Positions 1 through 64,000 of a stretch of DNA of 64,000 nucleotides are shown here, in pieces. Position numbers and translations under genes: made by a program. The notes beneath the pieces were generated by a model, which made no database searches, was not told the DNA's origin, and worked only from the letters and a program-made list of their open reading frames with translations. Position 1 is the first letter of the stretch; each line of letters begins with the position of its first letter. The DNA comes from Confluentibacter flavum (GTDB taxonomy: Bacteria > Bacteroidota > Bacteroidia > Flavobacteriales > Flavobacteriaceae). The DNA lies in NCBI RefSeq assembly GCF_002843175.1, contig NZ_PJEO01000014.1, forward strand, positions 62,001 through 126,000, given 5' to 3'.

Positions 1-13
1 GAAGCGATTAAAT

Positions 14-562
14 ATGATAGATAATATTTTTGATTTTATTGGAGGCAACCACGGACAGTGGAAAATATTAAAAATGGAGCCCATAGTTGGAGAAACGCTT
101 AAACAAGCTCCCTACCTAAAAATAGTAAAGAGTTCTACTGTAAAATCTAGTGAAGGGGTTTGGTCTCTTAAAGGCTTAATAAGTAATATTCGATATACAG
201 AAAAAGAAGAAAAAGAAAAACTGATTTCAATACAGGCTGATCTTGGTAGACCAGAAGCAACAAAAGCCGCTCTAATTCCTATAAAAAAATCTGAAGTTTG
301 GTGGACTCTTGCCCAAGACGAAAGAAGAAAGATATTTGAAGCACAGTCGAACCATACAAAAACAGGACTTAAATATTTGCCCGCTATTGCACGCAAATTA
401 TATCATTGCCGAGATATTGGCGAACCATTTGATTTCATAACCTTTTTTGAATATGCCCCTTCAGATTCAGAGGCCTTTGAAGAGCTTGTATATTCATTGC
501 GCAAAACAGAAGAATGGAAATACGTGGACAGAGAGATAGACATTAGACTTATAAGGGAATAA
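14..562 (+). CDS. Chlorite dismutase-family heme protein
   Basis: 182-residue protein of the chlorite dismutase (Cld) superfamily. The C-terminal half carries the family signature: the SNHTKTGLKYLP segment (residues 112-123), a YHCRD stretch (130-134) and a C-terminal TEEWKYVDREIDIRL strand. The length fits the short, dimeric 'lineage II' Clds rather than HemQ (about 250 residues). Counting residues gives Lys92, His114, Arg127 and Glu167, the positions I recall for the heme-proximal and distal residues of the Nitrobacter winogradskyi enzyme. A cytosolic heme enzyme is therefore likely, possibly a true chlorite-degrading or peroxidase-like one; the substrate is inferred only. The start lies 14 bases from the window edge, so upstream context is not visible. 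A bidirectional terminator hairpin follows. Confidence 0.82.
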   Translation: MIDNIFDFIGGNHGQWKILKMEPIVGETLKQAPYLKIVKSSTVKSSEGVWSLKGLISNIRYTEKEEKEKLISIQADLGRPEATKAALIPIKKSEVWWTLAQDERRKIFEAQSNHTKTGLKYLPAIARKLYHCRDIGEPFDFITFFEYAPSDSEAFEELVYSLRKTEEWKYVDREIDIRLIRE

Positions 563-586
563 AAACACGTTTAGATTGTATATGAC

Positions 587-632
587 AAAAAAAGCCTTTC
601 TCCCGAGAGCTATCGGGATTGAAAGGCTTTTA
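587..632. terminator. Bidirectional terminator hairpin
   Basis: Arms AAAGCCTTTC (591-600) and GAAAGGCTTT (621-630) enclose a second palindrome (tcccga/tcggga, 601-618). A-rich and T-rich flanks lie on both sides. It sits between the convergent Cld-like gene and tRNA-His and can end both transcripts. The inner palindrome belongs to the same CCCGATAGCTATCGGG-type repeat found before clpB. Confidence 0.75.
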
Positions 633-639
633 CTTTTTG

Positions 640-713
640 GGTGGAAGACCGGGCTCGAACCGGCGACCCTTGGTACCACAAACCAATGCTCTAACCAACT
701 GAGCTACAACCAC
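640..713 (-). tRNA. tRNA-His (anticodon GTG)
   Basis: On the minus strand the D arm (TAGCTCAGTTGGTTAGAGC), the anticodon arm TTGGT-TTGTGGT-ACCAA with anticodon GTG, and the T arm GCCGG-TTCGAGC-CCGGT are all present. A G at 714 is in place for the extra G-1 typical of tRNA-His, facing C73 at 640. No CCA is encoded. The acceptor stem as read has two adjacent U-U oppositions (positions 5-68 and 6-67); see findings. Confidence 0.93.
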
Positions 714-827
714 CATGTAGCACGCATCTTAAATGCGAGTGCAAATGTAACTGATTTCTGTTTTTCTACAAAGCCTTTTTATAATATTTTAACTAAGAAA
801 TTTTAAATACGTAAAGCTTTAAACTAA

Positions 828-1550
828 CTACTTCAAATTAAACAAACTATCAACGGCCAAATAACGTTCTACCGTAAACCCTTCACCATACTCTACCCCT
901 ACCAATCGGCCCAAATCCCTAGCTCTATAGGAAATACTGTCCGCGAAATTTTTACTGGAAATAGGGGTTTCTGGCTCATTATTGCTTGTGCCGTGAAATT
1001 GTGTTTTATAAGCAAAAACCGCTTTTAATTTGGTGTCTATAAACCCAGTCACATCAACAACAACATCGGGTTTCAAGTTTTTCCATTGTATGTAGTGGTA
1101 CACTTGTTTTGGTCGCCATACCGCTTGCGGTTTGTCATTCCCTTCCAAAAAGGTTTCCACTTTAATCAATCCGCTTAAAAAACACGCATCGCTCACCAAC
1201 TTACTGCCCTTGGCATGGTCTATATGTCGATCCTCAACCGCATTGCAAATCACAATCTCAGGTTGGTATTTACGAATCATTTTTAGGAGTGCTAATTGGT
1301 GTTCTTTATCATTTACAAAAAAGCCATCAGCAAACTGCATATTTTCCCTAAGGGTTACCCCAAGTATTTTTGCAGCATTGGTAGCTTCTTCATGTCTAAT
1401 CTCAGCACTGCCCCTAGTTCCTAATTCTCCCTGGGTCAAATCTATAATGCCTACTTTTTTGCCTTTGGCTATTTCTTTTGCAATGGTAGCACCACAACCT
1501 AACTCGACATCATCTGGATGTGAGCCAATTGCAAGTATGTCTAATTTCAT
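828..1550 (-). CDS. bshB1: Bacillithiol biosynthesis deacetylase BshB1
   Basis: 240-residue PIG-L/LmbE-type zinc deacetylase. BshB1 removes the acetyl group from GlcNAc-malate, the second step of bacillithiol synthesis, giving GlcN-malate in the cytosol. Visible zinc-site motifs are HPDDVELGCG (residues 11-20) and DRHIDHAKGS (His109, Asp111, His112). The TQGELGTRGS segment is characteristic of this subfamily. No signal peptide, which fits a cytosolic enzyme and separates it from the secreted PIG-L protein at 14314. It stands alone, with its promoter in the shared intergenic region upstream of pckA. YpdA and YtxJ homologues elsewhere in the window support a working bacillithiol system. Confidence 0.92.
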   Translation of the reverse strand: MKLDILAIGSHPDDVELGCGATIAKEIAKGKKVGIIDLTQGELGTRGSAEIRHEEATNAAKILGVTLRENMQFADGFFVNDKEHQLALLKMIRKYQPEIVICNAVEDRHIDHAKGSKLVSDACFLSGLIKVETFLEGNDKPQAVWRPKQVYHYIQWKNLKPDVVVDVTGFIDTKLKAVFAYKTQFHGTSNNEPETPISSKNFADSISYRARDLGRLVGVEYGEGFTVERYLAVDSLFNLK

Positions 1551-1915
1551 TTTAATTATTTTATTAAAAAACTTAGTTTTTAGATGCTTTTATTGTGAAT
1601 TTCACAAAATGTAAACGTTTGAACATTATTAAAAAATCAAAACTACCGAAAAAAGCATCAAAAAAATCATTACTCAATATTACGAAAACGTATTCGCTCT
1701 TACTTTCTTTATATAAACGTACAAAAAAATATGAATAGTTGAAAAATACTGTGTAACAGTAAAGTATGACATTAATCATAAATCCTGAAGCTCTTCCACA
1801 GTAATTTTACTATATAATAAAAGCAGTCACGTGAAATGCATGCAAATGTAAAATTAAATAACAATACTTAAACATATACATTAATACAATTAATGGGAAC
1901 CTTAAAATTAATAAA
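1551..1915. other. Divergent intergenic region, bshB1 / pckA
   Basis: 365 bases without a convincing gene. Divergent promoters for bshB1 and pckA must lie here, but I see no clear TAnnTTTG box in good position for either. The sequence is very AT-rich, with a short ACTGT-GTA-ACAGT dyad near 1750-1762. A 68-codon open frame on the minus strand has low-complexity aromatic-rich content and looks spurious. Confidence 0.5.
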
Positions 1916-3547
1916 ATGAAAGATTCAGCAACACTTAAACAAAAATCAGGATTAGAACCGTATGGTTTGAAAGATGTCACAGCACATTGGAATTTATCCC
2001 CTGAAAAACTTCAACAAATTACCGTCGAAAAAAACATGGGTAAAGAAACCCCTAACGGTACCTTAGCTATTAATACTGGTAAATTTACCGGTAGATCTCC
2101 TCAAGACCGTTTTCTTGTAAAAGATGATTATACAAAAGATAAAGTTTGGTGGGGAAATGTTAACAAACCCGTATCTCCTGAAAACTTTGATAGATTAGAA
2201 AAAGAAGTTACCAAATACCTTTCTGGAAAAGAAATTTATGTAAGAGACGGCCAAGTATGTGCCGAACCAGAATACAGAACAAATATTAGAACCGTTACCG
2301 AGTTACCTTGGTCTAGCTTATTTGTTTTTAATATGTTTTTAAGACCTAGTGAAAAAGACTTAGAAAACTTTAAAGAAGATTGGTTGGTTCTTTGTGCACC
2401 AGGTTATGTGTGCCCAGACCCTGGTGATTACGGCATACGTCAAGGTAATTTTTCAATTATAAATTTCACTAAAAAAATAGCCTTGGTTGGTGGATCTGCC
2501 TATACTGGAGAAATTAAAAAAGGTATTTTCTCTGCTTTAAATTTAATTTTACCAGTAGAAAAAAACGTGTTGCCAATGCACTGTTCTGCTAACGTTGGAA
2601 AATATGGCGATACTGCCATTTTCTTCGGATTATCTGGTACAGGAAAAACAACATTGTCTGCTGACCCTGATAGAAAATTAATTGGTGATGATGAGCATGG
2701 CTGGACTGCAGATAACACTATTTTTAACTTTGAAGGAGGTTGCTATGCAAAAGTAATTGACCTTACCGAAGAAAAAGAACCAGACATTTTTAGAGCGATA
2801 AGACCAGGGGCTTTATTGGAAAATGTGGTATTTAAAGCTGATGGCGAAGTGGATTATTTAAATGGCAGCATCACTCAAAACACTCGTGTAAGCTACCCTA
2901 TTTATCATATTGATAACATACAAGAGACATTGTATGCCAATAACCCGAAAAATATATTTTTCTTGACTTGTGATGCTTTTGGTGTATTGCCTCCAGTATC
3001 TAAATTAACCCCAGGACAAGCTGCTTACCATTTTATTTCTGGTTACACTGCCAAAGTAGCAGGAACTGAAGCTGGTATTACAGAGCCTGTACCATCATTC
3101 TCTGCTTGTTTTGGCGCGCCATTTATGCCATTACACCCAACGGTTTATGGCGAAATGTTAAGTAAAAAAATGTCGGATGCAGGTGTTAATGTATGGTTAA
3201 TAAATACTGGTTGGAGTGCTGGACCTTATGGTGTTGGCTCTAGAATCAAACTAAAATACACAAGAGCTATGATTACTGCCATATTAAATGGCGAATTAGA
3301 TCATGTAGATTATGAACAAAACCCAATATTTGGTTTATTTATGCCTAAATATTGCCCAGGTGTCCCCACTGAAATATTAGACCCAATGAATACTTGGTTG
3401 CAAAAAGGAGCTTACATAGGTAAAGCTATACAGTTAGCACATTCATTCCATCTAAACTTTGAAAAATTTGCTAATGAAGCTTCTAAACAAATTATGGAAG
3501 GTGGTCCCTTAATTGATGAGCATCATCACTTAGAAGAACACATTTAA
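1916..3547 (+). CDS. pckA: Phosphoenolpyruvate carboxykinase (ATP)
   Basis: 543-residue ATP-dependent PEP carboxykinase, which converts oxaloacetate plus ATP to PEP, CO2 and ADP in the first committed step of gluconeogenesis. The ATP-binding loop GLSGTGKTTLSADP lies near residues 238-251 and is followed by the metal/substrate segment IGDDEHGW. TGRSPQDRF near residue 60 and the ITQNTRVSYP stretch are also diagnostic. Length matches the family. It is monocistronic: a strong hairpin terminator follows the stop codon directly, and the next gene is convergent. Confidence 0.97.
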   Translation: MKDSATLKQKSGLEPYGLKDVTAHWNLSPEKLQQITVEKNMGKETPNGTLAINTGKFTGRSPQDRFLVKDDYTKDKVWWGNVNKPVSPENFDRLEKEVTKYLSGKEIYVRDGQVCAEPEYRTNIRTVTELPWSSLFVFNMFLRPSEKDLENFKEDWLVLCAPGYVCPDPGDYGIRQGNFSIINFTKKIALVGGSAYTGEIKKGIFSALNLILPVEKNVLPMHCSANVGKYGDTAIFFGLSGTGKTTLSADPDRKLIGDDEHGWTADNTIFNFEGGCYAKVIDLTEEKEPDIFRAIRPGALLENVVFKADGEVDYLNGSITQNTRVSYPIYHIDNIQETLYANNPKNIFFLTCDAFGVLPPVSKLTPGQAAYHFISGYTAKVAGTEAGITEPVPSFSACFGAPFMPLHPTVYGEMLSKKMSDAGVNVWLINTGWSAGPYGVGSRIKLKYTRAMITAILNGELDHVDYEQNPIFGLFMPKYCPGVPTEILDPMNTWLQKGAYIGKAIQLAHSFHLNFEKFANEASKQIMEGGPLIDEHHHLEEHI

Positions 3548-3565
3548 TAAGTGCTTTCAAGAAGA

Positions 3566-3597
3566 AAAGGAGCTCCGATTGGAGCTCCTTTTTATTT
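3566..3597. terminator. Terminator of pckA
   Basis: Perfect hairpin AAAGGAGCTCC-gatt-GGAGCTCCTTT (3566-3591) followed by a T-rich run. It also lies at the 3' end of the convergent TMEM175-type gene and may serve both. Confidence 0.9.
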
Positions 3598-3611
3598 TAT
3601 TAATCATGTAT

Positions 3612-4193
3612 TTACCTTTCGTTCTTAAGTGCTTTCTCTATTCTGGTATCAGGTATTAACCAAATAATGGCAACCAGAATATATAAAGCTCCACTAATCC
3701 AAATACTTATAAATGAAGACAAGATTCCTAATAAATATAAAACAGGAGATACTTTACCCTTTAAATCCTTGCCCAAAGCTTTCTTTAAAATAGAATTATC
3801 TCCATGACTTTTAATAATAAGGTTTTGTAAAACAAAATAAGCAATGGCAGCACCCAAAAGTACGATGCCATATAAAAATACAGTGGCACTTGTAAAATGG
3901 TTTTCTCCCATCCAACCCGTTACAAAAGGAATTAAAGATAACCAAAACAACAAATGCATATTAGCCCATAATATAGTGCCGGTAACATGCTTAACCGTTT
4001 GCATCATGTGGTGATGATTATTCCAATAAATCGCTAAATATATAAAACTCAATACATAGCTTAAAAAAACAGGTAATAACGATTTTAAATCCTCAAAACT
4101 GCCTCCATGGGGTACTTTTAATTCCAATACCATAATGGTAATTATAATTGCCAAAACACCATCGGTGAAGGCTTCAAGTCTTCCTTTTGTCAT
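3612..4193 (-). CDS. TMEM175-family (DUF1211) membrane protein
   Basis: 193-residue integral membrane protein. The N-terminus GRLEAFTDGVLAIIITIMVLEL matches the conserved RxxxFSDGVxAIxxT signature of TMEM175/DUF1211 proteins, whose bacterial members are potassium-permeable channels. About six hydrophobic segments are visible, including VFLSYVLSFIYLAIYW and TVFLYGIVLLGAAIAYFVL. The HHHM stretch after TM3 is typical of the family. It acts in the inner membrane; ion specificity is inferred from the family. Single gene, convergent with pckA and divergent from the HAD gene. Confidence 0.85.
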   Translation of the reverse strand: MTKGRLEAFTDGVLAIIITIMVLELKVPHGGSFEDLKSLLPVFLSYVLSFIYLAIYWNNHHHMMQTVKHVTGTILWANMHLLFWLSLIPFVTGWMGENHFTSATVFLYGIVLLGAAIAYFVLQNLIIKSHGDNSILKKALGKDLKGKVSPVLYLLGILSSFISIWISGALYILVAIIWLIPDTRIEKALKNER

Positions 4194-4267
4194 CTTATTA
4201 ATCTATTAATTCACTTTTAAAGTTATTAAAATACTAAATATTCTTATAAATTCGCAAAAAAAATAAA

Positions 4268-4924
4268 ATGTTAAAAGCTGTTATATTTGATATGGATGGG
4301 GTTATTATTGAAAGTGAACCTTTGCACAATATTGCCTACCATAAGATGTTTGAAGACGTTAATATTGAAGTGCCTGATGCCCTTTATGAATCGTTTACGG
4401 GAAAATCGACCTTAAATATTTGCAAACAACTGTGTGATATCTATAAACTTGAAGCATCACCCGAATCCTTAGTAAATCTAAAAAGAAAACATTTTGATGC
4501 TATTTTTGAAAATGATACCAATTTTGACCTTATGGAAGGGGTGTTGGATTTGATAAAGGATTATCATAAAAACGGACTTACCTTGGTTTTAGGTTCATCG
4601 GCGACTATGCCCAGTATTGATAGGATTTTTAAACGCTTCGATTTAAGTCCCTATTTTAAAGCAAAACTTAGTGGTGCCGATTTAAAAGAATCGAAGCCTC
4701 ACCCAGAAATTTTTATGAATGCCGTTAAAGCATCGGGATTTAAAACCGAAGAATGCATGGTTATTGAAGATGCCACCAATGGTATTTTAGCAGCTAAAGG
4801 TGCTGGCGTATTTTGCGTGGCTTATGATAGTTTTCACTCAAAAAACCAAGATTATAGCCAAGCGGATTTGGTTATTAAAAAGTTTGAAGACATACGTTAT
4901 GATAAGATTAAGCAGTTGTTTTAA
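4268..4924 (+). CDS. HAD-superfamily phosphatase, beta-phosphoglucomutase-like
   Basis: 218-residue HAD hydrolase of the beta-phosphoglucomutase/GPH-like group. Motif I is DMDGVIIESEP (Asp8 nucleophile, Asp10 acid/base). Motif II is the Ser in VLGSSA, the Lys of motif III is in ESKPHPEIF, and motif IV is VIEDATNGI. A helical cap domain lies between motifs I and II. It probably dephosphorylates or isomerises a small sugar phosphate, but the substrate cannot be read from the sequence. It is alone on this strand, followed by a convergent gene pair. Confidence 0.88.
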   Translation: MLKAVIFDMDGVIIESEPLHNIAYHKMFEDVNIEVPDALYESFTGKSTLNICKQLCDIYKLEASPESLVNLKRKHFDAIFENDTNFDLMEGVLDLIKDYHKNGLTLVLGSSATMPSIDRIFKRFDLSPYFKAKLSGADLKESKPHPEIFMNAVKASGFKTEECMVIEDATNGILAAKGAGVFCVAYDSFHSKNQDYSQADLVIKKFEDIRYDKIKQLF

Positions 4925-4997
4925 TACCTTCTTAATTAATGAACACAATTAAAAAAATTAAAAAAAACACTTTTTAAAATTGAAAGTCTAAAATAAC

Positions 4998-5156
4998 CTA
5001 AATATCGTTTTTATCTTGATTGGCTTTATTAATAATGGCTTTTAAGCGTTCTTTTCTTAGTTGCCCTTCTGTTTTTTTCTTGCTTATTTTTTGAGCCATT
5101 AGCTTAGAATGCTTCGCTTTATTTTTTGTGTTTTTATCTCTACCTGTTTTAGCCAT
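4998..5156 (-). CDS. Small highly basic protein
   Basis: 52-residue, lysine-rich protein starting MAKTGRDKNTKNKAKHSK and ending in a helical stretch RKERLKAIINKANQ. The ATG at 5156 is four bases after the ccsBA stop codon, so it is probably the last gene of that transcript. A longer frame starting at 5198 would run back into ccsBA and is less likely. Similar short basic proteins occur in flavobacteria, but I do not know a function; nucleic-acid or ribosome contact is a guess from charge alone. Confidence 0.55.
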   Translation of the reverse strand: MAKTGRDKNTKNKAKHSKLMAQKISKKKTEGQLRKERLKAIINKANQDKNDI

Positions 5157-5160
5157 AAAA

Positions 5161-8100
5161 TTACTTCTTATAAAACTTGGCATACCCACGATACGCAAAA
5201 AACCCTAACAAAGCAACTATACCAACAACAATAGCAATGATGTTAAAACTTGCTATTTGCTGACCAGATTGGTATGAATGTAAACCAGACAGATAAAAAT
5301 TAACTCCAAAATAGGTAAATATAATAAACCCAAAGGCCATGATTGAAGATAGATTATACCACCAACTACCGCGGAGTCCCGGAATGAGTCTCATGTGAAT
5401 TACAAAGGCGTACATCATAATACTTATCAAGGCCCAAGTTTCCTTTGGATCCCAGCCCCAATAACGCCCCCAACTTTCGTTGGCCCACATACCTCCTAAA
5501 AAGTTTCCGATGGTTAGCATGACCAAACCAACGGTTAGTGACATTTCGTTTATGATGGTAAGTTCTTTGATGTTTAAATCCATTTTAACCTTATTCTTTT
5601 CCGTGGTAAAAATCATAAGCAATAAAGACACGACACCTAAAATCATTCCTAATGTAAAAGGGCCATAACTAGCCACAATAACTGCCACGTGAATCATGAG
5701 CCAATAACTATTTAAAACCGGTTGTAAATTAGCAATGGCAGGATCCATCCAACTCCAATGAGCAATCATTAAAAGCATAGCGGTTACAAATGCGGTAGCT
5801 GCTATGGTCAATTCACTTTTTCTACCAAAGGCCAAGCCAAAAAACATGGTAGCCCAAGCCACATAAATCATCGATTCGTAGGCATCGCTCCAAGGGGCAT
5901 GTCCAGAAATATACCATCTTACAATTAATCCGGCAGTATGTAGCAAAAACAACCCAATTATAATAACCTTAAATATGGTCGCTACTATTTTTAAAGTTTT
6001 GCTTTTGTCTTTAAAAATTTGAATAATCAATACAATAAAAAGCAAGGTGCCAGCATATAAGTACCAACTAAATAACTTCTTGAAAATATCGTATTTATTA
6101 TATAATACCTCTGTATTTATTTTTTCATCAGAAAGCATCACGGAACCGCCGTAACGTTGTTGTGTTTTTTTAAATGCTTCTAAGAACTTATTGGGTTCGG
6201 TAAAATCCCCCGTTTGCTTAGCGGTATTCAGCATATACAAATAAGCATTAAAGCCATTGTTTATAAAATTGGCATATAATGAATCTGTAATTTTAATGTT
6301 CTCATCGTTCTTATAATCGTAATTCGAAATCCATTTATTATTTTCATCATTGGGTAAAGGAAAAATTTTCAATGGCATACCCTCTAGCGTATTATAAAGC
6401 AACGTTACCCGCTGATCTGTTTCTTTAAATTGCGTTTGGTAAGCATTAGGCTGATTTGTCTTATAAGCATCGTCTAGATAAGGTGATAATTTATATTCTC
6501 CTCTTTCTGTGAAGAAATCTGATAGAGTTACATATTTTTCACGCTCATCAACATCGATAATATGTCTAATGGAGTCCCCTTTTTTTAAGGCTAAATAAAT
6601 AACAGGAACGTTATACCAAAGCATGGGACTTTCTTGCATGGATAAAAAGACTTGATTCGCATCAAACTCTTCATAAGTATCATTCTTGCTTAATTTACGA
6701 AGCATTTCTGATGCATAGGTATTAACAGGCATCATACGTCCGCTAAGATCCTGAATCACCATGTGAGCAAAATTTTCCGCATGCTCCTTAGGCGTTATAT
6801 TTACCCTTAAAATAGAATCCACTAATGTCTTTTGGGCTTTTATATTATTGTGAGCATCATGTTCGGAATTGTCTTGAGAAAACCCATTTAAGCCAAAACA
6901 CAACATTAAAACTGCAAGTAATTTGGATTTTTTTGATTTAACCTTTTCCAATTGCCTTTTTAAATCTCCAAAACGGGAATGTTTACTAAATAAAATAGCC
7001 ATTAACCCAAAATACAACAAGAAATACCCAATATATGTAATCAAAGAGCCCCAATAATCGTGGTTTACAGATAAAATTGTTCCTTTTTCATCGGGGTCGA
7101 AACCAGATTGAAAAAACCTATAACCGCCATGATCTAAAATGTTATTCATAAAAATCTTATAGTCATAACTGCCTTCTTTCTCGTCAAATATGGTTACTTC
7201 ACTTGAATAAGCCGAATATCCCCTCTCTGTACCTGGATAACGTTCGGCCTCAAAATCGTTTAGCTTAATTTGAAATGGCAATTCCATAACTTTAGAACCA
7301 TATTTTAAAGCAAAATCCAATCCGCCAACTTGTATTTGCTTAAATGCTCTATCCATGCCTTTTCCGCCAAGTACACCCACACGTTTGGTTTCTCCATTGG
7401 TTGTTATTTTAAATACGGCACCATCTTCATCATTTTTTAATATTTGAGATTTTTGAACCACATCAAAAAAACCTTTTACCACAGGGTTTGGAAACACCAT
7501 TTGCATGTCGCCAATAATATAGCGCGAACGCAGCATTAACGGTTGTAAACTATCTTTTACTAAAGTCCCTTGAGCCATGGTTGCCATGGTTAAATATTCC
7601 CCTTCAAATGGCGAATTTATGGTAAGTCCTTCATCATTATAGGTGATGTTTATAGCACCATCTGTGGGTTTGTTAAATGCAAATAAAACATTATGGATAC
7701 TTGCCACCTCGCCTACTTTTAAAAAGTGATTGTGAGGACCGTCACCACCAGACTCCACAACTTTTAAATAAGATTCCCCGTTTTCATCTGGTACAATATC
7801 TTCTTCTGCGCCTTTAATGAATTTTTCAAGTTCAATGGTGACTGGTTGTTCGTTGTATTTGGTTTCAATCTTAAAATCGTTATCCATTCGGTACGAAAAA
7901 TCCACTTCCTTTTCTAATGGTAAACGTTGTGCTACACCGTCAATCTCATAATCGCCATCTATATATGCCGTAACATAGGTCTTCGCCGATAGAAACGTGT
8001 TTTCGGTTGCGCCTTCACGAATCGCCATCATCCCTTCAAAACTAACATATCTGGTAATACCAGCACCTAATAAGATGAAAATGAACGCTAAATGCAAAAT

Positions 8101-8349
8101 TAAGGTCGTCCATTTTTCTTTTTTATACAACCTAAATTTCACGATGTTCCCCAGAAAATTGATAACAAAAATCCCCATAACGGCTTCAAACCACCACGCA
8201 TTGTAAATCAAGTTTCTGGTATAAGCAGTTGGAGAAGTATCTTGTCCAGCATCTAAAAAAGTACCTGTTACCATAGCGGCAGCAAAAACTATAAATAAAA
8301 CGGCTGTGAGACGGGTAGAAAAAAGAATTTTAGCTAGTTTATTTTGCAT
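5161..8349 (-). CDS. ccsBA: Fused cytochrome c synthetase CcsBA (System II)
   Basis: 1062-residue fusion of ResB/CcsB (N-terminal half) and ResC/CcsA (C-terminal half), the membrane machine that exports heme and attaches it to apocytochrome c at CXXCH outside the inner membrane. The N-terminal part has membrane segments (about residues 10-30, 50-70, 80-100), a large periplasmic region with ResB-like beta structure, and another membrane segment near residue 455. The C-terminal part has many membrane segments and the heme-binding WWD motif WGRYWGWDPKETW near residue 955. The ATG at 8349 (MQNKLAKIL) is preferred; a TTG 27 bases upstream gives a charged extension with no support. The insert between the two domains includes a second signal-like segment (LLAVLMLCFGLNGFSQ). 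Confidence 0.93.
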   Translation of the reverse strand: MQNKLAKILFSTRLTAVLFIVFAAAMVTGTFLDAGQDTSPTAYTRNLIYNAWWFEAVMGIFVINFLGNIVKFRLYKKEKWTTLILHLAFIFILLGAGITRYVSFEGMMAIREGATENTFLSAKTYVTAYIDGDYEIDGVAQRLPLEKEVDFSYRMDNDFKIETKYNEQPVTIELEKFIKGAEEDIVPDENGESYLKVVESGGDGPHNHFLKVGEVASIHNVLFAFNKPTDGAINITYNDEGLTINSPFEGEYLTMATMAQGTLVKDSLQPLMLRSRYIIGDMQMVFPNPVVKGFFDVVQKSQILKNDEDGAVFKITTNGETKRVGVLGGKGMDRAFKQIQVGGLDFALKYGSKVMELPFQIKLNDFEAERYPGTERGYSAYSSEVTIFDEKEGSYDYKIFMNNILDHGGYRFFQSGFDPDEKGTILSVNHDYWGSLITYIGYFLLYFGLMAILFSKHSRFGDLKRQLEKVKSKKSKLLAVLMLCFGLNGFSQDNSEHDAHNNIKAQKTLVDSILRVNITPKEHAENFAHMVIQDLSGRMMPVNTYASEMLRKLSKNDTYEEFDANQVFLSMQESPMLWYNVPVIYLALKKGDSIRHIIDVDEREKYVTLSDFFTERGEYKLSPYLDDAYKTNQPNAYQTQFKETDQRVTLLYNTLEGMPLKIFPLPNDENNKWISNYDYKNDENIKITDSLYANFINNGFNAYLYMLNTAKQTGDFTEPNKFLEAFKKTQQRYGGSVMLSDEKINTEVLYNKYDIFKKLFSWYLYAGTLLFIVLIIQIFKDKSKTLKIVATIFKVIIIGLFLLHTAGLIVRWYISGHAPWSDAYESMIYVAWATMFFGLAFGRKSELTIAATAFVTAMLLMIAHWSWMDPAIANLQPVLNSYWLMIHVAVIVASYGPFTLGMILGVVSLLLMIFTTEKNKVKMDLNIKELTIINEMSLTVGLVMLTIGNFLGGMWANESWGRYWGWDPKETWALISIMMYAFVIHMRLIPGLRGSWWYNLSSIMAFGFIIFTYFGVNFYLSGLHSYQSGQQIASFNIIAIVVGIVALLGFFAYRGYAKFYKK

Positions 8350-8434
8350 AAGATGAACCCTTTTAAGGTGGGGCAAATTTAAGTATTATAGTTTATTTTA
8401 AAGTGTTAAAGTTTAAGAGTTTCTATGTTTTAGA

Positions 8435-8467
8435 GTTGCAAAGCTACAAAGTTGCAAAGTTGCAAAG
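8435..8467. repeat. Short iterated repeat (GTTGCAAAG units)
   Basis: Four imperfect nine- to eleven-base units related to GTTGCAAAG stand side by side upstream of ccsBA and downstream of the hemoglobin gene. An analogous array in opposite orientation lies on the other side of that gene (9001-9055). Noncoding and low in complexity. Confidence 0.7.
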
Positions 8468-8513
8468 ATTCTGAGTTTCTGAAAAAAAAGTGACTGCTAC
8501 TGAAAACTGCTTA

Positions 8514-8900
8514 CTAAGACTGTCTTGCTTCAAAAATTTTTAAATACAGAAACGTTCCCATTTTTCGGGCACGTCGTTTAGCATTTTCGGCATAATCGCC
8601 TTCAAAAAGCTCGTCAATCGTTTGAAACCAAAGGTTTAACCAAAGTCCGAAATGCAATTCCGTTATCGTATTGTTATTTTCATTGTCCACCTTCACATGT
8701 GCTTCCAAAGGATTACCCAAATATTTCGTTTTTAAAAATAAACTAGATTCCCAAAAGGTCGTGAGTCGGTCTAAATGAGCATCCCAATCTGTAATCACAT
8801 CATTAAAAAATGGCCCTAGAATAGCATCCTTCCTAACTTTGACATAGAAAGTAGACACTAATAAGAATACATCTTCCCTAGTTTTGATATCGTTTTTCAT
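8514..8900 (-). CDS. Group III truncated hemoglobin
   Basis: 128-residue protein of the truncated hemoglobin family, group III. Tyr19 (in TFYVKV) fits the B10 distal tyrosine. His83 in ELHFGLWLNLWFQTIDELF fits the F8 proximal heme ligand. The FFNDVITDWDAHLDRLTTFWES segment is typical of the group. Proposed roles for the family include nitric oxide or oxygen binding and detoxification; nothing here shows which. Cytosolic, no signal peptide. Single-gene unit flanked on both sides by small repeat arrays and located between cytochrome c assembly and the DUF2520 operon. Confidence 0.88.
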   Translation of the reverse strand: MKNDIKTREDVFLLVSTFYVKVRKDAILGPFFNDVITDWDAHLDRLTTFWESSLFLKTKYLGNPLEAHVKVDNENNNTITELHFGLWLNLWFQTIDELFEGDYAENAKRRARKMGTFLYLKIFEARQS

Positions 8901-9000
8901 ACATACAAATTTACGCTTTTTTCTATTTAAGCTGCAAAGCTTTTAAGTTTCAAGGCTTCACAGTTGAGATATATATTAGAAATTTAACTATTTATACTAA

Positions 9001-9055
9001 GCCACTTTGAAACTTTGCCACTTTGAAACTTTCAACTTTTAACTCTTAACTTTCA
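9001..9055. repeat. Tandem GCCACTTTGAAACTTT repeat and derivatives
   Basis: The 16-mer GCCACTTTGAAACTTT occurs twice in direct tandem (9001-9016, 9017-9032), followed by TTCAACTTTTAACTC-type derivatives to 9055. It lies in the promoter region of the DUF2520 gene. Its reverse complement resembles the 8435-8467 array, so the globin gene is bracketed by inverted copies of one repeat type. Confidence 0.8.
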
Positions 9056-9079
9056 ACTTAACTTCTGTATTTTAGCAAC

Positions 9080-9850
9080 ATGATTTCGGTAATAATCCTA
9101 GGCGCTGGTAATGTCGCCACACATTTATTCAAAGCTTTCAAAAAAACAGAAGAAATATCTGTTAATCAATGGTATAACAGACATTTAGACTTGATTAGTC
9201 CCTATAAAAATGATGTGGCTATTATTGATGATTTGTCTCAACTTAAAGAAGCCGATGTGTATATTTTGGCCGTGAGCGACGATGCTATTAAAGAATTATC
9301 ATCAAAATTGCCGTTTGAGAATCGATTGGTAGTCCACACTTCTGGAGGTGTTAGCCTTTATGATATAGACAAAAAACATAGACGTGGCGTTTTTTATCCA
9401 CTACAAACGTTTAGCAAAGATGCTTGTATGGATTTTGCAAATGTGCCTATTTGTATTGAGGCTATTAAAAGTGATGATTACCATATTCTAAAATCATTGG
9501 CAATTAGTATAGGAAGCGCCACCAAAAAGGTAAATAGCGATCAAAGACGTGTGTTGCATTTAGCAGCCGTATTCGTGAACAATTTTACAAATCAGTTATA
9601 CAGGATCGCTCATGAAATCACGGAAAGTGAAGGGGCTGATTTCGATATATTAAAACCGCTAATACTTGAAACCGCAAACAAAGTTCAAGAATTTTCACCG
9701 TATATGGCGCAAACAGGACCCGCCAAACGCAATGATAAAAAAACAATAAGAAAACATTTGAAAATTTTAAATAACAACCCACATCATAAAGCCATTTATG
9801 AATTACTAACCGACTCAATACATATGACACATGGAAGAAAAAAGCTATAA
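9080..9850 (+). CDS. Rossmann-like DUF2520 protein
   Basis: 256-residue protein with an N-terminal NAD(P)-type Rossmann fold (ILGAGNVATH, residues 6-14) and a C-terminal DUF2520 helical domain (HLAAVFVNNFTNQLY... GPAKRND). The arrangement resembles ProC-like dehydrogenases or ketopantoate reductases, but the substrate of this family is not established to my knowledge. Its 3' end overlaps the KdsC-like gene by 20 bases, so the two are translationally coupled. It begins a co-directional run that continues through the UbiA-type and Maf genes. Confidence 0.85.
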   Translation: MISVIILGAGNVATHLFKAFKKTEEISVNQWYNRHLDLISPYKNDVAIIDDLSQLKEADVYILAVSDDAIKELSSKLPFENRLVVHTSGGVSLYDIDKKHRRGVFYPLQTFSKDACMDFANVPICIEAIKSDDYHILKSLAISIGSATKKVNSDQRRVLHLAAVFVNNFTNQLYRIAHEITESEGADFDILKPLILETANKVQEFSPYMAQTGPAKRNDKKTIRKHLKILNNNPHHKAIYELLTDSIHMTHGRKKL

Positions 9851-10340
9851 AGAATATTTAAACCATATTACCACTTTTATTTTTGACGTCGATGGCGTTT
9901 TAACCAATGGTGATTTGCATGTTACCAATACGGGCGAACTTTTAAGAATCATGAATGTAAGGGATGGTTTCGCCCTTAAATTCGCGGTGAACTCGGGTTA
10001 TAATGTTGCCATCATATCGGCTGGGACCAATGATGGCGTTAAAATTCGGTTAGAAGCCCTGGGCATTAAAACAGTCTATTTAGGAGCCCACAAAAAACTT
10101 GAAAAGTTTTATGAATACATAGAAACCAATAATATTAAAACAGAAAACATCCTTTATATGGGCGACGATATGCCAGACTATCCTGTTTTAAAAGTTGTTG
10201 GTTTACCTTGTTGCCCACAAGATGCCGTAGCAGAGGTAAAAGGAATTTCTAAATATATATCCCATAAAAATGGTGGACAAGGTGCCGTTCGAGATGTGAT
10301 TGAACAGGTTTTAAAAGTTCAGGATAAGTGGGTGTTTTAG
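9831..10340 (+). CDS. KdsC-like HAD phosphatase
   Basis: 169-residue compact HAD phosphatase without cap domain (C0 type), as in KDO-8-phosphate phosphatase KdsC. The nucleophile motif is FDVDGVLTNG (Asp19, Asp21), motif II is in IISAGTN and motif IV is MGDDMPDYPVL (Asp112, Asp113). KdsC hydrolyses KDO-8-phosphate in lipopolysaccharide core synthesis. In Bacteroidota this protein usually sits beside the DUF2520 gene, as here, so its exact substrate in this setting is an inference. An eight-copy heptamer repeat begins directly after the stop codon. Confidence 0.87.
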   Translation: MEEKSYKEYLNHITTFIFDVDGVLTNGDLHVTNTGELLRIMNVRDGFALKFAVNSGYNVAIISAGTNDGVKIRLEALGIKTVYLGAHKKLEKFYEYIETNNIKTENILYMGDDMPDYPVLKVVGLPCCPQDAVAEVKGISKYISHKNGGQGAVRDVIEQVLKVQDKWVF

Positions 10341-10396
10341 CTGTTAGCTGTTAGCTGTTAGCTGTTAGCTGTTAGCTGTTAGCTGTTAGCTGTTAG
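10341..10396. repeat. Heptamer tandem repeat (CTGTTAG)8
   Basis: Eight perfect head-to-tail copies of CTGTTAG, 56 bases, starting with the base after the TAG stop of the KdsC-like gene and ending 34 bases before the next start codon. A microsatellite-like array prone to slippage. Each unit carries a TAG, and the unit length is not a multiple of three. Confidence 0.97.
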
Positions 10397-10430
10397 CAAA
10401 ATTAACTATTCACTTTTCACTATTAACTAA

Positions 10431-11348
10431 ATGCACGGCATTTTAAACCTCATTCGCTGGAAGAACTTATTGATGATTGCCTTGGTGCAATTACTGATTA
10501 AATATGCGTTTCTGGAATCTTATGGGGCATCAACGAGTTTAGATACCTTAGGCGTCATTCTTTTAATTATCGCTACGGTTTGCATTGCCGCAGCTGGAAA
10601 TATTATTAATGATATTAATGATGTTGAAACCGATGTTATTAACAAACCAAATAAGATAATTGTAGGTAAAAACATTTCAGAAAAAACAGCTTATAATTTA
10701 TTTATTATATTGAATGTGATTGGCGTTGGCGTTGGATATTACTTATCCAATTCCGTTGGAAGAAGTGGGTTTTTCTCCCTATTCGTTATTATTTCAGTAT
10801 TACTTTATGTGTATTCAACTTATTTGAAACAACTGTTTTTAATAGGCAATCTGGTTATTTCTATTTTAGTGGCTTTAAGCATTCTTATTGTTGGCGTTTT
10901 TGAATTGATTCCTAACATTACCGAACAAAACCAAACCATCCAACTATTATATTTTAAAACCATATTAAATTACGCTTATATGGCTTTCATTTTAAACTTA
11001 ATAAGGGAAATAAACAAAGACGTGGAAGATATGGAAGGCGATGCTAAAGCAGGCATGAATACGCTACCCATCATTATTGGAAAAGAAAATACCAAATATA
11101 TAATTTTGGGGCTTTCGCTATTGACACTGTTTGTCATTGGATATTATGTGGTGGATACATTGTACAACAACCAAATCGCTGTCATTTATTTCTTGATTTT
11201 TATCATGGCACCACTACTCTATTTGAATATTAAAATTTTAAGTGCACAAAAAAAAACCGACTATACCCATATTAGTAACATCCTTAAATGGATTATGCTT
11301 TTTGGAATGCTTTCCTTACTTTTATACACCTATAATGCAACACGGTAA
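10431..11348 (+). CDS. UbiA-family prenyltransferase (geranylgeranylglycerol-phosphate type)
   Basis: 305-residue polytopic membrane prenyltransferase with both Asp-rich motifs of the UbiA superfamily: NDINDVETD (about residues 61-69) and DVEDMEGDAKAG (about 197-208). The substrate-side NKPNK follows the first motif. About eight membrane helices. Flavobacterial members are usually labelled geranylgeranylglycerol-phosphate geranylgeranyltransferase, because they resemble the archaeal ether-lipid enzyme; the true acceptor here is unknown. Its stop codon shares a base with the Maf start (TAATG), indicating coupling. Confidence 0.85.
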   Translation: MHGILNLIRWKNLLMIALVQLLIKYAFLESYGASTSLDTLGVILLIIATVCIAAAGNIINDINDVETDVINKPNKIIVGKNISEKTAYNLFIILNVIGVGVGYYLSNSVGRSGFFSLFVIISVLLYVYSTYLKQLFLIGNLVISILVALSILIVGVFELIPNITEQNQTIQLLYFKTILNYAYMAFILNLIREINKDVEDMEGDAKAGMNTLPIIIGKENTKYIILGLSLLTLFVIGYYVVDTLYNNQIAVIYFLIFIMAPLLYLNIKILSAQKKTDYTHISNILKWIMLFGMLSLLLYTYNATR

Positions 11349-11950
11349 TGTTAAGCGAAAAATTAAAAAACCACAGGATTATTTTGGCTTCGGGTTCCCC
11401 AAGACGGCAACAGTTTTTCAAAGAATTGGGGTTGGATTTTGAGATTCGTTTAAAACCCATAAAAGAAGACTATCCTTCTCGATTGAAGCATTTTGAAATC
11501 AGTGATTATTTAGCACAGTTAAAGGCACTTCCCTTTAAAGATGAATTAAAAGATAACGACATTCTTATCACAAGCGATACCATTGTTTGGCATCAAGGAA
11601 AAGCCCTTGGTAAACCCTTAGATGAATTAGATGCTTTTGCAATGCTAAAATCTTTAAGCAATACTACTCATGAAGTGATTACATCGGTTTGTTTTACAAC
11701 AACTAAATTTGAAAAAACGCTTAACGACATTACAAAAGTCACTTTTAAAAGCTTAACTGACCAAGAAATAAATTATTACATTAAAACCTGTAAGCCTCTT
11801 GACAAAGCGGGTGCGTATGGTATTCAAGAATGGATTGGGCAAATTGGTGTTACAAATATGGAAGGTTCTTATTTTAATGTTATGGGTATGCCAACGCATA
11901 TGGTTTATAAATCGTTGCATGATATTGTTAATGATTTGCAAAAACACTAA
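11348..11950 (+). CDS. maf: Maf-family nucleoside triphosphate pyrophosphatase
   Basis: 200-residue Maf/YhdE-type protein. The N-terminal motif ASGSPRRQQFFKELG binds phosphate. The catalytic acidic residue is in TSDTIVWHQGKALGKP, and DKAGAYGIQEWIG completes the active site. These enzymes hydrolyse dTTP, UTP or modified pyrimidine nucleotides to monophosphates and were first linked to septum inhibition. Which subclass applies is not certain. One-base overlap with the upstream UbiA gene. Confidence 0.9.
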   Translation: MLSEKLKNHRIILASGSPRRQQFFKELGLDFEIRLKPIKEDYPSRLKHFEISDYLAQLKALPFKDELKDNDILITSDTIVWHQGKALGKPLDELDAFAMLKSLSNTTHEVITSVCFTTTKFEKTLNDITKVTFKSLTDQEINYYIKTCKPLDKAGAYGIQEWIGQIGVTNMEGSYFNVMGMPTHMVYKSLHDIVNDLQKH

Positions 11951-11979
11951 ATTGAACAACACTTTTTTATTTTCTAACG

Positions 11980-11987
11980 TATCTTTG
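11980..11987 (+). promoter_or_regulatory. Candidate -7 box TATCTTTG
   Basis: Matches the Bacteroidota TAnnTTTG consensus, 29 bases before the start of the MscS-like gene and after the maf stop. A TTG at 11952-11954 is a poor -33 candidate with too long a spacer. Confidence 0.55.
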
Positions 11988-12016
11988 GTTCATTATTCAA
12001 TTTAAAAAAATTTAAA

Positions 12017-12550
12017 ATGTTTTTCGAAACTTATAAAAGCGAATTTATAATTACTGGATTTCTTCTTCTTTTTTTACTTATCGTCCGATTTATTTTAACC
12101 ACGCTTATCACAAAAATATCCAGAAGAAACGGCATTAATATAGCTCGAATCCATTTAATCAATAGATATGTTTCGGTAACGTTATTTTTAATAGCCCTCA
12201 TCATCATCCCATTTATTTTTGGAACGAAATTAGAAAAATTAGTTGTTCTTTTCTCTTCGGTTTTCGCTGTTATTGGTATTGGTTTGTTTGCTATTTGGTC
12301 TATTTTAAGTAATATCACCTCTGGAATCATTATGTTTTTCTCGTTTCCTTATAAAGTTGGAGACAAAATTCAAATACACGATAAAGATTTTCCCTTAGAA
12401 GGCATTATAGAAGATATTAGAGCGTTTCAGCTACACCTTCGTTTGGAAAATGGCGACCTAGTAACCTATCCCAATAATTTAATGTTACAAAAAGCCGTAA
12501 CCCTTATTGAAAAAGACGCCATTATTGATGACGGCATGGATGCCATATAA
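12017..12550 (+). CDS. Small MscS-type mechanosensitive channel protein
   Basis: 177-residue membrane protein with three hydrophobic segments (about residues 8-28, 52-70, 75-98) followed by a short MscS beta domain (FPYKVGDKIQIHDKDFPLEGIIEDIRAFQLHL). It is shorter than the 286-residue E. coli MscS and lacks most of the C-terminal cytosolic cage. Such minimal members are common in flavobacteria. A role in osmotic release is inferred from the family. 20 bases upstream of corA and probably co-transcribed with it. Confidence 0.8.
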   Translation: MFFETYKSEFIITGFLLLFLLIVRFILTTLITKISRRNGINIARIHLINRYVSVTLFLIALIIIPFIFGTKLEKLVVLFSSVFAVIGIGLFAIWSILSNITSGIIMFFSFPYKVGDKIQIHDKDFPLEGIIEDIRAFQLHLRLENGDLVTYPNNLMLQKAVTLIEKDAIIDDGMDAI

Positions 12551-12570
12551 ATACTTCATACATTTATTAA

Positions 12571-13638
12571 ATGGGTAAACTCAAAGGTAAAAAAAGGTAT
12601 AAGAAATTAGGACTAGCTCCTGGAAGTGTTATTTATACTGGAGACAAATCATCAAAAAAATTATTCATTGAGGCTTTTGATTACAATATAGAGCAATGTA
12701 TTGATAAAGAATTAAATAATGTTGAGGACATTTTTGAATTTAAACATATAGATACTATTACATGGATTAACCTAAATGGTTTAAACCATGTCAATGAAAT
12801 TGAAAAAATAGGGAATCACTTCAATTTACATCCTTTAGTTTTAGAGGATATTGTAAGCATTTCACAACGCCCTAAAATTGATGAGTATGATGATTATTTA
12901 TTTGTGGTCTTAAAAATGCTTTATCAGGACGAAAACGAAACCATCATTTCAGAACAAGTTAGCTTTGTTCTTGGCAAAAACTATGTACTTTCTTTCCAAG
13001 AAGCTGATGGTGATGTGTTTGATACCGTAAGAGACCGCATTAGGCATGGAAAAGGTAGGGTTCGCACCATGCAGGCCGATTATTTGCTTTATATTTTAAT
13101 GGATGCTATTGTTGATCACTATTTTAGTATTATAGAAAGTCTTGGCGAAAAAATTGAAGATTATGAAAGTCGTATCTTTTCAGGACATGTAGACAAATCA
13201 ATCAACAAGGATATTCAGGATTTAAAAAGAGAAGTGTTAAGAGTTCGCCGAGCCATTTTTCCTCTTCGCGAAGTCATTAGCAGAATTGAAAAACACGAGA
13301 GCCCACTCATTCTAGATAAAACAAAAACCTTTTACCGCGATATTTACGACCATTTAATTCAGGTTTCAGAAAATATTGATATCTATAGGGAAATGATTTG
13401 GAGTTTAATGGATATGTACATGACTACCATTAGTAATAGAATGAACGAAGTCATGAAAGTATTAACCATTATGGCTTCCATATTTATTCCCTTGACTTTT
13501 ATTGCGGGTATTTATGGCATGAACTTCGATTATATGCCAGAACTCCATTATAAATATTCTTATTTTATTCTTTGGGGTGTTATGATTGTCCTTTTTATAG
13601 GGATGCTTTATTATTTTAAGCGGAAGAAGTGGTTGTAA
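12571..13638 (+). CDS. corA: Magnesium/cobalt transporter CorA
   Basis: 355-residue CorA family divalent cation channel. A large N-terminal cytosolic domain ends in a long helix. Two C-terminal membrane helices (about 295-312 and 332-350) flank the selectivity motif YGMN (315-318), with the ion-loop MPEL after it. The very C-terminus KRKK is basic as usual. Forms a pentamer in the inner membrane for Mg2+ uptake. It follows the small MscS gene closely; no riboswitch is visible upstream. Confidence 0.95.
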   Translation: MGKLKGKKRYKKLGLAPGSVIYTGDKSSKKLFIEAFDYNIEQCIDKELNNVEDIFEFKHIDTITWINLNGLNHVNEIEKIGNHFNLHPLVLEDIVSISQRPKIDEYDDYLFVVLKMLYQDENETIISEQVSFVLGKNYVLSFQEADGDVFDTVRDRIRHGKGRVRTMQADYLLYILMDAIVDHYFSIIESLGEKIEDYESRIFSGHVDKSINKDIQDLKREVLRVRRAIFPLREVISRIEKHESPLILDKTKTFYRDIYDHLIQVSENIDIYREMIWSLMDMYMTTISNRMNEVMKVLTIMASIFIPLTFIAGIYGMNFDYMPELHYKYSYFILWGVMIVLFIGMLYYFKRKKWL

Positions 13639-13756
13639 ATTTTGATTTCTGTCAATTTGACATTTTAAAATTCTGTGCATTTTATTGAAAGCTTTTGGTA
13701 TATTTTTTGAAATTATTCAGTAAAAATAAAATTGTTTAATTTAAAATGTATCAACT

Positions 13757-14221
13757 ATGAAAACACTTAAATTTATTCCAATTTTCTTTCTTCTATTTTA
13801 TAATTGCACAGCACAAAACAAACAAAAAACAGAAGAGAACTCTTTAAAACCAGACGAAAATATTCAAGTAAACAAAGAATATGACGAGTACGGCAATTTA
13901 ACAAAATACGATTCTATTTATTCTTATAGCTACTCATCTAACGGAGAAATTAACGATAGTTTAAAGATGCTATTCCAAAAGCATTTTAACAACCATTCAT
14001 TATTTAACGATTCGTTTTTTGATGATTTCTTCAAACAAGATTCAGCTTCTGGACATTTCAACCCGCACAACTTTTTCTACAAAGGTTTCATGAATCAAGA
14101 TGATCACATTAAAAGCATGATGAAGCGTATGGACTCTATTCAGCAATTATTTTTTAATCAAAACTTCCAAAGTATCATTCCTGCCGAACCCAAAAAAAAA
14201 AATGATTACAAAGGAATCTAA
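13757..14221 (+). CDS. Hypothetical lipoprotein
   Basis: 154-residue protein of unknown function. The N-terminus MKTLKFIPIFFLLFYNCTAQ is a lipoprotein signal with the likely lipidated Cys at residue 17. The mature part is polar and rich in Asn, Phe, Asp and Ser, with SFFDDFFKQDS and FNPHNFFYKGF segments, but no known domain. It is likely anchored in the outer or inner membrane. A hairpin terminator follows 35 bases downstream. Confidence 0.7.
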   Translation: MKTLKFIPIFFLLFYNCTAQNKQKTEENSLKPDENIQVNKEYDEYGNLTKYDSIYSYSYSSNGEINDSLKMLFQKHFNNHSLFNDSFFDDFFKQDSASGHFNPHNFFYKGFMNQDDHIKSMMKRMDSIQQLFFNQNFQSIIPAEPKKKNDYKGI

Positions 14222-14255
14222 ATACCCGTATTTCAAAACCGTTAAATAAAGATTA

Positions 14256-14282
14256 AAACCAGCAAAAGTGCTGGTTTCTTTT
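14256..14282 (+). terminator. Terminator of the lipoprotein gene
   Basis: Hairpin AAACCAGC-aaaagt-GCTGGTTT (14256-14277) followed by CTTTTATAT. It separates the corA-side genes from the PIG-L operon. Confidence 0.8.
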
Positions 14283-14283
14283 A

Positions 14284-14291
14284 TATATTTG
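14284..14291 (+). promoter_or_regulatory. Candidate -7 box TATATTTG
   Basis: Matches TAnnTTTG, 22 bases before the start codon of the secreted PIG-L deacetylase and just behind the preceding terminator. Likely promoter of the four-gene operon. No convincing -33 element. Confidence 0.6.
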
Positions 14292-14313
14292 GTTTTTAGC
14301 TAACTAAATAAAC

Positions 14314-16839
14314 ATGCGAAAAACTATACTTTCTTCCATATTAATACTACTTACTTTTACAATTTTACATGCCCAAAAACCAACAACACCCTCATCTTCA
14401 GAAATTTTTGAATCCATTCAAAAACTAAATTTTTTAGGGTCTGTTTTATATGTGGCAGCGCATCCAGATGATGAAAATACATCGCTTATCTCCTATATGT
14501 CCAATCATGTAAAAGCCCGAACTGGGTATTTAGCCATTACACGAGGTGATGGGGGACAAAACCTGATTGGCCCTGAGATTAGTCATTTATTGGGCGTTAT
14601 AAGAACCCAAGAATTATTGGCGGCCAGACGAATTGATGGCGGTGAACAGTTTTTTACAAGAGCTACTGATTTTGGTTTTTCAAAAGATCCGGAAGAAACT
14701 TTATCTATTTGGAATAAAGAGGATTTATTAAGTGATGTTGTTTTAGCTATTAGAAAATTTAAACCAGACGTCATTATTAACCGTTTTGATCACCGAACTC
14801 CGGGTACAACACATGGACATCACACCAGTTCTGCCATGCTAAGTTTTGAAGCTTTTGATTTGGCCAATGACCAATCCGCCTTTCCAGATTTACTGAAAAT
14901 CGCCGACGTTTGGCAACCAAAACGCATATTTTATAATACCAGTCCTTGGGCTTTTGGAAGTCCAGAAGAATTTGAAAAAGCAGACAAAACAAATCTAATT
15001 ACTTTTGATACAGGTATTTATTATCCGCTTAAAGGCCTGTCAAATAATGAAGTGTCTTCGTTGGCAAGTAGCCAACATTTAAGTCAGGGCTTTGGGAGAC
15101 TAACCAATAGAGGATCGCAAAATGAATATATTGAATTTTTAAAAGGAGATGCTTTAGTAAATAATGAAACTGTTTTTTCGGGTATTGATACGTCATGGAA
15201 CCGTGTAAAAGGCGGTAAAGCGATTGGTGATATTTTATATAAAGTTGAACATGAATTCAATTTTAAAGACCCATCGGTACATCTAGCGGATTTAATGAAA
15301 GCATACCAGTTACTTCAAACCATTGAAGATGACCATTGGAAAACCATAAAAATTAAAGAATTAAAATCCATCATAGAGGCCTGTGCCGGGTTGTATTTAG
15401 AAGCGTCCGCAGAAACGAGTTCAAGTACGCCAAATAGTAAAATCAACGTAAATATTGAAGCTTTAAATAGAAGCAATTCACCTATTGAATTGGTTAGTTT
15501 TTCAAAAACAGATGGTACAACCAGTCTACAAAACACCCTTTTAAAACCAAATATCAAGCAAAACATAAAAACGGATTATACCATCACAGATAACGAAATC
15601 TATACTACACCTTATTGGTTGGCAGAAAAAGGCACGTTGGGCATGTATAAAGTAGATGATAAAAATTTAATAGGCTTGCCAGAAACCCCAAGACAAGTAT
15701 CGGTTGACATCAATTTGAAAATAAACAACTCACCTATTACCATCACAAAAGATGTTATTTATCGTTTTGGAAAACCAGACAAAGGCGAGTTATATCGCCC
15801 ATTTGAAATCATTCCTGAAGCAGCTGCAAAAATCCCTGAAAAGGTCATCATTTTTGAAAATGACAAACAGAAAAATGTGGAAATCATCGTAAAGGCAGGT
15901 CGGGACAATTTAGAAGGTTTTGTTGAAATAAATCATCCAAAGGATTGGAGCGTATCTCCCGAAAAGCAAACTGTTTCCATCGCCTTTAAAGATCAAGAGC
16001 AAAGATTCATTTTTACTATCATTCCGCCAAAGAACCAAAGTGAAGGGTATATCAATCCAATCATCCATATTAATGATAAAATATATACCAAAGAGCGCAT
16101 TGAAATCGATTACGACCATATTCCATATCAAACCATCTTAGAACCAAGTGAAAGTAAAATTGTGCGGTTAGATATAAAGAAAAAAGGCAATAATATTGCT
16201 TATATTGCTGGTGCTGGTGATGTCGTCCCTGAAAGTTTGGAGCACATTGGTTACCATGTACAAACTATAAATCCAGAAAATATCAGTGCAGACATGTTGA
16301 ACACCTTTGATGCCGTTGTGATTGGCATTAGAGCATATAATACCATTGACGAATTAAAATTCAAACAACAATTATTATTTGATTTTGTTGAAAAAGGCGG
16401 TAATATGATTGTACAGTACAACACCAATTCTAGATTAAAAGTGGATAAATTAGCGCCTTATGATTTAAAATTATCTAGAGATCGTGTCACTGATGAAAAT
16501 GCCGAAGTCCGTTTTTTAGAGCCCAATCACCCCCTTTTGAATTACCCAAACAAAATAACCCAAGAAGATTTTGAAGGATGGACACAAGAACGTGGTTTGT
16601 ATTATCCAGGTGAATGGGCAAGCGAATTTACACCCATTCTTTCCATGAACGACAAAGGTGAAACACCAAAAGATGGTAGTTTATTAGTTGCTAAATACGG
16701 TAAAGGCTACTATATTTATACTGGATTAAGCTTTTTTAGGGAATTTCCAGAGGGGGTTTCTGGAGCTTACCGATTGTTTGCCAATATGCTATCGATAGGT
16801 AAAGAAGATATTAAACAAGCAGAAAATTTAAAGCAATAA
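14314..16839 (+). CDS. Secreted PIG-L family deacetylase with ThuA-like C-terminal domain
   Basis: 841-residue exported protein with signal peptide MRKTILSSILILLTFTILHAQ. The N-terminal PIG-L/LmbE domain (about 35-330) carries the zinc motif AAHPDDEN (His49, Asp51-52) and a distal HGHHTSS motif. The middle (about 370-610) is beta-rich, with NEW3/Ig-like character. The C-terminus (about 625-830) has a ThuA/GATase1-like fold (YIAGAGDVVPESLEHIGY... VVIGIRAYNT... GGNMIVQYNT). It probably removes acetyl groups from an N-acetyl amino sugar in the periplasm or outside the cell. The downstream peptide, symporter and Gfo/Idh oxidoreductase suggest use of the released sugar; that link is inferred. Confidence 0.87.
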   Translation: MRKTILSSILILLTFTILHAQKPTTPSSSEIFESIQKLNFLGSVLYVAAHPDDENTSLISYMSNHVKARTGYLAITRGDGGQNLIGPEISHLLGVIRTQELLAARRIDGGEQFFTRATDFGFSKDPEETLSIWNKEDLLSDVVLAIRKFKPDVIINRFDHRTPGTTHGHHTSSAMLSFEAFDLANDQSAFPDLLKIADVWQPKRIFYNTSPWAFGSPEEFEKADKTNLITFDTGIYYPLKGLSNNEVSSLASSQHLSQGFGRLTNRGSQNEYIEFLKGDALVNNETVFSGIDTSWNRVKGGKAIGDILYKVEHEFNFKDPSVHLADLMKAYQLLQTIEDDHWKTIKIKELKSIIEACAGLYLEASAETSSSTPNSKINVNIEALNRSNSPIELVSFSKTDGTTSLQNTLLKPNIKQNIKTDYTITDNEIYTTPYWLAEKGTLGMYKVDDKNLIGLPETPRQVSVDINLKINNSPITITKDVIYRFGKPDKGELYRPFEIIPEAAAKIPEKVIIFENDKQKNVEIIVKAGRDNLEGFVEINHPKDWSVSPEKQTVSIAFKDQEQRFIFTIIPPKNQSEGYINPIIHINDKIYTKERIEIDYDHIPYQTILEPSESKIVRLDIKKKGNNIAYIAGAGDVVPESLEHIGYHVQTINPENISADMLNTFDAVVIGIRAYNTIDELKFKQQLLFDFVEKGGNMIVQYNTNSRLKVDKLAPYDLKLSRDRVTDENAEVRFLEPNHPLLNYPNKITQEDFEGWTQERGLYYPGEWASEFTPILSMNDKGETPKDGSLLVAKYGKGYYIYTGLSFFREFPEGVSGAYRLFANMLSIGKEDIKQAENLKQ

Positions 16840-16842
16840 CGG

Positions 16843-16938
16843 ATGAAAGATTATAAATGGAATAAGATGTACACGCTGGTGCTGGTTGCGAATGCTGTTT
16901 ATATCATCTTATTTTATTTTTTAACGAAATCCATTTAA
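16843..16938 (+). CDS. 31-residue single-pass membrane peptide
   Basis: Short gene between the deacetylase stop and the symporter start, with gaps of three and four bases. The product begins MKDYKWNKMYTLVLVANAVY, continues with a hydrophobic stretch and ends FLTKSI, giving one membrane helix (about residues 10-26). The tight spacing on both sides and lack of other purpose for the bases support real translation. It is likely an accessory subunit of the sodium:solute symporter, comparable to small partners of other transporters; this is an inference. Confidence 0.7.
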   Translation: MKDYKWNKMYTLVLVANAVYIILFYFLTKSI

Positions 16939-16942
16939 AACA

Positions 16943-18655
16943 ATGCAAGAACTCTATTGGATAGATTGGATTGTTTTATTAGTGACCCTATTAAGTATTG
17001 TTGCCTATGGAACTTGGCAAACTCGGGGCAGTAAAAATGTACAGGACTATATTAAAGGAGGCAATACCTCAAAATGGTGGACCATTGGTTTATCGGTCAT
17101 GGCAACACAAGCCAGCGCCATTACTTTTCTTTCAACACCTGGACAAGCATTTAATGACGGCATGGGGTTTGTACAATTCTATTTTGGTTTACCCATAGCC
17201 ATGATTGTTATTTGTATGGTTTTTATTCCTTTATATCATCGGCTTAATGTGTATACCGCTTATGAGTTTCTTGAAAACCGTTTCGATTTAAAAACCAGAA
17301 CCCTTACAGCCATTTTATTTTTAATTCAGCGCGGCTTGGCGGCGGGCATCACCATTTTTGCACCTGCTATTATTTTATCGGTTGTGCTCGGTTGGAATTT
17401 ATTGATCCTTAATATTATCATCGGTCTTTTAGTGATTATTTATACCGTTTCTGGCGGTACAAAGGCGGTTAATGTCACTCAAAAGCATCAAATGTTGATT
17501 ATTTTTATTGGGATGCTTGTGGCATTTTTTATCATAATAAGTAAACTTCCTCAGGATATTAGCTTTACCAAAGCGCTTCATATAGCTAGTGCCAGTGGGA
17601 AAATGAATATTTTGGACTTTTCTTTTGATTTAGATAATCGTTACACATTTTGGAGTGGTATTATTGGCGGTACATTTTTAATGCTGTCGTATTTTGGCAC
17701 CGACCAAAGTCAAGTACAACGCTATTTGTCTGGGAAATCTGTTAAAGAAATGCAATTGGGACTCCTTTTTAACGGCTTGTTAAAAGTACCCATGCAATTT
17801 TTTATTTTGTTGGTTGGCATTATGGTTTTTGTGTTTTATCAGTTTAACCAAGCACCTTTAAACTTTAATCCTAATGCTACGGAATTTATTCTGAATTCAG
17901 AATTTGCTGAAGAGTATAAATCGCTTCAACAAGAAGAAGACATTATTTTTAACAACAAACGGGACCATATAAAATCATACGTAAGTTATGAAAACGCTGA
18001 TGCTTCCAAAGCTATTGTATTGGCGAATGAGGCTAATAAAAGCGTCAGAGATAAAGCGAAGTCACTCATTGATAAAGCGGCTGAAAAGCAAAAAATTAAA
18101 GTAGAAAAGAATGACGTTGATTATGTGTTCATTTATTTTATTTTAAATAATTTACCCAGGGGACTCATCGGGCTCCTTTTAGCCGTTATTTTAAGTGCCG
18201 CCATGTCGAGTACTTCTAGCGAATTGAATGCGTTGGGTTCTACAACAACCATGGATTTATACAAACGTAACACCAGTGAAAAAACCGAAGACCACATGGT
18301 AAAAGCTTCTAAATGGTTTACATTTGCTTGGGGCTTAATAGCGATTGGTGTTGCATGTGTTGCCAATCTTGCTGAAAACTTAATACAGTTGGTAAACATT
18401 ATTGGCTCTATATTTTATGGCAATGTATTGGGCATATTTTTGTTGGCATTTTTCTTTAAATTTGTAAAAGGAAATGCCGTTTTTATAAGTGCATTACTCA
18501 CACAAGCCATCGTCATTGCACTTTACTTTTTAGACCTTCACGAGTATATTAATCTTCCTTTTCTATGGTTAAATTTTGTAGGGTGTACCATAGTTATTAC
18601 TATTGCAAGTATAATACAAATAACAAATCGAAATGACAGAACAATCACAAACTAA
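16943..18655 (+). CDS. Sodium:solute symporter (SSS family)
   Basis: 570-residue transporter with about 13 membrane helices. The N-terminus (LYWIDWIVLLVTLLSIVAYG, SKWWTIGLSVMATQASAITFLSTPG) and the TDQSQVQRYLSGKS segment are typical of the SSS family (sialic acid, inositol and glucose types). A soluble, lysine-rich insert of about 90 residues (320-395) sits before the conserved AVILSAAMSSTSSELNAL helix. Imports an organic solute with Na+. The neighbours suggest a sugar or deacetylated amino sugar. Its 3' end overlaps the next gene by 23 bases. Confidence 0.9.
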   Translation: MQELYWIDWIVLLVTLLSIVAYGTWQTRGSKNVQDYIKGGNTSKWWTIGLSVMATQASAITFLSTPGQAFNDGMGFVQFYFGLPIAMIVICMVFIPLYHRLNVYTAYEFLENRFDLKTRTLTAILFLIQRGLAAGITIFAPAIILSVVLGWNLLILNIIIGLLVIIYTVSGGTKAVNVTQKHQMLIIFIGMLVAFFIIISKLPQDISFTKALHIASASGKMNILDFSFDLDNRYTFWSGIIGGTFLMLSYFGTDQSQVQRYLSGKSVKEMQLGLLFNGLLKVPMQFFILLVGIMVFVFYQFNQAPLNFNPNATEFILNSEFAEEYKSLQQEEDIIFNNKRDHIKSYVSYENADASKAIVLANEANKSVRDKAKSLIDKAAEKQKIKVEKNDVDYVFIYFILNNLPRGLIGLLLAVILSAAMSSTSSELNALGSTTTMDLYKRNTSEKTEDHMVKASKWFTFAWGLIAIGVACVANLAENLIQLVNIIGSIFYGNVLGIFLLAFFFKFVKGNAVFISALLTQAIVIALYFLDLHEYINLPFLWLNFVGCTIVITIASIIQITNRNDRTITN

Positions 18656-19625
18656 AAAAATTAAATGGGGCATTATTGGCTTAGGAGGTATTGCCAATAA
18701 ATTCGCAAACGACCTTTTAACCATTAAAGATGCTGAATTATATGCGGTTGCCTCTAGAACACAGGAAAAAGCCAATGACTTTGCAAAAAAATATGGTGCA
18801 AAAAAAGCATACGCAACCTATGAGGATTTGGCAAACGATCCAAATATTGATGCCGTTTATATAGCAACACCTCATGCTCTTCATAAAGAAAATGCAATCA
18901 TGTGTTTAGAAAAAGGCATCGCCGTTTTGGGTGAAAAACCTTTTGCCATGAATGCTCAGGATGTTGATGCCATGATTGCAAAAGCCAAAGAAAAGAATGT
19001 GCTTTTAATGGAAGCGCTTTGGACCTATTTCTTGCCGCATTATCAATATGTACTAAAGGAATTAGAAAATAAGACCTATGGAAATATTCTGAAAATAGAA
19101 AGTGATTTTGGATTTAAAAAACCGTTCGACACTAAAGATAGATTATTCAATAAAGCTGTTGGAGGTGGTAGTTTATTGGATATTGGCATCTACCCTATTT
19201 TTGCAAGTTTATCAACTTTAGGAATGCCGAATAATATAGAAGCTAAGGCTACTTTTTTTGAAAATGGAATAGATTCTTCATGCCACATGGTTTTTAATTA
19301 CGGTGATGACGTAAAAGCCTATTTAAAAAGTTCTATTTTGGAAGTATTTCCAACGGAAGCTATTTTTTACTGTGAAAAAGGAACCATAAAAATCAATCGT
19401 GAGTTTCATTGTCCGAGTACCGTTACTTTAATTTCAGATGGAAAAGAAGAAACCATTGATTTTGGATATGATAGCAACATTTTTGGTTACAAATATGAAA
19501 CCATGCACTTCAATAAACTACTTCAAGAAGGCAAAAAAGAAAGTGATATTATGACGTTTGATTTCAGTAGAAAACTTATCAAACTGCTTGATGATGTGAG
19601 GGGAATTATAAAACTGAGCTACTAA
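18633..19625 (+). CDS. Gfo/Idh/MocA family oxidoreductase
   Basis: 330-residue NAD(P)-dependent oxidoreductase. The Rossmann motif GIIGLGGIANKF lies near residues 13-24, and GEKPFAMN near residue 100 carries the conserved Glu-Lys-Pro. The C-terminal alpha/beta domain starts with the GGGSLLDIGIYP motif. Enzymes of this family oxidise or reduce sugars, inositols or dihydrodiols. Overlap with the symporter gene (23 bases) indicates coupled expression, so its substrate is probably what the symporter brings in. A perfect palindrome closes the operon directly behind the stop codon. Confidence 0.9.
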   Translation: MTEQSQTKKIKWGIIGLGGIANKFANDLLTIKDAELYAVASRTQEKANDFAKKYGAKKAYATYEDLANDPNIDAVYIATPHALHKENAIMCLEKGIAVLGEKPFAMNAQDVDAMIAKAKEKNVLLMEALWTYFLPHYQYVLKELENKTYGNILKIESDFGFKKPFDTKDRLFNKAVGGGSLLDIGIYPIFASLSTLGMPNNIEAKATFFENGIDSSCHMVFNYGDDVKAYLKSSILEVFPTEAIFYCEKGTIKINREFHCPSTVTLISDGKEETIDFGYDSNIFGYKYETMHFNKLLQEGKKESDIMTFDFSRKLIKLLDDVRGIIKLSY

Positions 19626-19627
19626 AA

Positions 19628-19681
19628 AACTAAAAGACCTAACTAGATTTAAATATTTAAATCTAGTTAGGTCTTTTAGTT
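19628..19681. terminator. 54-bp perfect palindrome, bidirectional terminator
   Basis: Both halves match without a mismatch; the centre is AAATATTT and the arms include AAAAGACCTAACTAGA. It lies three bases after the Gfo/Idh stop and before the convergent DUF2911 gene. Outer A and T tracts give a terminator in both directions. A perfect dyad of this length without a loop is unusual. Confidence 0.88.
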
Positions 19682-19745
19682 ATACATAATACTCTTAAAA
19701 GTCTAAAAATCTAAACCTTTAAAAGCGAAGCGTTCTCCATCCAAA

Positions 19746-20597
19746 TTACATCGCTCCCCACTCTTTCAAAGAATCTTTATTCAATTTTACATAATCACCA
19801 TTTCCTGCCTCTTCAGAAGCAGCCAACGATTTTTTTGCAGCAGCAATAGCGCCTGCTTTATCACCTGCTTTCGCATAAATTAAAGATTGCTGTCTTAATT
19901 GCCAAAATTGTGCCTTATCTCCAGCCATAGTTATGGCTTTATCAATCCACGTTTTAGCTTGTTTGATATCTTTACCTTCTTGTAAATAATAAACTGCGGC
20001 ATTATAATAATCATTTCCTGTCGGTGTAGCGTTCATCACATTGTTTATACTAGCTAACACCATGTCATCTGTTGGCACATCAATTTTTACACCAACATAA
20101 ACTTTTTCCCAAAGTATACCTAAGGTGCCACTATTGCTTGTTAAATCGTCAAATGTTATGGTGAATGTTTCAATATTCATTGGCAAAGGATAAATTTCAG
20201 CATTCACTTTTACTGCCACTTTAGAATCATCCCATTCAGCTGGCAAGCCACCGTTGTTTGCATCTGTATAAAATATAACATCCCATGCAGTAGCGTTTGG
20301 AATGGCATAAATGGCATAGGTTCCTGCTTTTAAAGTCGTGCCACTTACTTTAACATCTGTACTAAAAGTAATTTTTGTGTTTTGATTAGCACCTAAACGC
20401 CAAACCTGACCATAAGGCACCAAATCTCCAAAAATCTTACGATCTCTCATATTGGGTCTAGAATATTCTAGAGTTACATCTGTTAATCCAACCTTCTGCT
20501 CAACTTTAGAAAACGGACTTGGTTGTGGTGTTACAATTTGTGCGTTAACCGTCAGTACAGTAGTCATGGTTAGCAATAATAATAGTAGTTTTTTCAT
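19746..20597 (-). CDS. DUF2911 domain secreted protein
   Basis: 283-residue exported protein (signal MKKLLLLLLTMTTVLTVNAQ). The DUF2911 domain (about 22-170) contains the typical YSRPNMRDRKIFGDLVPYGQVWRLGANQNTK-type stretch and DVIFYTDANNGG. The C-terminal 90 residues form a TPR-like helical region (YNAAVYYLQEGKDIKQAKTWIDKAI, QLRQQSLIYAKAGDKAGAIAA). Common in Bacteroidota; function unknown. Single gene with a 12-base palindrome TTTGTTAACAAA (20651-20662) in its upstream region. Confidence 0.85.
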   Translation of the reverse strand: MKKLLLLLLTMTTVLTVNAQIVTPQPSPFSKVEQKVGLTDVTLEYSRPNMRDRKIFGDLVPYGQVWRLGANQNTKITFSTDVKVSGTTLKAGTYAIYAIPNATAWDVIFYTDANNGGLPAEWDDSKVAVKVNAEIYPLPMNIETFTITFDDLTSNSGTLGILWEKVYVGVKIDVPTDDMVLASINNVMNATPTGNDYYNAAVYYLQEGKDIKQAKTWIDKAITMAGDKAQFWQLRQQSLIYAKAGDKAGAIAAAKKSLAASEEAGNGDYVKLNKDSLKEWGAM

Positions 20598-20849
20598 GTT
20601 ATTTTTTGATTTTATTTTAACTTTTAAAGTTAATCATTCTTAATTTCTAATTTGTTAACAAAACCTTAAATTAAGCACGGATTGTTTATAAATACCTATA
20701 ATGGAAACCTTTAATTAAGCTAATGTGCTTCCAGGTGCTTTTTCTATAACTTTTTAGTTTTCAGTAAATTATTTATTTAAATGCTAACCATAAAATTTTC
20801 GTAGTTCCTTTTTAAGCCTTTACTTTGGCTATTATTTACTACCATAATT

Positions 20850-21746
20850 ATGAACCATACGATAGCAACATGCCTATTGATATTTTTTTCTTGGGTTGCT
20901 ATATCCCAAACCAGATATATCGACCCTGTTTTCGATAGTATAAGCAGTAAAACCTACACCTATTCCATTAAGGGTAAAGACACCTTGAAGTTAGATATTT
21001 ACGAACCTGAAAACGATTCATTAATCAAAAGACCTTTGTTTGTTATTGTGCATGGAGGTGGTTTTAATTCTGGCAATAGAAATGCTAATTCGTTGATTAA
21101 TTTGGCCGAAAATGTTGCCAAAAAAGGGTATGTCGTAACGTCTATCGATTATAGGCTATTGAGAAAAAATGACTATTTTGGTTGTAATTTATCTGTAAAC
21201 AAAAAATTGAAAGTTTATAGCAATACCGCAGACGATTTACTTAGTGCATTAGAATATTTAGTGAATTACAAAACCAATTTTAGAATAGATGAGTCTAAAA
21301 TTGTCATCATAGGTATTAGTGCTGGAGCAGAGACGGCTTTAAATGTTGTCTATAATAGAGAACTGGTTATTAGAAATTTAGATCGGTATGCCCATATTAA
21401 ACCTGCCGCAGTTATTTCTGTTTCTGGTGCTTTATTAAATTCCGATATCATAAATAATGCGGTTCCTGGCGTTTTTTATCATGGTGCCTTGGATAAAATT
21501 GTTCCCTATGGCAAGGGAGCTCATCATACCTGCGATTTAAAAAGTAAGGGGTTTTTAATAATCGATGGATCTAAACGAATTACCGAAAAATTAGAAGCTC
21601 TTAATTCGAGTTTCATGTTTTATAGTTATTTAAAACAAGGTCATCATGAATTTGACATCCCCAACGATGATATTAAAGAAGCCTTTATTTTCATTAACGA
21701 TATTGTCTTCGAAAAAAAATTCTATCAGGCGAAAATTACACAATAA
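20850..21746 (+). CDS. Secreted alpha/beta hydrolase (esterase-like)
   Basis: 298-residue exported protein with signal MNHTIATCLLIFFSWVAISQ. It has the carboxylesterase/HSL oxyanion motif HGGGFNSG (about residues 68-75) and nucleophile elbow GISAGAE (Ser near 152). A late Asp (DKIVPYG) and His (QGHHEF) complete the triad. Likely a periplasmic or surface esterase of unknown substrate. It stands between DUF2911 and the photo-stress cluster and belongs to neither operon by spacing. Confidence 0.8.
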   Translation: MNHTIATCLLIFFSWVAISQTRYIDPVFDSISSKTYTYSIKGKDTLKLDIYEPENDSLIKRPLFVIVHGGGFNSGNRNANSLINLAENVAKKGYVVTSIDYRLLRKNDYFGCNLSVNKKLKVYSNTADDLLSALEYLVNYKTNFRIDESKIVIIGISAGAETALNVVYNRELVIRNLDRYAHIKPAAVISVSGALLNSDIINNAVPGVFYHGALDKIVPYGKGAHHTCDLKSKGFLIIDGSKRITEKLEALNSSFMFYSYLKQGHHEFDIPNDDIKEAFIFINDIVFEKKFYQAKITQ

Positions 21747-21858
21747 AGCAGTCAACCAAAACTGCTCAATACTTTATTTAGTCTTTTTAAAGTCCTTAAA
21801 GACATCATTTCCCATTATTTGAATGTATCCATTTTCATGTTTGTATATGTTTCATACT

Positions 21859-21909
21859 GTTAATATTTGTTTAACTTTTAATTTAAATCATTAAACATTT
21901 GTATCTTTG
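21859..21909 (+). promoter_or_regulatory. Operator/promoter module A of the photo-stress cluster
   Basis: Dyad GTTAA-N7-TTAAC (21859-21875), a second dyad TGTTTAA-N16-TTAAACA (21868-21897), then the -7 box TATCTTTG (21902-21909), 18 bases before the tetR start. A nearly identical module stands at 26175-26226. Likely a binding site of the TetR protein encoded next door; the assignment is an inference. Confidence 0.65.
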
Positions 21910-21927
21910 AGCTATATTTATAAAGCC

Positions 21928-22584
21928 ATGGCAAAGAAGAAAGTAATAAGTGCAAAAGACATCATTACCTTTTATATGGATTATGTGTTAGAGCATAATG
22001 AACATCCAAAATCGGTGTATGCATTTGCAAAAGCAAATAATTTTGAAGAATCCTTGTTTTATACTCATTTCGGATCGTTTGAAGCAATTGAAAAACATGT
22101 ATTCAAAGTGTTTTTTGAGAATACCATCACTGTGTTGGAAAAGAATGAGGATTACAAGACATATGACTCACGCAACAAGTTATTGGCATTTTACTTTACC
22201 TTTTTTGAAAACTTAACTGCCAATAGAAGTTATGTGGTGTATGCTTTTAACAAACACAAAAACAGTCTTAAAAATCTAGATGTCCTATCGGAATTAAAGC
22301 GTCATTTTTCAAAATACATTGACCAATTAGGTATTGAAACACTTGATATCAAACAGGCTCAAATTGAAAAACTTCAAAACAAAGCCATTAGCGAATCTGC
22401 TTGGATTCAACTGCTGGTAACCATGAAATTCTGGATGGATGACACGTCCGCCAGTTTTGAAAAAACCGACATTTTTATAGAAAAATCGATAAATACCAGT
22501 TTCGATATTTTGAATGTAGCACCCATTAAAAGTGTTATTGACTTTGGAAAATTTCTTTTCAAGGAAAAAATGCACATGAATTAA
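21928..22584 (+). CDS. TetR/AcrR-family transcriptional regulator
   Basis: 218-residue protein beginning MAKKKVISAKDIITFYMDYV. The N-terminal helix-turn-helix region (SVYAFAKANNFEESLFYTHFGSF) aligns with the VA..AGVS...LY.HF pattern of TetR regulators, though weakly. The rest is helical, as expected for the ligand-binding domain. The ATG at 21928 is chosen because the -7 box at 21902-21909 would place the transcript start downstream of the alternative TTG (21907). First gene of a long co-directional cluster; 10 bases before the ABC1-kinase gene. Probably autoregulated through the adjacent dyads and controlling the cluster. Confidence 0.75.
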   Translation: MAKKKVISAKDIITFYMDYVLEHNEHPKSVYAFAKANNFEESLFYTHFGSFEAIEKHVFKVFFENTITVLEKNEDYKTYDSRNKLLAFYFTFFENLTANRSYVVYAFNKHKNSLKNLDVLSELKRHFSKYIDQLGIETLDIKQAQIEKLQNKAISESAWIQLLVTMKFWMDDTSASFEKTDIFIEKSINTSFDILNVAPIKSVIDFGKFLFKEKMHMN

Positions 22585-22594
22585 AAAATAATTA

Positions 22595-23905
22595 ATGAAA
22601 ACCATAGACAGTATACCTACTTCAAAAATGCAACGTGCCAGTAAATTGGTATCAACAGGCGCCAAAGTCGGTGTTAATTACCTCAAGTATTATGGGGATA
22701 AAATGATAAACCCTGAGACAGAGGCTAAAGATCGTTTAAACAAAAATAATGCGGAAGATATTTATGATGGACTGAAACAACTAAAAGGAAGTGCTTTAAA
22801 AGTAGCGCAAATGTTAAGCATGGAAAAAAGTATTTTACCTCAGGCTTACGTTGAAAAATTTTCGCTTTCGCAATTTTCTGTACCGCCATTATCCGCGCCC
22901 CTAGTTTTAAAAACATTCAAAACGTATTTTGGGAAATCGCCAAATGAGATATTCGATACTTTTAATGCAACTTCTGTAAACGCCGCAAGCATCGGACAAG
23001 TCCATATTGCGGAAAAAGAAGGGAAGAAACTTGCTGTGAAAATCCAATATCCAGGAGTTGCACAAAGTATCGCGTCAGATTTGGCTATGGTAAAGCCTAT
23101 AGCCATGAGCATGTTTAATATCAAAGGAAAGGATTCCGATAAATATTTTAAGGAAGTAGAAAATAAACTTATTGAGGAAACAGATTATGTGTTGGAAATG
23201 AAGCAAAGTAAAGAAATTGCTTTAGCTTGCTCTCACATTTCCAACCTATTGTTCCCAAATTATTATGAAGATTGGTCCTGTGAACGCATCATTACCATGG
23301 ATTATATGGAAGGTGAACATATTTCAGAATTCACAGCTCACAACAATAATGTTGAAAAGTCCAATAAATTAGGACAATCGCTTTGGGATTTCTATATGTA
23401 TCAAATACATGTATTGAAAAAAGTGCACGCAGACCCGCATCCTGGTAATTTTTTAATTTCAAAAAATGCAGAGCTTATCGCATTAGATTTTGGTTGTATG
23501 AAAGCCATCCCTAATGAATTTTATGTGCCCTATTTTGAATTGGCTAAACCAGAAAACATCCAAAATAAAGCTTATTTTCTATCAAAACTGTTTGAACTCG
23601 AAATTCTAAAAGCAGATGATAGTAAAGAAGAATTGGAATTTTTCACCACTATGTTTCACGAGATGCTAAGTTTATTTACACAGCCGTTTCATAACGAGCA
23701 TTTTGATTTTGCAGATAAAAATTTCTTCGGAAAAATTGCTGAACTAGGTGAACGCTATTCTAAAAGTACCGATCTCAAAAAAATGAATGGTAATAGAGGT
23801 TCTAAACATTTTATTTATATCAACCGAACCTTTTTTGGGTTGTATAATTTAATGTTCGACTTAAAGGCCAGCAACATCAAAATAAATAATTACAAGCATT
23901 TATAA
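22595..23905 (+). CDS. ABC1/AarF (UbiB-like) atypical kinase
   Basis: 436-residue ABC1/ADCK family protein. Visible motifs: the KxGQ-like segment GSALKVAQMLSME, the Ala-rich loop NAASIGQVH, the ATP lysine in LAVKIQYPG, the catalytic HADPHPGNF (about 278-286) and the metal motif LDFGCMK (about 297). Relatives support quinone or isoprenoid lipid metabolism. This type has no C-terminal membrane anchors as in E. coli UbiB. It shares one base with the following flavin reductase gene (TAATG). The position in a photo-oxidative cluster suggests a lipid or quinone role under light stress. Confidence 0.87.
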   Translation: MKTIDSIPTSKMQRASKLVSTGAKVGVNYLKYYGDKMINPETEAKDRLNKNNAEDIYDGLKQLKGSALKVAQMLSMEKSILPQAYVEKFSLSQFSVPPLSAPLVLKTFKTYFGKSPNEIFDTFNATSVNAASIGQVHIAEKEGKKLAVKIQYPGVAQSIASDLAMVKPIAMSMFNIKGKDSDKYFKEVENKLIEETDYVLEMKQSKEIALACSHISNLLFPNYYEDWSCERIITMDYMEGEHISEFTAHNNNVEKSNKLGQSLWDFYMYQIHVLKKVHADPHPGNFLISKNAELIALDFGCMKAIPNEFYVPYFELAKPENIQNKAYFLSKLFELEILKADDSKEELEFFTTMFHEMLSLFTQPFHNEHFDFADKNFFGKIAELGERYSKSTDLKKMNGNRGSKHFIYINRTFFGLYNLMFDLKASNIKINNYKHL

Positions 23906-24528
23906 TGGCTTATTTCAGCAACAAGGACATTTCAGAATTAAATCATTTTTATAAAATAAATCTTATCAACAGTTGTTCTGGCTATAAATCAGCAAACTTA
24001 ATTGGCACAAAATCAGCTAATGGTATTTCTAATGTGGCCATTTTTAGTTCGGTAATTCACCTAGGTTCAGAACCCGCATTGTTAGGTTTTATTTTAAGAC
24101 CAGCAACCGTTACGCGCAATACCTACGAGAATATTAAAGAAACTGGGGTTTATACCATAAATCATGTACACCAAGCCATTATTGAGGATGCGCATCATAC
24201 CTCCGCAAAATACGAGTCATCCATTTCAGAATTTGATATGACTGCATTGGAAGAAGCGTATTTAAACAATCTTTACGCCCCTTATGTTAAAAATGCGCCT
24301 GTTCAAATAGCCATGAATTATGTTGAAGAATACCCTATTAAAGAAAACGGTACCATCCTTTTGGTTGGAGAAATCCAGCATTTAAACATCAATGATCATC
24401 TTTTAAAAGATGATGGCTTTGTCAATTTATTAGAAGCAAATGTTGTTGCTATTAATGGTTTAGATAGTTACACTGTGCCCATGTCACATACACGGTTGGC
24501 TTACCAAAGACCTAAAAAATCATCATAA
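23905..24528 (+). CDS. Flavin reductase family protein
   Basis: 207-residue FMN-binding split-barrel protein of the flavin reductase-like group. The segment LLGFILRPATVTRNTYENIKETG and YTINHVHQ match the flavin-binding core. It may supply reduced flavin or act as an FMN oxidoreductase; no partner monooxygenase is adjacent. One-base overlap with the ABC1 kinase and zero-base gap to the next SDR gene show a tight operon. Confidence 0.82.
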   Translation: MAYFSNKDISELNHFYKINLINSCSGYKSANLIGTKSANGISNVAIFSSVIHLGSEPALLGFILRPATVTRNTYENIKETGVYTINHVHQAIIEDAHHTSAKYESSISEFDMTALEEAYLNNLYAPYVKNAPVQIAMNYVEEYPIKENGTILLVGEIQHLNINDHLLKDDGFVNLLEANVVAINGLDSYTVPMSHTRLAYQRPKKSS

Positions 24529-25950
24529 ATGAAAATACTCGTTACAGGTGCCACTGGTTATATTGGTAAAAGGCTCATCCCTTTATTAATCCAAGAGGGT
24601 CATGATATTGTGTGCACTGTAAGAGATACGATGCGTGCAGATAAAGGTTATTTGAAAGAAGAAAAAGTTTCTTTTGTTCAAGTAAATTTTTTGAATGAAG
24701 ATACTTTAAAAAATATTCCAAAGAATATCGATGTTGCTTATTACTTGATACATTCCATGTCTAATGCCTCAGAAGATTTTAGTATTCTGGAAGCTAACTG
24801 TGCTTTGAATTTTAAAAATAGCATGGAACAAACTGCTGTGAAACAAGTTATTTATTTAAGTGGCATCACAAACGAAAAAGAACTTTCCAAACATCTAAGT
24901 TCACGTAAGCATGTAGAAGAGGTTTTACAATCAAATACCTATGCATTAACCATTTTTAAAGCTGGTATTATTGTCGGTTCTGGCAGTTCTTCTTTTGAAA
25001 TTATAAGGGATTTGGTTGAAAAACTACCTTTTATGATAGCACCAAAATGGCTGAATACAAAAACACAGCCTATTGCGGTAAGGGATGTTTTGTCCTTTTT
25101 AGTAAATAGTGCCGGAAATACAACTTTATACAATACCTCTTATGATATTTTCGGACCAGAAATATTGACCTATAAAGAGATGTTACTTAAGTTTGCTGAA
25201 GTACGAAAACTTAAAAGATATATCGTCACTGTTCCTGTGATGACGCCTAAATTATCATCATATTGGTTGTATTTTGTGACGTCCACATCCTATAAATTGG
25301 CGACGACTTTGGTAGATAGTATGGGCGTTCAAATTATTGGAAAACCGAGTAATATCAACAGTGTTCTAGGTGTTTCACCCTTAACTTACAAGAAAGCTGT
25401 GGAGTTAGCTTTTGAGAAAATTGAGCAAAATAGTATTATTTCAAGTTGGAAAGATTCTTTGGTCAGTAGCGGCAGATTGGGAAATGATTTACATAAATAC
25501 ATTAACGTTCCACAATTTGGGTGTTTTAAAGATTACAAAGAAAGTAAGGTCCAAAATGAAACCGATACACTGGATAAAATTTGGGCCATTGGCGGTACCA
25601 ATGGTTGGTATTATGGTAACTTTTTATGGAAAATCCGAGGATATATCGATAAACTTTTTGGAGGCATTGGATTAAGACGAGGCAGAACGAGTCCCACGGA
25701 TTTGGATGCTGGCGATGCCCTAGACTTTTGGCGTGTTATTTTTGCAGATAAGTCACAAAAAAAATTATTGCTTTATGCCGAAATGAAGCTTCCGGGCGAA
25801 GCTTGGTTAGAATTCAAAATCGAAGATGGCATTTTAAAACAAACAGCCACATTCAGACCTCGTGGATTGGTTGGCAGATTGTATTGGTATGCTGTTTTAC
25901 CGTTCCATGGGATTATTTTTAATGGATTGATCAAAGAATTAGCCCATTAA
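24529..25950 (+). CDS. SDR-family NAD(P)-binding protein with DUF2867 domain
   Basis: 473-residue protein. The N-terminal extended-SDR fold (LVTGATGYIGKRLIPLL, residues 3-19) is followed by a C-terminal DUF2867 domain (about 330-473), with RGYIDKLFGGIGLRRGR and a WLEFKIEDG...RPRGLVGRLYWY end. This two-domain protein occurs widely near photolyase and UbiB-like genes. The substrate is unknown. The start directly abuts the flavin reductase stop codon. Confidence 0.87.
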   Translation: MKILVTGATGYIGKRLIPLLIQEGHDIVCTVRDTMRADKGYLKEEKVSFVQVNFLNEDTLKNIPKNIDVAYYLIHSMSNASEDFSILEANCALNFKNSMEQTAVKQVIYLSGITNEKELSKHLSSRKHVEEVLQSNTYALTIFKAGIIVGSGSSSFEIIRDLVEKLPFMIAPKWLNTKTQPIAVRDVLSFLVNSAGNTTLYNTSYDIFGPEILTYKEMLLKFAEVRKLKRYIVTVPVMTPKLSSYWLYFVTSTSYKLATTLVDSMGVQIIGKPSNINSVLGVSPLTYKKAVELAFEKIEQNSIISSWKDSLVSSGRLGNDLHKYINVPQFGCFKDYKESKVQNETDTLDKIWAIGGTNGWYYGNFLWKIRGYIDKLFGGIGLRRGRTSPTDLDAGDALDFWRVIFADKSQKKLLLYAEMKLPGEAWLEFKIEDGILKQTATFRPRGLVGRLYWYAVLPFHGIIFNGLIKELAH

Positions 25951-25953
25951 AAC

Positions 25954-26088
25954 ATGATTAAAAAACAACACTTACCTCAAAAAACATGTGTTGTTTGTCA
26001 ATTGCCATTTACGTGGCGAAAAAAATGGGAAAAGAACTGGGAATCCTTTAAAAATCACGCTGGAATTCTCAAAAAAATTCTATTGTAA
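25954..26088 (+). CDS. DUF2256-like small zinc protein with altered C-terminus
   Basis: 44-residue frame starting [20 protein letters not shown], then [13 protein letters not shown]. This is the DUF2256 signature (KxLPxKxCxxCxRPFxWRKKWxxxWxxVxYC), a family often encoded beside photolyases. The second half of the expected zinc site (YCSxxC) is missing; the frame continues as [11 protein letters not shown] and stops. In the neighbouring frame (26078-26092) FYCKK is readable just before a stop, so a slip in the run of seven A (26071-26077) may have damaged the end. It lies three bases behind the SDR gene. Confidence 0.65.
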
Positions 26089-26174
26089 AAAATGAAAGTC
26101 TTCACATTTTAAATAGCATACTCTAGCTGAGCGTAAATAGTATTACTAATTTTACGGTAATACATGCCTAAAAT

Positions 26175-26226
26175 GTTAATTTTTGTTTAACATATATTTA
26201 ATAATGTTAAACATTTTATATATTTG
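26175..26226 (+). promoter_or_regulatory. Operator/promoter module B of the photo-stress cluster
   Basis: GTTAA-N7-TTAAC (26175-26191), TGTTTAA-N16-TTAAACA (26184-26213) and -7 box TATATTTG (26219-26226). The elements have the same order and nearly the same spacing as module A before tetR. It should start a second transcript at or next to the ATG at 26231. Confidence 0.65.
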
Positions 26227-26230
26227 GTGT

Positions 26231-26659
26231 ATGGTATTAGACACCACATATAAAAATAAAGAACACGAAAACCTTATCAATGATTTGGTTGGAAAACGCT
26301 TTTCGTTTTTACAGTCAATTAAAATGAAAGGCATCGGTTCTAAACGTATGATTATAGACGAGGTTAGTCCGAATATGAAAACATATACCAACAAAATTTA
26401 CTATGTTAATTATGCCAATATTGAAATGCGCCCATTTGGTATTTTAATTAGAATTAACAAAGGGTTGAGTAATTTTACCTGGGTGATTCCTTACTATCAA
26501 TTGGTGATTTATAAAACTAACGGAAGTTGCATTCACGCACAAGGCAGATTTATTAAATTCAGAAATAATATAAACTTCAAAGAAAATAAAGCATTTTTCG
26601 ATAAGCTTTTAGACAAAAAAATAGAACATGAATCCCAATACAATTTTCAGGGTATATGA
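26231..26659 (+). CDS. Unknown protein in photolyase cluster
   Basis: 142-residue soluble protein that I cannot assign. It is rich in beta-strand-like segments (KRMIIDEVSPNMKTYTNKIYYVNYANIEM, FGILIRINKG, NFTWVIPYYQLVIYK), with a possible PH-like barrel, and ends in a lysine-rich helix. The ATG at 26231 is only five bases after a TATATTTG box, so the message may be leaderless; upstream in-frame ATGs (26183, 26204) overlap the promoter. Its end overlaps the TIGR03643 gene by four bases (ATGA), implying coupling. It opens the second transcript of the cluster. Confidence 0.7.
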   Translation: MVLDTTYKNKEHENLINDLVGKRFSFLQSIKMKGIGSKRMIIDEVSPNMKTYTNKIYYVNYANIEMRPFGILIRINKGLSNFTWVIPYYQLVIYKTNGSCIHAQGRFIKFRNNINFKENKAFFDKLLDKKIEHESQYNFQGI

Positions 26660-26934
26660 TGGTTTTTTCGGAAATTGATATAGATAGAATCATAGAAATG
26701 GCTTGGGAAGACCGAACCACTTTTGAAGCTATTAAATTTCAATTTCATATCAATGAACAAGAGGTTATTGAAGTGATGCGGCGCGAACTGAAATCTTGTA
26801 GTTTTAAAAGATGGCGGAAGCGTGTACAAGGTCGCGCCACAAAACATGAAAAATTAAGAAGTTTTGACTTAGGAAGGTTTAAATGCTACAGGCAAAAACA
26901 TATTTCCAATAACATGATATCAAAAAGTTGTTGA
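26656..26934 (+). CDS. TIGR03643 family protein
   Basis: 92-residue basic protein with the TIGR03643 signature IDRIIEMAWEDRTTFEAI, then a helix-turn-helix-like part (INEQEVIEVMRRELK), SFKRWRKRVQGRATKHEK, and a basic tail with KCYRQKHISN. The family is usually found beside photolyase/cryptochrome genes; its molecular role is not known to me. The basic surface and helical pattern would allow DNA binding. The ATG can be 26656 or 26659; 26656 overlaps the upstream stop codon. Confidence 0.85.
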   Translation: MMVFSEIDIDRIIEMAWEDRTTFEAIKFQFHINEQEVIEVMRRELKSCSFKRWRKRVQGRATKHEKLRSFDLGRFKCYRQKHISNNMISKSC

Positions 26935-27070
26935 CAAACACTAAAATGCTAATATTTACTTAATATATCCTATTAAAATAATGGAAATATCCTATAATTT
27001 ATTATATTGGTAAATTGTGGCAAAAAAGTCGCATCAAATAAAAAAATAAATAATATTTAGACTGGAAATT

Positions 27071-27286
27071 ATGGATATTGTTAACAAAGCTTTAGAATTT
27101 GAACAACGCAAACAAGTATTTAAAACAACTAGCGAACGCATAGAGGCATCAAGAGAGGTAAAAGATCTTATTTTAGATTTGAACACGGTTTATAAAACCG
27201 AAAAAGATCCGAAATTAATGGATATTATGAAACGCCTAACTGCCATCAAACAAAAAATAGAAAAGCGTCTTAAGGGACGCCCATAA
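27071..27286 (+). CDS. Small helical conserved protein
   Basis: 71-residue, highly charged protein (MDIVNKALEFEQRKQVFKTT start, KKRLTAIKQKIEKRLKGRP-like end) predicted entirely alpha-helical, possibly coiled coil. I do not recognise a family. A 136-base gap separates it from the TIGR03643 gene, and it is five bases before the next SDR gene, with which it is surely co-transcribed. Confidence 0.65.
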   Translation: MDIVNKALEFEQRKQVFKTTSERIEASREVKDLILDLNTVYKTEKDPKLMDIMKRLTAIKQKIEKRLKGRP

Positions 27287-27291
27287 TTAAA

Positions 27292-27975
27292 ATGAAAACG
27301 ATATTAATAATTGGAGGTAGCAAAGGTATAGGACATTCCATTGTAAATGCATTAGTAAATACCCATAACATTATTAATATCAGCAGAAGCACACCGCAAC
27401 TGACTCACGATAATTTAAAGCATTACAGTTGTGATATTACAAAAGATGATCTTCCTGATATTGAAAAAGCAGACGGATTAATATATTGTCCGGGGAGCAT
27501 CAATTTAAAACCCATATCCCGATTAAGCATCGACGAGTTTAAAGAGGATTTCGAAATCAATGTTTTGGGTGCCGTCAAGGCAATTCAAAAGTATTTGCCT
27601 ATTCTTAAAAATGGAAACAAACCTGCCATCATTCTTTTTAGTACTGTGGCCGCAAAATTAGGAATGCCATTTCATGCGTCTATTGCCAGTGCCAAAGCTG
27701 GTGTTGAAGGCTTGGTGAAATCTTTAGGAGCCGAATTAGCACCAACCATTAGGATAAATGCCATTGCACCAACGGTTACGGATACCGAATTGGCTTCCAA
27801 ATTGTTACGTAACGATAAAATGATTGAAGCCATCACAGAGCGTCATCCTCTTAAAAAAATATTAAAACCTGACGAAGTTGCAGAAATGGCTGTATTTTTA
27901 TTATCAGAAAAAGCAGCGTCCATCTCTGGGCAAATATTCCAAATGGATTGTGGCATTGTTTCATTCAAAATATAA
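27292..27975 (+). CDS. SDR-family oxidoreductase lacking the catalytic tyrosine
   Basis: 227-residue short-chain dehydrogenase. The cofactor loop is GGSKGIGHSI (residues 7-16), and the C-terminal end (AASISGQIFQMDCGIVSF) is typical. In the active-site region FSTVAAKLGMPFHASIASAKAG the Ser and Lys are present, but the position four before the Lys is Ile, not Tyr. Relatives in photolyase clusters seem to share this pattern, so it may be an unconventional enzyme or binding protein. Five bases after the preceding gene. Confidence 0.82.
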   Translation: MKTILIIGGSKGIGHSIVNALVNTHNIINISRSTPQLTHDNLKHYSCDITKDDLPDIEKADGLIYCPGSINLKPISRLSIDEFKEDFEINVLGAVKAIQKYLPILKNGNKPAIILFSTVAAKLGMPFHASIASAKAGVEGLVKSLGAELAPTIRINAIAPTVTDTELASKLLRNDKMIEAITERHPLKKILKPDEVAEMAVFLLSEKAASISGQIFQMDCGIVSFKI

Positions 27976-27993
27976 TCTTATAAATTTATTCCT

Positions 27994-28533
27994 ATGAAAA
28001 AATTAATCCTGTTAAGTTTAATCCTTTTAGTATCTACAAGATCCATGTCACAAGCACCTAAATCATCTATCTACGACATCAAACTTACTGGTTTGGATGG
28101 CAGTCAAATAGACTTAAATAAGTTTAAAGGAAAACACATTTTGTTTGTCAACGTAGCCTCTAAATGTGGTTTTACGGGACAATATGCCGAATTACAAGAG
28201 CTTTATAACCAGCACAAAGGAAACCTGATGGTCATTGGGGCTCCTTGCAACCAATTTGCCAATCAAGAATCTGGAACTGCTAAAGAGATACAAGCTTTTT
28301 GCGAAGCCAATTATGGTGTGACCTTTTTAATGACGGAGAAATTAGACGTCAAAGGAGACAGTCAACATCCATTATACCAATGGTTGACAAAAGCATCAAA
28401 AAATGGCAAAGTGGATTCTGAAGTTAAATGGAATTTTCAAAAATATTTGGTGGATGGCAAAGGCAATTTAGTTGATTATTATTTATCAGCTGTAACACCT
28501 ATGGATGCCAAAATTGTCAAAAACCTACAGTGA
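27994..28533 (+). CDS. Glutathione peroxidase-family thiol peroxidase
   Basis: 179-residue GPx-like protein with an N-terminal signal (MKKLILLSLILLVSTRSMSQ), so probably periplasmic. Peroxidatic Cys58 lies in NVASKCGFTGQY, the GAPCNQFANQE motif at 83-93 supplies the Gln/Asn partners, and KWNFQKYLVD has the catalytic Trp. Cys103 may act in recycling. It reduces hydrogen or lipid peroxides, with thioredoxin or another thiol as donor, since bacillithiol rather than glutathione is expected here. Its stop codon overlaps the GTG start of tspO. Confidence 0.9.
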   Translation: MKKLILLSLILLVSTRSMSQAPKSSIYDIKLTGLDGSQIDLNKFKGKHILFVNVASKCGFTGQYAELQELYNQHKGNLMVIGAPCNQFANQESGTAKEIQAFCEANYGVTFLMTEKLDVKGDSQHPLYQWLTKASKNGKVDSEVKWNFQKYLVDGKGNLVDYYLSAVTPMDAKIVKNLQ

Positions 28534-28991
28534 AAATTTTAAAACTCATTGCTATATTTTTAATCATCAATTTTGGCGCACTAGCCATTGGCTCATGGCT
28601 CATGGATAATGGGCCAACGTCCGATTGGTACACCAATTTAAATCAAGCGCCTTGGACGCCGCCGGGATGGGTTTTTGGTGCAGCTTGGTCGTTTATAATG
28701 GTTTGTTTTTCAATATATATGGCTTACCTGTATGCTGAAGTACCAACCACCAAAATAAAAACATTATTCATCATCCAGTTTGTACTAAATGTCTCATGGA
28801 ATTACATTTTTTTCAATCAACATCTGGTAAGTTTAGGACTTTTGGTCATTGTTTTGCTCACCATATTAGTCGCTGGGTTTTTATTCACGTTTAACAAGCA
28901 GCTCAAACTTAAAAGCATCTTGATACTCCCCTATTTTGTTTGGTTGTGTATTGCAACATCCCTTAATGTCTACATTCTTTTTAATAATTAA
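28530..28991 (+). CDS. TspO/MBR family membrane protein
   Basis: 153-residue protein with five membrane helices and the TspO signature segments (DWYTNLNQAPWTPPGWVFG, WSFIMVCFSIYMAYL, NVSWNYIFF). TspO binds porphyrins and other tetrapyrroles and modulates photosynthetic or stress gene expression in other bacteria. The start is GTG at 28530, within the GPx stop (GTGA), and its stop shares a base with the SRPBCC gene (TAATG). Strong translational coupling across three genes. Confidence 0.9.
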   Translation: MKILKLIAIFLIINFGALAIGSWLMDNGPTSDWYTNLNQAPWTPPGWVFGAAWSFIMVCFSIYMAYLYAEVPTTKIKTLFIIQFVLNVSWNYIFFNQHLVSLGLLVIVLLTILVAGFLFTFNKQLKLKSILILPYFVWLCIATSLNVYILFNN

Positions 28992-29452
28992 TGAAAGTAT
29001 ATACCCTTTATAAAAAACAGCTTTTACCAATTTCAAAAAAGGAAGCTTGGTTATTTCTATCAGACCCAAAAAATTTAAAAACCATCACACCCGATTATAT
29101 GGGTTTTGATATTTTATCTGGAGCAGACAGACCCATGTTTGCTGGTCAAATCATACAATATATTGTAACTCCCTTATTAGGTATTAAAACCAAATGGGTG
29201 ACCGAAATCACACATGTGGTTGATGGCAAATATTTTGTGGATGAACAACGTTTTGGACCGTATGTCTTGTGGCATCACAAACATTTTATAAAAGAGATTG
29301 ATGGCGGTGTGGAAATGGAAGACATTATTGATTATAAAGTACCTTATGGGATTTTAGGTCAACTCGTTCAGCCTATTTTAGTCAAACCGAAATTAGAGGA
29401 AATCTTCAATTACCGAACTAAAAAATTGGAAGAACTGTTTGGTAAATTTTAA
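28991..29452 (+). CDS. SRPBCC-family (START-like) protein
   Basis: 153-residue protein with the helix-grip SRPBCC pattern: YKKQLLPISKKEAWLFLSDP start, KWVTEITHVVDGKYFVDEQRFGPYVLWHHKH and a C-terminal long helix. Such proteins bind hydrophobic small molecules or lipids. This subtype commonly lies next to photolyases and SDR/DUF2867 genes. Three bases before the photolyase gene, one-base overlap with tspO. Confidence 0.85.
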   Translation: MKVYTLYKKQLLPISKKEAWLFLSDPKNLKTITPDYMGFDILSGADRPMFAGQIIQYIVTPLLGIKTKWVTEITHVVDGKYFVDEQRFGPYVLWHHKHFIKEIDGGVEMEDIIDYKVPYGILGQLVQPILVKPKLEEIFNYRTKKLEELFGKF

Positions 29453-29455
29453 ATT

Positions 29456-30760
29456 ATGAACCCATCCATTAGCATTTTCTGGTTTCGTCGCGATCTGCGT
29501 TTAGATGATAACAAAGGTCTATTTGAAGCTTTAAAGGACGAAGAAAACATATTGCCTATTTTTATTTTTGATAAACAGATTTTAGAGTCACTTCCTGAAG
29601 ATGATGCGCGCGTCACGTTTATTTATGAAACACTCCAAACGATGCGCCATACACTCCAAACTAAGTATGACAGTAATTTGGCTTTGTATTATGGAACTCC
29701 TTTAGACGTTTACAAACAATTGATGGACACCTACAACATCAAAGCGGTTTATACCAATCATGATTACGAACCGTATGCCAAAGAACGGGATGCTGAAATT
29801 AAGTCTTTATTGGAAAAGCATCACATTATTTTTAAAACGTATAAAGACCAAGTCATTTTCGAGAAAAATGAGATTATAAAAAGTGATGGCACCCCTTATG
29901 TGGTTTATACACCATATATGAAATTATGGAAACAAACATTTAAATCCGTTACCCTTGAAACCTACAACACTGAGGCTTATTTTAAAAATTTAATCAGAAC
30001 TAGCGATGTTCCCAACCTCACTTTAAACGCTATTGGTTTTAAAAAATCATCACAAATCATTGCGGATTACAACGTCAATTCCCACCTTATTCAAAACTAC
30101 GAAGCCACTAGAAATTTCCCCGTACAAGATGCCACCTCCAAATTAGGACCGCATTTACGCTTTGGAACGGTGAGCATTCGCGCCATGGTTAAAAAAGCGG
30201 TTTCAGAAAACAATGAGATTTTTTGGCAAGAACTCATTTGGCGCGAATTTTTTATGCAAATTCTGTGGCACTTTCCACATACGGTGACACAAAGTTTTAA
30301 ACCGCAATACGACCGGATTGTTTGGCGAAATAATGAAGACGAATTCAAATTATGGTGTAAAGGTCAAACGGGTTATCCGTTTGTAGATGCTGGCATGCGC
30401 CAACTTAATGAAACGGGATTTATGCACAACCGGGTTCGTATGGTCGTGGGGAGTTTTTTATGCAAACATTTATTAATCGACTGGCGTTGGGGCGAAGCCT
30501 ATTTTGCCGAAAAACTGCATGATTACGACATGGCAAGCAATGTGGGCAATTGGCAATGGGTAGCTGGTTGTGGTGTGGATGCGGCACCTTACTTTAGAAT
30601 ATTCAATCCTACCACACAAATTGAAAAGTTCGATAAGGATTTGAAATACATTCATAAATGGGTTCCAGAATTTCAAGAACTTACCTATCCACAACCCATG
30701 GTGGATCATGGTTTTGCCAGGGAACGCTGTTTAAAAACTTATAAGGAGGCTTTAGCCTAA
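29456..30760 (+). CDS. Cryptochrome/photolyase family protein
   Basis: 434-residue flavoprotein of the class I photolyase/cryptochrome family. The N-terminal antenna domain begins SIFWFRRDLRLDDNKGL. The C-terminal FAD domain carries WQELIWREFFMQIL, HNRVRMVVGSFL, the WGEAYFAEKLHDYDMASN segment and NWQWVAGCGVDAAPYFRIFNP-type FAD/DNA motifs (about residues 365-385). It likely repairs cyclobutane dimers using blue light, but sequence alone does not exclude a photoreceptor. Last gene of the light/stress cluster; a small dispersed repeat follows. Confidence 0.93.
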   Translation: MNPSISIFWFRRDLRLDDNKGLFEALKDEENILPIFIFDKQILESLPEDDARVTFIYETLQTMRHTLQTKYDSNLALYYGTPLDVYKQLMDTYNIKAVYTNHDYEPYAKERDAEIKSLLEKHHIIFKTYKDQVIFEKNEIIKSDGTPYVVYTPYMKLWKQTFKSVTLETYNTEAYFKNLIRTSDVPNLTLNAIGFKKSSQIIADYNVNSHLIQNYEATRNFPVQDATSKLGPHLRFGTVSIRAMVKKAVSENNEIFWQELIWREFFMQILWHFPHTVTQSFKPQYDRIVWRNNEDEFKLWCKGQTGYPFVDAGMRQLNETGFMHNRVRMVVGSFLCKHLLIDWRWGEAYFAEKLHDYDMASNVGNWQWVAGCGVDAAPYFRIFNPTTQIEKFDKDLKYIHKWVPEFQELTYPQPMVDHGFARERCLKTYKEALA

Positions 30761-30772
30761 TAAACAAATATT

Positions 30773-30824
30773 CATTAGCACAAATCAATTTGTGGATATT
30801 CGTGTAATTCGTGGTTAAGTTTTT
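30773..30824. repeat. Dispersed repeat copy (GTGTAATTCGTGG family)
   Basis: Contains CACAAAT-ca-ATTTGTG (near 30779-30794) and GTGTAATTCGTGG (30802-30814). The same text in reverse orientation occurs at 60657-60707. Lies between the convergent photolyase and response regulator genes. Confidence 0.75.
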
Positions 30825-30859
30825 AAAACATGTAAGAGAAGAGAGATAGTGCTCTTTAT

Positions 30860-32023
30860 TTATTTTGTGGCGAATAATTTCACGTCATTTTCACTTACTT
30901 CATTACCACCTAGTATAATTAAGCGTTCTACAACATTACGCAATTCTCTAATATTACCAGTCCAATCGTAATTTTGCAACAACTTTATAGCTGCATCTGA
31001 AAATACTTTTTTGGCATTACCGTGTTCATCAGCTATTTTATTGGTAAAATAATCAATGAGCATTGGGATATCTTCTCTTCTATCATTAAGTGGTGGCACT
31101 TGAATTAAAATTACTGCCAATCTATGGTACAAATCCTCACGAAATCTACCTTCTTCAATTTCCTTTTTTAAATTTTTATTGGTAGCAGCGACCACGCGAA
31201 CATTTACCTTAATATCTTTATCGCTACCCACACGCTGGATTCTGCTTTCTTGCAGGGCCCGTAGAACTTTAGCTTGTGCTGATAAACTCATATCTCCTAT
31301 TTCATCTAAAAAAATAGTACCTCCATTAGCGGCTTCAAATTTTCCAGCTCTATCTTTTACAGCACTTGTAAATGCACCTTTGACGTGCCCGAACAATTCG
31401 CTTTCTATTAACTCACTAGGTATGGCAGCACAATTAACCTCAATCATTGGTCCTTCAAATCGATCGCTTTTTTGGTGCAACCAATGTGCCACCAATTCTT
31501 TACCCGTTCCATTTGGCCCTGTAATAAGAACCCGTGCATCTGTTTGTGCTACTTTTTCAATAATGTCTTTTATATGGCTAATAGCTTTACTCTCGCCAAC
31601 CATTTCAAAATTTTTACTGACTTTTTTCTTTAGAAGCTTATTTTCAACAACAAGTTCTTTTTTGTCCAAAGCATTTCTAACCGTATTTAACAATCTGTTT
31701 AAATCCGGTGGTTTAGAAATATAATCAAAAGCTCCTAATCGCATGGTATTAACGGCGGTATCTAAATCACCGTGACCAGAAATCATAACTATCGGTATTT
31801 CTGGTTTTAATTTTTTTACGACTTCCAATACCTCAACACCATCCATTTTAGGCATTTTTATATCGCAAAGAATCAAATCAAAATCATCATTTTTAATTTT
31901 TTCAATACCTTCGAGACCATCTTGAGCTTCTTCTACATGATACGTATCATTTTCTTCTGAAAGAATTTTTGTTAACACGCGTCTTATAGCTGCTTCGTCT
32001 TCTATTATTAAAATTTTTGGCAT
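30860..32023 (-). CDS. Sigma-54-type AAA+ response regulator without DNA-binding domain
   Basis: 387-residue NtrC-type protein. The receiver domain (1-120) has phosphoacceptor Asp54 (LILCDIKMP), Glu8/Glu9-Asp9 acidic pocket (IIEDE) and Lys104. The AAA+ domain (about 143-385) has Walker A GPNGTGKE (169-176), Walker B GTIFLDEIGD (235-244) and the sigma-54 loop written GAFTSA (216-221) instead of GAFTGA. It ends soon after the R-finger/sensor II region (DWTGNIRELRNVVERL... FATK), so the usual Fis-type helix-turn-helix is absent. It may act from solution, as FlgR- or CtcC-like proteins do. No sensor kinase is adjacent. Confidence 0.9.
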   Translation of the reverse strand: MPKILIIEDEAAIRRVLTKILSEENDTYHVEEAQDGLEGIEKIKNDDFDLILCDIKMPKMDGVEVLEVVKKLKPEIPIVMISGHGDLDTAVNTMRLGAFDYISKPPDLNRLLNTVRNALDKKELVVENKLLKKKVSKNFEMVGESKAISHIKDIIEKVAQTDARVLITGPNGTGKELVAHWLHQKSDRFEGPMIEVNCAAIPSELIESELFGHVKGAFTSAVKDRAGKFEAANGGTIFLDEIGDMSLSAQAKVLRALQESRIQRVGSDKDIKVNVRVVAATNKNLKKEIEEGRFREDLYHRLAVILIQVPPLNDRREDIPMLIDYFTNKIADEHGNAKKVFSDAAIKLLQNYDWTGNIRELRNVVERLIILGGNEVSENDVKLFATK

Positions 32024-32262
32024 TCCTTTTTAGATTTAAGATTAGAGATGAAAGATTAAAGACATCTATATTCATATTTATATTATTTAAATGAGCTTTG
32101 AAATCATAATATCATTTAGTGTTTTTCAATTTATACTCATTTTTTTTAATTAATTGGCCAATATATATCGCTTTAACATCTACTAAAATAATCTATTATA
32201 AATTTACATACTAAACCAAAGCATATTCAAAGAACCTAGTTTTTTCATTTATCTTTTGGCTT
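32024..32262. other. Intergenic region upstream of the response regulator
   Basis: 239 AT-rich bases between two minus-strand genes. Short iterated text (gattagagatgaaagattaaag, near 32040-32061) is visible, but no clear promoter box or terminator hairpin. Confidence 0.4.
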
Positions 32263-33150
32263 TTATTTATCTTTTGTCTGTCCAATAATATGAATATCTC
32301 TTTGTGGAAATGGTATGGTTACATTATGTTCCCTAAATAATCGATCTATTTCATAGCGGATATCACTTTTTGGCATGTTAGCCGTAAAACTATCTGACAA
32401 GGTAAATATGACTTTAAAATCAAGAGAACTCTCACCAAAATTATCAAATAGTACCACAACTTCTGGTTCAGGCAATACATTGGGATGCGAACTGGCTGCT
32501 TGTATTAATAGTTTTCGGACCAATTGGACATCACTGCCATAAGCTACCCCAACGGACACAATCTCTCTAGTAGTAGTGCCATTTTGCGTCCAATTATAAA
32601 GACTATTTTCTAAATATAAATGGTTTGGAATTATCAAAACCTTATTAGTGATGGTCACGGCTCTTGTCGTCCGTAATTTAATTTCTTCCACGCGTCCTAC
32701 CTTACCATCTATTTCAATTATATCCCCAACATGAACGGATTGGTCAATTAAAATAAAAACACCGGAAATGATATCTTGAAATAAGGTTTGAAGTGCTAAT
32801 CCAATACCAATCATTAATGCTGCAGATGCTGCAAAAACAGCTGTCACATTGACCCCTAAACCATTTAAAGTAATAAGCAGAATAACTAAATAGATCAACC
32901 ATCTAAAATATCCAAAAACAACATTGAATTTACCTTTATCATCTTCCGGAAGTTTCTTTGTTAAAACTCTTAAAACCAATCTTAAAATAAGCGTGGTTAT
33001 GAAAATAATCGTAATAACCACTAAAACATCTTTTACGGAAATACTAATATCTTTAGTAAAATCGAAATGTAGATTTAGCAATTCTTTGGTTTTTTCCCAA
33101 AGGGAACTTTCTTTAATGGTATCCTCTATTTTTTGTAAATCCTGACTCAT
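32263..33150 (-). CDS. Mechanosensitive ion channel MscS family
   Basis: 295-residue MscS homologue of near-canonical length. Three N-terminal membrane segments (about 38-58, 80-100, 105-125), with the pore helix AVFAASAALMIGIGLALQTLFQDIISGVFIL. The beta domain starts at VHVGDIIEIDGKVGRVEEI, and the C-terminal alpha/beta part ends NVTIPFPQRDIHI. Opens on membrane tension to release solutes. It lies one base behind the ABC permease gene, so it is the third gene of that transcript. Confidence 0.92.
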   Translation of the reverse strand: MSQDLQKIEDTIKESSLWEKTKELLNLHFDFTKDISISVKDVLVVITIIFITTLILRLVLRVLTKKLPEDDKGKFNVVFGYFRWLIYLVILLITLNGLGVNVTAVFAASAALMIGIGLALQTLFQDIISGVFILIDQSVHVGDIIEIDGKVGRVEEIKLRTTRAVTITNKVLIIPNHLYLENSLYNWTQNGTTTREIVSVGVAYGSDVQLVRKLLIQAASSHPNVLPEPEVVVLFDNFGESSLDFKVIFTLSDSFTANMPKSDIRYEIDRLFREHNVTIPFPQRDIHIIGQTKDK

Positions 33151-33151
33151 C

Positions 33152-34465
33152 TTAATACTTAATCCATTTTATCAATTCCTTATAACTAGGTTTTTTGCCA
33201 TACATTAAAATACCGACACGGTAAATTTTTGCCGCAAACCATACAATTAGAATAAATGTACCAATTAAAATTAATAATGAAAGTAATTGTTGCCATAAAG
33301 GCACACCAAAAGGAATGCGCATTAACATAACAACTGGTGATGTAAATGGTATAAACGAAAATACAGTTGAAACCGTCCCATGTGGATCTTCTATAACAGT
33401 GAAAAAACCGATGTAAACGGCCAATATTAACGGCATCATTACCGGTAATAAAAATTGTTGGGTATCGGTTTCGTTATCAACAGCGGCTCCAATAGCAGCA
33501 TATAAAGAACTATATAATAAATAACCACATATAAAAAATAGAATAAATGCTATAATGAGATTGGTTATCGGCAGATTGTAAAAAGCCGTCATGATATCTT
33601 GTAATTGCATATTCGCCTCTGGATTTTCCATAGCTTGTTGCATCATTTGTTGTTGTGGTGATTGCATTTGGGCAACATCAATTCCAAAAACAGCTGAAAT
33701 AATAAATAATAAAACACCTCCTAATACTATCCAAACTAAAAATTGAGTAATACCAGCTAAAGAGGTTCCTATAATTTTACCCAACATTAACTGTATTGGT
33801 TTTACTGAAGAAATAATGACCTCTATAATCCTGCTTGTTTTCTCTTCAATAACGCTGCGCATGATCATGTTGCCATAAATTATGATGAACATGAACAACA
33901 AATAACCAGCCATGCCGCCAAAAATAAGTTTTAGAACGCTATCTATTTTGGATGTTTTTCGACCATCAAAACTTTCTTGTTCAATAGAAACATTAGCCCT
34001 TGATGTTTTAATTTTTTCAATATCAAAGCCTTCTTTTTGCAATTTAAGGTCCGTAAGCTTATTTTCTAAAATACCTTCTAAATCTGAAATTAAGCTAAGT
34101 GATGGCGATTCTTCTGAATAAAACTCAATATGTTTTGGAACAAAACTTATGGAGTCTAATTTTCCTATATATAATAATCCGTAATTAGATGCTTCTTTAA
34201 CTATGGCTTTAGCATCTGTTAAAGTCATGTCTTCGAACATATTATATTTGGTGTGTTCTGAATTCTGAAAAGCATCTTTGACCAATCCAGACTCATCTAA
34301 AATGGAAATAGTACGTTGTTTATCATTATTTAATTGTGACAAGTAGGCGACAACAGATATTAAAATTATCATGATAATCGGACTTAAAAAAGTCATAACT
34401 ATAAACGATTTATTTTTAACTTTTGTTAAATACTCGCGTTTTATAATGAGTGGTAAATGGTTCAT
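33152..34465 (-). CDS. ABC-2 type transporter permease (NatB-like)
   Basis: 437-residue permease with one N-terminal membrane segment, a large extracytoplasmic loop (about 45-180) and a cluster of five or six C-terminal segments (about 185-425). MMRSVIEEKTSRIIEVIISSVKPIQLMLGK is the conserved cytosolic loop of NatB/ABC-2 permeases. Works with the ATPase encoded directly upstream (gap of four bases). Substrate unknown; NatAB in Bacillus exports sodium, but this name is only an analogy. A glutamine/methionine-rich stretch (QMQSPQQQMMQQAM) lies in a loop. Confidence 0.88.
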   Translation of the reverse strand: MNHLPLIIKREYLTKVKNKSFIVMTFLSPIIMIILISVVAYLSQLNNDKQRTISILDESGLVKDAFQNSEHTKYNMFEDMTLTDAKAIVKEASNYGLLYIGKLDSISFVPKHIEFYSEESPSLSLISDLEGILENKLTDLKLQKEGFDIEKIKTSRANVSIEQESFDGRKTSKIDSVLKLIFGGMAGYLLFMFIIIYGNMIMRSVIEEKTSRIIEVIISSVKPIQLMLGKIIGTSLAGITQFLVWIVLGGVLLFIISAVFGIDVAQMQSPQQQMMQQAMENPEANMQLQDIMTAFYNLPITNLIIAFILFFICGYLLYSSLYAAIGAAVDNETDTQQFLLPVMMPLILAVYIGFFTVIEDPHGTVSTVFSFIPFTSPVVMLMRIPFGVPLWQQLLSLLILIGTFILIVWFAAKIYRVGILMYGKKPSYKELIKWIKY

Positions 34466-34469
34466 AATG

Positions 34470-35396
34470 TTAATTATTCTTTACTGTTTGAATAAAAATA
34501 TCGTTCACGCTTGGTATTAATTCCACAAAATGGGACACATCTCCCCTTGAGGTTAAAAAACTCAGTAAATCATTTGCTTTATCGTTTTCTGAAAGCTTTA
34601 TATTAAGTTTCAGCTCATCTCCCAAGGTTTTAAAATTAGCAGGTGCTATTTGAAATTTTTGGGATAATTCTTGTTGCAAGCTAGATTTTTCTTGAATTGA
34701 AATGCCAACCTCATATGTATTGGTTTTAAATTGGCGTTTTACATCCACCAATTTTCCATCTAATATTTTATTCGATTTATGTATCAATGTAATATCATCA
34801 CACAACTCTTCCACGGATTCCATTCTATGGGTTGAAAAAATAACAGTGGCGCCATCGTTTCGTAACTGTAAAATTTGGTCTTTAATTAAATTGGCGTTTA
34901 TGGGGTCGAACCCAGAAAAAGGCTCATCAAAAATCAAAAGTTTCGGATTGTGCAACACCGTCACCACAAATTGTATTTTCTGCGCCATGCCTTTTGAAAG
35001 TTCTTGGATTTTTTTGTTCCACCAATCACCAATTTCAAGTCGTTCGAACCAATATTTCAAGCGTATTTTAGCTTCTGCTTTACTTAGCCCTTTTAATTGT
35101 GCCAAATATAAAACCTGCTCGCCTACTTTCATGGTCTTATACAACCCACGTTCTTCAGGTAAATATCCTATATCCTTTATGTGATTAGAGCTAAGCGCTG
35201 TTCCATCTAAAAAAACACTACCACTATCTGGCATGGTAATTTGATTAATGATTCGGATGAGTGTTGTTTTTCCTGCACCATTCGGGCCCAATAATCCGTA
35301 AATACTTCCTTTGGGAACTGTTAGAGACACATTGTTAAGTGCCGTAAAGTCTCCGTAGTTTTTTGAAACGCCATTGACTTCTAGTAAGTTACTCAT
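34470..35396 (-). CDS. ABC transporter ATP-binding protein (NatA-like)
   Basis: 308-residue ATPase. Walker A GPNGAGKTT lies near residues 38-46, the signature motif appears as ELSKGMAQK, and Walker B LLIFDEPFSGFDP is followed by the switch His (STHRME). The C-terminal 80 residues form the DUF4162-type extension of this subfamily. First gene of the three-gene unit ATPase, permease, MscS. Confidence 0.93.
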   Translation of the reverse strand: MSNLLEVNGVSKNYGDFTALNNVSLTVPKGSIYGLLGPNGAGKTTLIRIINQITMPDSGSVFLDGTALSSNHIKDIGYLPEERGLYKTMKVGEQVLYLAQLKGLSKAEAKIRLKYWFERLEIGDWWNKKIQELSKGMAQKIQFVVTVLHNPKLLIFDEPFSGFDPINANLIKDQILQLRNDGATVIFSTHRMESVEELCDDITLIHKSNKILDGKLVDVKRQFKTNTYEVGISIQEKSSLQQELSQKFQIAPANFKTLGDELKLNIKLSENDKANDLLSFLTSRGDVSHFVELIPSVNDIFIQTVKNN

Positions 35397-35503
35397 TCTA
35401 GTTTTAAATTGACTTTGAAACGTAAATATATTAAATGTTAAGGGAGTAAGTTTAAACCTTTAATGATAATTTAATATTTAAATATATGGCTATAAAAGCA
35501 AAA

Positions 35504-35580
35504 CCCACCCTTAATAAATTAAGGATGGGAAAAAAATTGCTATGAAAAAGAAAAATATCACTAAAATGAATTAGTGATAT
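35504..35580. repeat. Two hairpins between dnaJ and the ABC operon
   Basis: Near-perfect dyads CCCACCCTTAA-taaa-TTAAGGATGGG (35504-35529) and ATATCACTAA-aatgaa-TTAGTGATAT (35555-35580), each beside A or T runs. They may be auxiliary terminators of dnaJ or structural elements in the leader of the ABC operon. The whole 284-base gap holds no gene. Confidence 0.65.
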
Positions 35581-35639
35581 CCAAATATAGTTTTTTTTTA
35601 ATTATGAACAAAAGAATATGATAAGTTATAAGCAAAAAA

Positions 35640-35659
35640 AATCCGTATAAATACGGATT
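35640..35659 (-). terminator. Terminator of grpE-dnaJ
   Basis: Hairpin AATCCGTAT-aa-ATACGGATT followed, on the minus strand, by a run of seven T. It is 21 bases after the dnaJ stop codon. Confidence 0.85.
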
Positions 35660-35680
35660 CTTTATTTTATAGCTATATAA

Positions 35681-36799
35681 TTAAGAAAACATATCTTTCA
35701 CCTTTTCAAAAAAAGATTTATCTGTGCTATCTGGCTTCGGTTCAAAATGTTCATCATTTTGCATGGATTCAAAAAACTCCTTTTGCTGTTTGCTTAACGT
35801 TTTTGGCGTCCAAACATTGACATGCACTAGTAAATCCCCACGACCATACCCGTTTATACTCGGAATTCCTTTTCCACGTAAGCGTAAAATTTTACCAGAT
35901 TGTACTCCTGCTTCCACCTTAATACGTACTTTCCCGGTTACGGTATCTATTTCTTTTGAGGTCCCTAGAACAGCATCGGGATAACTAATGTACATATCGT
36001 AATGTAAATTATCTCCTTCACGCTGCAATTTATCATGTTTTTCTTCTTCAATGACTACAATAAGATCGCCTGCAATACCATGTCCTGGTGCCTCATTTCC
36101 TTTTCCCGACACTTTTAGTTGCATATCATCTACAACACCTGGTGGTATTTTAATAGACACGGTTTCTTCGATTACTTTTAAACCTTGTGCATCAGCATCA
36201 GCTGGCTTTTTATCAATCACTTGTCCAGCACCACCACAAACATTACAAGGTGAAGAGGTTTGCATTCTGCCTAAAATAGTATTGGCAATACGTGTTACCT
36301 GACCGCTACCGTGGCAGGTCGAACATGTTTTATAGGTAGTTCCAGACGCTTGAACTTTACGTCTTACTTTTATTTTCTTTTCAACCCCGTTGGCAATTTC
36401 CTCAAGATTCAATTTTACTCTAATACGCAAATTGCTGCCTTTTACACGACGTTGACCGCCTCCGCCACTAAAACCTGAAAATCCGCCTCCTCCAAAAGCA
36501 CCTCCAAAAATGTCACCAAACTGACTGAATATGTCGTCCATATTCATATTCCCTCCATTAAAGCCTCCGCCACCTTCAAAAGCTTGATGCCCAAATTGGT
36601 CGTACTTGGCTTTTTTATCGGCATTGCTTAATACCTCATACGCTTCGGCCGCTTCTTTGAACTTGGCCTCTGCTTCTTTATTATCTGGGTTTTTATCTGG
36701 GTGGTATTCTATAGCTTTTTTACGATATGCCTTTTTTATTTCGGCTTCGCTAGCATTTTTATTAATACCTAATATCTCGTAGTAGTCTCTTTTTGCCAT
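35681..36799 (-). CDS. dnaJ: Chaperone DnaJ
   Basis: 372-residue Hsp40. J domain with HPD at 33-35 ([10 protein letters not shown]), Gly/Phe-rich linker ([17 protein letters not shown]), a reduced zinc-finger part with only two CxxCxGxG units ([16 protein letters not shown]) instead of four, then two beta-sandwich client domains and the dimer tail. Stimulates DnaK ATPase and delivers unfolded clients. The two-finger form is, as far as I know, usual in flavobacteria. It follows grpE by 53 bases on the same strand. Confidence 0.96.
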
Positions 36800-36852
36800 G
36801 TTCCTTTACTAAATCCCTCTTCAATGGAAAGGATTTTTTAAATTAATATTTT

Positions 36853-37404
36853 TTATTGTCCAATGACGACTTTAGGAAAACGAATGACTTTATCCCCAAG
36901 TTTATATCCCTTTTCAATAATGTCGATAATCTTTCCTTTTAAATCTTCTGTCTGCGCTGGGATTTGTGTAATTGCTTCATGGTTATCAGCATTAAAAACG
37001 GCTCCTTTATCAACTTTAATGGCCACAAGCCCTTTTTGTTCTAGAGAATTCATTAATTTTTGATAAATTAACAACACCCCTTTTCTCAAAGCTTCCGCTT
37101 CTTTGTCATCATCAATATGGCTTAATGCGCGCTCAAAATCATCAAGAACTGGCAATAATGTTTTCATGACATCTTCGCTGGCTGTTGCAAATAACTCCAT
37201 GCGTTCTTTCGCCGTGCGTCGTTTATAATTTTCAAACTCAGCAAATAAGCGTAAAAATTTATCTTTTTCCTGTTTTATTTCTTCTTGTAATTTTTCCTCA
37301 AGGGTTTCTTCTTCAACAACTTGTTGCTCTACATCAATAGTTTCTGCTTGCGCCTGGGTTGTTTCTTGTGATTTTATATCCTCTTTCTTATCTTTTTTAC
37401 TCAT
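36853..37404 (-). CDS. grpE: Nucleotide exchange factor GrpE
   Basis: 183-residue GrpE. An acidic N-terminus is followed by a long coiled coil (EEKLQEEIKQEKDKFLRLFAEFENYKRRTAKER) and a beta-wing ending KGYKLGDKVIRFPKVVIGQ. Promotes ADP release from DnaK. The ATG at 37404 (MSKKDKKED) is preferred; an in-frame extension to 37458 has an implausible hydrophobic N-terminus. Upstream of dnaJ in the same heat-shock unit; dnaK is not in the window. Confidence 0.95.
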   Translation of the reverse strand: MSKKDKKEDIKSQETTQAQAETIDVEQQVVEEETLEEKLQEEIKQEKDKFLRLFAEFENYKRRTAKERMELFATASEDVMKTLLPVLDDFERALSHIDDDKEAEALRKGVLLIYQKLMNSLEQKGLVAIKVDKGAVFNADNHEAITQIPAQTEDLKGKIIDIIEKGYKLGDKVIRFPKVVIGQ

Positions 37405-37531
37405 ATATTTTCTGATATTAATATAAACACATAAACGTATTGGCAAAATTACTGCCATTATTATAAAAATGTCATAATGTCATTCATTTTTTTTTGAAAG
37501 CCATAAAACAAATTATTTATTTTAAAAATCA

Positions 37532-37539
37532 TATTTTTG
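37532..37539 (+). promoter_or_regulatory. Candidate -7 box TATTTTTG
   Basis: Fits TAnnTTTG, 29 bases before the start of the plug-domain gene and divergent from grpE. Confidence 0.5.
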
Positions 37540-37568
37540 TTATATGACCAATTAATTTTTAATCAATC

Positions 37569-38252
37569 ATGAAACATAAAATATTTATAATTACAACAAT
37601 ACTCTTAATTTCAAGTTTTAAGTTTCATAGCCAAAATAGAACTGTACAAGGAACTGTAAAAAATAACTTTGACGAACCCATTGAATCTGTTTTCGTGAAA
37701 ATCAAAGGTAATGATATGGGCGTTTTTACTGATTCAACTGGATTTTATAGCATCTTAGTTCCCCCAAAAAGTAAATTGATTTTCTCCCAAATAAGTCATG
37801 GTTACAAAACTCAGAAAATATCAGTAAAAGGAAAGGATATACTTGATGTTTTTCTAGAATACAACCTAAAAGCTAAGCCCTACGAAGGTAAAGATGTCAA
37901 TACAGGTTATGGAAAAATTAAGCAATCAGAAAGTACTATTTCTGTAAGCTCTGTGGACGAAAAGCTTATTGAGCGAGAAAACAATTTAGATATGGCTACT
38001 TTTTTAAGAACCGTTCCTGGTGTTACTGTTACTGATGATGGTGGTAATTTAGGAATTGTAATACGGGGAAATCGTAGTTTAATGTCCAGTGATGCACCGC
38101 TCATCATGCTAAACGGTTCGCCTTATAACGGCTCATTAAAGAATTTAAACCCAAGGGATATTAAATCCATTGATGTCTTAAAAGACGCATCTGCAACCGT
38201 TGCTTATGGTTCTAGAGGTGCCAATGGCGTTATTTTAATTACAACGAAGTAG
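37569..38252 (+). CDS. Stand-alone TonB-receptor plug protein (SusC-like N-terminus)
   Basis: 227-residue exported protein (signal MKHKIFIITTILLISSFKFHSQ). A carboxypeptidase-D-regulatory-like domain (about 24-95, RTVQGTVKNNFDEPIESVFVKIKG) is followed by a complete plug domain (about 125-227). The plug has the SusC-type pattern VPGVTV...GGNLGIVIRGNRSL...PLIMLNG and ends with IKSIDVLKDASATVAYGSRGANGVILITTK-type text at the point where the barrel normally begins. There is no beta-barrel, no downstream fragment of one, and a stop codon follows cleanly. Orphan plug proteins exist in Bacteroidota; role unknown. Confidence 0.85.
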   Translation: MKHKIFIITTILLISSFKFHSQNRTVQGTVKNNFDEPIESVFVKIKGNDMGVFTDSTGFYSILVPPKSKLIFSQISHGYKTQKISVKGKDILDVFLEYNLKAKPYEGKDVNTGYGKIKQSESTISVSSVDEKLIERENNLDMATFLRTVPGVTVTDDGGNLGIVIRGNRSLMSSDAPLIMLNGSPYNGSLKNLNPRDIKSIDVLKDASATVAYGSRGANGVILITTK

Positions 38253-38325
38253 CAAGGTAATATTTTAATTGCTTTACATTTTCTTAGATTTTAGTTAAAA
38301 ACTATATAACATTAAATACAATCAA

Positions 38326-38739
38326 ATGAAAATAAAAATTTTACTGCTATTGACCGTTATATTAATTAGCAGTTGTGTTGATAAAAAAAATGACAATGAC
38401 CATAAACCAGAAATAACACCCAATACAGAAGAAATGACCAAAAAATTGCGCCATGTGGTATTATTTAAATTTAAAGAATCGTCCACACCTGCCAATATTA
38501 AAGGAGTAGAAACGGCCTTCGGAAAATTACCTTCTGAAATAAAAGAAATCAAAGACTATGAGTGGGGATTGAACAACAGTCCTGAAGGTTTAAGCAAAGG
38601 ATTTACACATTGTTTTCTCGTTACTTTTGATAGTGAGGAAGATAGAGCCATATACCTACCCCATCCAGCACATAAGGCTTTTGTGGACATTTTAAGTCCG
38701 CATTTGGAGGATGTATTGGTTATCGATTATTGGAATTAA
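38326..38739 (+). CDS. Dabb-family lipoprotein
   Basis: 137-residue lipoprotein: signal MKIKILLLLTVILISSC with Cys17 lipidated. The mature domain is a stress-responsive alpha/beta-barrel (Dabb): LRHVVLFKFKESS start, FTHCFLVTFDSEEDRAIYLPHPAHKAFV. Dabb proteins are dimeric barrels of varied or unknown function; exported versions occur in Bacteroidota. It is not clearly linked with the plug gene, 73 bases upstream. Confidence 0.85.
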   Translation: MKIKILLLLTVILISSCVDKKNDNDHKPEITPNTEEMTKKLRHVVLFKFKESSTPANIKGVETAFGKLPSEIKEIKDYEWGLNNSPEGLSKGFTHCFLVTFDSEEDRAIYLPHPAHKAFVDILSPHLEDVLVIDYWN

Positions 38740-38748
38740 ATTAAGATA

Positions 38749-39654
38749 TCATCCCAATAAATCATCCAAAGCTGGTTGCAAATGGTGGTATTCAAAATAA
38801 AAGCCTTTATCTTCTATTTTTTTAGAACTTACACGCTGGCTATCAAACAGCAACGTGTGCATTTCGCCTAGAACCAATTTCATTGCAACCTTAGGTATAT
38901 TGGGTAAAAACAAGGGTTTATCTAATATTTTAGCAATGGATTTTGTTAACTCTTTATTCGTGACAGGATTTGGAGAGACACCATTATAAATGCCTTCTAA
39001 TGTATACGTTAGAATATAAAGATACATATTGGCTAAATCATCAAGGTGAATCCATGACTGCCATTGTTCTCCAGTTCCAAAAGAAGCCCCTAATCCAAAT
39101 TTTATGGGTTTCGCCATTTTTGGAAGTGCGCCTCCTTTTTCTGATAATGCTAATCCAGTTCTTACTTTAGAAACCAACATATTTAATTTCGAAAAACCAT
39201 CAACACTTTGCTCCCATTTTGTGACTACCTCACTTAAAAAAGTATCATCAAAATCCTTAAATGTTTCATCATAATAATGGGTTATCGAATCTGGATATAT
39301 TCCAATGGCACTTGAGGCAATAACATGCTTAATAGTATGCGACTCTCCCTTTAAGGAATCAATTAAAAGTTGGGTGCTTTCAACCCTACTATTTATAATC
39401 TCTTTTTTATAAGAAGGCGTCCATCGTTTCGAAATAGCGGCGCCAGCTAAATGAATAATGGCATCAACCCCATTGAAGCAATTTATATCTAGTTCTTTAT
39501 TTGTGATATTCCAGTAAAAACCTTGGTAACCTTTTGTGTGTTCAATTTTAGACTTACTTGTCGTTAAGTAATTTACATCTATGTTATTTATATGGCAGCG
39601 TTTAACTATTTCTTTCCCAATAAGCCCCGTTGCACCTGTAATTAAAACCCTCAT
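38749..39654 (-). CDS. TIGR01777 family NAD-dependent epimerase-like protein
   Basis: 301-residue extended SDR. Cofactor loop LITGATGLIGKEI (residues 4-16), central HLAGAAISKRWTPSYKK which is diagnostic of TIGR01777, and the C-terminal DUF1731-type end (VLGEMHTLLFDSQRVSSKKIEDKGF). Known from cell-division-inhibitor SulA-like annotations; true substrate unknown. Minus-strand single gene, separated from mnmD by a 205-base repeat-rich gap. Confidence 0.9.
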   Translation of the reverse strand: MRVLITGATGLIGKEIVKRCHINNIDVNYLTTSKSKIEHTKGYQGFYWNITNKELDINCFNGVDAIIHLAGAAISKRWTPSYKKEIINSRVESTQLLIDSLKGESHTIKHVIASSAIGIYPDSITHYYDETFKDFDDTFLSEVVTKWEQSVDGFSKLNMLVSKVRTGLALSEKGGALPKMAKPIKFGLGASFGTGEQWQSWIHLDDLANMYLYILTYTLEGIYNGVSPNPVTNKELTKSIAKILDKPLFLPNIPKVAMKLVLGEMHTLLFDSQRVSSKKIEDKGFYFEYHHLQPALDDLLG

Positions 39655-39796
39655 TCTCTTTTTTTATAAAATTACAAAATGATAAGAGTATAGATATTGT
39701 TTTTATATTAGGTTTAACAGTACTAATGAATAATGAATAATGAGAAATGAGAAATGAATAGTTAAAAATGGATTCCGTTTATTTAATAGCGTTTAA

Positions 39797-39880
39797 CATT
39801 TGGCTGGCGCCGAATGTTCAGAGTCTTTTGGGGCTAAACATTTGGCTTTCGCCGAATGCTTAGAGCCTTTTTGTGGCTCT
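39797..39880. repeat. Two 42-bp imperfect direct repeats with hairpins
   Basis: Units start CATTTGGCT at 39797 and 39839, each with a dyad CATTTGGC/GCCGAATG and the text TCAGAG or TTAGAG. The second unit runs into the last codons of mnmD. Upstream lies low-complexity text (aatgaataatgagaaatg, near 39725-39750). Confidence 0.75.
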
Positions 39881-40534
39881 GAGCATTTCACGTTTTCCTG
39901 GTGGGCCAGGTAATTTTTCTACGTTGAAGCCAACTGCTTGCATGGCTCTACGCACGCTTCCTTTTGCGGAATACGTCACCAAAACACCATTAGGTTTTAA
40001 TGCTTCATACATTTTTTGGAAGATGGTTTCTGTCCATAGTTCCGGTTGAACCCTAGCTCCAAAAGCATCAAAATAGATGATGTTAAATTTATTTTGATCT
40101 TCTATGTCTGAAAAGAATTTGTTTTGTTTGGTAAGTGAAAAATGGAGGGTGATTTTATGTGTTTCTTCCCATGATACTTGATGCATGTTTTCGAAAAAAG
40201 ACGCTTTGTTTTCTGCCTTTAATTCGGTCACATAATTCATCTTAGCAATGTCTTCTACTGAAACTGGATACGCTTCTATCCCATAATAATCAATGGAAAT
40301 ATTCAACTTTTCTGATTCAATATTGGTGATGAAAGCATTTAATCCGGTACCAAAACCAATTTCCAAAATAGATATTTGATTATAATCTTGTTCACATAAA
40401 TAATTTAAACCATGCTTGATAAACACATGATACGCTTCTTGAATGGCACCGTGTTTAGAATGGTATGGCTCGTCCCATTCCGGTAAATATATGGTAGAAG
40501 AACCATCGGCAGTAATAATAACTTGTCGCTCCAA
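39860..40534 (-). CDS. mnmD: tRNA (mnm5s2U34) methyltransferase MnmD
   Basis: 224-residue SAM-dependent methyltransferase corresponding to the MnmD half of MnmC. N-terminus: ITADGSSTIYLPEWDEPYHSKHGA. SAM loop: LEIGFGTGLNAF (about 60-71). Also present are YFDAFGARVQPELWT and VTYSAKGSVRRAMQAVGF. It methylates nm5s2U to mnm5s2U at the tRNA wobble base; the FAD-dependent MnmC1 half is absent, as in other free-standing MnmDs. It is two bases behind the DUF4920 gene. Confidence 0.92.
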   Translation of the reverse strand: MERQVIITADGSSTIYLPEWDEPYHSKHGAIQEAYHVFIKHGLNYLCEQDYNQISILEIGFGTGLNAFITNIESEKLNISIDYYGIEAYPVSVEDIAKMNYVTELKAENKASFFENMHQVSWEETHKITLHFSLTKQNKFFSDIEDQNKFNIIYFDAFGARVQPELWTETIFQKMYEALKPNGVLVTYSAKGSVRRAMQAVGFNVEKLPGPPGKREMLRATKRL

Positions 40535-40536
40535 AA

Positions 40537-41037
40537 TTACTGTTTGATCAATACACCATCTGCTTCAAAAGACAAAGTTCTTTTAGGCTGTACAATGCTC
40601 GCAATTTCGGCGGTTGTCTTTCCTGCATCTTCGGCATAATGCTGTTGCTCATCCACAGGTATTTCATCAATAAAGGCAAGGCCATTAATAACAACTTCTT
40701 TCCCAACAATATCTTTTGGAACAAAAAAACCATAATCTTTAAATTTTACCATAATTTCCTTTCCATCTTCTAAATCTAAAGTCATCCAACAGCCTTTTGC
40801 CTGACAAACACTACTGACTTTTGCCGCTATTTTAGAATCAATCGTATCGCCCACACTCATCACTTCATATTGTATGATGGCATCCATAACCTCTAAAGCA
40901 TCATCTTCAGTAATATTCTTTCCAAAAGATGCATATTCAACAACCTCATCCTTTTGGTTTGTTTTTTCAGCATTTTGCTTACATGATGCTGATAGAAAAA
41001 CACAAATACTTAGTAGTAATATATTTTTAACACTCAT
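40537..41037 (-). CDS. DUF4920 lipoprotein
   Basis: 166-residue lipoprotein (MSVKNILLLSICVFLSASCKQ, Cys19). The mature part is a DUF4920 domain, with conserved SVCQAKGCWMTLDLEDGKEIMVKFKDYGFFVPKD and a KTTAEIA stretch. Two cysteines (CQAKGC) could bind a metal or form a disulfide. Function unknown. Promoter lies in the short divergent region with the branched-chain aminotransferase; it leads the mnmD transcript. Confidence 0.88.
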   Translation of the reverse strand: MSVKNILLLSICVFLSASCKQNAEKTNQKDEVVEYASFGKNITEDDALEVMDAIIQYEVMSVGDTIDSKIAAKVSSVCQAKGCWMTLDLEDGKEIMVKFKDYGFFVPKDIVGKEVVINGLAFIDEIPVDEQQHYAEDAGKTTAEIASIVQPKRTLSFEADGVLIKQ

Positions 41038-41095
41038 AAAGTTTGAATTTTAGCGTTTTGTTGTAAATATACCCATTTTTTCAACGCTATTTTCT

Positions 41096-41103
41096 TAAAT
41101 TTG
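41096..41103 (+). promoter_or_regulatory. Candidate -7 box TAAATTTG
   Basis: Consensus TAnnTTTG, 21 bases before the ilvE start codon, in the divergent region with the DUF4920 gene. Confidence 0.6.
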
Positions 41104-41124
41104 TTTACGTAAAGACATGAATTT

Positions 41125-42189
41125 ATGAATACATTAATGAGTGATATAAAAATCACAAGGACAAAAACTACAAAAATTCATGATGTAGATTTTGATAATT
41201 TAAATTTCGGAAGAACATTTTCCGATCACATGTTGGTATGTGATTATAAAGATGGTAAATGGCAGTCCCCAGAGATCGTGCCATATCAACCTATTGTTTT
41301 AGATCCTTCAGCAAAAATATTCCATTATGGACAGTCTGTTTTTGAAGGTATGAAAGCCTATAAAGATGCCAATGATTCTGTCTGGTTATTTCGTCCTTTA
41401 GAGAATTTTAAACGTTTAAATATTTCATCTAAACGATTGGCAATTCCTGAATTACCAGAAGATATTTTTATGGAAGGGCTAAAAGCACTCTTAAAAGTGG
41501 ATAGTAATTGGATTCCAAAAAAAGAAGGCAGTTCTTTATATATAAGACCGTTTATTTTTGCATCGGGGAATGGGTTTCATGCCTCCCCTGCCGACCAATA
41601 TAAATTTGTTATTGCTTTAGCGCCTTCTGGTGCTTATTTTTCTGGAAAAGTTAAGGTGTTGATTGAAGAAACCTATTCTCGCTCCGCTAATGGTGGTGTG
41701 GGTTTTGCTAAAGCGGGCGGTAATTATGCGGGACAGTTTTACCCAACACAATTAGCTGTTGAGAAAGGCTATCAACAAGTAATATGGACAGATGACACCA
41801 ACCATGAATACATTGAAGAAGCTGGTGCCATGAATATTTTTATTAGAATAAACGACACGCTTATTACGGGACCTACTAGCGATAGAATATTGGATGGTAT
41901 TACCCGAAAAAGTATTATAGATATTGCGAAAAGGGAAGGTATTCCTGTAGAAGTTAGAAAAATTACAGTTAGCGAAGTTGTAAACGCTGCTAAAGATGGT
42001 AGCTTAAAAGAAATGTTTGGTGCTGGCACTGCTGCCGTTGTATCGCCCATATCTGGTTTTGGATATAAAGGTATTGATTATGATTTGCCAGAATTAAAAG
42101 ATACGTATGCCACTTTTATAAAAAAGTATATTACCGATATTCAAACAAACAAATCTGATGATCCATTCGGTTGGAGAGTGAAGATGTAA
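41125..42189 (+). CDS. ilvE: Branched-chain amino acid aminotransferase
   Basis: 354-residue PLP enzyme of fold type IV. Conserved features: FHYGQSVFEGMKAYK near residue 72, the substrate Arg/Tyr region LYIRPFIFASG, the PLP lysine region (NGGVGFAKAGGNYAGQ) and the cofactor-binding MFGAGTAAVVSPI. Catalyses the last step of Leu, Ile and Val synthesis or the first of their breakdown. The start could also be the ATG at 41137 (MSDIKITRTK). Ends before a strong bidirectional terminator. Confidence 0.95.
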   Translation: MNTLMSDIKITRTKTTKIHDVDFDNLNFGRTFSDHMLVCDYKDGKWQSPEIVPYQPIVLDPSAKIFHYGQSVFEGMKAYKDANDSVWLFRPLENFKRLNISSKRLAIPELPEDIFMEGLKALLKVDSNWIPKKEGSSLYIRPFIFASGNGFHASPADQYKFVIALAPSGAYFSGKVKVLIEETYSRSANGGVGFAKAGGNYAGQFYPTQLAVEKGYQQVIWTDDTNHEYIEEAGAMNIFIRINDTLITGPTSDRILDGITRKSIIDIAKREGIPVEVRKITVSEVVNAAKDGSLKEMFGAGTAAVVSPISGFGYKGIDYDLPELKDTYATFIKKYITDIQTNKSDDPFGWRVKM

Positions 42190-42201
42190 TCCCATACCTA
42201 A

Positions 42202-42220
42202 CCCTTCCCAAAGGGAAGGG
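42202..42220. repeat. CCCTTCCC-aaa-GGGAAGGG inverted repeat
   Basis: Perfect 8-bp dyad in the ilvE 3' untranslated region, of a type widespread between flavobacterial genes. May add structure in front of the terminator. Confidence 0.7.
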
Positions 42221-42232
42221 AACTCAAACTGT

Positions 42233-42263
42233 AAAAAAAGAGAAGCTAAGCTTCTCTTTTTTT
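42233..42263. terminator. Bidirectional terminator, ilvE / MazG-like gene
   Basis: 15-bp arms AAAAAAAGAGAAGCT / AGCTTCTCTTTTTTT around a single A: a symmetric dyad usable from both sides. The stop codon of the convergent pyrophosphohydrolase gene overlaps its right edge. Confidence 0.92.
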
Positions 42264-42648
42264 ATTTCTTCAATATAGCATCTATATCTGGCTTAAAATA
42301 ATTAGGGCCTTTTAGGACTTTACCGTCTTCTCTATAAATCGGTTGTCCATCTTCACCCAATTTACTCATGTTACTACGTTGAATTTCTTCAAATACTTCT
42401 TCAATTTTATATTGCAAACCGTGTTCTATAATGGTGCCGCATAAAATATAAAGCATATCTCCAAGGGCATCGGCGACTTCAACCAAATCATTACTATTGG
42501 CTGCTTCTAGATATTCTTCATTTTCTTCTTTCATTAAATGAAATCGAAGTGTATTTTTTACTGTTCCTAAATCCGCTTTTGGAGATTCTAGGTGACCAAT
42601 TTTAAATGCTGTATGAAATTCCTTGACAGCTTCCAATTTATTTTTCAT
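42262..42648 (-). CDS. MazG-like nucleotide pyrophosphohydrolase
   Basis: 128-residue all-helical NTP-PPase. The metal-binding pattern EENEEYLEA...(about 36-44) and VEVADALGDMLYIL (about 56-69) is the ExxE...ExxD of the MazG/HisE superfamily. The C-terminal KLGEDGQPIYREDGKVLKGPNYFKPDI tail is typical of the phage- and Bacteroidota-type family. Hydrolyses a nucleoside triphosphate to the monophosphate, probably house-cleaning. Divergent from the small membrane-protein gene. Confidence 0.87.
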   Translation of the reverse strand: MKNKLEAVKEFHTAFKIGHLESPKADLGTVKNTLRFHLMKEENEEYLEAANSNDLVEVADALGDMLYILCGTIIEHGLQYKIEEVFEEIQRSNMSKLGEDGQPIYREDGKVLKGPNYFKPDIDAILKK

Positions 42649-42660
42649 TGATTATTTGCT

Positions 42661-42668
42661 TATTTTTG
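42661..42668 (+). promoter_or_regulatory. Candidate -7 box TATTTTTG
   Basis: Fits TAnnTTTG, 15 bases before the ATG of the small membrane protein; supports the 42684 start over an upstream TTG at 42648. Confidence 0.55.
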
Positions 42669-42683
42669 CATAAAAATAACCAT

Positions 42684-42869
42684 ATGTTCAGTAAAGGTCA
42701 AATCTATTTCGCCATTTTATTCATTATCGTTTTTGCAATCGTTATTGCTTACACTTATAGAAAAGATTTGAAACTTCACAAGAAATTTTATTCGGGTAGT
42801 ATTTGGGTACTCATAGCCTTTATTAGCTTCATTTTGTTTATAAGTGCCATAAAATTCTTTTTTAAGTAA
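42684..42869 (+). CDS. Small two-helix membrane protein
   Basis: 61-residue protein starting MFSKGQIYFAILFIIVFAIV, with two membrane helices (about 7-25 and 40-58) joined by a basic loop YRKDLKLHKKFY. Unknown function; similar short proteins are common in flavobacteria. Start chosen from the promoter box directly upstream. Confidence 0.65.
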   Translation: MFSKGQIYFAILFIIVFAIVIAYTYRKDLKLHKKFYSGSIWVLIAFISFILFISAIKFFFK

Positions 42870-42984
42870 TCTTCATATTATTTACTAGGTAGGACAATCC
42901 GAACTTCACCTGTTATATAGATAACATAAACTAAATTAAACCTTTTGTAAAAAAAGTAGTCTATTTTACGCAACCATTTGCAAA

Positions 42985-43104
42985 ATGGCGCATCTAGTTA
43001 TTAAACCCAATCAAAAAATGAAACTTTTAATAATCATTAGTGTTCTTATTGTTGTGAATTTAATTCTTTTAGCGTTTAGTGTAAACAAAAAAACAGAACC
43101 TTGA
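42985..43104 (+). CDS. Possible single-pass membrane peptide
   Basis: 39-codon frame starting MAHLVIKPNQK; an internal ATG at 43018 would give 28 residues (MKLLIIISVLIVVNLILLAF then SVNKKTEP). One strong membrane helix with basic C-terminal tail. A terminator hairpin overlaps its stop region, which supports a separate short transcript. No family recognised; it could be noncoding. Confidence 0.4.
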   Translation: MAHLVIKPNQKMKLLIIISVLIVVNLILLAFSVNKKTEP

Positions 43105-43119
43105 AAAGATTCTGTTTTT
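43087..43119 (+). terminator. Hairpin terminator
   Basis: AAAACAGAA / TTCTGTTTT dyad (loop 43099-43109) followed by T-rich sequence, at the 3' end of the possible small peptide and near the convergent M49 peptidase stop. Confidence 0.75.
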
Positions 43120-43141
43120 ATAAATTTTACCTAAAAAACGT

Positions 43142-45181
43142 TTAATTAATTTCTGGCAAGAAGTTGTAATGTTTACTGTATTCCAACATTTGTCCTGAAA
43201 ATGTTTCAGGATATGTCACCTTAACCTCTATAATCTCGCCTTCATCATTGATTTTCGGAACCAACACTGGGTTCACAAAACCTGAATATGGTGGAGAATC
43301 AAACTGTTTGTTTCGCTCCAAAATTTCTTTATGAAGTGCCTGATCCACTTTAACGCCATAGGTTTCTACTAACGTTTCTGCAGCGGCATAATCGCCTTCC
43401 GATTTTATACGTTGTACGTCTTTTAATAATTCTCCGAAAAGTTCACGAAGTTTATCATAATCGTTAATATTAAAAGAGGTTTTTCCATCTCTGGTGATTT
43501 TCTCAATCACATTATCTGCTTTTCCTTTTTCAAATACCCAAGCTGAAATCCATTGCCTGTTACGCATGTGGGCTTCCTCAACATCATCCCCTAAATTTAA
43601 ACGTATTAATTGCGTCATCAATCCATTTCGTATATAATCATTATATCCAGCCATGCCCACTTTTTTCCAATCATCTACCAATCCTAATTCTTGAAGTTTA
43701 GGACTATACTGATAATAAAGCGCCACTAAATCCGCACGTCCTTCTTCTATAGTTGATGCATAATTTTTAAGTGTTTCTTTAGTTTCTCCAACGCCTGGGT
43801 TTAGTTTGCCAGACGCATGACCAATGACTTCATGTAATGCTGTATGTAATTTATCCGATAATTGCCCGTATTGCTCAGTAAGTTGCAACTCTTCTTCATC
43901 ATTTACAAATTCTTTTAAACGTCCTGTGTTTCCTGCATTATCGTAGGCATCGGTAATGTTTCCTAAGGACACCGATTTACTGCCCACTGCGGCACGTATC
44001 CAATTGGCATTCGGTAAATTAACGCCTATTGGGGTGCTTGGTGAAGCGTCACCAGCTTCTCCTGCTACGTTAACTACTTTATAGGTGACACCAATCACGC
44101 TGTCTTTTTTGTGTTCTGGCATTAATGTGGAATTATCCTCAAACCATTGGGCATTATCTGACAACACTTTCATTTTCTGTGACATGTCAAAATCATTGAT
44201 TTGAACAATCGTTTCATAAGAGCCACTATAACCCAATGGGTCGTTATAGACTTCAATAAAACTATTAATATAGTCTATATTACCTTCGGTCGCCGTTGTC
44301 CATGCCACATTATAATCATCCCAAGTTTGTAGATCACCTGTTTTGTAATAATCGATTAGCAAACCAAGTGCATCACCCTGTGCTTTATTTTCGGCAACGC
44401 CTTTAGCCAGCTCTAACCATTTAATAATCTCATCGATGGCAGAACCGTACAAACCACCCGATTTATAAACACGTTCTTTCAACACACCATTTTCTTTAAC
44501 TAATTGCGAATTCAATCCAAAAGATAATGGCTGTTTTGGATTCGGTGAGACTTTGGTTTTATAGAAGCTTTCCACATCTTTATTTGTCACATTTGGCCCA
44601 TAAAAATTAACTGCCGAAAGCGCCACATTATCAACACCCTTACCTTGGTTTACTTTTTTGGAATCTTTATCATTAAAAAGAACATCAAAAGCCTCGCCTT
44701 CTAAAACGGTATTTGTGTCCGATAAAAGCTGCTTTAAATAGTCTGCACCAAAATCTGGTTTTATTTTATCGTTTGAATAATGATGGTGAATGCCATTACT
44801 AAACCAAATACGTTTTAAATACACTTCAAACGCTTTCCAATTGGCAGTGGACTTATCGCCATTGTAATTGGAGTACACAGATTCCAAAGCTTTTCTAATG
44901 GTCAGATTGTATCGGTAATTTTGGTCCCATATAATATCCCTGCCAGACAACCCCGCTTGGGTTAAATAATAAACCAATGTTTGTTCCTTTAAAGTGAGTT
45001 TCTCCCAATCGGGAATTCGATATCTTAATACTTTAATATCAGCAAATTCATCGACTTTGTAATCAAATACAGAATCTGTTGCTACACCCACATTCACATT
45101 TGTTTTTTCTGATTTATCTTGGCCACAACCTACCAAAATACTTGTTGCAAGCACTAAACATGCCATTAATTTTAATTTCAT
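43142..45181 (-). CDS. M49-family (dipeptidyl peptidase III-like) zinc peptidase lipoprotein
   Basis: 679-residue exported lipoprotein (MKLKLMACLVLATSILVGCG, Cys19). The zinc site HEVIGH (about 450-455) matches the unusual HExxGH of M49 peptidases; the third ligand is in EEGRAD (about 479-484). DPP III removes dipeptides from the N-terminus of short peptides. Surface or periplasmic location differs from the cytosolic classic enzyme. GTG at 45205 would add eight residues ahead of the signal and is less likely. Flavobacterial members are sometimes mislabelled dihydrofolate reductase. Confidence 0.88.
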   Translation of the reverse strand: MKLKLMACLVLATSILVGCGQDKSEKTNVNVGVATDSVFDYKVDEFADIKVLRYRIPDWEKLTLKEQTLVYYLTQAGLSGRDIIWDQNYRYNLTIRKALESVYSNYNGDKSTANWKAFEVYLKRIWFSNGIHHHYSNDKIKPDFGADYLKQLLSDTNTVLEGEAFDVLFNDKDSKKVNQGKGVDNVALSAVNFYGPNVTNKDVESFYKTKVSPNPKQPLSFGLNSQLVKENGVLKERVYKSGGLYGSAIDEIIKWLELAKGVAENKAQGDALGLLIDYYKTGDLQTWDDYNVAWTTATEGNIDYINSFIEVYNDPLGYSGSYETIVQINDFDMSQKMKVLSDNAQWFEDNSTLMPEHKKDSVIGVTYKVVNVAGEAGDASPSTPIGVNLPNANWIRAAVGSKSVSLGNITDAYDNAGNTGRLKEFVNDEEELQLTEQYGQLSDKLHTALHEVIGHASGKLNPGVGETKETLKNYASTIEEGRADLVALYYQYSPKLQELGLVDDWKKVGMAGYNDYIRNGLMTQLIRLNLGDDVEEAHMRNRQWISAWVFEKGKADNVIEKITRDGKTSFNINDYDKLRELFGELLKDVQRIKSEGDYAAAETLVETYGVKVDQALHKEILERNKQFDSPPYSGFVNPVLVPKINDEGEIIEVKVTYPETFSGQMLEYSKHYNFLPEIN

Positions 45182-45318
45182 TTGAATTATTTTATTGTTA
45201 GTCACTCTATTTATTGAAAATTATTATTGAAAATTACCGATTATCGATTTTTAGTTGAAGAATATTTAATTTTAAGGTTACAAATATAATAATTTATCAA
45301 TAATTATTTGTAAATCCG

Positions 45319-45326
45319 TACCTTTG
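45319..45326 (+). promoter_or_regulatory. Candidate -7 box TACCTTTG
   Basis: Fits TAnnTTTG, 26 bases before the SRPBCC/GyrI-like gene. Confidence 0.6.
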
Positions 45327-45352
45327 ATTTATGACATTTTCAATAAAATAAA

Positions 45353-46375
45353 ATGAAAACCTTTAAATACATCGCATTCTTATTATTAGTAGCTATTATA
45401 GGTACAGCTATCTACATCGCAGTACAACCCAATGAATTTTCCTTTAACAGAAGTCGGGTTATTCAAGCCCCTGTGCCTGTGTTATTTAACAAGGTAAACG
45501 ATTTTAAAAATTGGCCAGAATTCTCTCCTTGGTTGGAACAAGAACCTGATGCCGAACTTACTTATGGTGAAAAAACCGTTGGTGTTGGTGCCTATTATAG
45601 TTGGAACGGCGCTGTTTTAGGTGAAGGTTCCATGGAAACACGAGCTGTTGAAGATAACAAATCCATCTCCCAACACATTTCTTTTATAAAACCTTTTGAA
45701 TCGGAATCGAATATTAACTGGGATTTTGAACCCATTGATGAAGGCACCAAAGTGACTTGGAGCATGGAAGGCAAACAGGATTTTATGACTAAAATGTACA
45801 CCGTCTTTTCTGGCTCAATTGAAAAAAATACTGCACCCGATTTTGAACGTGGTTTGTTTAAACTAGACAGCACGGTGACTGCCGATATGAAAAAATACAG
45901 CATTACCGTAAGTGGCATCACAAACCATAGTGGTGGCTACTATTTATACAGTACCACCTCCAGTAAAATTGACGAGGTAGCATCGGCTATTTCAGACATG
46001 CTGCCTAAAATCACCAAATATGCCCAAGAAAATAATATTGCCATGGCAGGTGCGCCATTTGTTAGTTACATTAAATGGGACGAACAAAATAACGCTGCCA
46101 TATTCTCTGTTTGTGTCCCAACCACAGATAGAGTGATTACCACCGATAGTGATGTGCTAACAGGAGAATTACCCACTTTTAGGGCCTTAAAAACAACCTT
46201 AAAAGGCAACTACACCAATTTAAAAGAAGCTTGGGATGTTGCTAGAGACTATATCCCCAAAAACGGTTTGGAGTTTCCCGATGATGGCCCTATGCTTGAA
46301 GTTTACATTACAGACCAAACCCAATACCCCAACCCGGCAGATTGGGTAACGGACATTTATATTGCTGTTAAATAG
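45353..46375 (+). CDS. SRPBCC plus GyrI-like effector-binding protein
   Basis: 340-residue two-domain protein with an N-terminal membrane anchor (FKYIAFLLLVAIIGTAIYIAV). The SRPBCC domain (about 28-170) contains VFNKVNDFKNWPEFSPWLEQ-like text. The GyrI-like/AraC effector-binding domain (about 180-340) contains SVCVPTTDR and PMLEVYITDQTQYPNPADW. Each fold binds hydrophobic small molecules, so a membrane-tethered sensor or carrier is plausible, but the ligand is unknown. Monocistronic. Confidence 0.82.
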   Translation: MKTFKYIAFLLLVAIIGTAIYIAVQPNEFSFNRSRVIQAPVPVLFNKVNDFKNWPEFSPWLEQEPDAELTYGEKTVGVGAYYSWNGAVLGEGSMETRAVEDNKSISQHISFIKPFESESNINWDFEPIDEGTKVTWSMEGKQDFMTKMYTVFSGSIEKNTAPDFERGLFKLDSTVTADMKKYSITVSGITNHSGGYYLYSTTSSKIDEVASAISDMLPKITKYAQENNIAMAGAPFVSYIKWDEQNNAAIFSVCVPTTDRVITTDSDVLTGELPTFRALKTTLKGNYTNLKEAWDVARDYIPKNGLEFPDDGPMLEVYITDQTQYPNPADWVTDIYIAVK

Positions 46376-46662
46376 ATAACCTGTTTTGCTAAGTTTATTT
46401 TGGACTTTTAGCGGTATTTTTAGATGTATTTGGTGAAATAACTTCAATATAAAGAATTATTTATCTGTACATTATCCTTTAAAAATATTTGAAATTTATA
46501 TTTTTATTAACACATAATTTATTTTAATTTTCTTAAGTTAAGAACTCTTTTTCAATCTAATTAAGGCGTTCCAAAAGAAAGGTTAGCTAAGGAGGTTAAC
46601 CGTCAACTTTTGTTTTATTATTTTTCACCGACTATCTCATATGGTTTTTTTAAAATAGTATC
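46376..46662. other. Leader region of the small heat shock gene
   Basis: 287 AT-rich bases without a gene. Near 46570-46612 there is a possible nested structure AAAAG...GGTTA-N-TAACC...CTTTT, which could be a thermosensitive leader of hsp20; this is weak evidence. Confidence 0.35.
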
Positions 46663-47085
46663 ATGGCTACCAAAATAAAACTCAAAAAACAATTTGTTAA
46701 TATCTCATATTATAAGCGAAGTGATTATTTAAAAAATAGCATTTATAATCATGATTTAAGCGAAAAAACAACTTCAACTTCTGCTAAAATTACCGAGACC
46801 GATTCCTCTTATCATTTTGAATTAAAAAAACCCGGTTATATAAAAGAAGATTTTAATTTTTATATAAGTAAAGGCAATTTAGTGGTAACAACTGAAAAAA
46901 GAAACCAAATGAATATGAAAGAAATTATTAAAAATAAAGGTTCAATACATTCATATTGTTACCCTTCAGCCTATTTTAAAAAAGAATTTGATTTGCCAAA
47001 TGATATAGTTAAGAATGAAATTGTAGTTGATTATAAGGATGGTCTTTTAAGTTTTGATTTGCTTAAATCAAAAAAAATGAATTGA
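46663..47085 (+). CDS. Hsp20/alpha-crystallin small heat shock protein
   Basis: 140-residue protein. The central alpha-crystallin domain (about 40-138) is recognisable from YHFELKKPGYIKEDFNFYISKGNLVVTTEKR and FKKEFDLPNDIVKNEIVVDYKDGLLSFDL. The flanks are lysine-rich and short, and the typical C-terminal IxI motif is absent. ATP-independent holdase expected in the cytosol. Confidence 0.85.
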   Translation: MATKIKLKKQFVNISYYKRSDYLKNSIYNHDLSEKTTSTSAKITETDSSYHFELKKPGYIKEDFNFYISKGNLVVTTEKRNQMNMKEIIKNKGSIHSYCYPSAYFKKEFDLPNDIVKNEIVVDYKDGLLSFDLLKSKKMN

Positions 47086-47315
47086 GCGTTATGCATAAAT
47101 GGGAAAAAACAACTTGTCCTGAATCAAATAAAAGGTTCTACTGATTACATTAAATTCTCTGCACTAAATTTCCAACCACTCAAAATGATTAATTTTTAGT
47201 TTGTTAAGAGGACTTTACCAGTTTTTTGAGAGATGTATTTGGTGAAGCAATTATTAAATTCATCAGAAAAATAACTAACTTCGCATATTATGTTAATAAG
47301 TTGTTTTCAACAACT

Positions 47316-47669
47316 ATGGACATAAAAAATCAAAATGATCATAGTATTGTAATAATGAGTAATTTCAAAAATTTAAATAAGGTACTTTTTCTTTTTCTAA
47401 TTCTAGCCAACTTATATATTTCTTTTGAATATGGAATTAGCCAAGAATCTGATTTAAACAACTGTCATGTTGAACTTGTAATAACACAAAATCAGGCTGA
47501 AAACGATATTATTAATTTTGACCAATTACAGCAATCTTCATCACTTGATATACCTATTCAATCCTATAAGAATCCTCACGATTTTGAGTATCAAATTCAA
47601 AATAATAATTTATTAGAGCAGCTAAAATATCGTGTCCAAAAACTTCCTGCTTTAAACTTTAAACTTTAA
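47316..47669 (+). CDS. Hypothetical membrane-anchored protein
   Basis: 117 residues from the ATG at 47316; an ATG at 47355 (MSNFKNLNKVLFLFLILANL) would give a clean signal anchor and may be the true start. A hydrophobic segment is followed by a polar tail rich in Asn and Gln (NNCHVELVITQNQAENDI, FEYQIQNNNLLEQLKYR). No family recognised. Downstream of hsp20, 230 bases apart, so not evidently the same operon. Confidence 0.5.
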   Translation: MDIKNQNDHSIVIMSNFKNLNKVLFLFLILANLYISFEYGISQESDLNNCHVELVITQNQAENDIINFDQLQQSSSLDIPIQSYKNPHDFEYQIQNNNLLEQLKYRVQKLPALNFKL

Positions 47670-47816
47670 ATCTATTTCCTTACAAATCGTTATAAACGAA
47701 ATTTCAATCCAAAAGTCTCATTGTATTTAATATAACTGATTTTAAATCGACCCATTAAATAACTCAATTCCTAACCAATGGAATTGAAATAATTATTTGT
47801 ATAAAATCAATTTGCA

Positions 47817-47996
47817 ATGAGAATAAAAAATTTTTTGCGGTTTTTAATGCTTTTGATTTTCATAATAATAGCCTCAATAATTCCTTTTCCAATAAAATTT
47901 TACAAAAAAGACAATTTACCTTCTTATGAAATTGAACAGATTGATACAAAGGAAGAAAATGAAAATACGAAGGATGATTATGAAGCATATTCCTGA
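47817..47996 (+). CDS. 59-residue single-pass membrane protein
   Basis: Starts MRIKNFLRFLMLLIFIIIAS, one strong membrane helix, then a charged acidic tail (IEQIDTKEENENTKDDYEAYS). Positive-inside charge pattern puts the tail outside the cytoplasm. Unknown function. Its stop lies 18 bases before the convergent DUF1684 gene. Confidence 0.55.
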   Translation: MRIKNFLRFLMLLIFIIIASIIPFPIKFYKKDNLPSYEIEQIDTKEENENTKDDYEAYS

Positions 47997-48013
47997 GATT
48001 AATTTAATTGTTA

Positions 48014-48619
48014 CTAATGCTTCCCAAAAGCCTTCACTCCTGCTTCAATTCTAGTTTTTATATAATTCTCACGAGGTACAATGGGGCAAGAATATTTGTC
48101 ATTATAGGCACAATATGGGTTATAAGCTTTGTTAAAATCAATGTCTATGGTATCGCTTTTGGGTATCCGTAAATCGATGTAACGTCCTCCACCATAACTT
48201 TCAAAGCCGTTGGTTTCATCTAAAAAAGGCAAAAACAAATAATCTTCCAAACCTTCTTTCTCCATGGTTTCAGCACCTTGATACACATTCAGTTGGTATG
48301 GCTTTCCTTTTAATTCAAAATGTAAAATCCCAAAAACACGCTCTTTACTCACTCTACTTGTGGTAGTCCGCATATTAAACCATTTAGAATCTGGCGTAAG
48401 CTCCAAGCGTGCTTGTACAACGTAAGCAGCATCAAACTTAAAAAAGTCCAAGCCTTCAAACTCTTTTCGGTCCTTATCCTTTAGAGGTGATTTGGAAGCG
48501 TCTTTATATTCGGCATTCAACTCACGCTGAAATTCTGTATCGCCTTTTATGGGGCGTTTATCTTGACTGCAACTTGAAAAGCAAATCAAAATAAGGAATA
48601 CCTTCATTATTAATTTCAT
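48014..48619 (-). CDS. DUF1684 lipoprotein
   Basis: 201-residue lipoprotein (MKLIMKVFLILICFSSC; start could also be the ATG at 48607). The mature DUF1684 domain includes FFKFDAAYVVQARLELTPD, GILHFELKGKPYQLNVYQG, LFLPFLDETNG, GGGRYIDL and DFNKAYNPYCAYNDKYSCP, all characteristic. The fold is beta-rich; function not known. Two cysteines near the end are conserved in the family. Confidence 0.88.
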   Translation of the reverse strand: MKLIMKVFLILICFSSCSQDKRPIKGDTEFQRELNAEYKDASKSPLKDKDRKEFEGLDFFKFDAAYVVQARLELTPDSKWFNMRTTTSRVSKERVFGILHFELKGKPYQLNVYQGAETMEKEGLEDYLFLPFLDETNGFESYGGGRYIDLRIPKSDTIDIDFNKAYNPYCAYNDKYSCPIVPRENYIKTRIEAGVKAFGKH

Positions 48620-48677
48620 TTGTAAAGAATTGATTATTCATAATTAATCATAAAACGTTTGCCACCCTTAACTTGCT

Positions 48678-48769
48678 CGTGCTGAATTTATTTCAGTATT
48701 TTCAGGGTTTCCTTGCTAAGTTGTTGCTTTTTTAAAAATATAAGATGCTGAAACAAGTTCAGCATGACA
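48678..48769. repeat. Inverted pair of GCTGAA...TTCAGCA repeat elements
   Basis: CGTGCTGAATTTATTTCAG (from 48678) and ATGCTGAAACAAGTTCAGCA (48745-48764) are reverse complements with several mismatches. The second is itself a hairpin (GCTGAA/TTCAGC). This text is a common intergenic repeat in flavobacteria. Confidence 0.7.
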
Positions 48770-48830
48770 TAAAAATAAGCACGTGACTTAAAAAAGTTAT
48801 TTCAAAAATACAACTAAAGAATATTTTATA

Positions 48831-48838
48831 TAAATTTG
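48831..48838 (+). promoter_or_regulatory. Candidate -7 box TAAATTTG
   Basis: Fits TAnnTTTG; would start a transcript near 48844 that runs through a leader frame and two hairpins towards the MFS gene. Confidence 0.55.
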
Positions 48839-48843
48839 AGCCA

Positions 48844-48996
48844 TCAAAATTAAAATTAATATGCGTCGCAACGTCACTATTTGTATGAAGCCATCCACCT
48901 CTTTAAGAGATAAGGGTTGGGCTTTTTATGTATTGTGGTGATATGAATGCATTTGTTACAATATTTAAAAAGTCCGACTTCACAGTCGGACTTTTT
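48844..48996 (+). ncRNA. Candidate leader RNA or small RNA with short frame
   Basis: About 150 bases bounded by a -7 box (48831-48838) and a strong terminator (48967-48996). It holds a 26-codon frame (48861-48941, starting MRRNVTICMKPS and ending WAFYVLW) that overlaps a hairpin AAGCC...GGGCTT followed by TTTT (about 48891-48925). It may be an attenuating leader for the MFS/YpdA operon or an independent small RNA. Neither Rfam class nor peptide family is recognised. Confidence 0.45.
48967..48996 (+). terminator. Strong terminator before the MFS gene
   Basis: AAAAAGTCCGACT-tcac-AGTCGGACTTTTTT, a perfect hairpin with U tract, 54 bases before the MFS start codon on the same strand and with no annotated gene ending upstream on that strand. 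Confidence 0.9.
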
Positions 48997-49049
48997 TGTT
49001 TAATACATTTAATTTAAAAAAGCCCCTCCTTTGGAGGGATTAGTGAGGA

Positions 49050-50255
49050 ATGAAAACACTATTCAACAATTATTTAAACACATTTAAAGGCCTATCAAAA
49101 GAGGTTTGGTGGCTCGCATTAATCACACTTATAAACAGGGCTGGCACCATGGTGATTCCCTTTTTGTCTTTGTACTTAAAGGAAGATTTGCACTTTAGCA
49201 TTGGAGATGTGGGCTGGATTATGAGTGCCTTTGGCTTTGGATCTGTAGCTGGTTCTTGGTTGGGCGGAAAACTAACCGACAAAATTGGCTATTACAAAGT
49301 AATGGTTGGAAGTCTGTTTATTAGCGGATTGCTTTTTATCGCCTTACAATTAGCGAATGATTTTGCAACAGTTTGTTTTGGGGTTTTTGTAGTGATGCTA
49401 ACAGCAGATGCCTTTCGTCCTGCTATTTTTGTAGCCCTTAATGCGTATAGCAAACCAGAAAACAAAATACGATCCCTGACCTTAATTCGACTTGCCATAA
49501 ACTTAGGATTTTCGGCAGGACCTGCTGTGGGCGGACTCATCATTACAGGGTTGAGTTATGCCGGTTTATTTTGGGTAGATGGAATCACATGTATTTTAGC
49601 CGCATTATTGATGATTCAGGTTTTAAATCCGAAAAAAGCAAAAGTTTTGGATACTATTGTGAACGATAATCCTACTTCGGCTTATAAAGACAAGGCCTTT
49701 TTAGTATTTTTAGTGGCCATGACACTTTTTGGGATTGTGTTTTTACAATATTTTTCAACCATTCCCATTTACTATAAAGATGTTCATAAACTAAGTGAAC
49801 TAGAAATTGGGATGATCTTGGGCTTAAATGGGTTTCTTATTTTTATCTTTGAAATGCCTTTGATAAAATGGTTGGAACATACCAGATATACCAAACTCGG
49901 ACTCATGTTTTTCGGAGCGCTTTTAACAGGAATAAGTTTATTCGTGCTTAATTTAACCGCTTGGTCTGGCGTTTTGATTATGGGTATGTTGTTAATGACC
50001 TTTGGTGAAATGGTAGCGTTTCCTTTTTCGAATGCCTTTGCCGCAGACAGGGCTAAAAAAGGAAATCAAGGTGAATATATGGCACTGTACTCTATTTCGT
50101 TTTCCATAGCCCATATTTTTGGACACAATGCTGGGTTACAAATGGCAAACGGGCTTGGTTTTGACACCACATGGTACATTATTAGTGGTATTGCACTGGT
50201 TTGTGCGCTGATATTATTTAGCTTGAATAAACATTTAATAAAATTAAAATTTTGA
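49050..50255 (+). CDS. MFS transporter
   Basis: 401-residue major facilitator with 12 membrane helices. The loop 2-3 signature is GSWLGGKLTDKIGYYKVMVG (about 69-88). Resembles drug/metabolite exporters of the MDR type. A dyad CCCTCC-ttt-GGAGGG just before the start codon may influence translation. Overlaps ypdA by four bases, so it likely serves the same thiol-linked pathway; substrate unknown. Confidence 0.9.
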   Translation: MKTLFNNYLNTFKGLSKEVWWLALITLINRAGTMVIPFLSLYLKEDLHFSIGDVGWIMSAFGFGSVAGSWLGGKLTDKIGYYKVMVGSLFISGLLFIALQLANDFATVCFGVFVVMLTADAFRPAIFVALNAYSKPENKIRSLTLIRLAINLGFSAGPAVGGLIITGLSYAGLFWVDGITCILAALLMIQVLNPKKAKVLDTIVNDNPTSAYKDKAFLVFLVAMTLFGIVFLQYFSTIPIYYKDVHKLSELEIGMILGLNGFLIFIFEMPLIKWLEHTRYTKLGLMFFGALLTGISLFVLNLTAWSGVLIMGMLLMTFGEMVAFPFSNAFAADRAKKGNQGEYMALYSISFSIAHIFGHNAGLQMANGLGFDTTWYIISGIALVCALILFSLNKHLIKLKF

Positions 50256-51223
50256 AAATAGAAAAAGACATCATCATTATTGGCGCAGGCCCCATTGGGA
50301 TTGCCTGCGCTTTAGAATGTAAAAAAAGACAATGGGATTACGTAGTTATTGAGAAAGGTGCCCTTACCAACTCGTTATTTAATTATCCCAGAAATATGAC
50401 ATTTTTTTCTACTTCGGAAAAACTGGAAATTGATGATATTCCGTTTATCAGCAACAACCCAAAACCCAACAGGGATGAAGCTTTGGAATATTACCGACGC
50501 GTTGCCACTTCAAATAAACTTCACATAAATTTATATGAAACGGTGAATGCCATCAAAAAAGATGGTGATGGTTTTTCAATTTCAACTACCAAAAGCAACT
50601 ATACATCAAAAAAGGTTATTATTAGTACTGGGTTTTATGATATTCCGAAATTATTAGATATTCCTGGTGAAAATCTTCCCAAAGTGACACATTATTACAA
50701 GGAAGCCCATAATTATGCGTTACAAAATGTCGTGGTGATTGGTGCTAGTAATTCTGCCGTAGATGCCGCTTTGGAAATTTGGCGTAAAGGCGGCCATGTT
50801 ACCATGGTTGTTAGAGGTGAAAACATTGGGGAACGTGTAAAGTATTGGGTGCGACCAGATATTGTAAACCGGATTGAAGAAGGCAGTATTAATGCGTATT
50901 ATAATTCGGAAGTCATAAAAATTGATGAAACAACTATTGAAATTAAAACACCTGAAGGATTAATCACTTTGGATAATGATTATGTTGTAGCACTTACGGG
51001 CTATCTGCCTAATTTTAAGATTTTAAAAGACAGTGGTATCACGATTTCTGATGATGATAAAAAAATACCAAGCTACAATTCAGAAACGATGGAATCTAAT
51101 ATTAACGGTTTGTATTTAGCTGGTGTTATTTGTGGCGGAAACGAAACCCATAAATGGTTTATTGAAAACTCTAGAATCCATGCCAAAATGATTGCCAATC
51201 ATATTGAAAAGGATTTCAAATGA
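50252..51223 (+). CDS. ypdA: YpdA-family bacillithiol disulfide reductase
   Basis: 323-residue NADPH/FAD oxidoreductase. FAD motif IIIGAGPIGIACALE (residues 8-22), central NADPH motif VVIGASNSAVDAALE, and the C-terminal family end YLAGVICGGNETHKWFIENSR with its conserved Cys. YpdA reduces bacillithiol disulfide. The start is an uncommon TTG at 50252 inside the MFS stop region (TTGA), which is supported by the position of the FAD motif; no ATG lies nearby. Last gene of the MFS-YpdA pair. Confidence 0.93.
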   Translation: MKIEKDIIIIGAGPIGIACALECKKRQWDYVVIEKGALTNSLFNYPRNMTFFSTSEKLEIDDIPFISNNPKPNRDEALEYYRRVATSNKLHINLYETVNAIKKDGDGFSISTTKSNYTSKKVIISTGFYDIPKLLDIPGENLPKVTHYYKEAHNYALQNVVVIGASNSAVDAALEIWRKGGHVTMVVRGENIGERVKYWVRPDIVNRIEEGSINAYYNSEVIKIDETTIEIKTPEGLITLDNDYVVALTGYLPNFKILKDSGITISDDDKKIPSYNSETMESNINGLYLAGVICGGNETHKWFIENSRIHAKMIANHIEKDFK

Positions 51224-51406
51224 AAGAACCTATATTAAATAACAACCCGCTGAGTGCATTTAGTTTCAGATAATAACTTTTACGATTAGAAATTATTGAA
51301 AAGAATTTTGTATTAAGAACCTTTATATAACTACTGCTTGATATTATGACATCACTACAGGTTTGTTCCCTTGCTCTGGACAAAGCCACTTGAAGGGACA
51401 TACTAG

Positions 51407-51796
51407 TTATTTAAAATAACGCCCAGAAGGTATTAATTTAAGCGTGTCGGTTGGCAAATTATAAGCATAAAACCAGGTGTTTATTTCAGTACCATCTTCT
51501 AAATAGGCTATCACTTGGTCTCGTACAAATTCATAGTCATCTGGAGGGCCGGCGCCAATGCCTTCATAATCGTCCAAGACCTTAAAAACAGTTTGTGTGT
51601 CTTTAATTTTAAAAATATTACCGTAAACGCGTTCGGAGGGATTATCACTTACAATAGCCCCTGGAAACCCATCCAGATCATAAAGCTTACCAAGAATATA
51701 GGCATTCCCAATAAATTCAGCATTATAATGTAAAAAACAGGACATACCATTGTTAACGGTTTTCATCAAGGTGCCATAAACAAATAAATAGTCCAT
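51407..51796 (-). CDS. Gamma-glutamylcyclotransferase-like protein
   Basis: 129-residue GGCT/AIG2-like fold. The substrate loop VYGTLM is at residues 6-11, the catalytic Glu is in VLDDYEGIG (about 74-82), and VYGNIFKI lies between. Enzymes of this fold cyclise gamma-glutamyl groups to 5-oxoproline; the window also contains a 5-oxoprolinase operon. The natural substrate in a bacillithiol organism is unclear. Six bases behind ytxJ on the same strand. Confidence 0.87.
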   Translation of the reverse strand: MDYLFVYGTLMKTVNNGMSCFLHYNAEFIGNAYILGKLYDLDGFPGAIVSDNPSERVYGNIFKIKDTQTVFKVLDDYEGIGAGPPDDYEFVRDQVIAYLEDGTEINTWFYAYNLPTDTLKLIPSGRYFK

Positions 51797-51802
51797 ATCA
51801 TT

Positions 51803-52192
51803 TTATATAAAACGTTTCAAGTCCAAATTATTTATAGCACCATGACTGGCGTGCAGAACCACGATGCCATTTTTGATAACCAACATTTGCGGCGATTCGT
51901 GAACGATATTAAATGTATTGGCAACAACGTTGGATATTTCTCTGTAAGTTAATAAATCTAAATAATATAATTCTAAATCATGGTCATTAAATTCATAATC
52001 TTCAACAAATTGATTCTTAACTATTCTACTAATACTGCAACGAGTAGAATATTTAAAAATAACCTGGGTTTTGGTAGTCGATTTATCTTTAATAGTCTGT
52101 AACTGACTTAGTGTATTTAAATCAATCCAAGGCAATGTTTTTTCTTCTTTTTGTTCAACTGAACTGCTAAATAATTTGTTAAATAATCCCAT
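51803..52192 (-). CDS. ytxJ: Bacillithiol system redox protein YtxJ
   Basis: 129-residue thioredoxin-fold protein of the YtxJ (DUF2847) family, a monothiol bacilliredoxin. It has the KYSTRCSISRIVKNQF motif with one active Cys and HESPQMLVIKNG containing the cis-proline. Removes bacillithiol from mixed disulfides on proteins. The ATG at 52192 (MGLFNKLFSS) is preferred to a 10-residue longer frame. Transcribed with the gamma-glutamylcyclotransferase-like gene. Confidence 0.92.
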   Translation of the reverse strand: MGLFNKLFSSSVEQKEEKTLPWIDLNTLSQLQTIKDKSTTKTQVIFKYSTRCSISRIVKNQFVEDYEFNDHDLELYYLDLLTYREISNVVANTFNIVHESPQMLVIKNGIVVLHASHGAINNLDLKRFI

Positions 52193-52390
52193 AATTTGTA
52201 TCTTATACATGATAAGTCTCAAAATTTTAGAAATCTTACAAACTGACTAAAAGTCAGTGTTTTAAAGACTTTTAACGCCATTTTGTCCTATGTATTAGGC
52301 TGGTAAGATTATTGACTTCATCACCATGTAAAATTAAATCAATTAAAAAGATTTAGGCCTTACAAAAAGAGAAAAGATATAAATAATGGG

Positions 52391-52424
52391 ATTCCCTCCC
52401 GATAGCTATCGGGATCGAGGGAAT
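52391..52424. repeat. CCCGATAGCTATCGGG palindrome in the clpB leader
   Basis: Perfect 16-bp palindrome (52398-52413) nested in arms ATTCCCTC/GAGGGAAT (52391-52398, 52417-52424), 19 bases before the clpB start. The same core recurs in the terminator at 601-618. It is open in frame with clpB but surely untranslated. Confidence 0.85.
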
Positions 52425-52442
52425 GAAAAAAAAATAAAGCAT

Positions 52443-55052
52443 ATGAACTTAAATAATTATACAATAAAATCGCAAGAAGCTATACAGCAAGCGCAACAAA
52501 TCGCGCAAAGTTATGGCCATCAACAGATAGAAAACGAACACCTTTTTAAAGGTATTTTTGAGGTTGATGAAAACGTGTTGCCATTCCTTTTAAAAAAATT
52601 GAATGTGAATATCGTTGTTTTAGAACAGGCCTTAGATAAACAACTCGAAAGTTTCTCTAAAGTATCTGGTGGTGAACTTATGTTTTCTCGTGAAGCTGGA
52701 AAAACGCTTAACGAGGCTGCTATTATTGCAAAAAAAATGAATGATGATTATGTCTCTGTGGAACATTTAATCATCGCCATTTTTAAATCTAACAGCAAAA
52801 TAGCACAAATGCTAAAAGATCAAGGTGTTACCGAAAAGGCACTAAGTTCCGGTATAAACGAATTACGCAAAGGCGATAGAGTGACGTCCCAAAGTCAGGA
52901 AGAAACCTATAATTCGTTAAATAAATATGCCAAAAATTTAAATCAACTAGCTAAAGATGGTAAGCTAGATCCCGTGATTGGACGTGATGAGGAAATACGA
53001 AGAATTCTTCAAATTTTATCCCGTAGAACCAAAAACAACCCCATCCTTGTTGGTGAGCCTGGTACTGGTAAAACCGCTATTGCAGAAGGTTTAGCACATC
53101 GAATTATTGATGGAGATATACCTGAAAACTTAAAAGATAAACAGATTTTTGCACTGGATATGGGTGCTTTAATTGCTGGTGCCAAATATAAAGGCGAGTT
53201 TGAAGAACGCTTAAAAGCCGTTATTAAAGAAGTGACGGAAAGTGAAGGTGATATAGTGCTGTTTATAGACGAAATCCATACACTTGTTGGGGCTGGTGGC
53301 GGACAAGGCGCTATGGATGCTGCCAATATATTAAAACCTGCCCTAGCAAGAGGGGAACTGCGCGCTATTGGCGCAACGACTTTAGACGAGTACCAAAAAT
53401 ACTTTGAAAAGGATAAAGCCCTGGAGCGTCGGTTCCAAAAAGTAATGGTAGATGAACCTGATACAGAAAGTGCCATTTCCATACTTCGTGGCATTAAGGA
53501 AAAATACGAAACCCACCATAAAGTGCGTATTAAAGACGAAGCTATTATCGCTGCCGTGGAATTGTCGCAACGCTATATTACCAACCGTTTTTTACCTGAC
53601 AAGGCCATTGACTTAATGGATGAAGCCGCCTCTAAATTGCGTATGGAAATCAATTCCAAACCAGAAGAATTGGATGTTCTGGATAGAAAAATCATGCAAT
53701 TGGAAATTGAGATTGAAGCGATTAAACGTGAGAAAGATGAGAGTAAATTAAAGTCCTTGCGCTCAGATTTAGCTAATTTAAAAGAGCAACGCAACGAATT
53801 GAATGCGAAGTGGAAAAGTGAAAAAGAAGTTGTTGACAATATTCAAACCATTAAACTAAATATCGAAAACTTTAAACTGGAAGCCGAACGTGCCGAGCGT
53901 GATGGCGATTATGGCAAAGTAGCCGAATTGCGTTACGGAAAAATAAAAGAAGCCCAAGAGCAACTTGAGAAACTTCAAAAGGAATTACAGGAAAATCAAT
54001 CCGAAAGCTCTCTTATAAAAGAAGAAGTGACTTATGAAGACATTGCTGAAGTGGTTGCCAAATGGACAGGCATTCCTGTTTCTAAAATGATTCAGAGTGA
54101 GCGTGAAAAACTATTAAAATTGGAAGATCAACTGCATAAACGTGTGGTGGGGCAACATGAAGCCATCATAGCCGTGAGTGATGCCGTAAGAAGAAGTCGT
54201 GCCGGATTGCAAAATCCGCAAAAACCAATCGGCACCTTCCTATTTTTAGGAACTACCGGCGTTGGTAAAACAGAATTGGCAAAAGCATTGGCAGAATATC
54301 TGTTTGATGATGAAAATGCGCTGACACGAATCGATATGAGCGAATACCAAGAGCAACATGCGGTGAGCCGTTTGGTTGGTGCGCCTCCAGGGTATGTGGG
54401 TTATGATGAAGGGGGACAGTTAACTGAAGCCGTAAGAAGGAAACCGTATTCGGTTATTTTGTTGGACGAAATTGAAAAAGCGCATGCTGATACATTTAAT
54501 ATTTTGCTGCAAGTGCTGGATGAAGGCCATCTAACGGATAACAAAGGACGAGTGGCAGATTTTAAAAACACGATTATAATCATGACCTCCAATATAGGAA
54601 GCCAAATTATACAAGAGCGATTTGAAGCCACAAAAGACATTGATGCCGCTATTGAAGTGGCAAAACTAGATGTGCTTACCTTATTAAAACTAAGTGTTCG
54701 TCCGGAGTTTTTAAATAGGATTGACGACATCATTATGTTCACTCCTTTAACCAAGGAAAACATTGTTGATATTGTTGGTTTACAACTTAAAAGCATCACT
54801 AAAATGATTGCAAAACAAGGCATTACATTTGATGCTACTCCACAAGCGGTAGCGTATTTAGCGAATAAAGGTTATAATCCAGAATATGGGGCGCGTCCTG
54901 TAAAACGTGTTATTCAAAAAGAAGTGCTGAATGCCTTGAGTAAAGAAATCTTATCGGGAAAAGTAACAACCGATAGTATTATTTTGCTGGACGCTTTTGA
55001 TGATCAACTGGTGTTTAGAAACCAAAGTGACCTAATAACAAAAAACATTTAA
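52443..55052 (+). CDS. clpB: Disaggregase ClpB
   Basis: 869-residue Hsp100. N domain (TIKSQEAIQQAQQIAQSYGHQQIENEHLF), AAA1 with GEPGTGKT (about 203-210) and DEIHTLVGAG, a long coiled-coil middle domain (about 405-525), AAA2 with GTTGVGKT (about 603-610), and the YVGYDEGGQLTEAVRR pore loop. Works with DnaK/DnaJ/GrpE to rescue aggregates. The ATG at 52443 starts the conserved N domain; a 19-residue longer frame runs through a palindromic repeat and is rejected. Likely monocistronic. Confidence 0.97.
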   Translation: MNLNNYTIKSQEAIQQAQQIAQSYGHQQIENEHLFKGIFEVDENVLPFLLKKLNVNIVVLEQALDKQLESFSKVSGGELMFSREAGKTLNEAAIIAKKMNDDYVSVEHLIIAIFKSNSKIAQMLKDQGVTEKALSSGINELRKGDRVTSQSQEETYNSLNKYAKNLNQLAKDGKLDPVIGRDEEIRRILQILSRRTKNNPILVGEPGTGKTAIAEGLAHRIIDGDIPENLKDKQIFALDMGALIAGAKYKGEFEERLKAVIKEVTESEGDIVLFIDEIHTLVGAGGGQGAMDAANILKPALARGELRAIGATTLDEYQKYFEKDKALERRFQKVMVDEPDTESAISILRGIKEKYETHHKVRIKDEAIIAAVELSQRYITNRFLPDKAIDLMDEAASKLRMEINSKPEELDVLDRKIMQLEIEIEAIKREKDESKLKSLRSDLANLKEQRNELNAKWKSEKEVVDNIQTIKLNIENFKLEAERAERDGDYGKVAELRYGKIKEAQEQLEKLQKELQENQSESSLIKEEVTYEDIAEVVAKWTGIPVSKMIQSEREKLLKLEDQLHKRVVGQHEAIIAVSDAVRRSRAGLQNPQKPIGTFLFLGTTGVGKTELAKALAEYLFDDENALTRIDMSEYQEQHAVSRLVGAPPGYVGYDEGGQLTEAVRRKPYSVILLDEIEKAHADTFNILLQVLDEGHLTDNKGRVADFKNTIIIMTSNIGSQIIQERFEATKDIDAAIEVAKLDVLTLLKLSVRPEFLNRIDDIIMFTPLTKENIVDIVGLQLKSITKMIAKQGITFDATPQAVAYLANKGYNPEYGARPVKRVIQKEVLNALSKEILSGKVTTDSIILLDAFDDQLVFRNQSDLITKNI

Positions 55053-55101
55053 TCTGTAACAAAAAATATAAATTCAAGTCTTATCATTGGTTGGTTAGTG
55101 G

Positions 55102-55155
55102 AGCAACGAGCGTTAGATACAAATCATTTTGTTGAAAACAATCGTTGCTTTTTTT
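55102..55155 (+). terminator. Probable terminator of clpB
   Basis: AGCAACGA (55102-55109) pairs with TCGTTGCT (55142-55149) and is followed by T7. The loop is long (32 bases) and could hold a secondary stem. Confidence 0.55.
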
Positions 55156-55212
55156 ATTAAATAAACCATAATGGATTGGAAGGCGATAGGTGATTATATG
55201 AAAGTCTGTTTT

Positions 55213-55273
55213 GCCACGGATACACGGATATTTTTTATAAAACATAAAACCATATGCATCGTGTATTTGTGGC
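55213..55273. repeat. Miniature element with GCCACGGATACAC terminal inverted repeats
   Basis: 61 bp. Left end GCCACGGATACAC and right end GTGTATTTGTGGC match at 11 of 13 positions after reversal. Related to the 60668-60723 element. Confidence 0.65.
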
Positions 55274-55484
55274 GTATATAGGTTTTCAGGTTAATCGCAG
55301 TTGAAAACCCTCATAAAAGCAGCATTATTATTTGTGTGGAATCACAAGATTTGTTAAAAAATAGCCAAATTTAAATCCATCACTCAATTTATTTATAATG
55401 AAGACGTTATTATCAAATATGTATTTTTTTTAACTAAAATCGATAAAATGCAAAATATCATAATCTATTTTTTGCTTTTTTTCG

Positions 55485-55492
55485 TAAATTTG
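55485..55492 (+). promoter_or_regulatory. Candidate -7 box TAAATTTG
   Basis: Fits TAnnTTTG, 103 bases before deoC, which would give a leader of about 95 bases. Confidence 0.5.
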
Positions 55493-55595
55493 CAAAACTA
55501 CTAGCCCCAACCTAGACATTTATAATTTATTAAAAACCCTTGTCATATATTCTTTATAATAAGATTATGGACAAATTAAAACCCTACTTATAACA

Positions 55596-56267
55596 ATGAT
55601 AGTATCTAAGTACATAGAGCATACGCTTTTAAAACCTACTGCAACAGAACGAGAGATCATAAATCTGTGCCGAGAAGCCATTGAAAATAAATTTTATGCT
55701 GTTTGTGTAAACAGTTGTTATGTGGCCTTGGCAAAACAATTATTGCATGACACAGATGTTAAAGTATGTTCGGTAATCGGGTTCCCCTTAGGAGGTATGT
55801 CTACTGATGCTAAAGTATTTGAAGCAAAAAAAGCCATAGAAGACGGTGCTGATGAAATTGACATGGTTATCAATTTGGGCTTCCTTAAAAGTAAAAATTA
55901 TGTGCTCGTATTCAAAGATATCAGGGATGTAAAATTAGCCATTGGAAGAACCCCTTTAAAAGTCATTATTGAGATTTCTGAATTAAATAAAAATGAGGTT
56001 ATTAAAATTTGCGAAATTTGCATGGATGCTAAAGCCGATTTCATAAAAACATCTACAGGGTATTCTAAAAGCGGTGCCACGTTAACCGCTGTTAAAATCA
56101 TCAGGAAAACCGTTAGGGATAAAGCTAAAATAAAAGCCTCTGGCGGTATAAAAGATTATGATATGGCTATGAAATATATTGAAGCCGGGGCTGATAGAAT
56201 TGGAACATCTTCTGGTGTCGACATTCTTAATATGACCTTAGCACCTAGTATGTATCAAGTAGTTTAA
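55596..56267 (+). CDS. deoC: Deoxyribose-phosphate aldolase
   Basis: 223-residue class I aldolase. Splits 2-deoxyribose-5-phosphate into glyceraldehyde-3-phosphate and acetaldehyde in nucleoside breakdown. Conserved segments: YIEHTLLKPTAT, VCSVIGFPLGG, DEIDMVINLG, the Schiff-base lysine in DFIKTSTGYSKSGAT, and the KASGGIKDY lysine region. The last 23 bases overlap the end of the convergent pxpC gene. Confidence 0.95.
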   Translation: MIVSKYIEHTLLKPTATEREIINLCREAIENKFYAVCVNSCYVALAKQLLHDTDVKVCSVIGFPLGGMSTDAKVFEAKKAIEDGADEIDMVINLGFLKSKNYVLVFKDIRDVKLAIGRTPLKVIIEISELNKNEVIKICEICMDAKADFIKTSTGYSKSGATLTAVKIIRKTVRDKAKIKASGGIKDYDMAMKYIEAGADRIGTSSGVDILNMTLAPSMYQVV

Positions 56268-57102
56268 AACATACTTTATTTCCCATAAATTTTTGTGCCA
56301 TGATATTCATGGTACTTTCTTTTAATTGCAGTACCCTAGGGTAACCTCCAGTAGTTTGGCAATCACGCATTAAAACAATGAGCTTTCCTGAAGGTGTTAA
56401 TTGAACGGTTCCCGGAAGCACTAAAGAGGTAATAATAGCGTCCAAATTATTTTCCAAAGGTTGCTCCAGTTGGTACGCCATACGGTTGTTATCTTTTGAA
56501 ATACTAAATTCTTGAGTCAATAATATCTGTTGTTGGTTTTTTGAAAGTTTATCGAATTCCGGTCCTTTGAAAACTTCAACACTATTTGAATGTAAATACT
56601 TGTCATTCTTTTTAATAGAAGCATTTTTTTTTAGCATTACTTCAATATGTTCTTTAATTGATAATTCGTCACCTTTTGCAATGACACAGTGTTCAGTTAC
56701 GCCTTTAAACATACTTCTACTCCCCATGACCTTGTCCGTTTTAAACCCACCTGAAACCGATAAGTAACCTCTAAAACCATCATTCAGTTTTCCAAAAGAT
56801 AAGACCGCATTTTTAGGAACGTGAATCGCTTTATTATTTACAAGGGGAACATCATTAAGCACGGGGGACATATCCGCACCAGACAAGCAGATAATGGTCT
56901 CGCAATCAAATTGTAACGTTGGCCCCGTCATGGTCATTTCCAAAACAGCGGCATTTTCACTATTGCCAAGCACCATATTCGCCATAGAAGCCGCATAGGT
57001 ATCCATCGCCCCAGAATACGGCACGCCATACTCTTGGAATTCGAAACGCCCAGCATCTTGAATGGTGGAATAAAAACCGGGCTTTAAAACCTTAATCATC
57101 AA
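56245..57102 (-). CDS. pxpC: 5-oxoprolinase subunit PxpC
   Basis: 285-residue biotin-dependent carboxyltransferase-like (KipA/AHS2) subunit of the ATP-dependent 5-oxoprolinase. Features: GFYSTIQDAGRFEFQEYGVPYSGAMD, GFRGYLSVSGGF, SNRMAYQLEQP-like NRMAYQL segment, and RDCQTTGGYPRVLQL. With PxpA and PxpB it converts 5-oxoproline to glutamate. Overlaps pxpB by 11 bases and the deoC 3' end by 23 bases. Confidence 0.95.
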   Translation of the reverse strand: MMIKVLKPGFYSTIQDAGRFEFQEYGVPYSGAMDTYAASMANMVLGNSENAAVLEMTMTGPTLQFDCETIICLSGADMSPVLNDVPLVNNKAIHVPKNAVLSFGKLNDGFRGYLSVSGGFKTDKVMGSRSMFKGVTEHCVIAKGDELSIKEHIEVMLKKNASIKKNDKYLHSNSVEVFKGPEFDKLSKNQQQILLTQEFSISKDNNRMAYQLEQPLENNLDAIITSLVLPGTVQLTPSGKLIVLMRDCQTTGGYPRVLQLKESTMNIMAQKFMGNKVCFKLLDTY

Positions 57103-57823
57103 TCACCTCACTTTCTAATTGATACACCTCTGCAGTGGACAACATTTTAATGTCGTTATATTCGTTTATCGATATAGGATAGAAACTAATCTTATCACCT
57201 GCCTTGGCAAAACAAGGCGGATTACTTTTGGGATTAAAAAACATGATGGGCGAATTCCCAATGATATTCCAACCGCCAGGACTTTCTATTGGATACACCC
57301 CTGTTTGATGTCCGCCAATGGCAACCGCTCCTTTTTCAATTTTTAATCTCGGGGTCGATTTTCTTGGAACATGAAGCGAATCATCCAAACCACCTAAATA
57401 TAAAAACCCGGGTAAAAACCCAATAAAATAAACCGTGTAAACAGCTTGGGAATGGCGCTGAATAATTTCTGTTTTTGAAAGTTTATTTTCTGCTGAAATA
57501 GTATCTAAATCAATTCCAAAATCAGCATCATAACACACAGGAATTTTCCACAGTTTTGACAGAATGACATGTTTTAAATTTGGCGATTTATATATATTTT
57601 TTAACAGATTTACTTCATTTTCAAAATTCCTACAAATGGTATCATAAACTATTAATAACGAGTTATATGCAGACTTTAATTCAACAATAGATTCAATATT
57701 ATTTTTTATAATAGCCGTTTTAAACCTTATGATATCCTTCAATATCATCTCGTCGATTTTGGGCGGCCATTCTATTAAAATAGCGCGTTCTCCAAAGGGT
57801 TTATATGTAACATTAAATGTCAT
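57092..57823 (-). CDS. pxpB: 5-oxoprolinase subunit PxpB
   Basis: 243-residue KipI/AHS1-type subunit. Diagnostic parts: FGERAILIEWP start, YTVYFIGFLPGFLYLGGLD, PRLKIEKGAVAIGGHQTGVYPIESPGGWNIIG. A cyclophilin-like fold that partners PxpC. Five bases behind pxpA. Confidence 0.94.
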   Translation of the reverse strand: MTFNVTYKPFGERAILIEWPPKIDEMILKDIIRFKTAIIKNNIESIVELKSAYNSLLIVYDTICRNFENEVNLLKNIYKSPNLKHVILSKLWKIPVCYDADFGIDLDTISAENKLSKTEIIQRHSQAVYTVYFIGFLPGFLYLGGLDDSLHVPRKSTPRLKIEKGAVAIGGHQTGVYPIESPGGWNIIGNSPIMFFNPKSNPPCFAKAGDKISFYPISINEYNDIKMLSTAEVYQLESEVIDD

Positions 57824-57828
57824 TAATT

Positions 57829-58569
57829 TTATAAGATATTTATTCCTTTTTCTTCCAAATAGATCCTCAAATTTTTTATCAAATTGACAGCATCCAAATT
57901 ATCACCATGCACACAACAAGTCTCCGCTTTTATGTCCACTTCTTCCCCACCCACTGTTTTCACTTTTTGGTTTACCACCATGTTATAAACATGTTCCACC
58001 AACACATCGGAGTCATGAATAAAAGCATTTGTTTTTTTACGGGACACCAATGTTAAATCGGTATTATACTGTCTGTCTGCAAAAACTTCATACACGATCG
58101 GGATCTTATTTTTGATTGCCAAATCGGCTATCACCGATTTATAAGGCACGTACAGTTTAACAGGAAGCATAAATCGTTTCAGGGCTTCAATAATAACCAT
58201 CGCTATTTTTTCATCATTAGCAGCCAAGTTATAAAGTGCGCCATGGGGTTTCACATGATTTAGATTTAGATGCTCCTCCTGAAGAACATGCATCAAACTG
58301 TCTATCTGTTTTTGTATGGATACAAACAACGCCGCAAAAGACATGTCCATGGGTTCCCTTCCAAAATGCTCCGTATCTGGAAACGACGGATGTGCGCCGA
58401 TTTTAACACCATACTGTTTGGCTAATTTCACCACGGTTTGCATGGTTTCTGTTGTTCCGGCATGACCGCCACAGGCAATATTACATGACGTTAGGTAAGG
58501 CATTAATGCTGGCTCGTTACCAACACCTTCACCAACATCGGCATTTATGTCAATTGTATATTGCATCAT
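57829..58569 (-). CDS. pxpA: 5-oxoprolinase subunit PxpA (LamB/YcsF)
   Basis: 246-residue TIM-barrel-like subunit. IDINADVGEG near the N-terminus, SCNIACGGHAG, GAHPSFPD, VKPHGALYN and CCVHGDN are the metal/substrate segments of the family. Start at ATG 58569 or 58566; an upstream TTG is in frame but weak. Eleven bases behind the DUF2891 gene. Confidence 0.95.
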   Translation of the reverse strand: MMQYTIDINADVGEGVGNEPALMPYLTSCNIACGGHAGTTETMQTVVKLAKQYGVKIGAHPSFPDTEHFGREPMDMSFAALFVSIQKQIDSLMHVLQEEHLNLNHVKPHGALYNLAANDEKIAMVIIEALKRFMLPVKLYVPYKSVIADLAIKNKIPIVYEVFADRQYNTDLTLVSRKKTNAFIHDSDVLVEHVYNMVVNQKVKTVGGEEVDIKAETCCVHGDNLDAVNLIKNLRIYLEEKGINIL

Positions 58570-58580
58570 AGCCAATGTAA

Positions 58581-59684
58581 CTATTCTGAAGTAGAATTCA
58601 AAGCATACAGCGCAAAACTACCCAACCAATGGCCTCCTTCATAGTTACCATCCACAATACTTGGTAAGGAATAATTGATATGCTGATTGGCTACATTTTT
58701 CAGATGTGCATACTCTGGTAAGTCTTCTGCTATGGTATTTAAACTCCACGCCCTAGAGAAATTAACGCCATCTAAGTGTACCAAATGACCATCCGTTCTA
58801 TCAGACACCTTTCCTGGTTCCAATGTGAAATTTGGATCCTTTAACTGGGGCAAAAAGGCATCCAGCCACGGTTTAAATGCCTCCTTCGTCAGCACACGTC
58901 TCATTAAAGCGGCTTCTTCCAAACAAGGCGATAAAAAATCGGTGCCGCTTGGTTCCCATGTCATAGGACAATCTTTATCAATTAGATAAAAATCTTTGGC
59001 ACGTTGTTCTATAGCGGATTTCAGAACCGTATTATTTAAGGTATGGGCATAATCCCAAGCAAAACTTAGTCCGAATGCTGTATTTGGGTGTTCGCCAACC
59101 CGAATGGGGTAGTTTAATTTTGGGAGAAACTCGATGTATTTACCAACGATTAAATCGGTTAAAGGTTGCAGGTTTTGTTCTAACACTCTCGCTGTGGTGT
59201 TATCCCAAGTATGTAATTCTTCGGCTAGTTTTAGCAACCACGCCCAGCCATACGTACGTTCGTATGATTTATTATATTCCCCAAAAAAATAGGCGACTTC
59301 GGTTTTAATGTTTTCTTCGGACATATTTTGAAGTAACTTTTGCTTGATGGCTTCGGCATTATCCATGTTTGGAAACTGTTTTAACAAACTCACCAAACTC
59401 CAATGCCCGTGCACCGATGAATGCCAATCGAAACAGCCATAAAACGCGGGGTGCAATACACGTGGCGATTTTAAATCGGCATCACCGCCCAAAGTTTGCG
59501 ACAACCTGTTTGGATATTCGGTATCCATGCAATGCAAAGGCAATTGTGCCAACCGATTGGCTTCTTGTAAATTCAAAATAGGTGTTTTTTCTTGTTTTAT
59601 TTCTGGCATAGCGGGTAGGGTTTCCTTTGGTGAATTGTTGCAACTGAACATGAAAACACATAATAAAAGTGAGTAGTATTTCAT
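58581..59684 (-). CDS. DUF2891 lipoprotein in the 5-oxoproline operon
   Basis: 367-residue lipoprotein (MKYYSLLLCVFMFSC, Cys15). The mature helical DUF2891 domain has PRVLHPAFYGCFDWHSSVHGHW, YGWAWLLKLAEEL, HPNTAFGLSFAWDYA and NFSRAWSLNTIA motifs, with several His and Trp residues that look like an active or sugar-binding site. The alpha/alpha-toroid-like composition resembles glycan-active enzymes, but no function is established. It is the first gene of the pxpABC transcript, suggesting delivery of a 5-oxoproline-releasing substrate. Confidence 0.87.
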   Translation of the reverse strand: MKYYSLLLCVFMFSCNNSPKETLPAMPEIKQEKTPILNLQEANRLAQLPLHCMDTEYPNRLSQTLGGDADLKSPRVLHPAFYGCFDWHSSVHGHWSLVSLLKQFPNMDNAEAIKQKLLQNMSEENIKTEVAYFFGEYNKSYERTYGWAWLLKLAEELHTWDNTTARVLEQNLQPLTDLIVGKYIEFLPKLNYPIRVGEHPNTAFGLSFAWDYAHTLNNTVLKSAIEQRAKDFYLIDKDCPMTWEPSGTDFLSPCLEEAALMRRVLTKEAFKPWLDAFLPQLKDPNFTLEPGKVSDRTDGHLVHLDGVNFSRAWSLNTIAEDLPEYAHLKNVANQHINYSLPSIVDGNYEGGHWLGSFALYALNSTSE

Positions 59685-59766
59685 AAAAGATTAAAAGTTT
59701 ATCTGAAGTTTTAAAAACCAACACTCTAATTTATGCAAAAAATAACTGTTGCGGATATTAAAACAA

Positions 59767-59797
59767 AAAGTCTTTAACCAATTGCGTTAAAGACCTT
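59767..59797 (-). terminator. Terminator of the DinB-like gene
   Basis: GTCTTTAAC / GTTAAAGAC hairpin; on the minus strand followed by TTTTTGTTTT. 25 bases behind the DinB-like stop codon. Confidence 0.8.
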
Positions 59798-59821
59798 TCG
59801 TATCACCTATTAAAGTGGTTT

Positions 59822-60334
59822 CTAATTACTCCATGGTGGTGTAATACCATTTGATCTGGCATAAGCAATTAATTGTCCTTTATGCTCGCCTGAATGGTCT
59901 AAAATAACTAACAATGTTGATAAAGTATTGAGTTTAGCAAATCCTAAATCAACTTCTTTATCAAAACTATCAGCATTAATTTGGTCTATTTTATCCAAAA
60001 TGAACACAAACGACTTATTTAATGCATCCAAAACATTGGCTTTTTCCATTATTTTTTCCATGCCCATCATATCCACATCTTCTGGTGGCGCAAACCCTAG
60101 TTTTGATGCCAGAAAATAGTTTGCCGCTGCCGTGTGTAAAATGGCTTCTCTAACAGACCTAACACCTTCGGCAGGTCGCCATTCGTATTGTTCTTCAGAA
60201 AAAGCATCTGCCAAAGAACTGATTTGATTTTGATTGTTACTCAATAGTCCTTTGAGACTAGATTGTACTATTTGGTCTTGCGCAGACACAAAAAACGTAC
60301 ACATGCATAAAAAGAGGGTTGTTAAAGCTTTCAT
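59822..60334 (-). CDS. Secreted DinB-family protein
   Basis: 170-residue exported protein (MKALTTLFLCMCTFFVSAQ). Four-helix DinB/YfiT fold; metal-site histidines appear in REAILHTAAANYFLA and DHSGEHKGQLIAYAR. Family members are metal-dependent thiol transferases or unknown, notably including bacillithiol transferases (BstA), so a thiol link is possible. A signal peptide is unusual for the fold but common in Bacteroidota. Confidence 0.87.
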   Translation of the reverse strand: MKALTTLFLCMCTFFVSAQDQIVQSSLKGLLSNNQNQISSLADAFSEEQYEWRPAEGVRSVREAILHTAAANYFLASKLGFAPPEDVDMMGMEKIMEKANVLDALNKSFVFILDKIDQINADSFDKEVDLGFAKLNTLSTLLVILDHSGEHKGQLIAYARSNGITPPWSN

Positions 60335-60430
60335 ATTAAAATGGATTAAGGTTGTTACATTATTATTACTTTTTGATGATTAAATATCTTAAAATGAATT
60401 GGAAAAACTGGGATATGTCGTTATTATTTT

Positions 60431-60577
60431 TTAGAACCCATATTTCTTTTTAATCTCACTTCTCACATCCTCCCAGTTTTCACCTTTGGTTTCACCGGAT
60501 AGATGTTTCCTTCTACGCTCCTCAACAACTTTAGAATGCTCTTCCGAAACTAATGATGGGGATTCTACAATGTTCAT
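60431..60577 (-). CDS. 48-residue protein resembling an addiction-module component
   Basis: Starts MNIVESPSLVSEEHSKVVEE, basic middle (RRRKHLSGETKGENW) and ends EDVRSEIKKKYGF. The C-terminal W-E-x-V-x2-x-I-K-x-K-Y-G-F helix resembles short antitoxin-type 'addiction module' proteins. No toxin gene lies beside it. Transcribed in the same direction as the DinB-like gene, 97 bases upstream of it. Confidence 0.55.
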   Translation of the reverse strand: MNIVESPSLVSEEHSKVVEERRRKHLSGETKGENWEDVRSEIKKKYGF

Positions 60578-60667
60578 AACTTCTTAATTTTATTGCCTCC
60601 TTAGCGACAAGTTTACAAATTATTGAATTCTTTTAATGCATTGCTCTTTAAGGTTCAAAAAACTTGA

Positions 60668-60723
60668 CCACGAATTACACAAATTTCCACAAATAAATTC
60701 GAGCTAATTGGTGTCATTCGTGG
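60668..60723. repeat. Miniature element with CCACGAATTACAC terminal inverted repeats
   Basis: 56 bp. Left CCACGAATTACAC (60668-60680) and right GTGTCATTCGTGG (60711-60723) match at 12 of 13 positions after reversal. A partial copy lies at 30773-30824 and a relative at 55213-55273. Confidence 0.75.
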
Positions 60724-60759
60724 CAAATGAAAATTATCATAGATAAAGGTTATAAATTA

Positions 60760-61473
60760 TTATTTCGCTCTCAAACTCCAAATCTCATGGATAGGATTAC
60801 CAGTACTGGATAAGCCTTTGTGGTGCCATTTGCCATCTACTAAACTATAGTCAAACGACAAGCTCATGCCCACTCTAGAGTCGTCTCTGGAAAAGAATTC
60901 TATATTTTCGGTATATTTTCCATCTTCAGTGGTGTACGTGCCGCCACCAGTTCCCGAAAACTGTTTCGTTTCTGTGTTGTAAGCAATCCATTGAAATCGG
61001 GTTCCAGATAGTATTTTCATGGTTTTTCTTGGGCCACTGGTATCTCGTGTTTCTTCTTTACCATCTCTCATCCTTCCAGACATGAGCCAGGCACCTTGTA
61101 ATGCCCCAGGCGTGCCATCATCAATTCTTTTCATGTCCATATCTTGACCAACAATGGATAAGACCGTACCATTATTTGTCACTTTAAAACTGACTTCACT
61201 CCCAACACGCTCTGGGTTATCGGTATCAAACTCCACTTTTTCGGTCATGGTATCACCTTCTAATTTCCAAGTACCGCCATTAGTACTCATAAACTTGCCT
61301 GTTTCTGCTTGATAGGTTGTGAGCACTTGATAGCCATCAGCAAATATGACCACACTTTTTAGTTTTTCTCCTTCTTCTGAGGTATGGTACCTTTCCCAAG
61401 CCCCCATATAACTTTGCGCTTTAGTACTTATTGACAAAAAAGTACAAACTAGTAAAAAAATGATGTTTTTCAT
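60760..61473 (-). CDS. Secreted protein with two lipocalin-like repeats
   Basis: 237-residue exported protein (MKNIIFLLVCTFLSISTKAQ). Two related units of about 100 residues: GAWERYHTSEEGE...YQAETGKFMSTNGGTWKLEGDTMTEKVEF and GAWLMSGRMRDGKEE...YNTETKQFSGTGGGTYTTEDGKYTENIEF. The shared pattern GAW-x-Y-TGxF-GGTW-EFD resembles lipocalin-like or META-type beta barrels. Binding partner unknown. Confidence 0.75.
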   Translation of the reverse strand: MKNIIFLLVCTFLSISTKAQSYMGAWERYHTSEEGEKLKSVVIFADGYQVLTTYQAETGKFMSTNGGTWKLEGDTMTEKVEFDTDNPERVGSEVSFKVTNNGTVLSIVGQDMDMKRIDDGTPGALQGAWLMSGRMRDGKEETRDTSGPRKTMKILSGTRFQWIAYNTETKQFSGTGGGTYTTEDGKYTENIEFFSRDDSRVGMSLSFDYSLVDGKWHHKGLSSTGNPIHEIWSLRAK

Positions 61474-61686
61474 GTCTAAATAGTTTATGATGAATTGTTT
61501 AGTGCTAAAATAAGGTTTTTTGTAGAATAATACTAAGTTGGGCTTAGCGGTGAAGTTTGTACTTTCTACCCATAACCCTAAATTACAAAATGCTACTTTA
61601 ATTGTTTGTCATTTTTTATTAGGACTTTAATTTGCTCACTTAGTATGGCACTCGTTGCAAATGAGCGCTAGCGGTGAGCGAGGCCT
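61474..61686. other. Intergenic region with iterated GAGCG text
   Basis: 213 bases; near 61646-61682 a GC-richer stretch (cactcgttgcaaatgagcgctagcggtgagcgag) contrasts with the AT-rich surroundings and resembles text on the left flank of the RAYT element. Confidence 0.45.
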
Positions 61687-62253
61687 TTAAATATTTTTTC
61701 TTATAAAATGCCCCTTTTCATCTCTTAAAGGGCTAAGAGCAAAAGTACAAGAACATCCAAATTCATTTGTACATTTATCAGTAGCAATATGACATTCATT
61801 TAAGAAATTATCAACTTCATACTCTTTAGCATGAACACTTTTTGCATATTCACAAGTTCCATTTATATTTGTAATAGCTGTAACCTTCATTTTAAAGATA
61901 CTTTTCTTGGCACTTAATTTATCAGCTTTATTTTGTGATTCAAACCCTAATCTCATAAATTTTCGAACAATTTTAGATGAAGCCCCTTCCTCTCTTCGAA
62001 AATATGCCATATTAATGTAAAGATTATAATTGTTTTGATAAAACAATAATTCATCTCCAGTTTGACCAAACATTTCACCATTTATCAATATTGACTTATT
62101 AAAAAGAAGCCAAAGAAAATCATTGAAATTTAAACCACTGTTCAAATACCATTCATGATGAATTTTAACAATATCATCATCATTCAAGAATTTTTTTATA
62201 ATATTATTCTTTCTTATAAAAGAATCAATATCCTTTAAAGTGTATTTTTTCAT
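61687..62253 (-). CDS. Unknown protein with Cys-rich C-terminus
   Basis: 188-residue soluble protein of no recognised family. The N-terminal 85 residues are helical with aromatic-rich text (KIHHEWYLNSGLNFNDFLWLLFN). The C-terminal region has CEY...NECHIATDKCTNEFGCSCTF, six cysteines with a His, which suggests a metal site or disulfides. Lower GC content than its neighbours and next to a RAYT element, so possibly acquired. Promoter not evident. Confidence 0.6.
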   Translation of the reverse strand: MKKYTLKDIDSFIRKNNIIKKFLNDDDIVKIHHEWYLNSGLNFNDFLWLLFNKSILINGEMFGQTGDELLFYQNNYNLYINMAYFRREEGASSKIVRKFMRLGFESQNKADKLSAKKSIFKMKVTAITNINGTCEYAKSVHAKEYEVDNFLNECHIATDKCTNEFGCSCTFALSPLRDEKGHFIRKNI

Positions 62254-62346
62254 TAAGGGATAAATCTATTTTTAAAAGTTAAAATAAAGTATTCGTCCCA
62301 GCTACCGCGAGCGTCACGTTCGTGTTTTCAAAGATAAAAAGATTCC

Positions 62347-62374
62347 CCGCTGCGCAAAGTCTCCCGACTTTGCG
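62347..62374. repeat. REP hairpin, left copy
   Basis: CGCAAAGTC-tccc-GACTTTGCG, a perfect 9-bp stem, within CCGCTG... text. 30 bases behind the RAYT stop codon. An inverted copy is at 63048-63073. Confidence 0.88.
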
Positions 62375-62403
62375 CACTTCAAACTTACATAACCTTATCC
62401 TTC

Positions 62404-63003
62404 TTAATATTGATTGTATTTGGTTATCGATGAACTCTTTAACACATCTACAACTGGATTATCTACAATTTCTACGTCAATAATACCTTTATTATTCACA
62501 TAATTGCTCGCACTGGAATAGACATAGTGCGATGCCTTTTCTACAATACCAGCACGCACAGGATTTAAATGGATATAATCTAACTTGGACCACATAAACT
62601 TATGAGAATATATTTCCTCAGCATGATTACCGTATTGCCACATTTGAAAAGTGGCATTTCTAGTATATATTTCAATAGCTTTTTTAAACCGTTCTAGCAT
62701 CCATTCCCTTCGGCTTTCTGGTTCATTTTGTATTTTTTCTAAAATACTTTTACCTGTTAATTTTTTGAAATCTCTTATTAAATCAGATAGTTTGCCATCT
62801 TTTGATTGAACAATTAAATGAATGTATTTGCTCATTATGACATAGCCATATAAAAGCATGCCTTTATTTTTTATACAAAACGATAAACACTCAATAATAA
62901 CATCTTTATAAGACTTTCTGGTAAATACATCTATCCTATCTACTACCGTTGCTGTAATAAAATGTGTCTTTTCTTGATCTCTTATTATGTAACCTTCTTT
63001 CAA
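62404..63003 (-). mobile_element. REP-associated tyrosine transposase (RAYT), HUH motif altered
   Basis: 199-residue IS200/RAYT-type Y1 transposase. YGYVIMS-KYIH-LIVQ (about 53-66) corresponds to the family HUH site, usually MSNHIHLIV, but the first His is Tyr60 here. Downstream KLSDLIRDFKKLTGKSILEKI, ESRREWMLERF, MWQYGNHAEEIYSHKF, LDYIHLNPVRAGIVEKASHYVYSSASNY is the standard family pattern. Flanked by inverted REP hairpins at 62347 and 63048. Probably inactive as an enzyme; see findings. Confidence 0.9.
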
Positions 63004-63047
63004 ATTTTTATTTTAATTTATCGATTTGTTTCCAAAAACATTTTCCT

Positions 63048-63073
63048 CAAAGTCGGGAGACTTTGCGGAGCGG
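63048..63073. repeat. REP hairpin, right copy (inverted)
   Basis: CAAAGTC-ggga-GACTTTG followed by CGGAGCGG. The reverse complement matches the left copy over about 26 bases with two or three differences. It sits 45 bases upstream of the RAYT start. Confidence 0.88.
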
Positions 63074-63137
63074 TCTACACGCCAAAGATTGGTTTTATCT
63101 TAATTAATAATGAGATTCCTGCCTTCGCATGAATTCA

Positions 63138-64000
63138 TTAACCCAACCAACCTTCCCTATCCAAACTCCTATATTGAATCGCTTCACTAATATGCGAACC
63201 ATTCACGTCATCAACACCTTCCAAATCGGCTATCGTTCTGGAAACTTTTAAAATGCGGTCGTACGCCCTAGCGGACAGATTCAAACGTTCCATAGCGGTT
63301 TTTAAGAGTTTTTTGGAAGGCTCATCTAAAATACAATATTTACGGATTTGCTTGGTATTCATTTGCGCATTGTAATGCACGGCATCACTTTCCTTAAAAC
63401 GTGCCGTTTGAATCTCCCTAGCTTTGGTAACACGCTTTCTAATATCTACTGAGGTTTCTCCTTTTCGGTCTTCCGACAGTTTTTCAAAAGGTACGGGCGT
63501 CACTTCAATATGGATATCTATTCTATCCAACAAGGGTCCGGAAATCTTACTTAAATAGCGTTGCATTTCGGCAGGACTGGAGGTTACTGGTGCATTGGGG
63601 TCGTTAAAATAGCCGCCCGGACTTGGGTTCATGCTCGCCACCAACATAAAACTACTTGGATAAGTGACCGTAAATTTCGCTCTGGAAATGGTGACTTCCC
63701 TATCTTCCAATGGTTGGCGTAATACTTCCAACACACCACGCTTGAATTCGGGCAATTCATCTAAAAACAAGACGCCATTGTGTGATAAGGAGATTTCACC
63801 CGGTTGTGGAAACGCACCTCCCCCGACCAAGGCTACGTCGCTAATGGTATGATGCGGACTCCGAAACGGACGTTGAGCCATGAGTCCCGTATGCGCTTGA
63901 ACCCTACCTACTACGGAATGTATTTTTGTGGTTTCTAAGGCTTCATGCAAGGTCATAGGTGGTAAAATGGAAGGTAATCGTTTTGCCAACATGGTTTTAC
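63138..64000 (-). CDS. YifB/ComM-family AAA+ Mg-chelatase-like protein (partial)
   Basis: C-terminal part of a YifB-type ATPase, cut by the window end; the first readable residues ([16 protein letters not shown]) are the end of Walker A. Walker [33 protein letters not shown], the [10 protein letters not shown] segment and [16 protein letters not shown] follow, then a C-terminal helical domain ([21 protein letters not shown]). ComM-like proteins drive branch migration during integration of transformed DNA. The gene starts beyond base 64000. Confidence 0.95.

Follow-up and report, generated by a model that had tools for sequence, protein, structure and literature searches.

Inverted TnnACA half-sites at two promoters of a Confluentibacter flavum gene cluster, probable operators of a CarH/LitR-like MerR regulator in Flavobacteriaceae

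The closest described systems are those in which MerR-type proteins govern carotenoid or other light-inducible genes. According to the part of the source available, CarH operators are built from 11-bp direct repeats in tandem, three or four in number, have the half-site consensus nnnnTnnACAn and are plastic enough to comprise as few as one or two full repeats, and the CarA operator of Myxococcus xanthus comprises inverted repeats at a carotenoid promoter, where CarA, also of the MerR type, binds as two dimers; among the myxobacterial proteins, Wx9EH is intact only in CarH, and not in CarA homologues, CarA itself being devoid of the Trp and independent of B12 (PMC9304148). In Pseudomonas, the class II LitR protein PmlR2 is described as a repressor with two boxes, T(G/A)TACA-N12-TGTA(C/T)A, that a LOV protein inhibits upon activation by light, and the light-inducible genes of the PplR1/PmlR2 system include those of a photolyase, a cryptochrome-like protein and folE, with an SDR gene in the cluster (PMC9758184, seen in part). 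Closer in taxonomy, the carotenoids of Chryseobacterium lacus, placed by its authors in Flavobacteriaceae, are induced by light; they could identify neither a car nor a lit operon and did not settle which regulator is involved, and the accessible portion of their paper describes no operator (PMC7064467). MliR of Bizionia was considered as a counterpart and set aside, having no effector domain in the available text (PMC9478572). Within the texts accessible, a literature search found no paper naming the regulator or the operator of light-response genes in Flavobacteriaceae.

The window analysed here is a stretch of 64,000 nucleotides of the C. flavum genome, in which a first-pass annotation had described two similar promoter modules, one in front of tetR (M1, 21859-21909) and one in mid-cluster (M2, 26175-26226). 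Both were found at these positions, letter for letter, sharing GTTAA-N7-TTAAC, TGTTTAA-N16-TTAAACA and a TAnnTTTG box, and the one-base difference in spacing that had been noted lies between the right arm and this box (4 bases in M1, 5 bases in M2). The features of the region are as follows.

21858..21863, + strand: M1 accessory half-site TGTTAA, weakly conserved
21859-21875: M1 GTTAA-N7-TTAAC
21868..21897: M1 dyad TGTTTAA-N16-TTAAACA (arms 21868-21874 and 21891-21897), putative operator
21902..21909, + strand: M1 TATCTTTG, presumed -7 promoter box, with column conservation in relatives
21928..22584, + strand: TetR-fold protein with PF17931 C-terminal domain, first gene behind M1
22595..23905, + strand: ABC1/UbiB-type atypical kinase
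23905..24528, + strand: flavin-reductase-like protein
24529..25950, + strand: NAD(P)-binding and DUF2867 protein
25954..26088, + strand: DUF2256 protein
26174..26179, + strand: M2 accessory half-site TGTTAA, moderately conserved
26175-26191: M2 GTTAA-N7-TTAAC
26184..26213: M2 dyad TGTTTAA-N16-TTAAACA (arms 26184-26190 and 26207-26213), putative operator
26219..26226, + strand: M2 TATATTTG, presumed -7 box, with the start codon 4 bases on
26231..26659, + strand: 142-aa protein without Pfam family, predicted PH-like fold, first gene behind M2
26656..26934, + strand: DUF2805/TIGR03643 protein
27071..30760, + strand: remaining conserved cluster (71-aa ORF, SDR, GPx, TspO, unclassified 153-aa protein, photolyase)

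By consensus, we take both TAnnTTTG boxes to be the Bacteroidetes-type -7 promoter box. The sequence TGTTAA, which forms the left half of GTTAA-N7-TTAAC and precedes the left arm by 10 bp, is a weaker third half-site, less conserved before tetR than before the 142-aa gene. The kinase presumably belongs to the COQ8 family, the NAD(P)-binding and DUF2867 protein is probably the SDR of the first-pass annotation, and the M1 unit, as predicted for this strain, probably ends with the DUF2256 protein. The start Met of the 142-aa protein was invariant in 14 sequences, and the 153-aa protein was SRPBCC-like by reading. No dyad of their own was found in the window for the genes at 27071..30760. Within its own genus, tetR was present in three of five genomes.

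Regarding the rarity of the pattern, the window holds two copies of TGTTTAA-N14..18-TTAAACA where 0.03 would be expected, and none of 100 shuffles reached two. As previously noticed, the dyad followed by the TAnnTTTG box has no copy in the window besides M1 and M2, and GTTAATNTTTGTTTAAC matched exactly at these two places only, with five matches at up to three mismatches (5.05 expected). In the genome-wide scan that had been proposed, exact TGTYTAA-N16-TTARACA appeared in the whole genome (4.14 Mb, 57 contigs) at M1 and M2 only, whereas up to one mismatch yielded 11 sites, the crtI promoter among them, against 13 for the reversed control pattern, and the other one-mismatch sites were set aside. 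Of these extra sites, seven were examined for their loci: six fell within ORFs and the seventh on the opening bases of one. One more is known as a match only. GTTAA-N7-TTAAC was set aside as an independent operator, with 9 genome sites vs. 21 for its control. Among 104 genomes belonging to the order's other families, 5 had a match with up to one mismatch, compared with 15 having a control match; two of the 5 belonged to one family, one of them being exact.

Within the family, 78 of 89 relatives with a usable tetR upstream region carried the dyad there with up to one mismatch (90 fetched, one excluded; six further genomes with tetR stood outside the set) compared to 7 of 1,780 shuffles, and the region upstream of the 142-aa gene orthologue carried it in 29 of 30 relatives compared to 2 of 600. 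The corresponding values in the named sets were 76/80, in a set overlapping the former, and 11/15, and only 1 of 304 upstream regions of other cluster genes in relatives had a dyad. Among the 11 misses at tetR, two carried the dyad with N17 and one carried it 369 bp upstream, leaving eight upstream regions without it by every scan made, of which five came from genomes with a close merR. Most relatives thus retain the dyad at the two promoters with free spacers, in agreement with the proposal of selection on the elements, and the two units probably share one regulator, as had been predicted.

The same dyad recurs beside a merR gene, which in C. flavum is unlinked to the window cluster and lies directly upstream of carotenoid genes (contig C28:11106-12005). 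A total of 101 merR loci were considered, one being a second copy, with 20 further loci and one marginal match outside the set. The dyad appeared just downstream of merR in 56 of them (8/1,010 shuffles) and upstream in 22 (15/1,010), and 31 had no dyad of up to one mismatch on either side. In C. flavum, the downstream dyad, with one mismatch, lies at the promoter of crtI, an assignment checked by family search for this genome alone. Moreover, a looser dyad with a TGAACA arm coincided with the merR start codon in 64 of 101 genes, a raw count of a loose pattern, 40 of the matches being listed individually. With three mismatches, the C. flavum copy does not exceed chance when taken alone (3 locus matches vs. 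1.85 expected), and its case rests on the relatives.

The MerR protein has MerR_1 and B12-binding_2 (PF02607) domains, the B12-binding Pfam family PF02310 giving no hit, and its most related solved structures are those of Thermus CarH. Its N-terminal MerR HTH carries the recognition helix RIWEKRY, one residue off the RxWERRY of CarH. Wx9EH was present in 95 of 101 MerR proteins, that of C. flavum included (pattern anywhere in the protein, and in place in the aligned rows), and the ligand-His motif E/DxHxxG/A in 98, and a cobalamin adenosyltransferase gene is present. On the other hand, the full motif D/ExHx2G-x41-SxT/V-x22-27-GG was found in none of the 101 and SxT/V in five, so that cobalamin binding is uncertain. 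The operator arm co-varied with the MerR helix. In particular, for sites upstream of merR, the right arm was TTAGACA in 7 of 8 sites of MerRs with the helix RKWE(S/T/E)RY (8 of the 101 proteins) and TTAAACA in 12 of 13 sites of those with an RIW helix, and arms with C/G at the tetR promoter appeared in 3/3 RKW genomes vs. 2/61 RIW genomes. There were exceptions, since 7 of 56 crtI-side sites of RIW genomes had the G right arm and a fourth RKW genome with tetR had no dyad before this gene. The RKW proteins formed one clade, with a support of 0.52, which is weak, and the co-variation may therefore reflect a single event.

The presence of dyad and genes was tabulated for 149 genomes, with tetR in 95, a close merR in 111 and a distant one in 9 (a marginal match being dropped for tetR and another for distant merR). 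The dyad with up to one mismatch was found in 77 of 86 genomes having both close merR and tetR, 15 of 25 with merR alone, 3 of 9 with tetR and no close merR (two of these three genomes being 81% and 73% complete) and 6 of 29 with neither, and the control pattern matched in 21 of the 149. When 21 of the 25 genomes with merR and no tetR were examined, the dyad persisted at merR/crtI in 16.

Further dyads in relatives preceded genes of cryptochrome/photolyase, GTP cyclohydrolase I and beta-carotene dioxygenase, and also genes with no evident link to light (HSP90, DUF2911, DUF2452, Rieske, MORN). A total of 20 extra regions were hand-picked from a partial list for being, as it seemed, remote from tetR, merR and the 142-aa gene, although at least one of them, L303, shows a 142-aa ORF after its dyad. 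Of 20 neighbours subjected to family search, which leaves out L302, L303, L304 and L307, seven were light-, pigment- or cluster-linked or fasciclin (photolyase, GTP cyclohydrolase I, beta-carotene dioxygenase, DUF2805 and three fasciclin), seven belonged to other families (NUDIX, HSP90, Rieske, MORN, DUF2452, DUF2911 and tRNA methyltransferase) and six to none; two of them, NUDIX and a protein matching no family, begin elsewhere than at the dyad.

Judged from sequence, M1 and M2 are quite likely operators of one MerR repressor resembling CarH/LitR, which would likely be released by light and would control carotenoids, photolyases and accessory genes together. From the dyad, its conservation, its recurrence and its co-variation, we infer binding by MerR, repression, and dependence on light and cobalamin. 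The operator would consist of two TnnACA half-sites in inverted orientation (TGTTTA...TAAACA) that span or adjoin the promoter, at which bound MerR would block RNA polymerase, and the same protein would also shut its own gene and crtI-crtB-hydroxylase-lycopene cyclase. The likely signal would be light, sensed through cobalamin in the C-terminal domain, and repression in the dark followed by release in the light would jointly induce carotenoids, photolyase/cryptochromes and the genes behind M1 and M2. The pigment and DNA-repair genes are probably induced together, and perhaps by light.

As in the CarH operators of Thermus thermophilus and Bacillus megaterium, the half-site is TnnACA and the operator overlaps the promoter, and a MerR-type regulator with Wx9EH and the ligand His adjoins carotenoid genes. 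Unlike the tandem CarH repeats, the two strong half-sites here are inverted and N16 apart, the only half-site in direct orientation being the weak third one, and SxT/V...GG is not kept. The inverted arrangement is rather that of the CarA operator; however, the flavobacterial proteins mostly keep Wx9EH, of which CarA lacks the Trp (CarH and CarA as given in the part of PMC9304148 consulted). The putative light-inducible genes here are akin to those under PplR1/PmlR2, from which box sequence, spacing and the LOV-protein switch differ, and the available text of that study does not name a TetR-fold/ABC1 pair (PMC9758184).

The tests proposed in the first-pass annotation had pointed to the TetR protein, which as the regulator would repress its own promoter and M2 through the dyad. 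Its gene is the first behind M1, autoregulation is common among TetR proteins, and its predicted structure matches the TetR regulator 3c07_A (Z 16.4, rmsd 3.4, 197 aligned). Nevertheless, this assignment was not supported and we consider it very unlikely, given the dyad at merR/crtI in genomes devoid of tetR, the eight tetR upstream regions lacking it, and an arm base that follows the MerR helix. Moreover, the second HTH helix of the TetR-fold protein varies at positions 42, 43, 46 and 47 (40-41 being almost always acidic) against a nearly invariant dyad. Neither the conserved DNA-reading helix nor the site dependent on tetR expected of an autoregulated TetR-family operator was found. No hit to TetR_N was obtained at E 0.001, and COQ9 was among the fold matches (6awl_A, Z 13.5, rmsd 4.8, 182 aligned), alongside TetR regulators with similar or higher Z. 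The TetR-fold protein is probably not the reader of the dyad.

Still slightly less probable is another, unlinked regulator for which MerR would be a fellow target: correlations of presence alone cannot tell a target from a regulator and the co-variation may be one event, but the arm base tracks the MerR helix and the half-site equals that of CarH (PMC9304148, in the part seen). The AT-rich region and the short arms could suggest coincidence, or a recent duplication without function, yet the expectation of 0.03 in the window and the family-wide conservation with free spacers make this explanation practically negligible. An unlikely reading, though the least so of these four, keeps MerR as the regulator without cobalamin light sensing, switched by a partner as class II LitR is, or by redox or another signal. 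The lack of the full B12 motif and of a PF02310 hit speaks for it, as does the LOV-inhibited PmlR2 (PMC9758184, in part), and the retention of Wx9EH and the ligand His, together with the adenosyltransferase gene, speaks against it.

Returning to the CarH/LitR-like MerR as the regulator, we consider the chances about even that a photoregulon common to the whole family is under this divergent protein, reading an inverted TnnACA pair N16 apart, one half-site of which is formed by the start codon at merR. Such a regulon would bring together carotenoid synthesis, photolyases/cryptochromes, folate and, in part of the family, retinal synthesis with a PH-like protein and a lipid/quinone pair resembling COQ9-COQ8, with cobalamin/light sensing in spite of the missing SxT/V...GG. 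Marine Flavobacteriaceae are abundant, pigmented and exposed to sunlight. The operator is 30 bp long, so that scanning any genome of the family for it can narrow the search to a few targets open to testing; it would also tie DUF2256, DUF2805/TIGR03643, DUF2867, the TetR-fold/ABC1 pair and the 142-aa protein to one response.

The first-pass annotation had described one operator/promoter module before tetR (the TetR-fold gene, 21928..22584, + strand) and another in mid-cluster, with no other copy noticed in the window. Both modules, M1 and M2, were found exactly where they had been placed, and these two dyads compare with 0.03 expected by chance in the window. Their cores are as follows:

21868-21897, core TGTTTAA-N16-TTAAACA of M1, before tetR, with a -7 box 4 bases behind it
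26184-26213, core TGTTTAA-N16-TTAAACA of M2, before a 142-aa gene, with a -7 box 5 bases behind it

The boxes behind the cores read TATCTTTG or TATATTTG, which we take to be -7 boxes of the Bacteroidetes consensus TAnnTTTG. Moreover, a motif scan of the strain's own genome (4.14 Mb, 57 contigs) detected no exact dyads other than M1 and M2. In M2 only 4 bases separate the end of the -7 box from the ATG of the 142-aa gene (26219-26233). The start Met of this protein is invariant among 14 sequences, and the window strain may make a leaderless transcript here. The 142-aa protein (26231-26659) belongs to no Pfam family; its predicted structure, of good confidence (pLDDT 86), gave PH/PTB-type domains as top fold rows (1foe_E, Z 9.5, rmsd 2.8, 113 aligned), and Foldseek returned no match for it at E <= 0.001.

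The dyad was then counted upstream of genes with at most one mismatch and with shuffled sequences as control. It was found upstream of tetR in 78/89 cases (7/1780 shuffles) and of the 142-aa gene in 29/30 (2/600 shuffles), while the upstreams of other cluster genes had it in 1/304. A second set of named loci, which overlaps the first, gave 76/80 for tetR and 11/15 for the 142-aa gene. Among 40 relatives, the dyad recurred at almost every promoter of tetR and, where the gene is present, of the 142-aa gene, with N16 unchanged and the spacer letters free, so selection acts on the elements rather than on the whole segment, as had been proposed from the window. Outside the family, the motif was at background level in 104 genomes of the order.

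Two MerR_1 matches were found in the strain's genome, the longer of which (merR, contig C28, 11106-12005) has a B12-binding_2 domain and is followed by phytoene desaturase-like, phytoene synthase, hydroxylase-like and lycopene cyclase genes. The crtI promoter, between merR and these carotenoid genes, carries the one-mismatch dyad TGTTTAA-N16-TTTAACA. Across 101 merR loci, the dyad occurred just downstream of merR in 56 (8/1010 shuffles) and upstream in 22 (15/1010 shuffles). Furthermore, a loose pattern detected a form in the merR start region at 64/101 loci, with the right arm TGAACA lying within ATGAACA, and in all 40 of these that were listed the left arm lies 23 bp 5' of the start codon; the strain's own version, TGTTCAA-N16-ATGAACA, is at chance level when taken alone. 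The three arm types (TAAACA, TAGACA and TGAACA) all fit TnnACA, the CarH half-site published in PMC9304148. A distant class of MerR/B12-type paralogues (L209-L218), mostly with an RKW recognition helix, carries a separate dyad close to its start codon, in many cases N17 with a TTAGACA arm. Judging from its translations, the carotenoid contig (L010:15-893 and 1077-10699) also presents a transposase-like ORF at its end and a SusC/SusD/hybrid-sensor-like set upstream of merR.

Wx9EH was kept in 95/101 MerR proteins and the ligand-His motif in 98/101, a His after the Trp appeared in only 2/101, the full SxT/V...GG motif was present in 0/101, and the strain's MerR had no PF02310 match. Its closest solved structures are Thermus CarH, and a cobalamin adenosyltransferase gene is present in the genome. 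On these grounds MerR is likened to CarH/LitR in its probable way of working and is not classed as a CarH.

Whether MerR or the TetR-fold protein reads the dyad was approached by two tests, namely genomes with merR and no tetR, and the arm base in relation to the MerR helix. In the former, the dyad was kept at merR or just behind it in 16 of 21 examined. In the latter, the right arm had G (TTAGACA) in 7/8 upstream sites of RKW-clade MerRs and in 1/13 of those with RIW, the variant of the strain's protein. Moreover, among dyad-bearing tetR promoters, one or both arms carried C/G in 3/3 RKW genomes vs. 2/61 RIW genomes; a fourth RKW genome with tetR (G018) had no dyad there, and the genome of the sister protein with RIW (G029) had TGTTTAA/TTAAACA at its tetR promoter. 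Exceptions were RIW genomes with a G right arm in 7/56 sites downstream of merR, and the co-variation may be one evolutionary event, since the RKW group is a single clade of weak support (0.52). The presence table of merR, tetR and motif also favours MerR, less strongly than the two tests because the motif count has a background (control match in 21/149 genomes). Against MerR stand 8 tetR upstreams without the dyad by all scans, 5 of them from genomes with a close merR. As for the TetR-fold protein, it had no TetR_N Pfam match, and the helix residues that would face DNA, judging from the TetR fold, vary at positions 42, 43, 46 and 47 and are acidic at 40 (47/51) and 41 (51/51). Human COQ9 ranked among its top structural matches (6awl_A, Z 13.5, rmsd 4.8, 182 aligned), TetR regulators scoring equally or above in the same comparison. 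Its neighbour is an ABC1/UbiB kinase, and the protein may bind lipid or quinone rather than DNA. Together, the two genes (21928-23905) resemble a COQ9-COQ8 pair.

The gene order was read around tetR in the 40 relatives (~13 kb each), most of which presented TetR-fold protein, ABC1 kinase, flavin reductase, DUF2867 protein, DUF2256, in many a cryptochrome block, and then 142-aa protein, DUF2805, 71-aa ORF, SDR, GPx, TspO, SRPBCC-like and photolyase, with gene losses in several. Photolyases deal with light damage, and the remaining cluster genes would be expected to do so too. The gene tetR was found in 3/5 genomes of the genus set, and the TetR protein has its closest counterparts, at 91% identity, in Confluentibacter lentus and C. 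citreus. The photolyase/cryptochrome-type content between DUF2256 and the 142-aa gene differs (26088-26175 vs. L069:3557-7864 and L108:5209-6684), with three genes in C. lentus (437, 510 and 491 aa), one in C. citreus (491 aa) and none in the window strain; the top match of the 437-aa protein in the strain's genome was the window photolyase (31%).

At the tetR and 142-aa gene promoters about 4-6 bases separate the right arm from the -7 box, and the dyad therefore covers the upstream promoter and spacer, while at crtI the -7 box is located between the arms. Repression would be the simplest reading, because a regulator bound in either position would block RNA polymerase. Elsewhere in the family, exact dyads precede cryptochrome/photolyase, folE, beta-carotene 15,15'-dioxygenase, DUF2805 and fasciclin-domain genes, as well as genes without an obvious light link (HSP90, DUF2911, DUF2452, Rieske and MORN proteins). 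Photolyase, a cryptochrome-like gene and folE are likewise among the LitR-dependent genes of Pseudomonas (PMC9758184). This operator and regulon were not found described in the openly accessible part of the literature on CarH or LitR in flavobacteria/Bacteroidetes or on the cluster gene families, subscription papers being mostly outside its scope. A MerR-type photoregulon is of an already known kind, and the new points are the inverted N16 arrangement, the arm at the start codon and the family-wide gene set.
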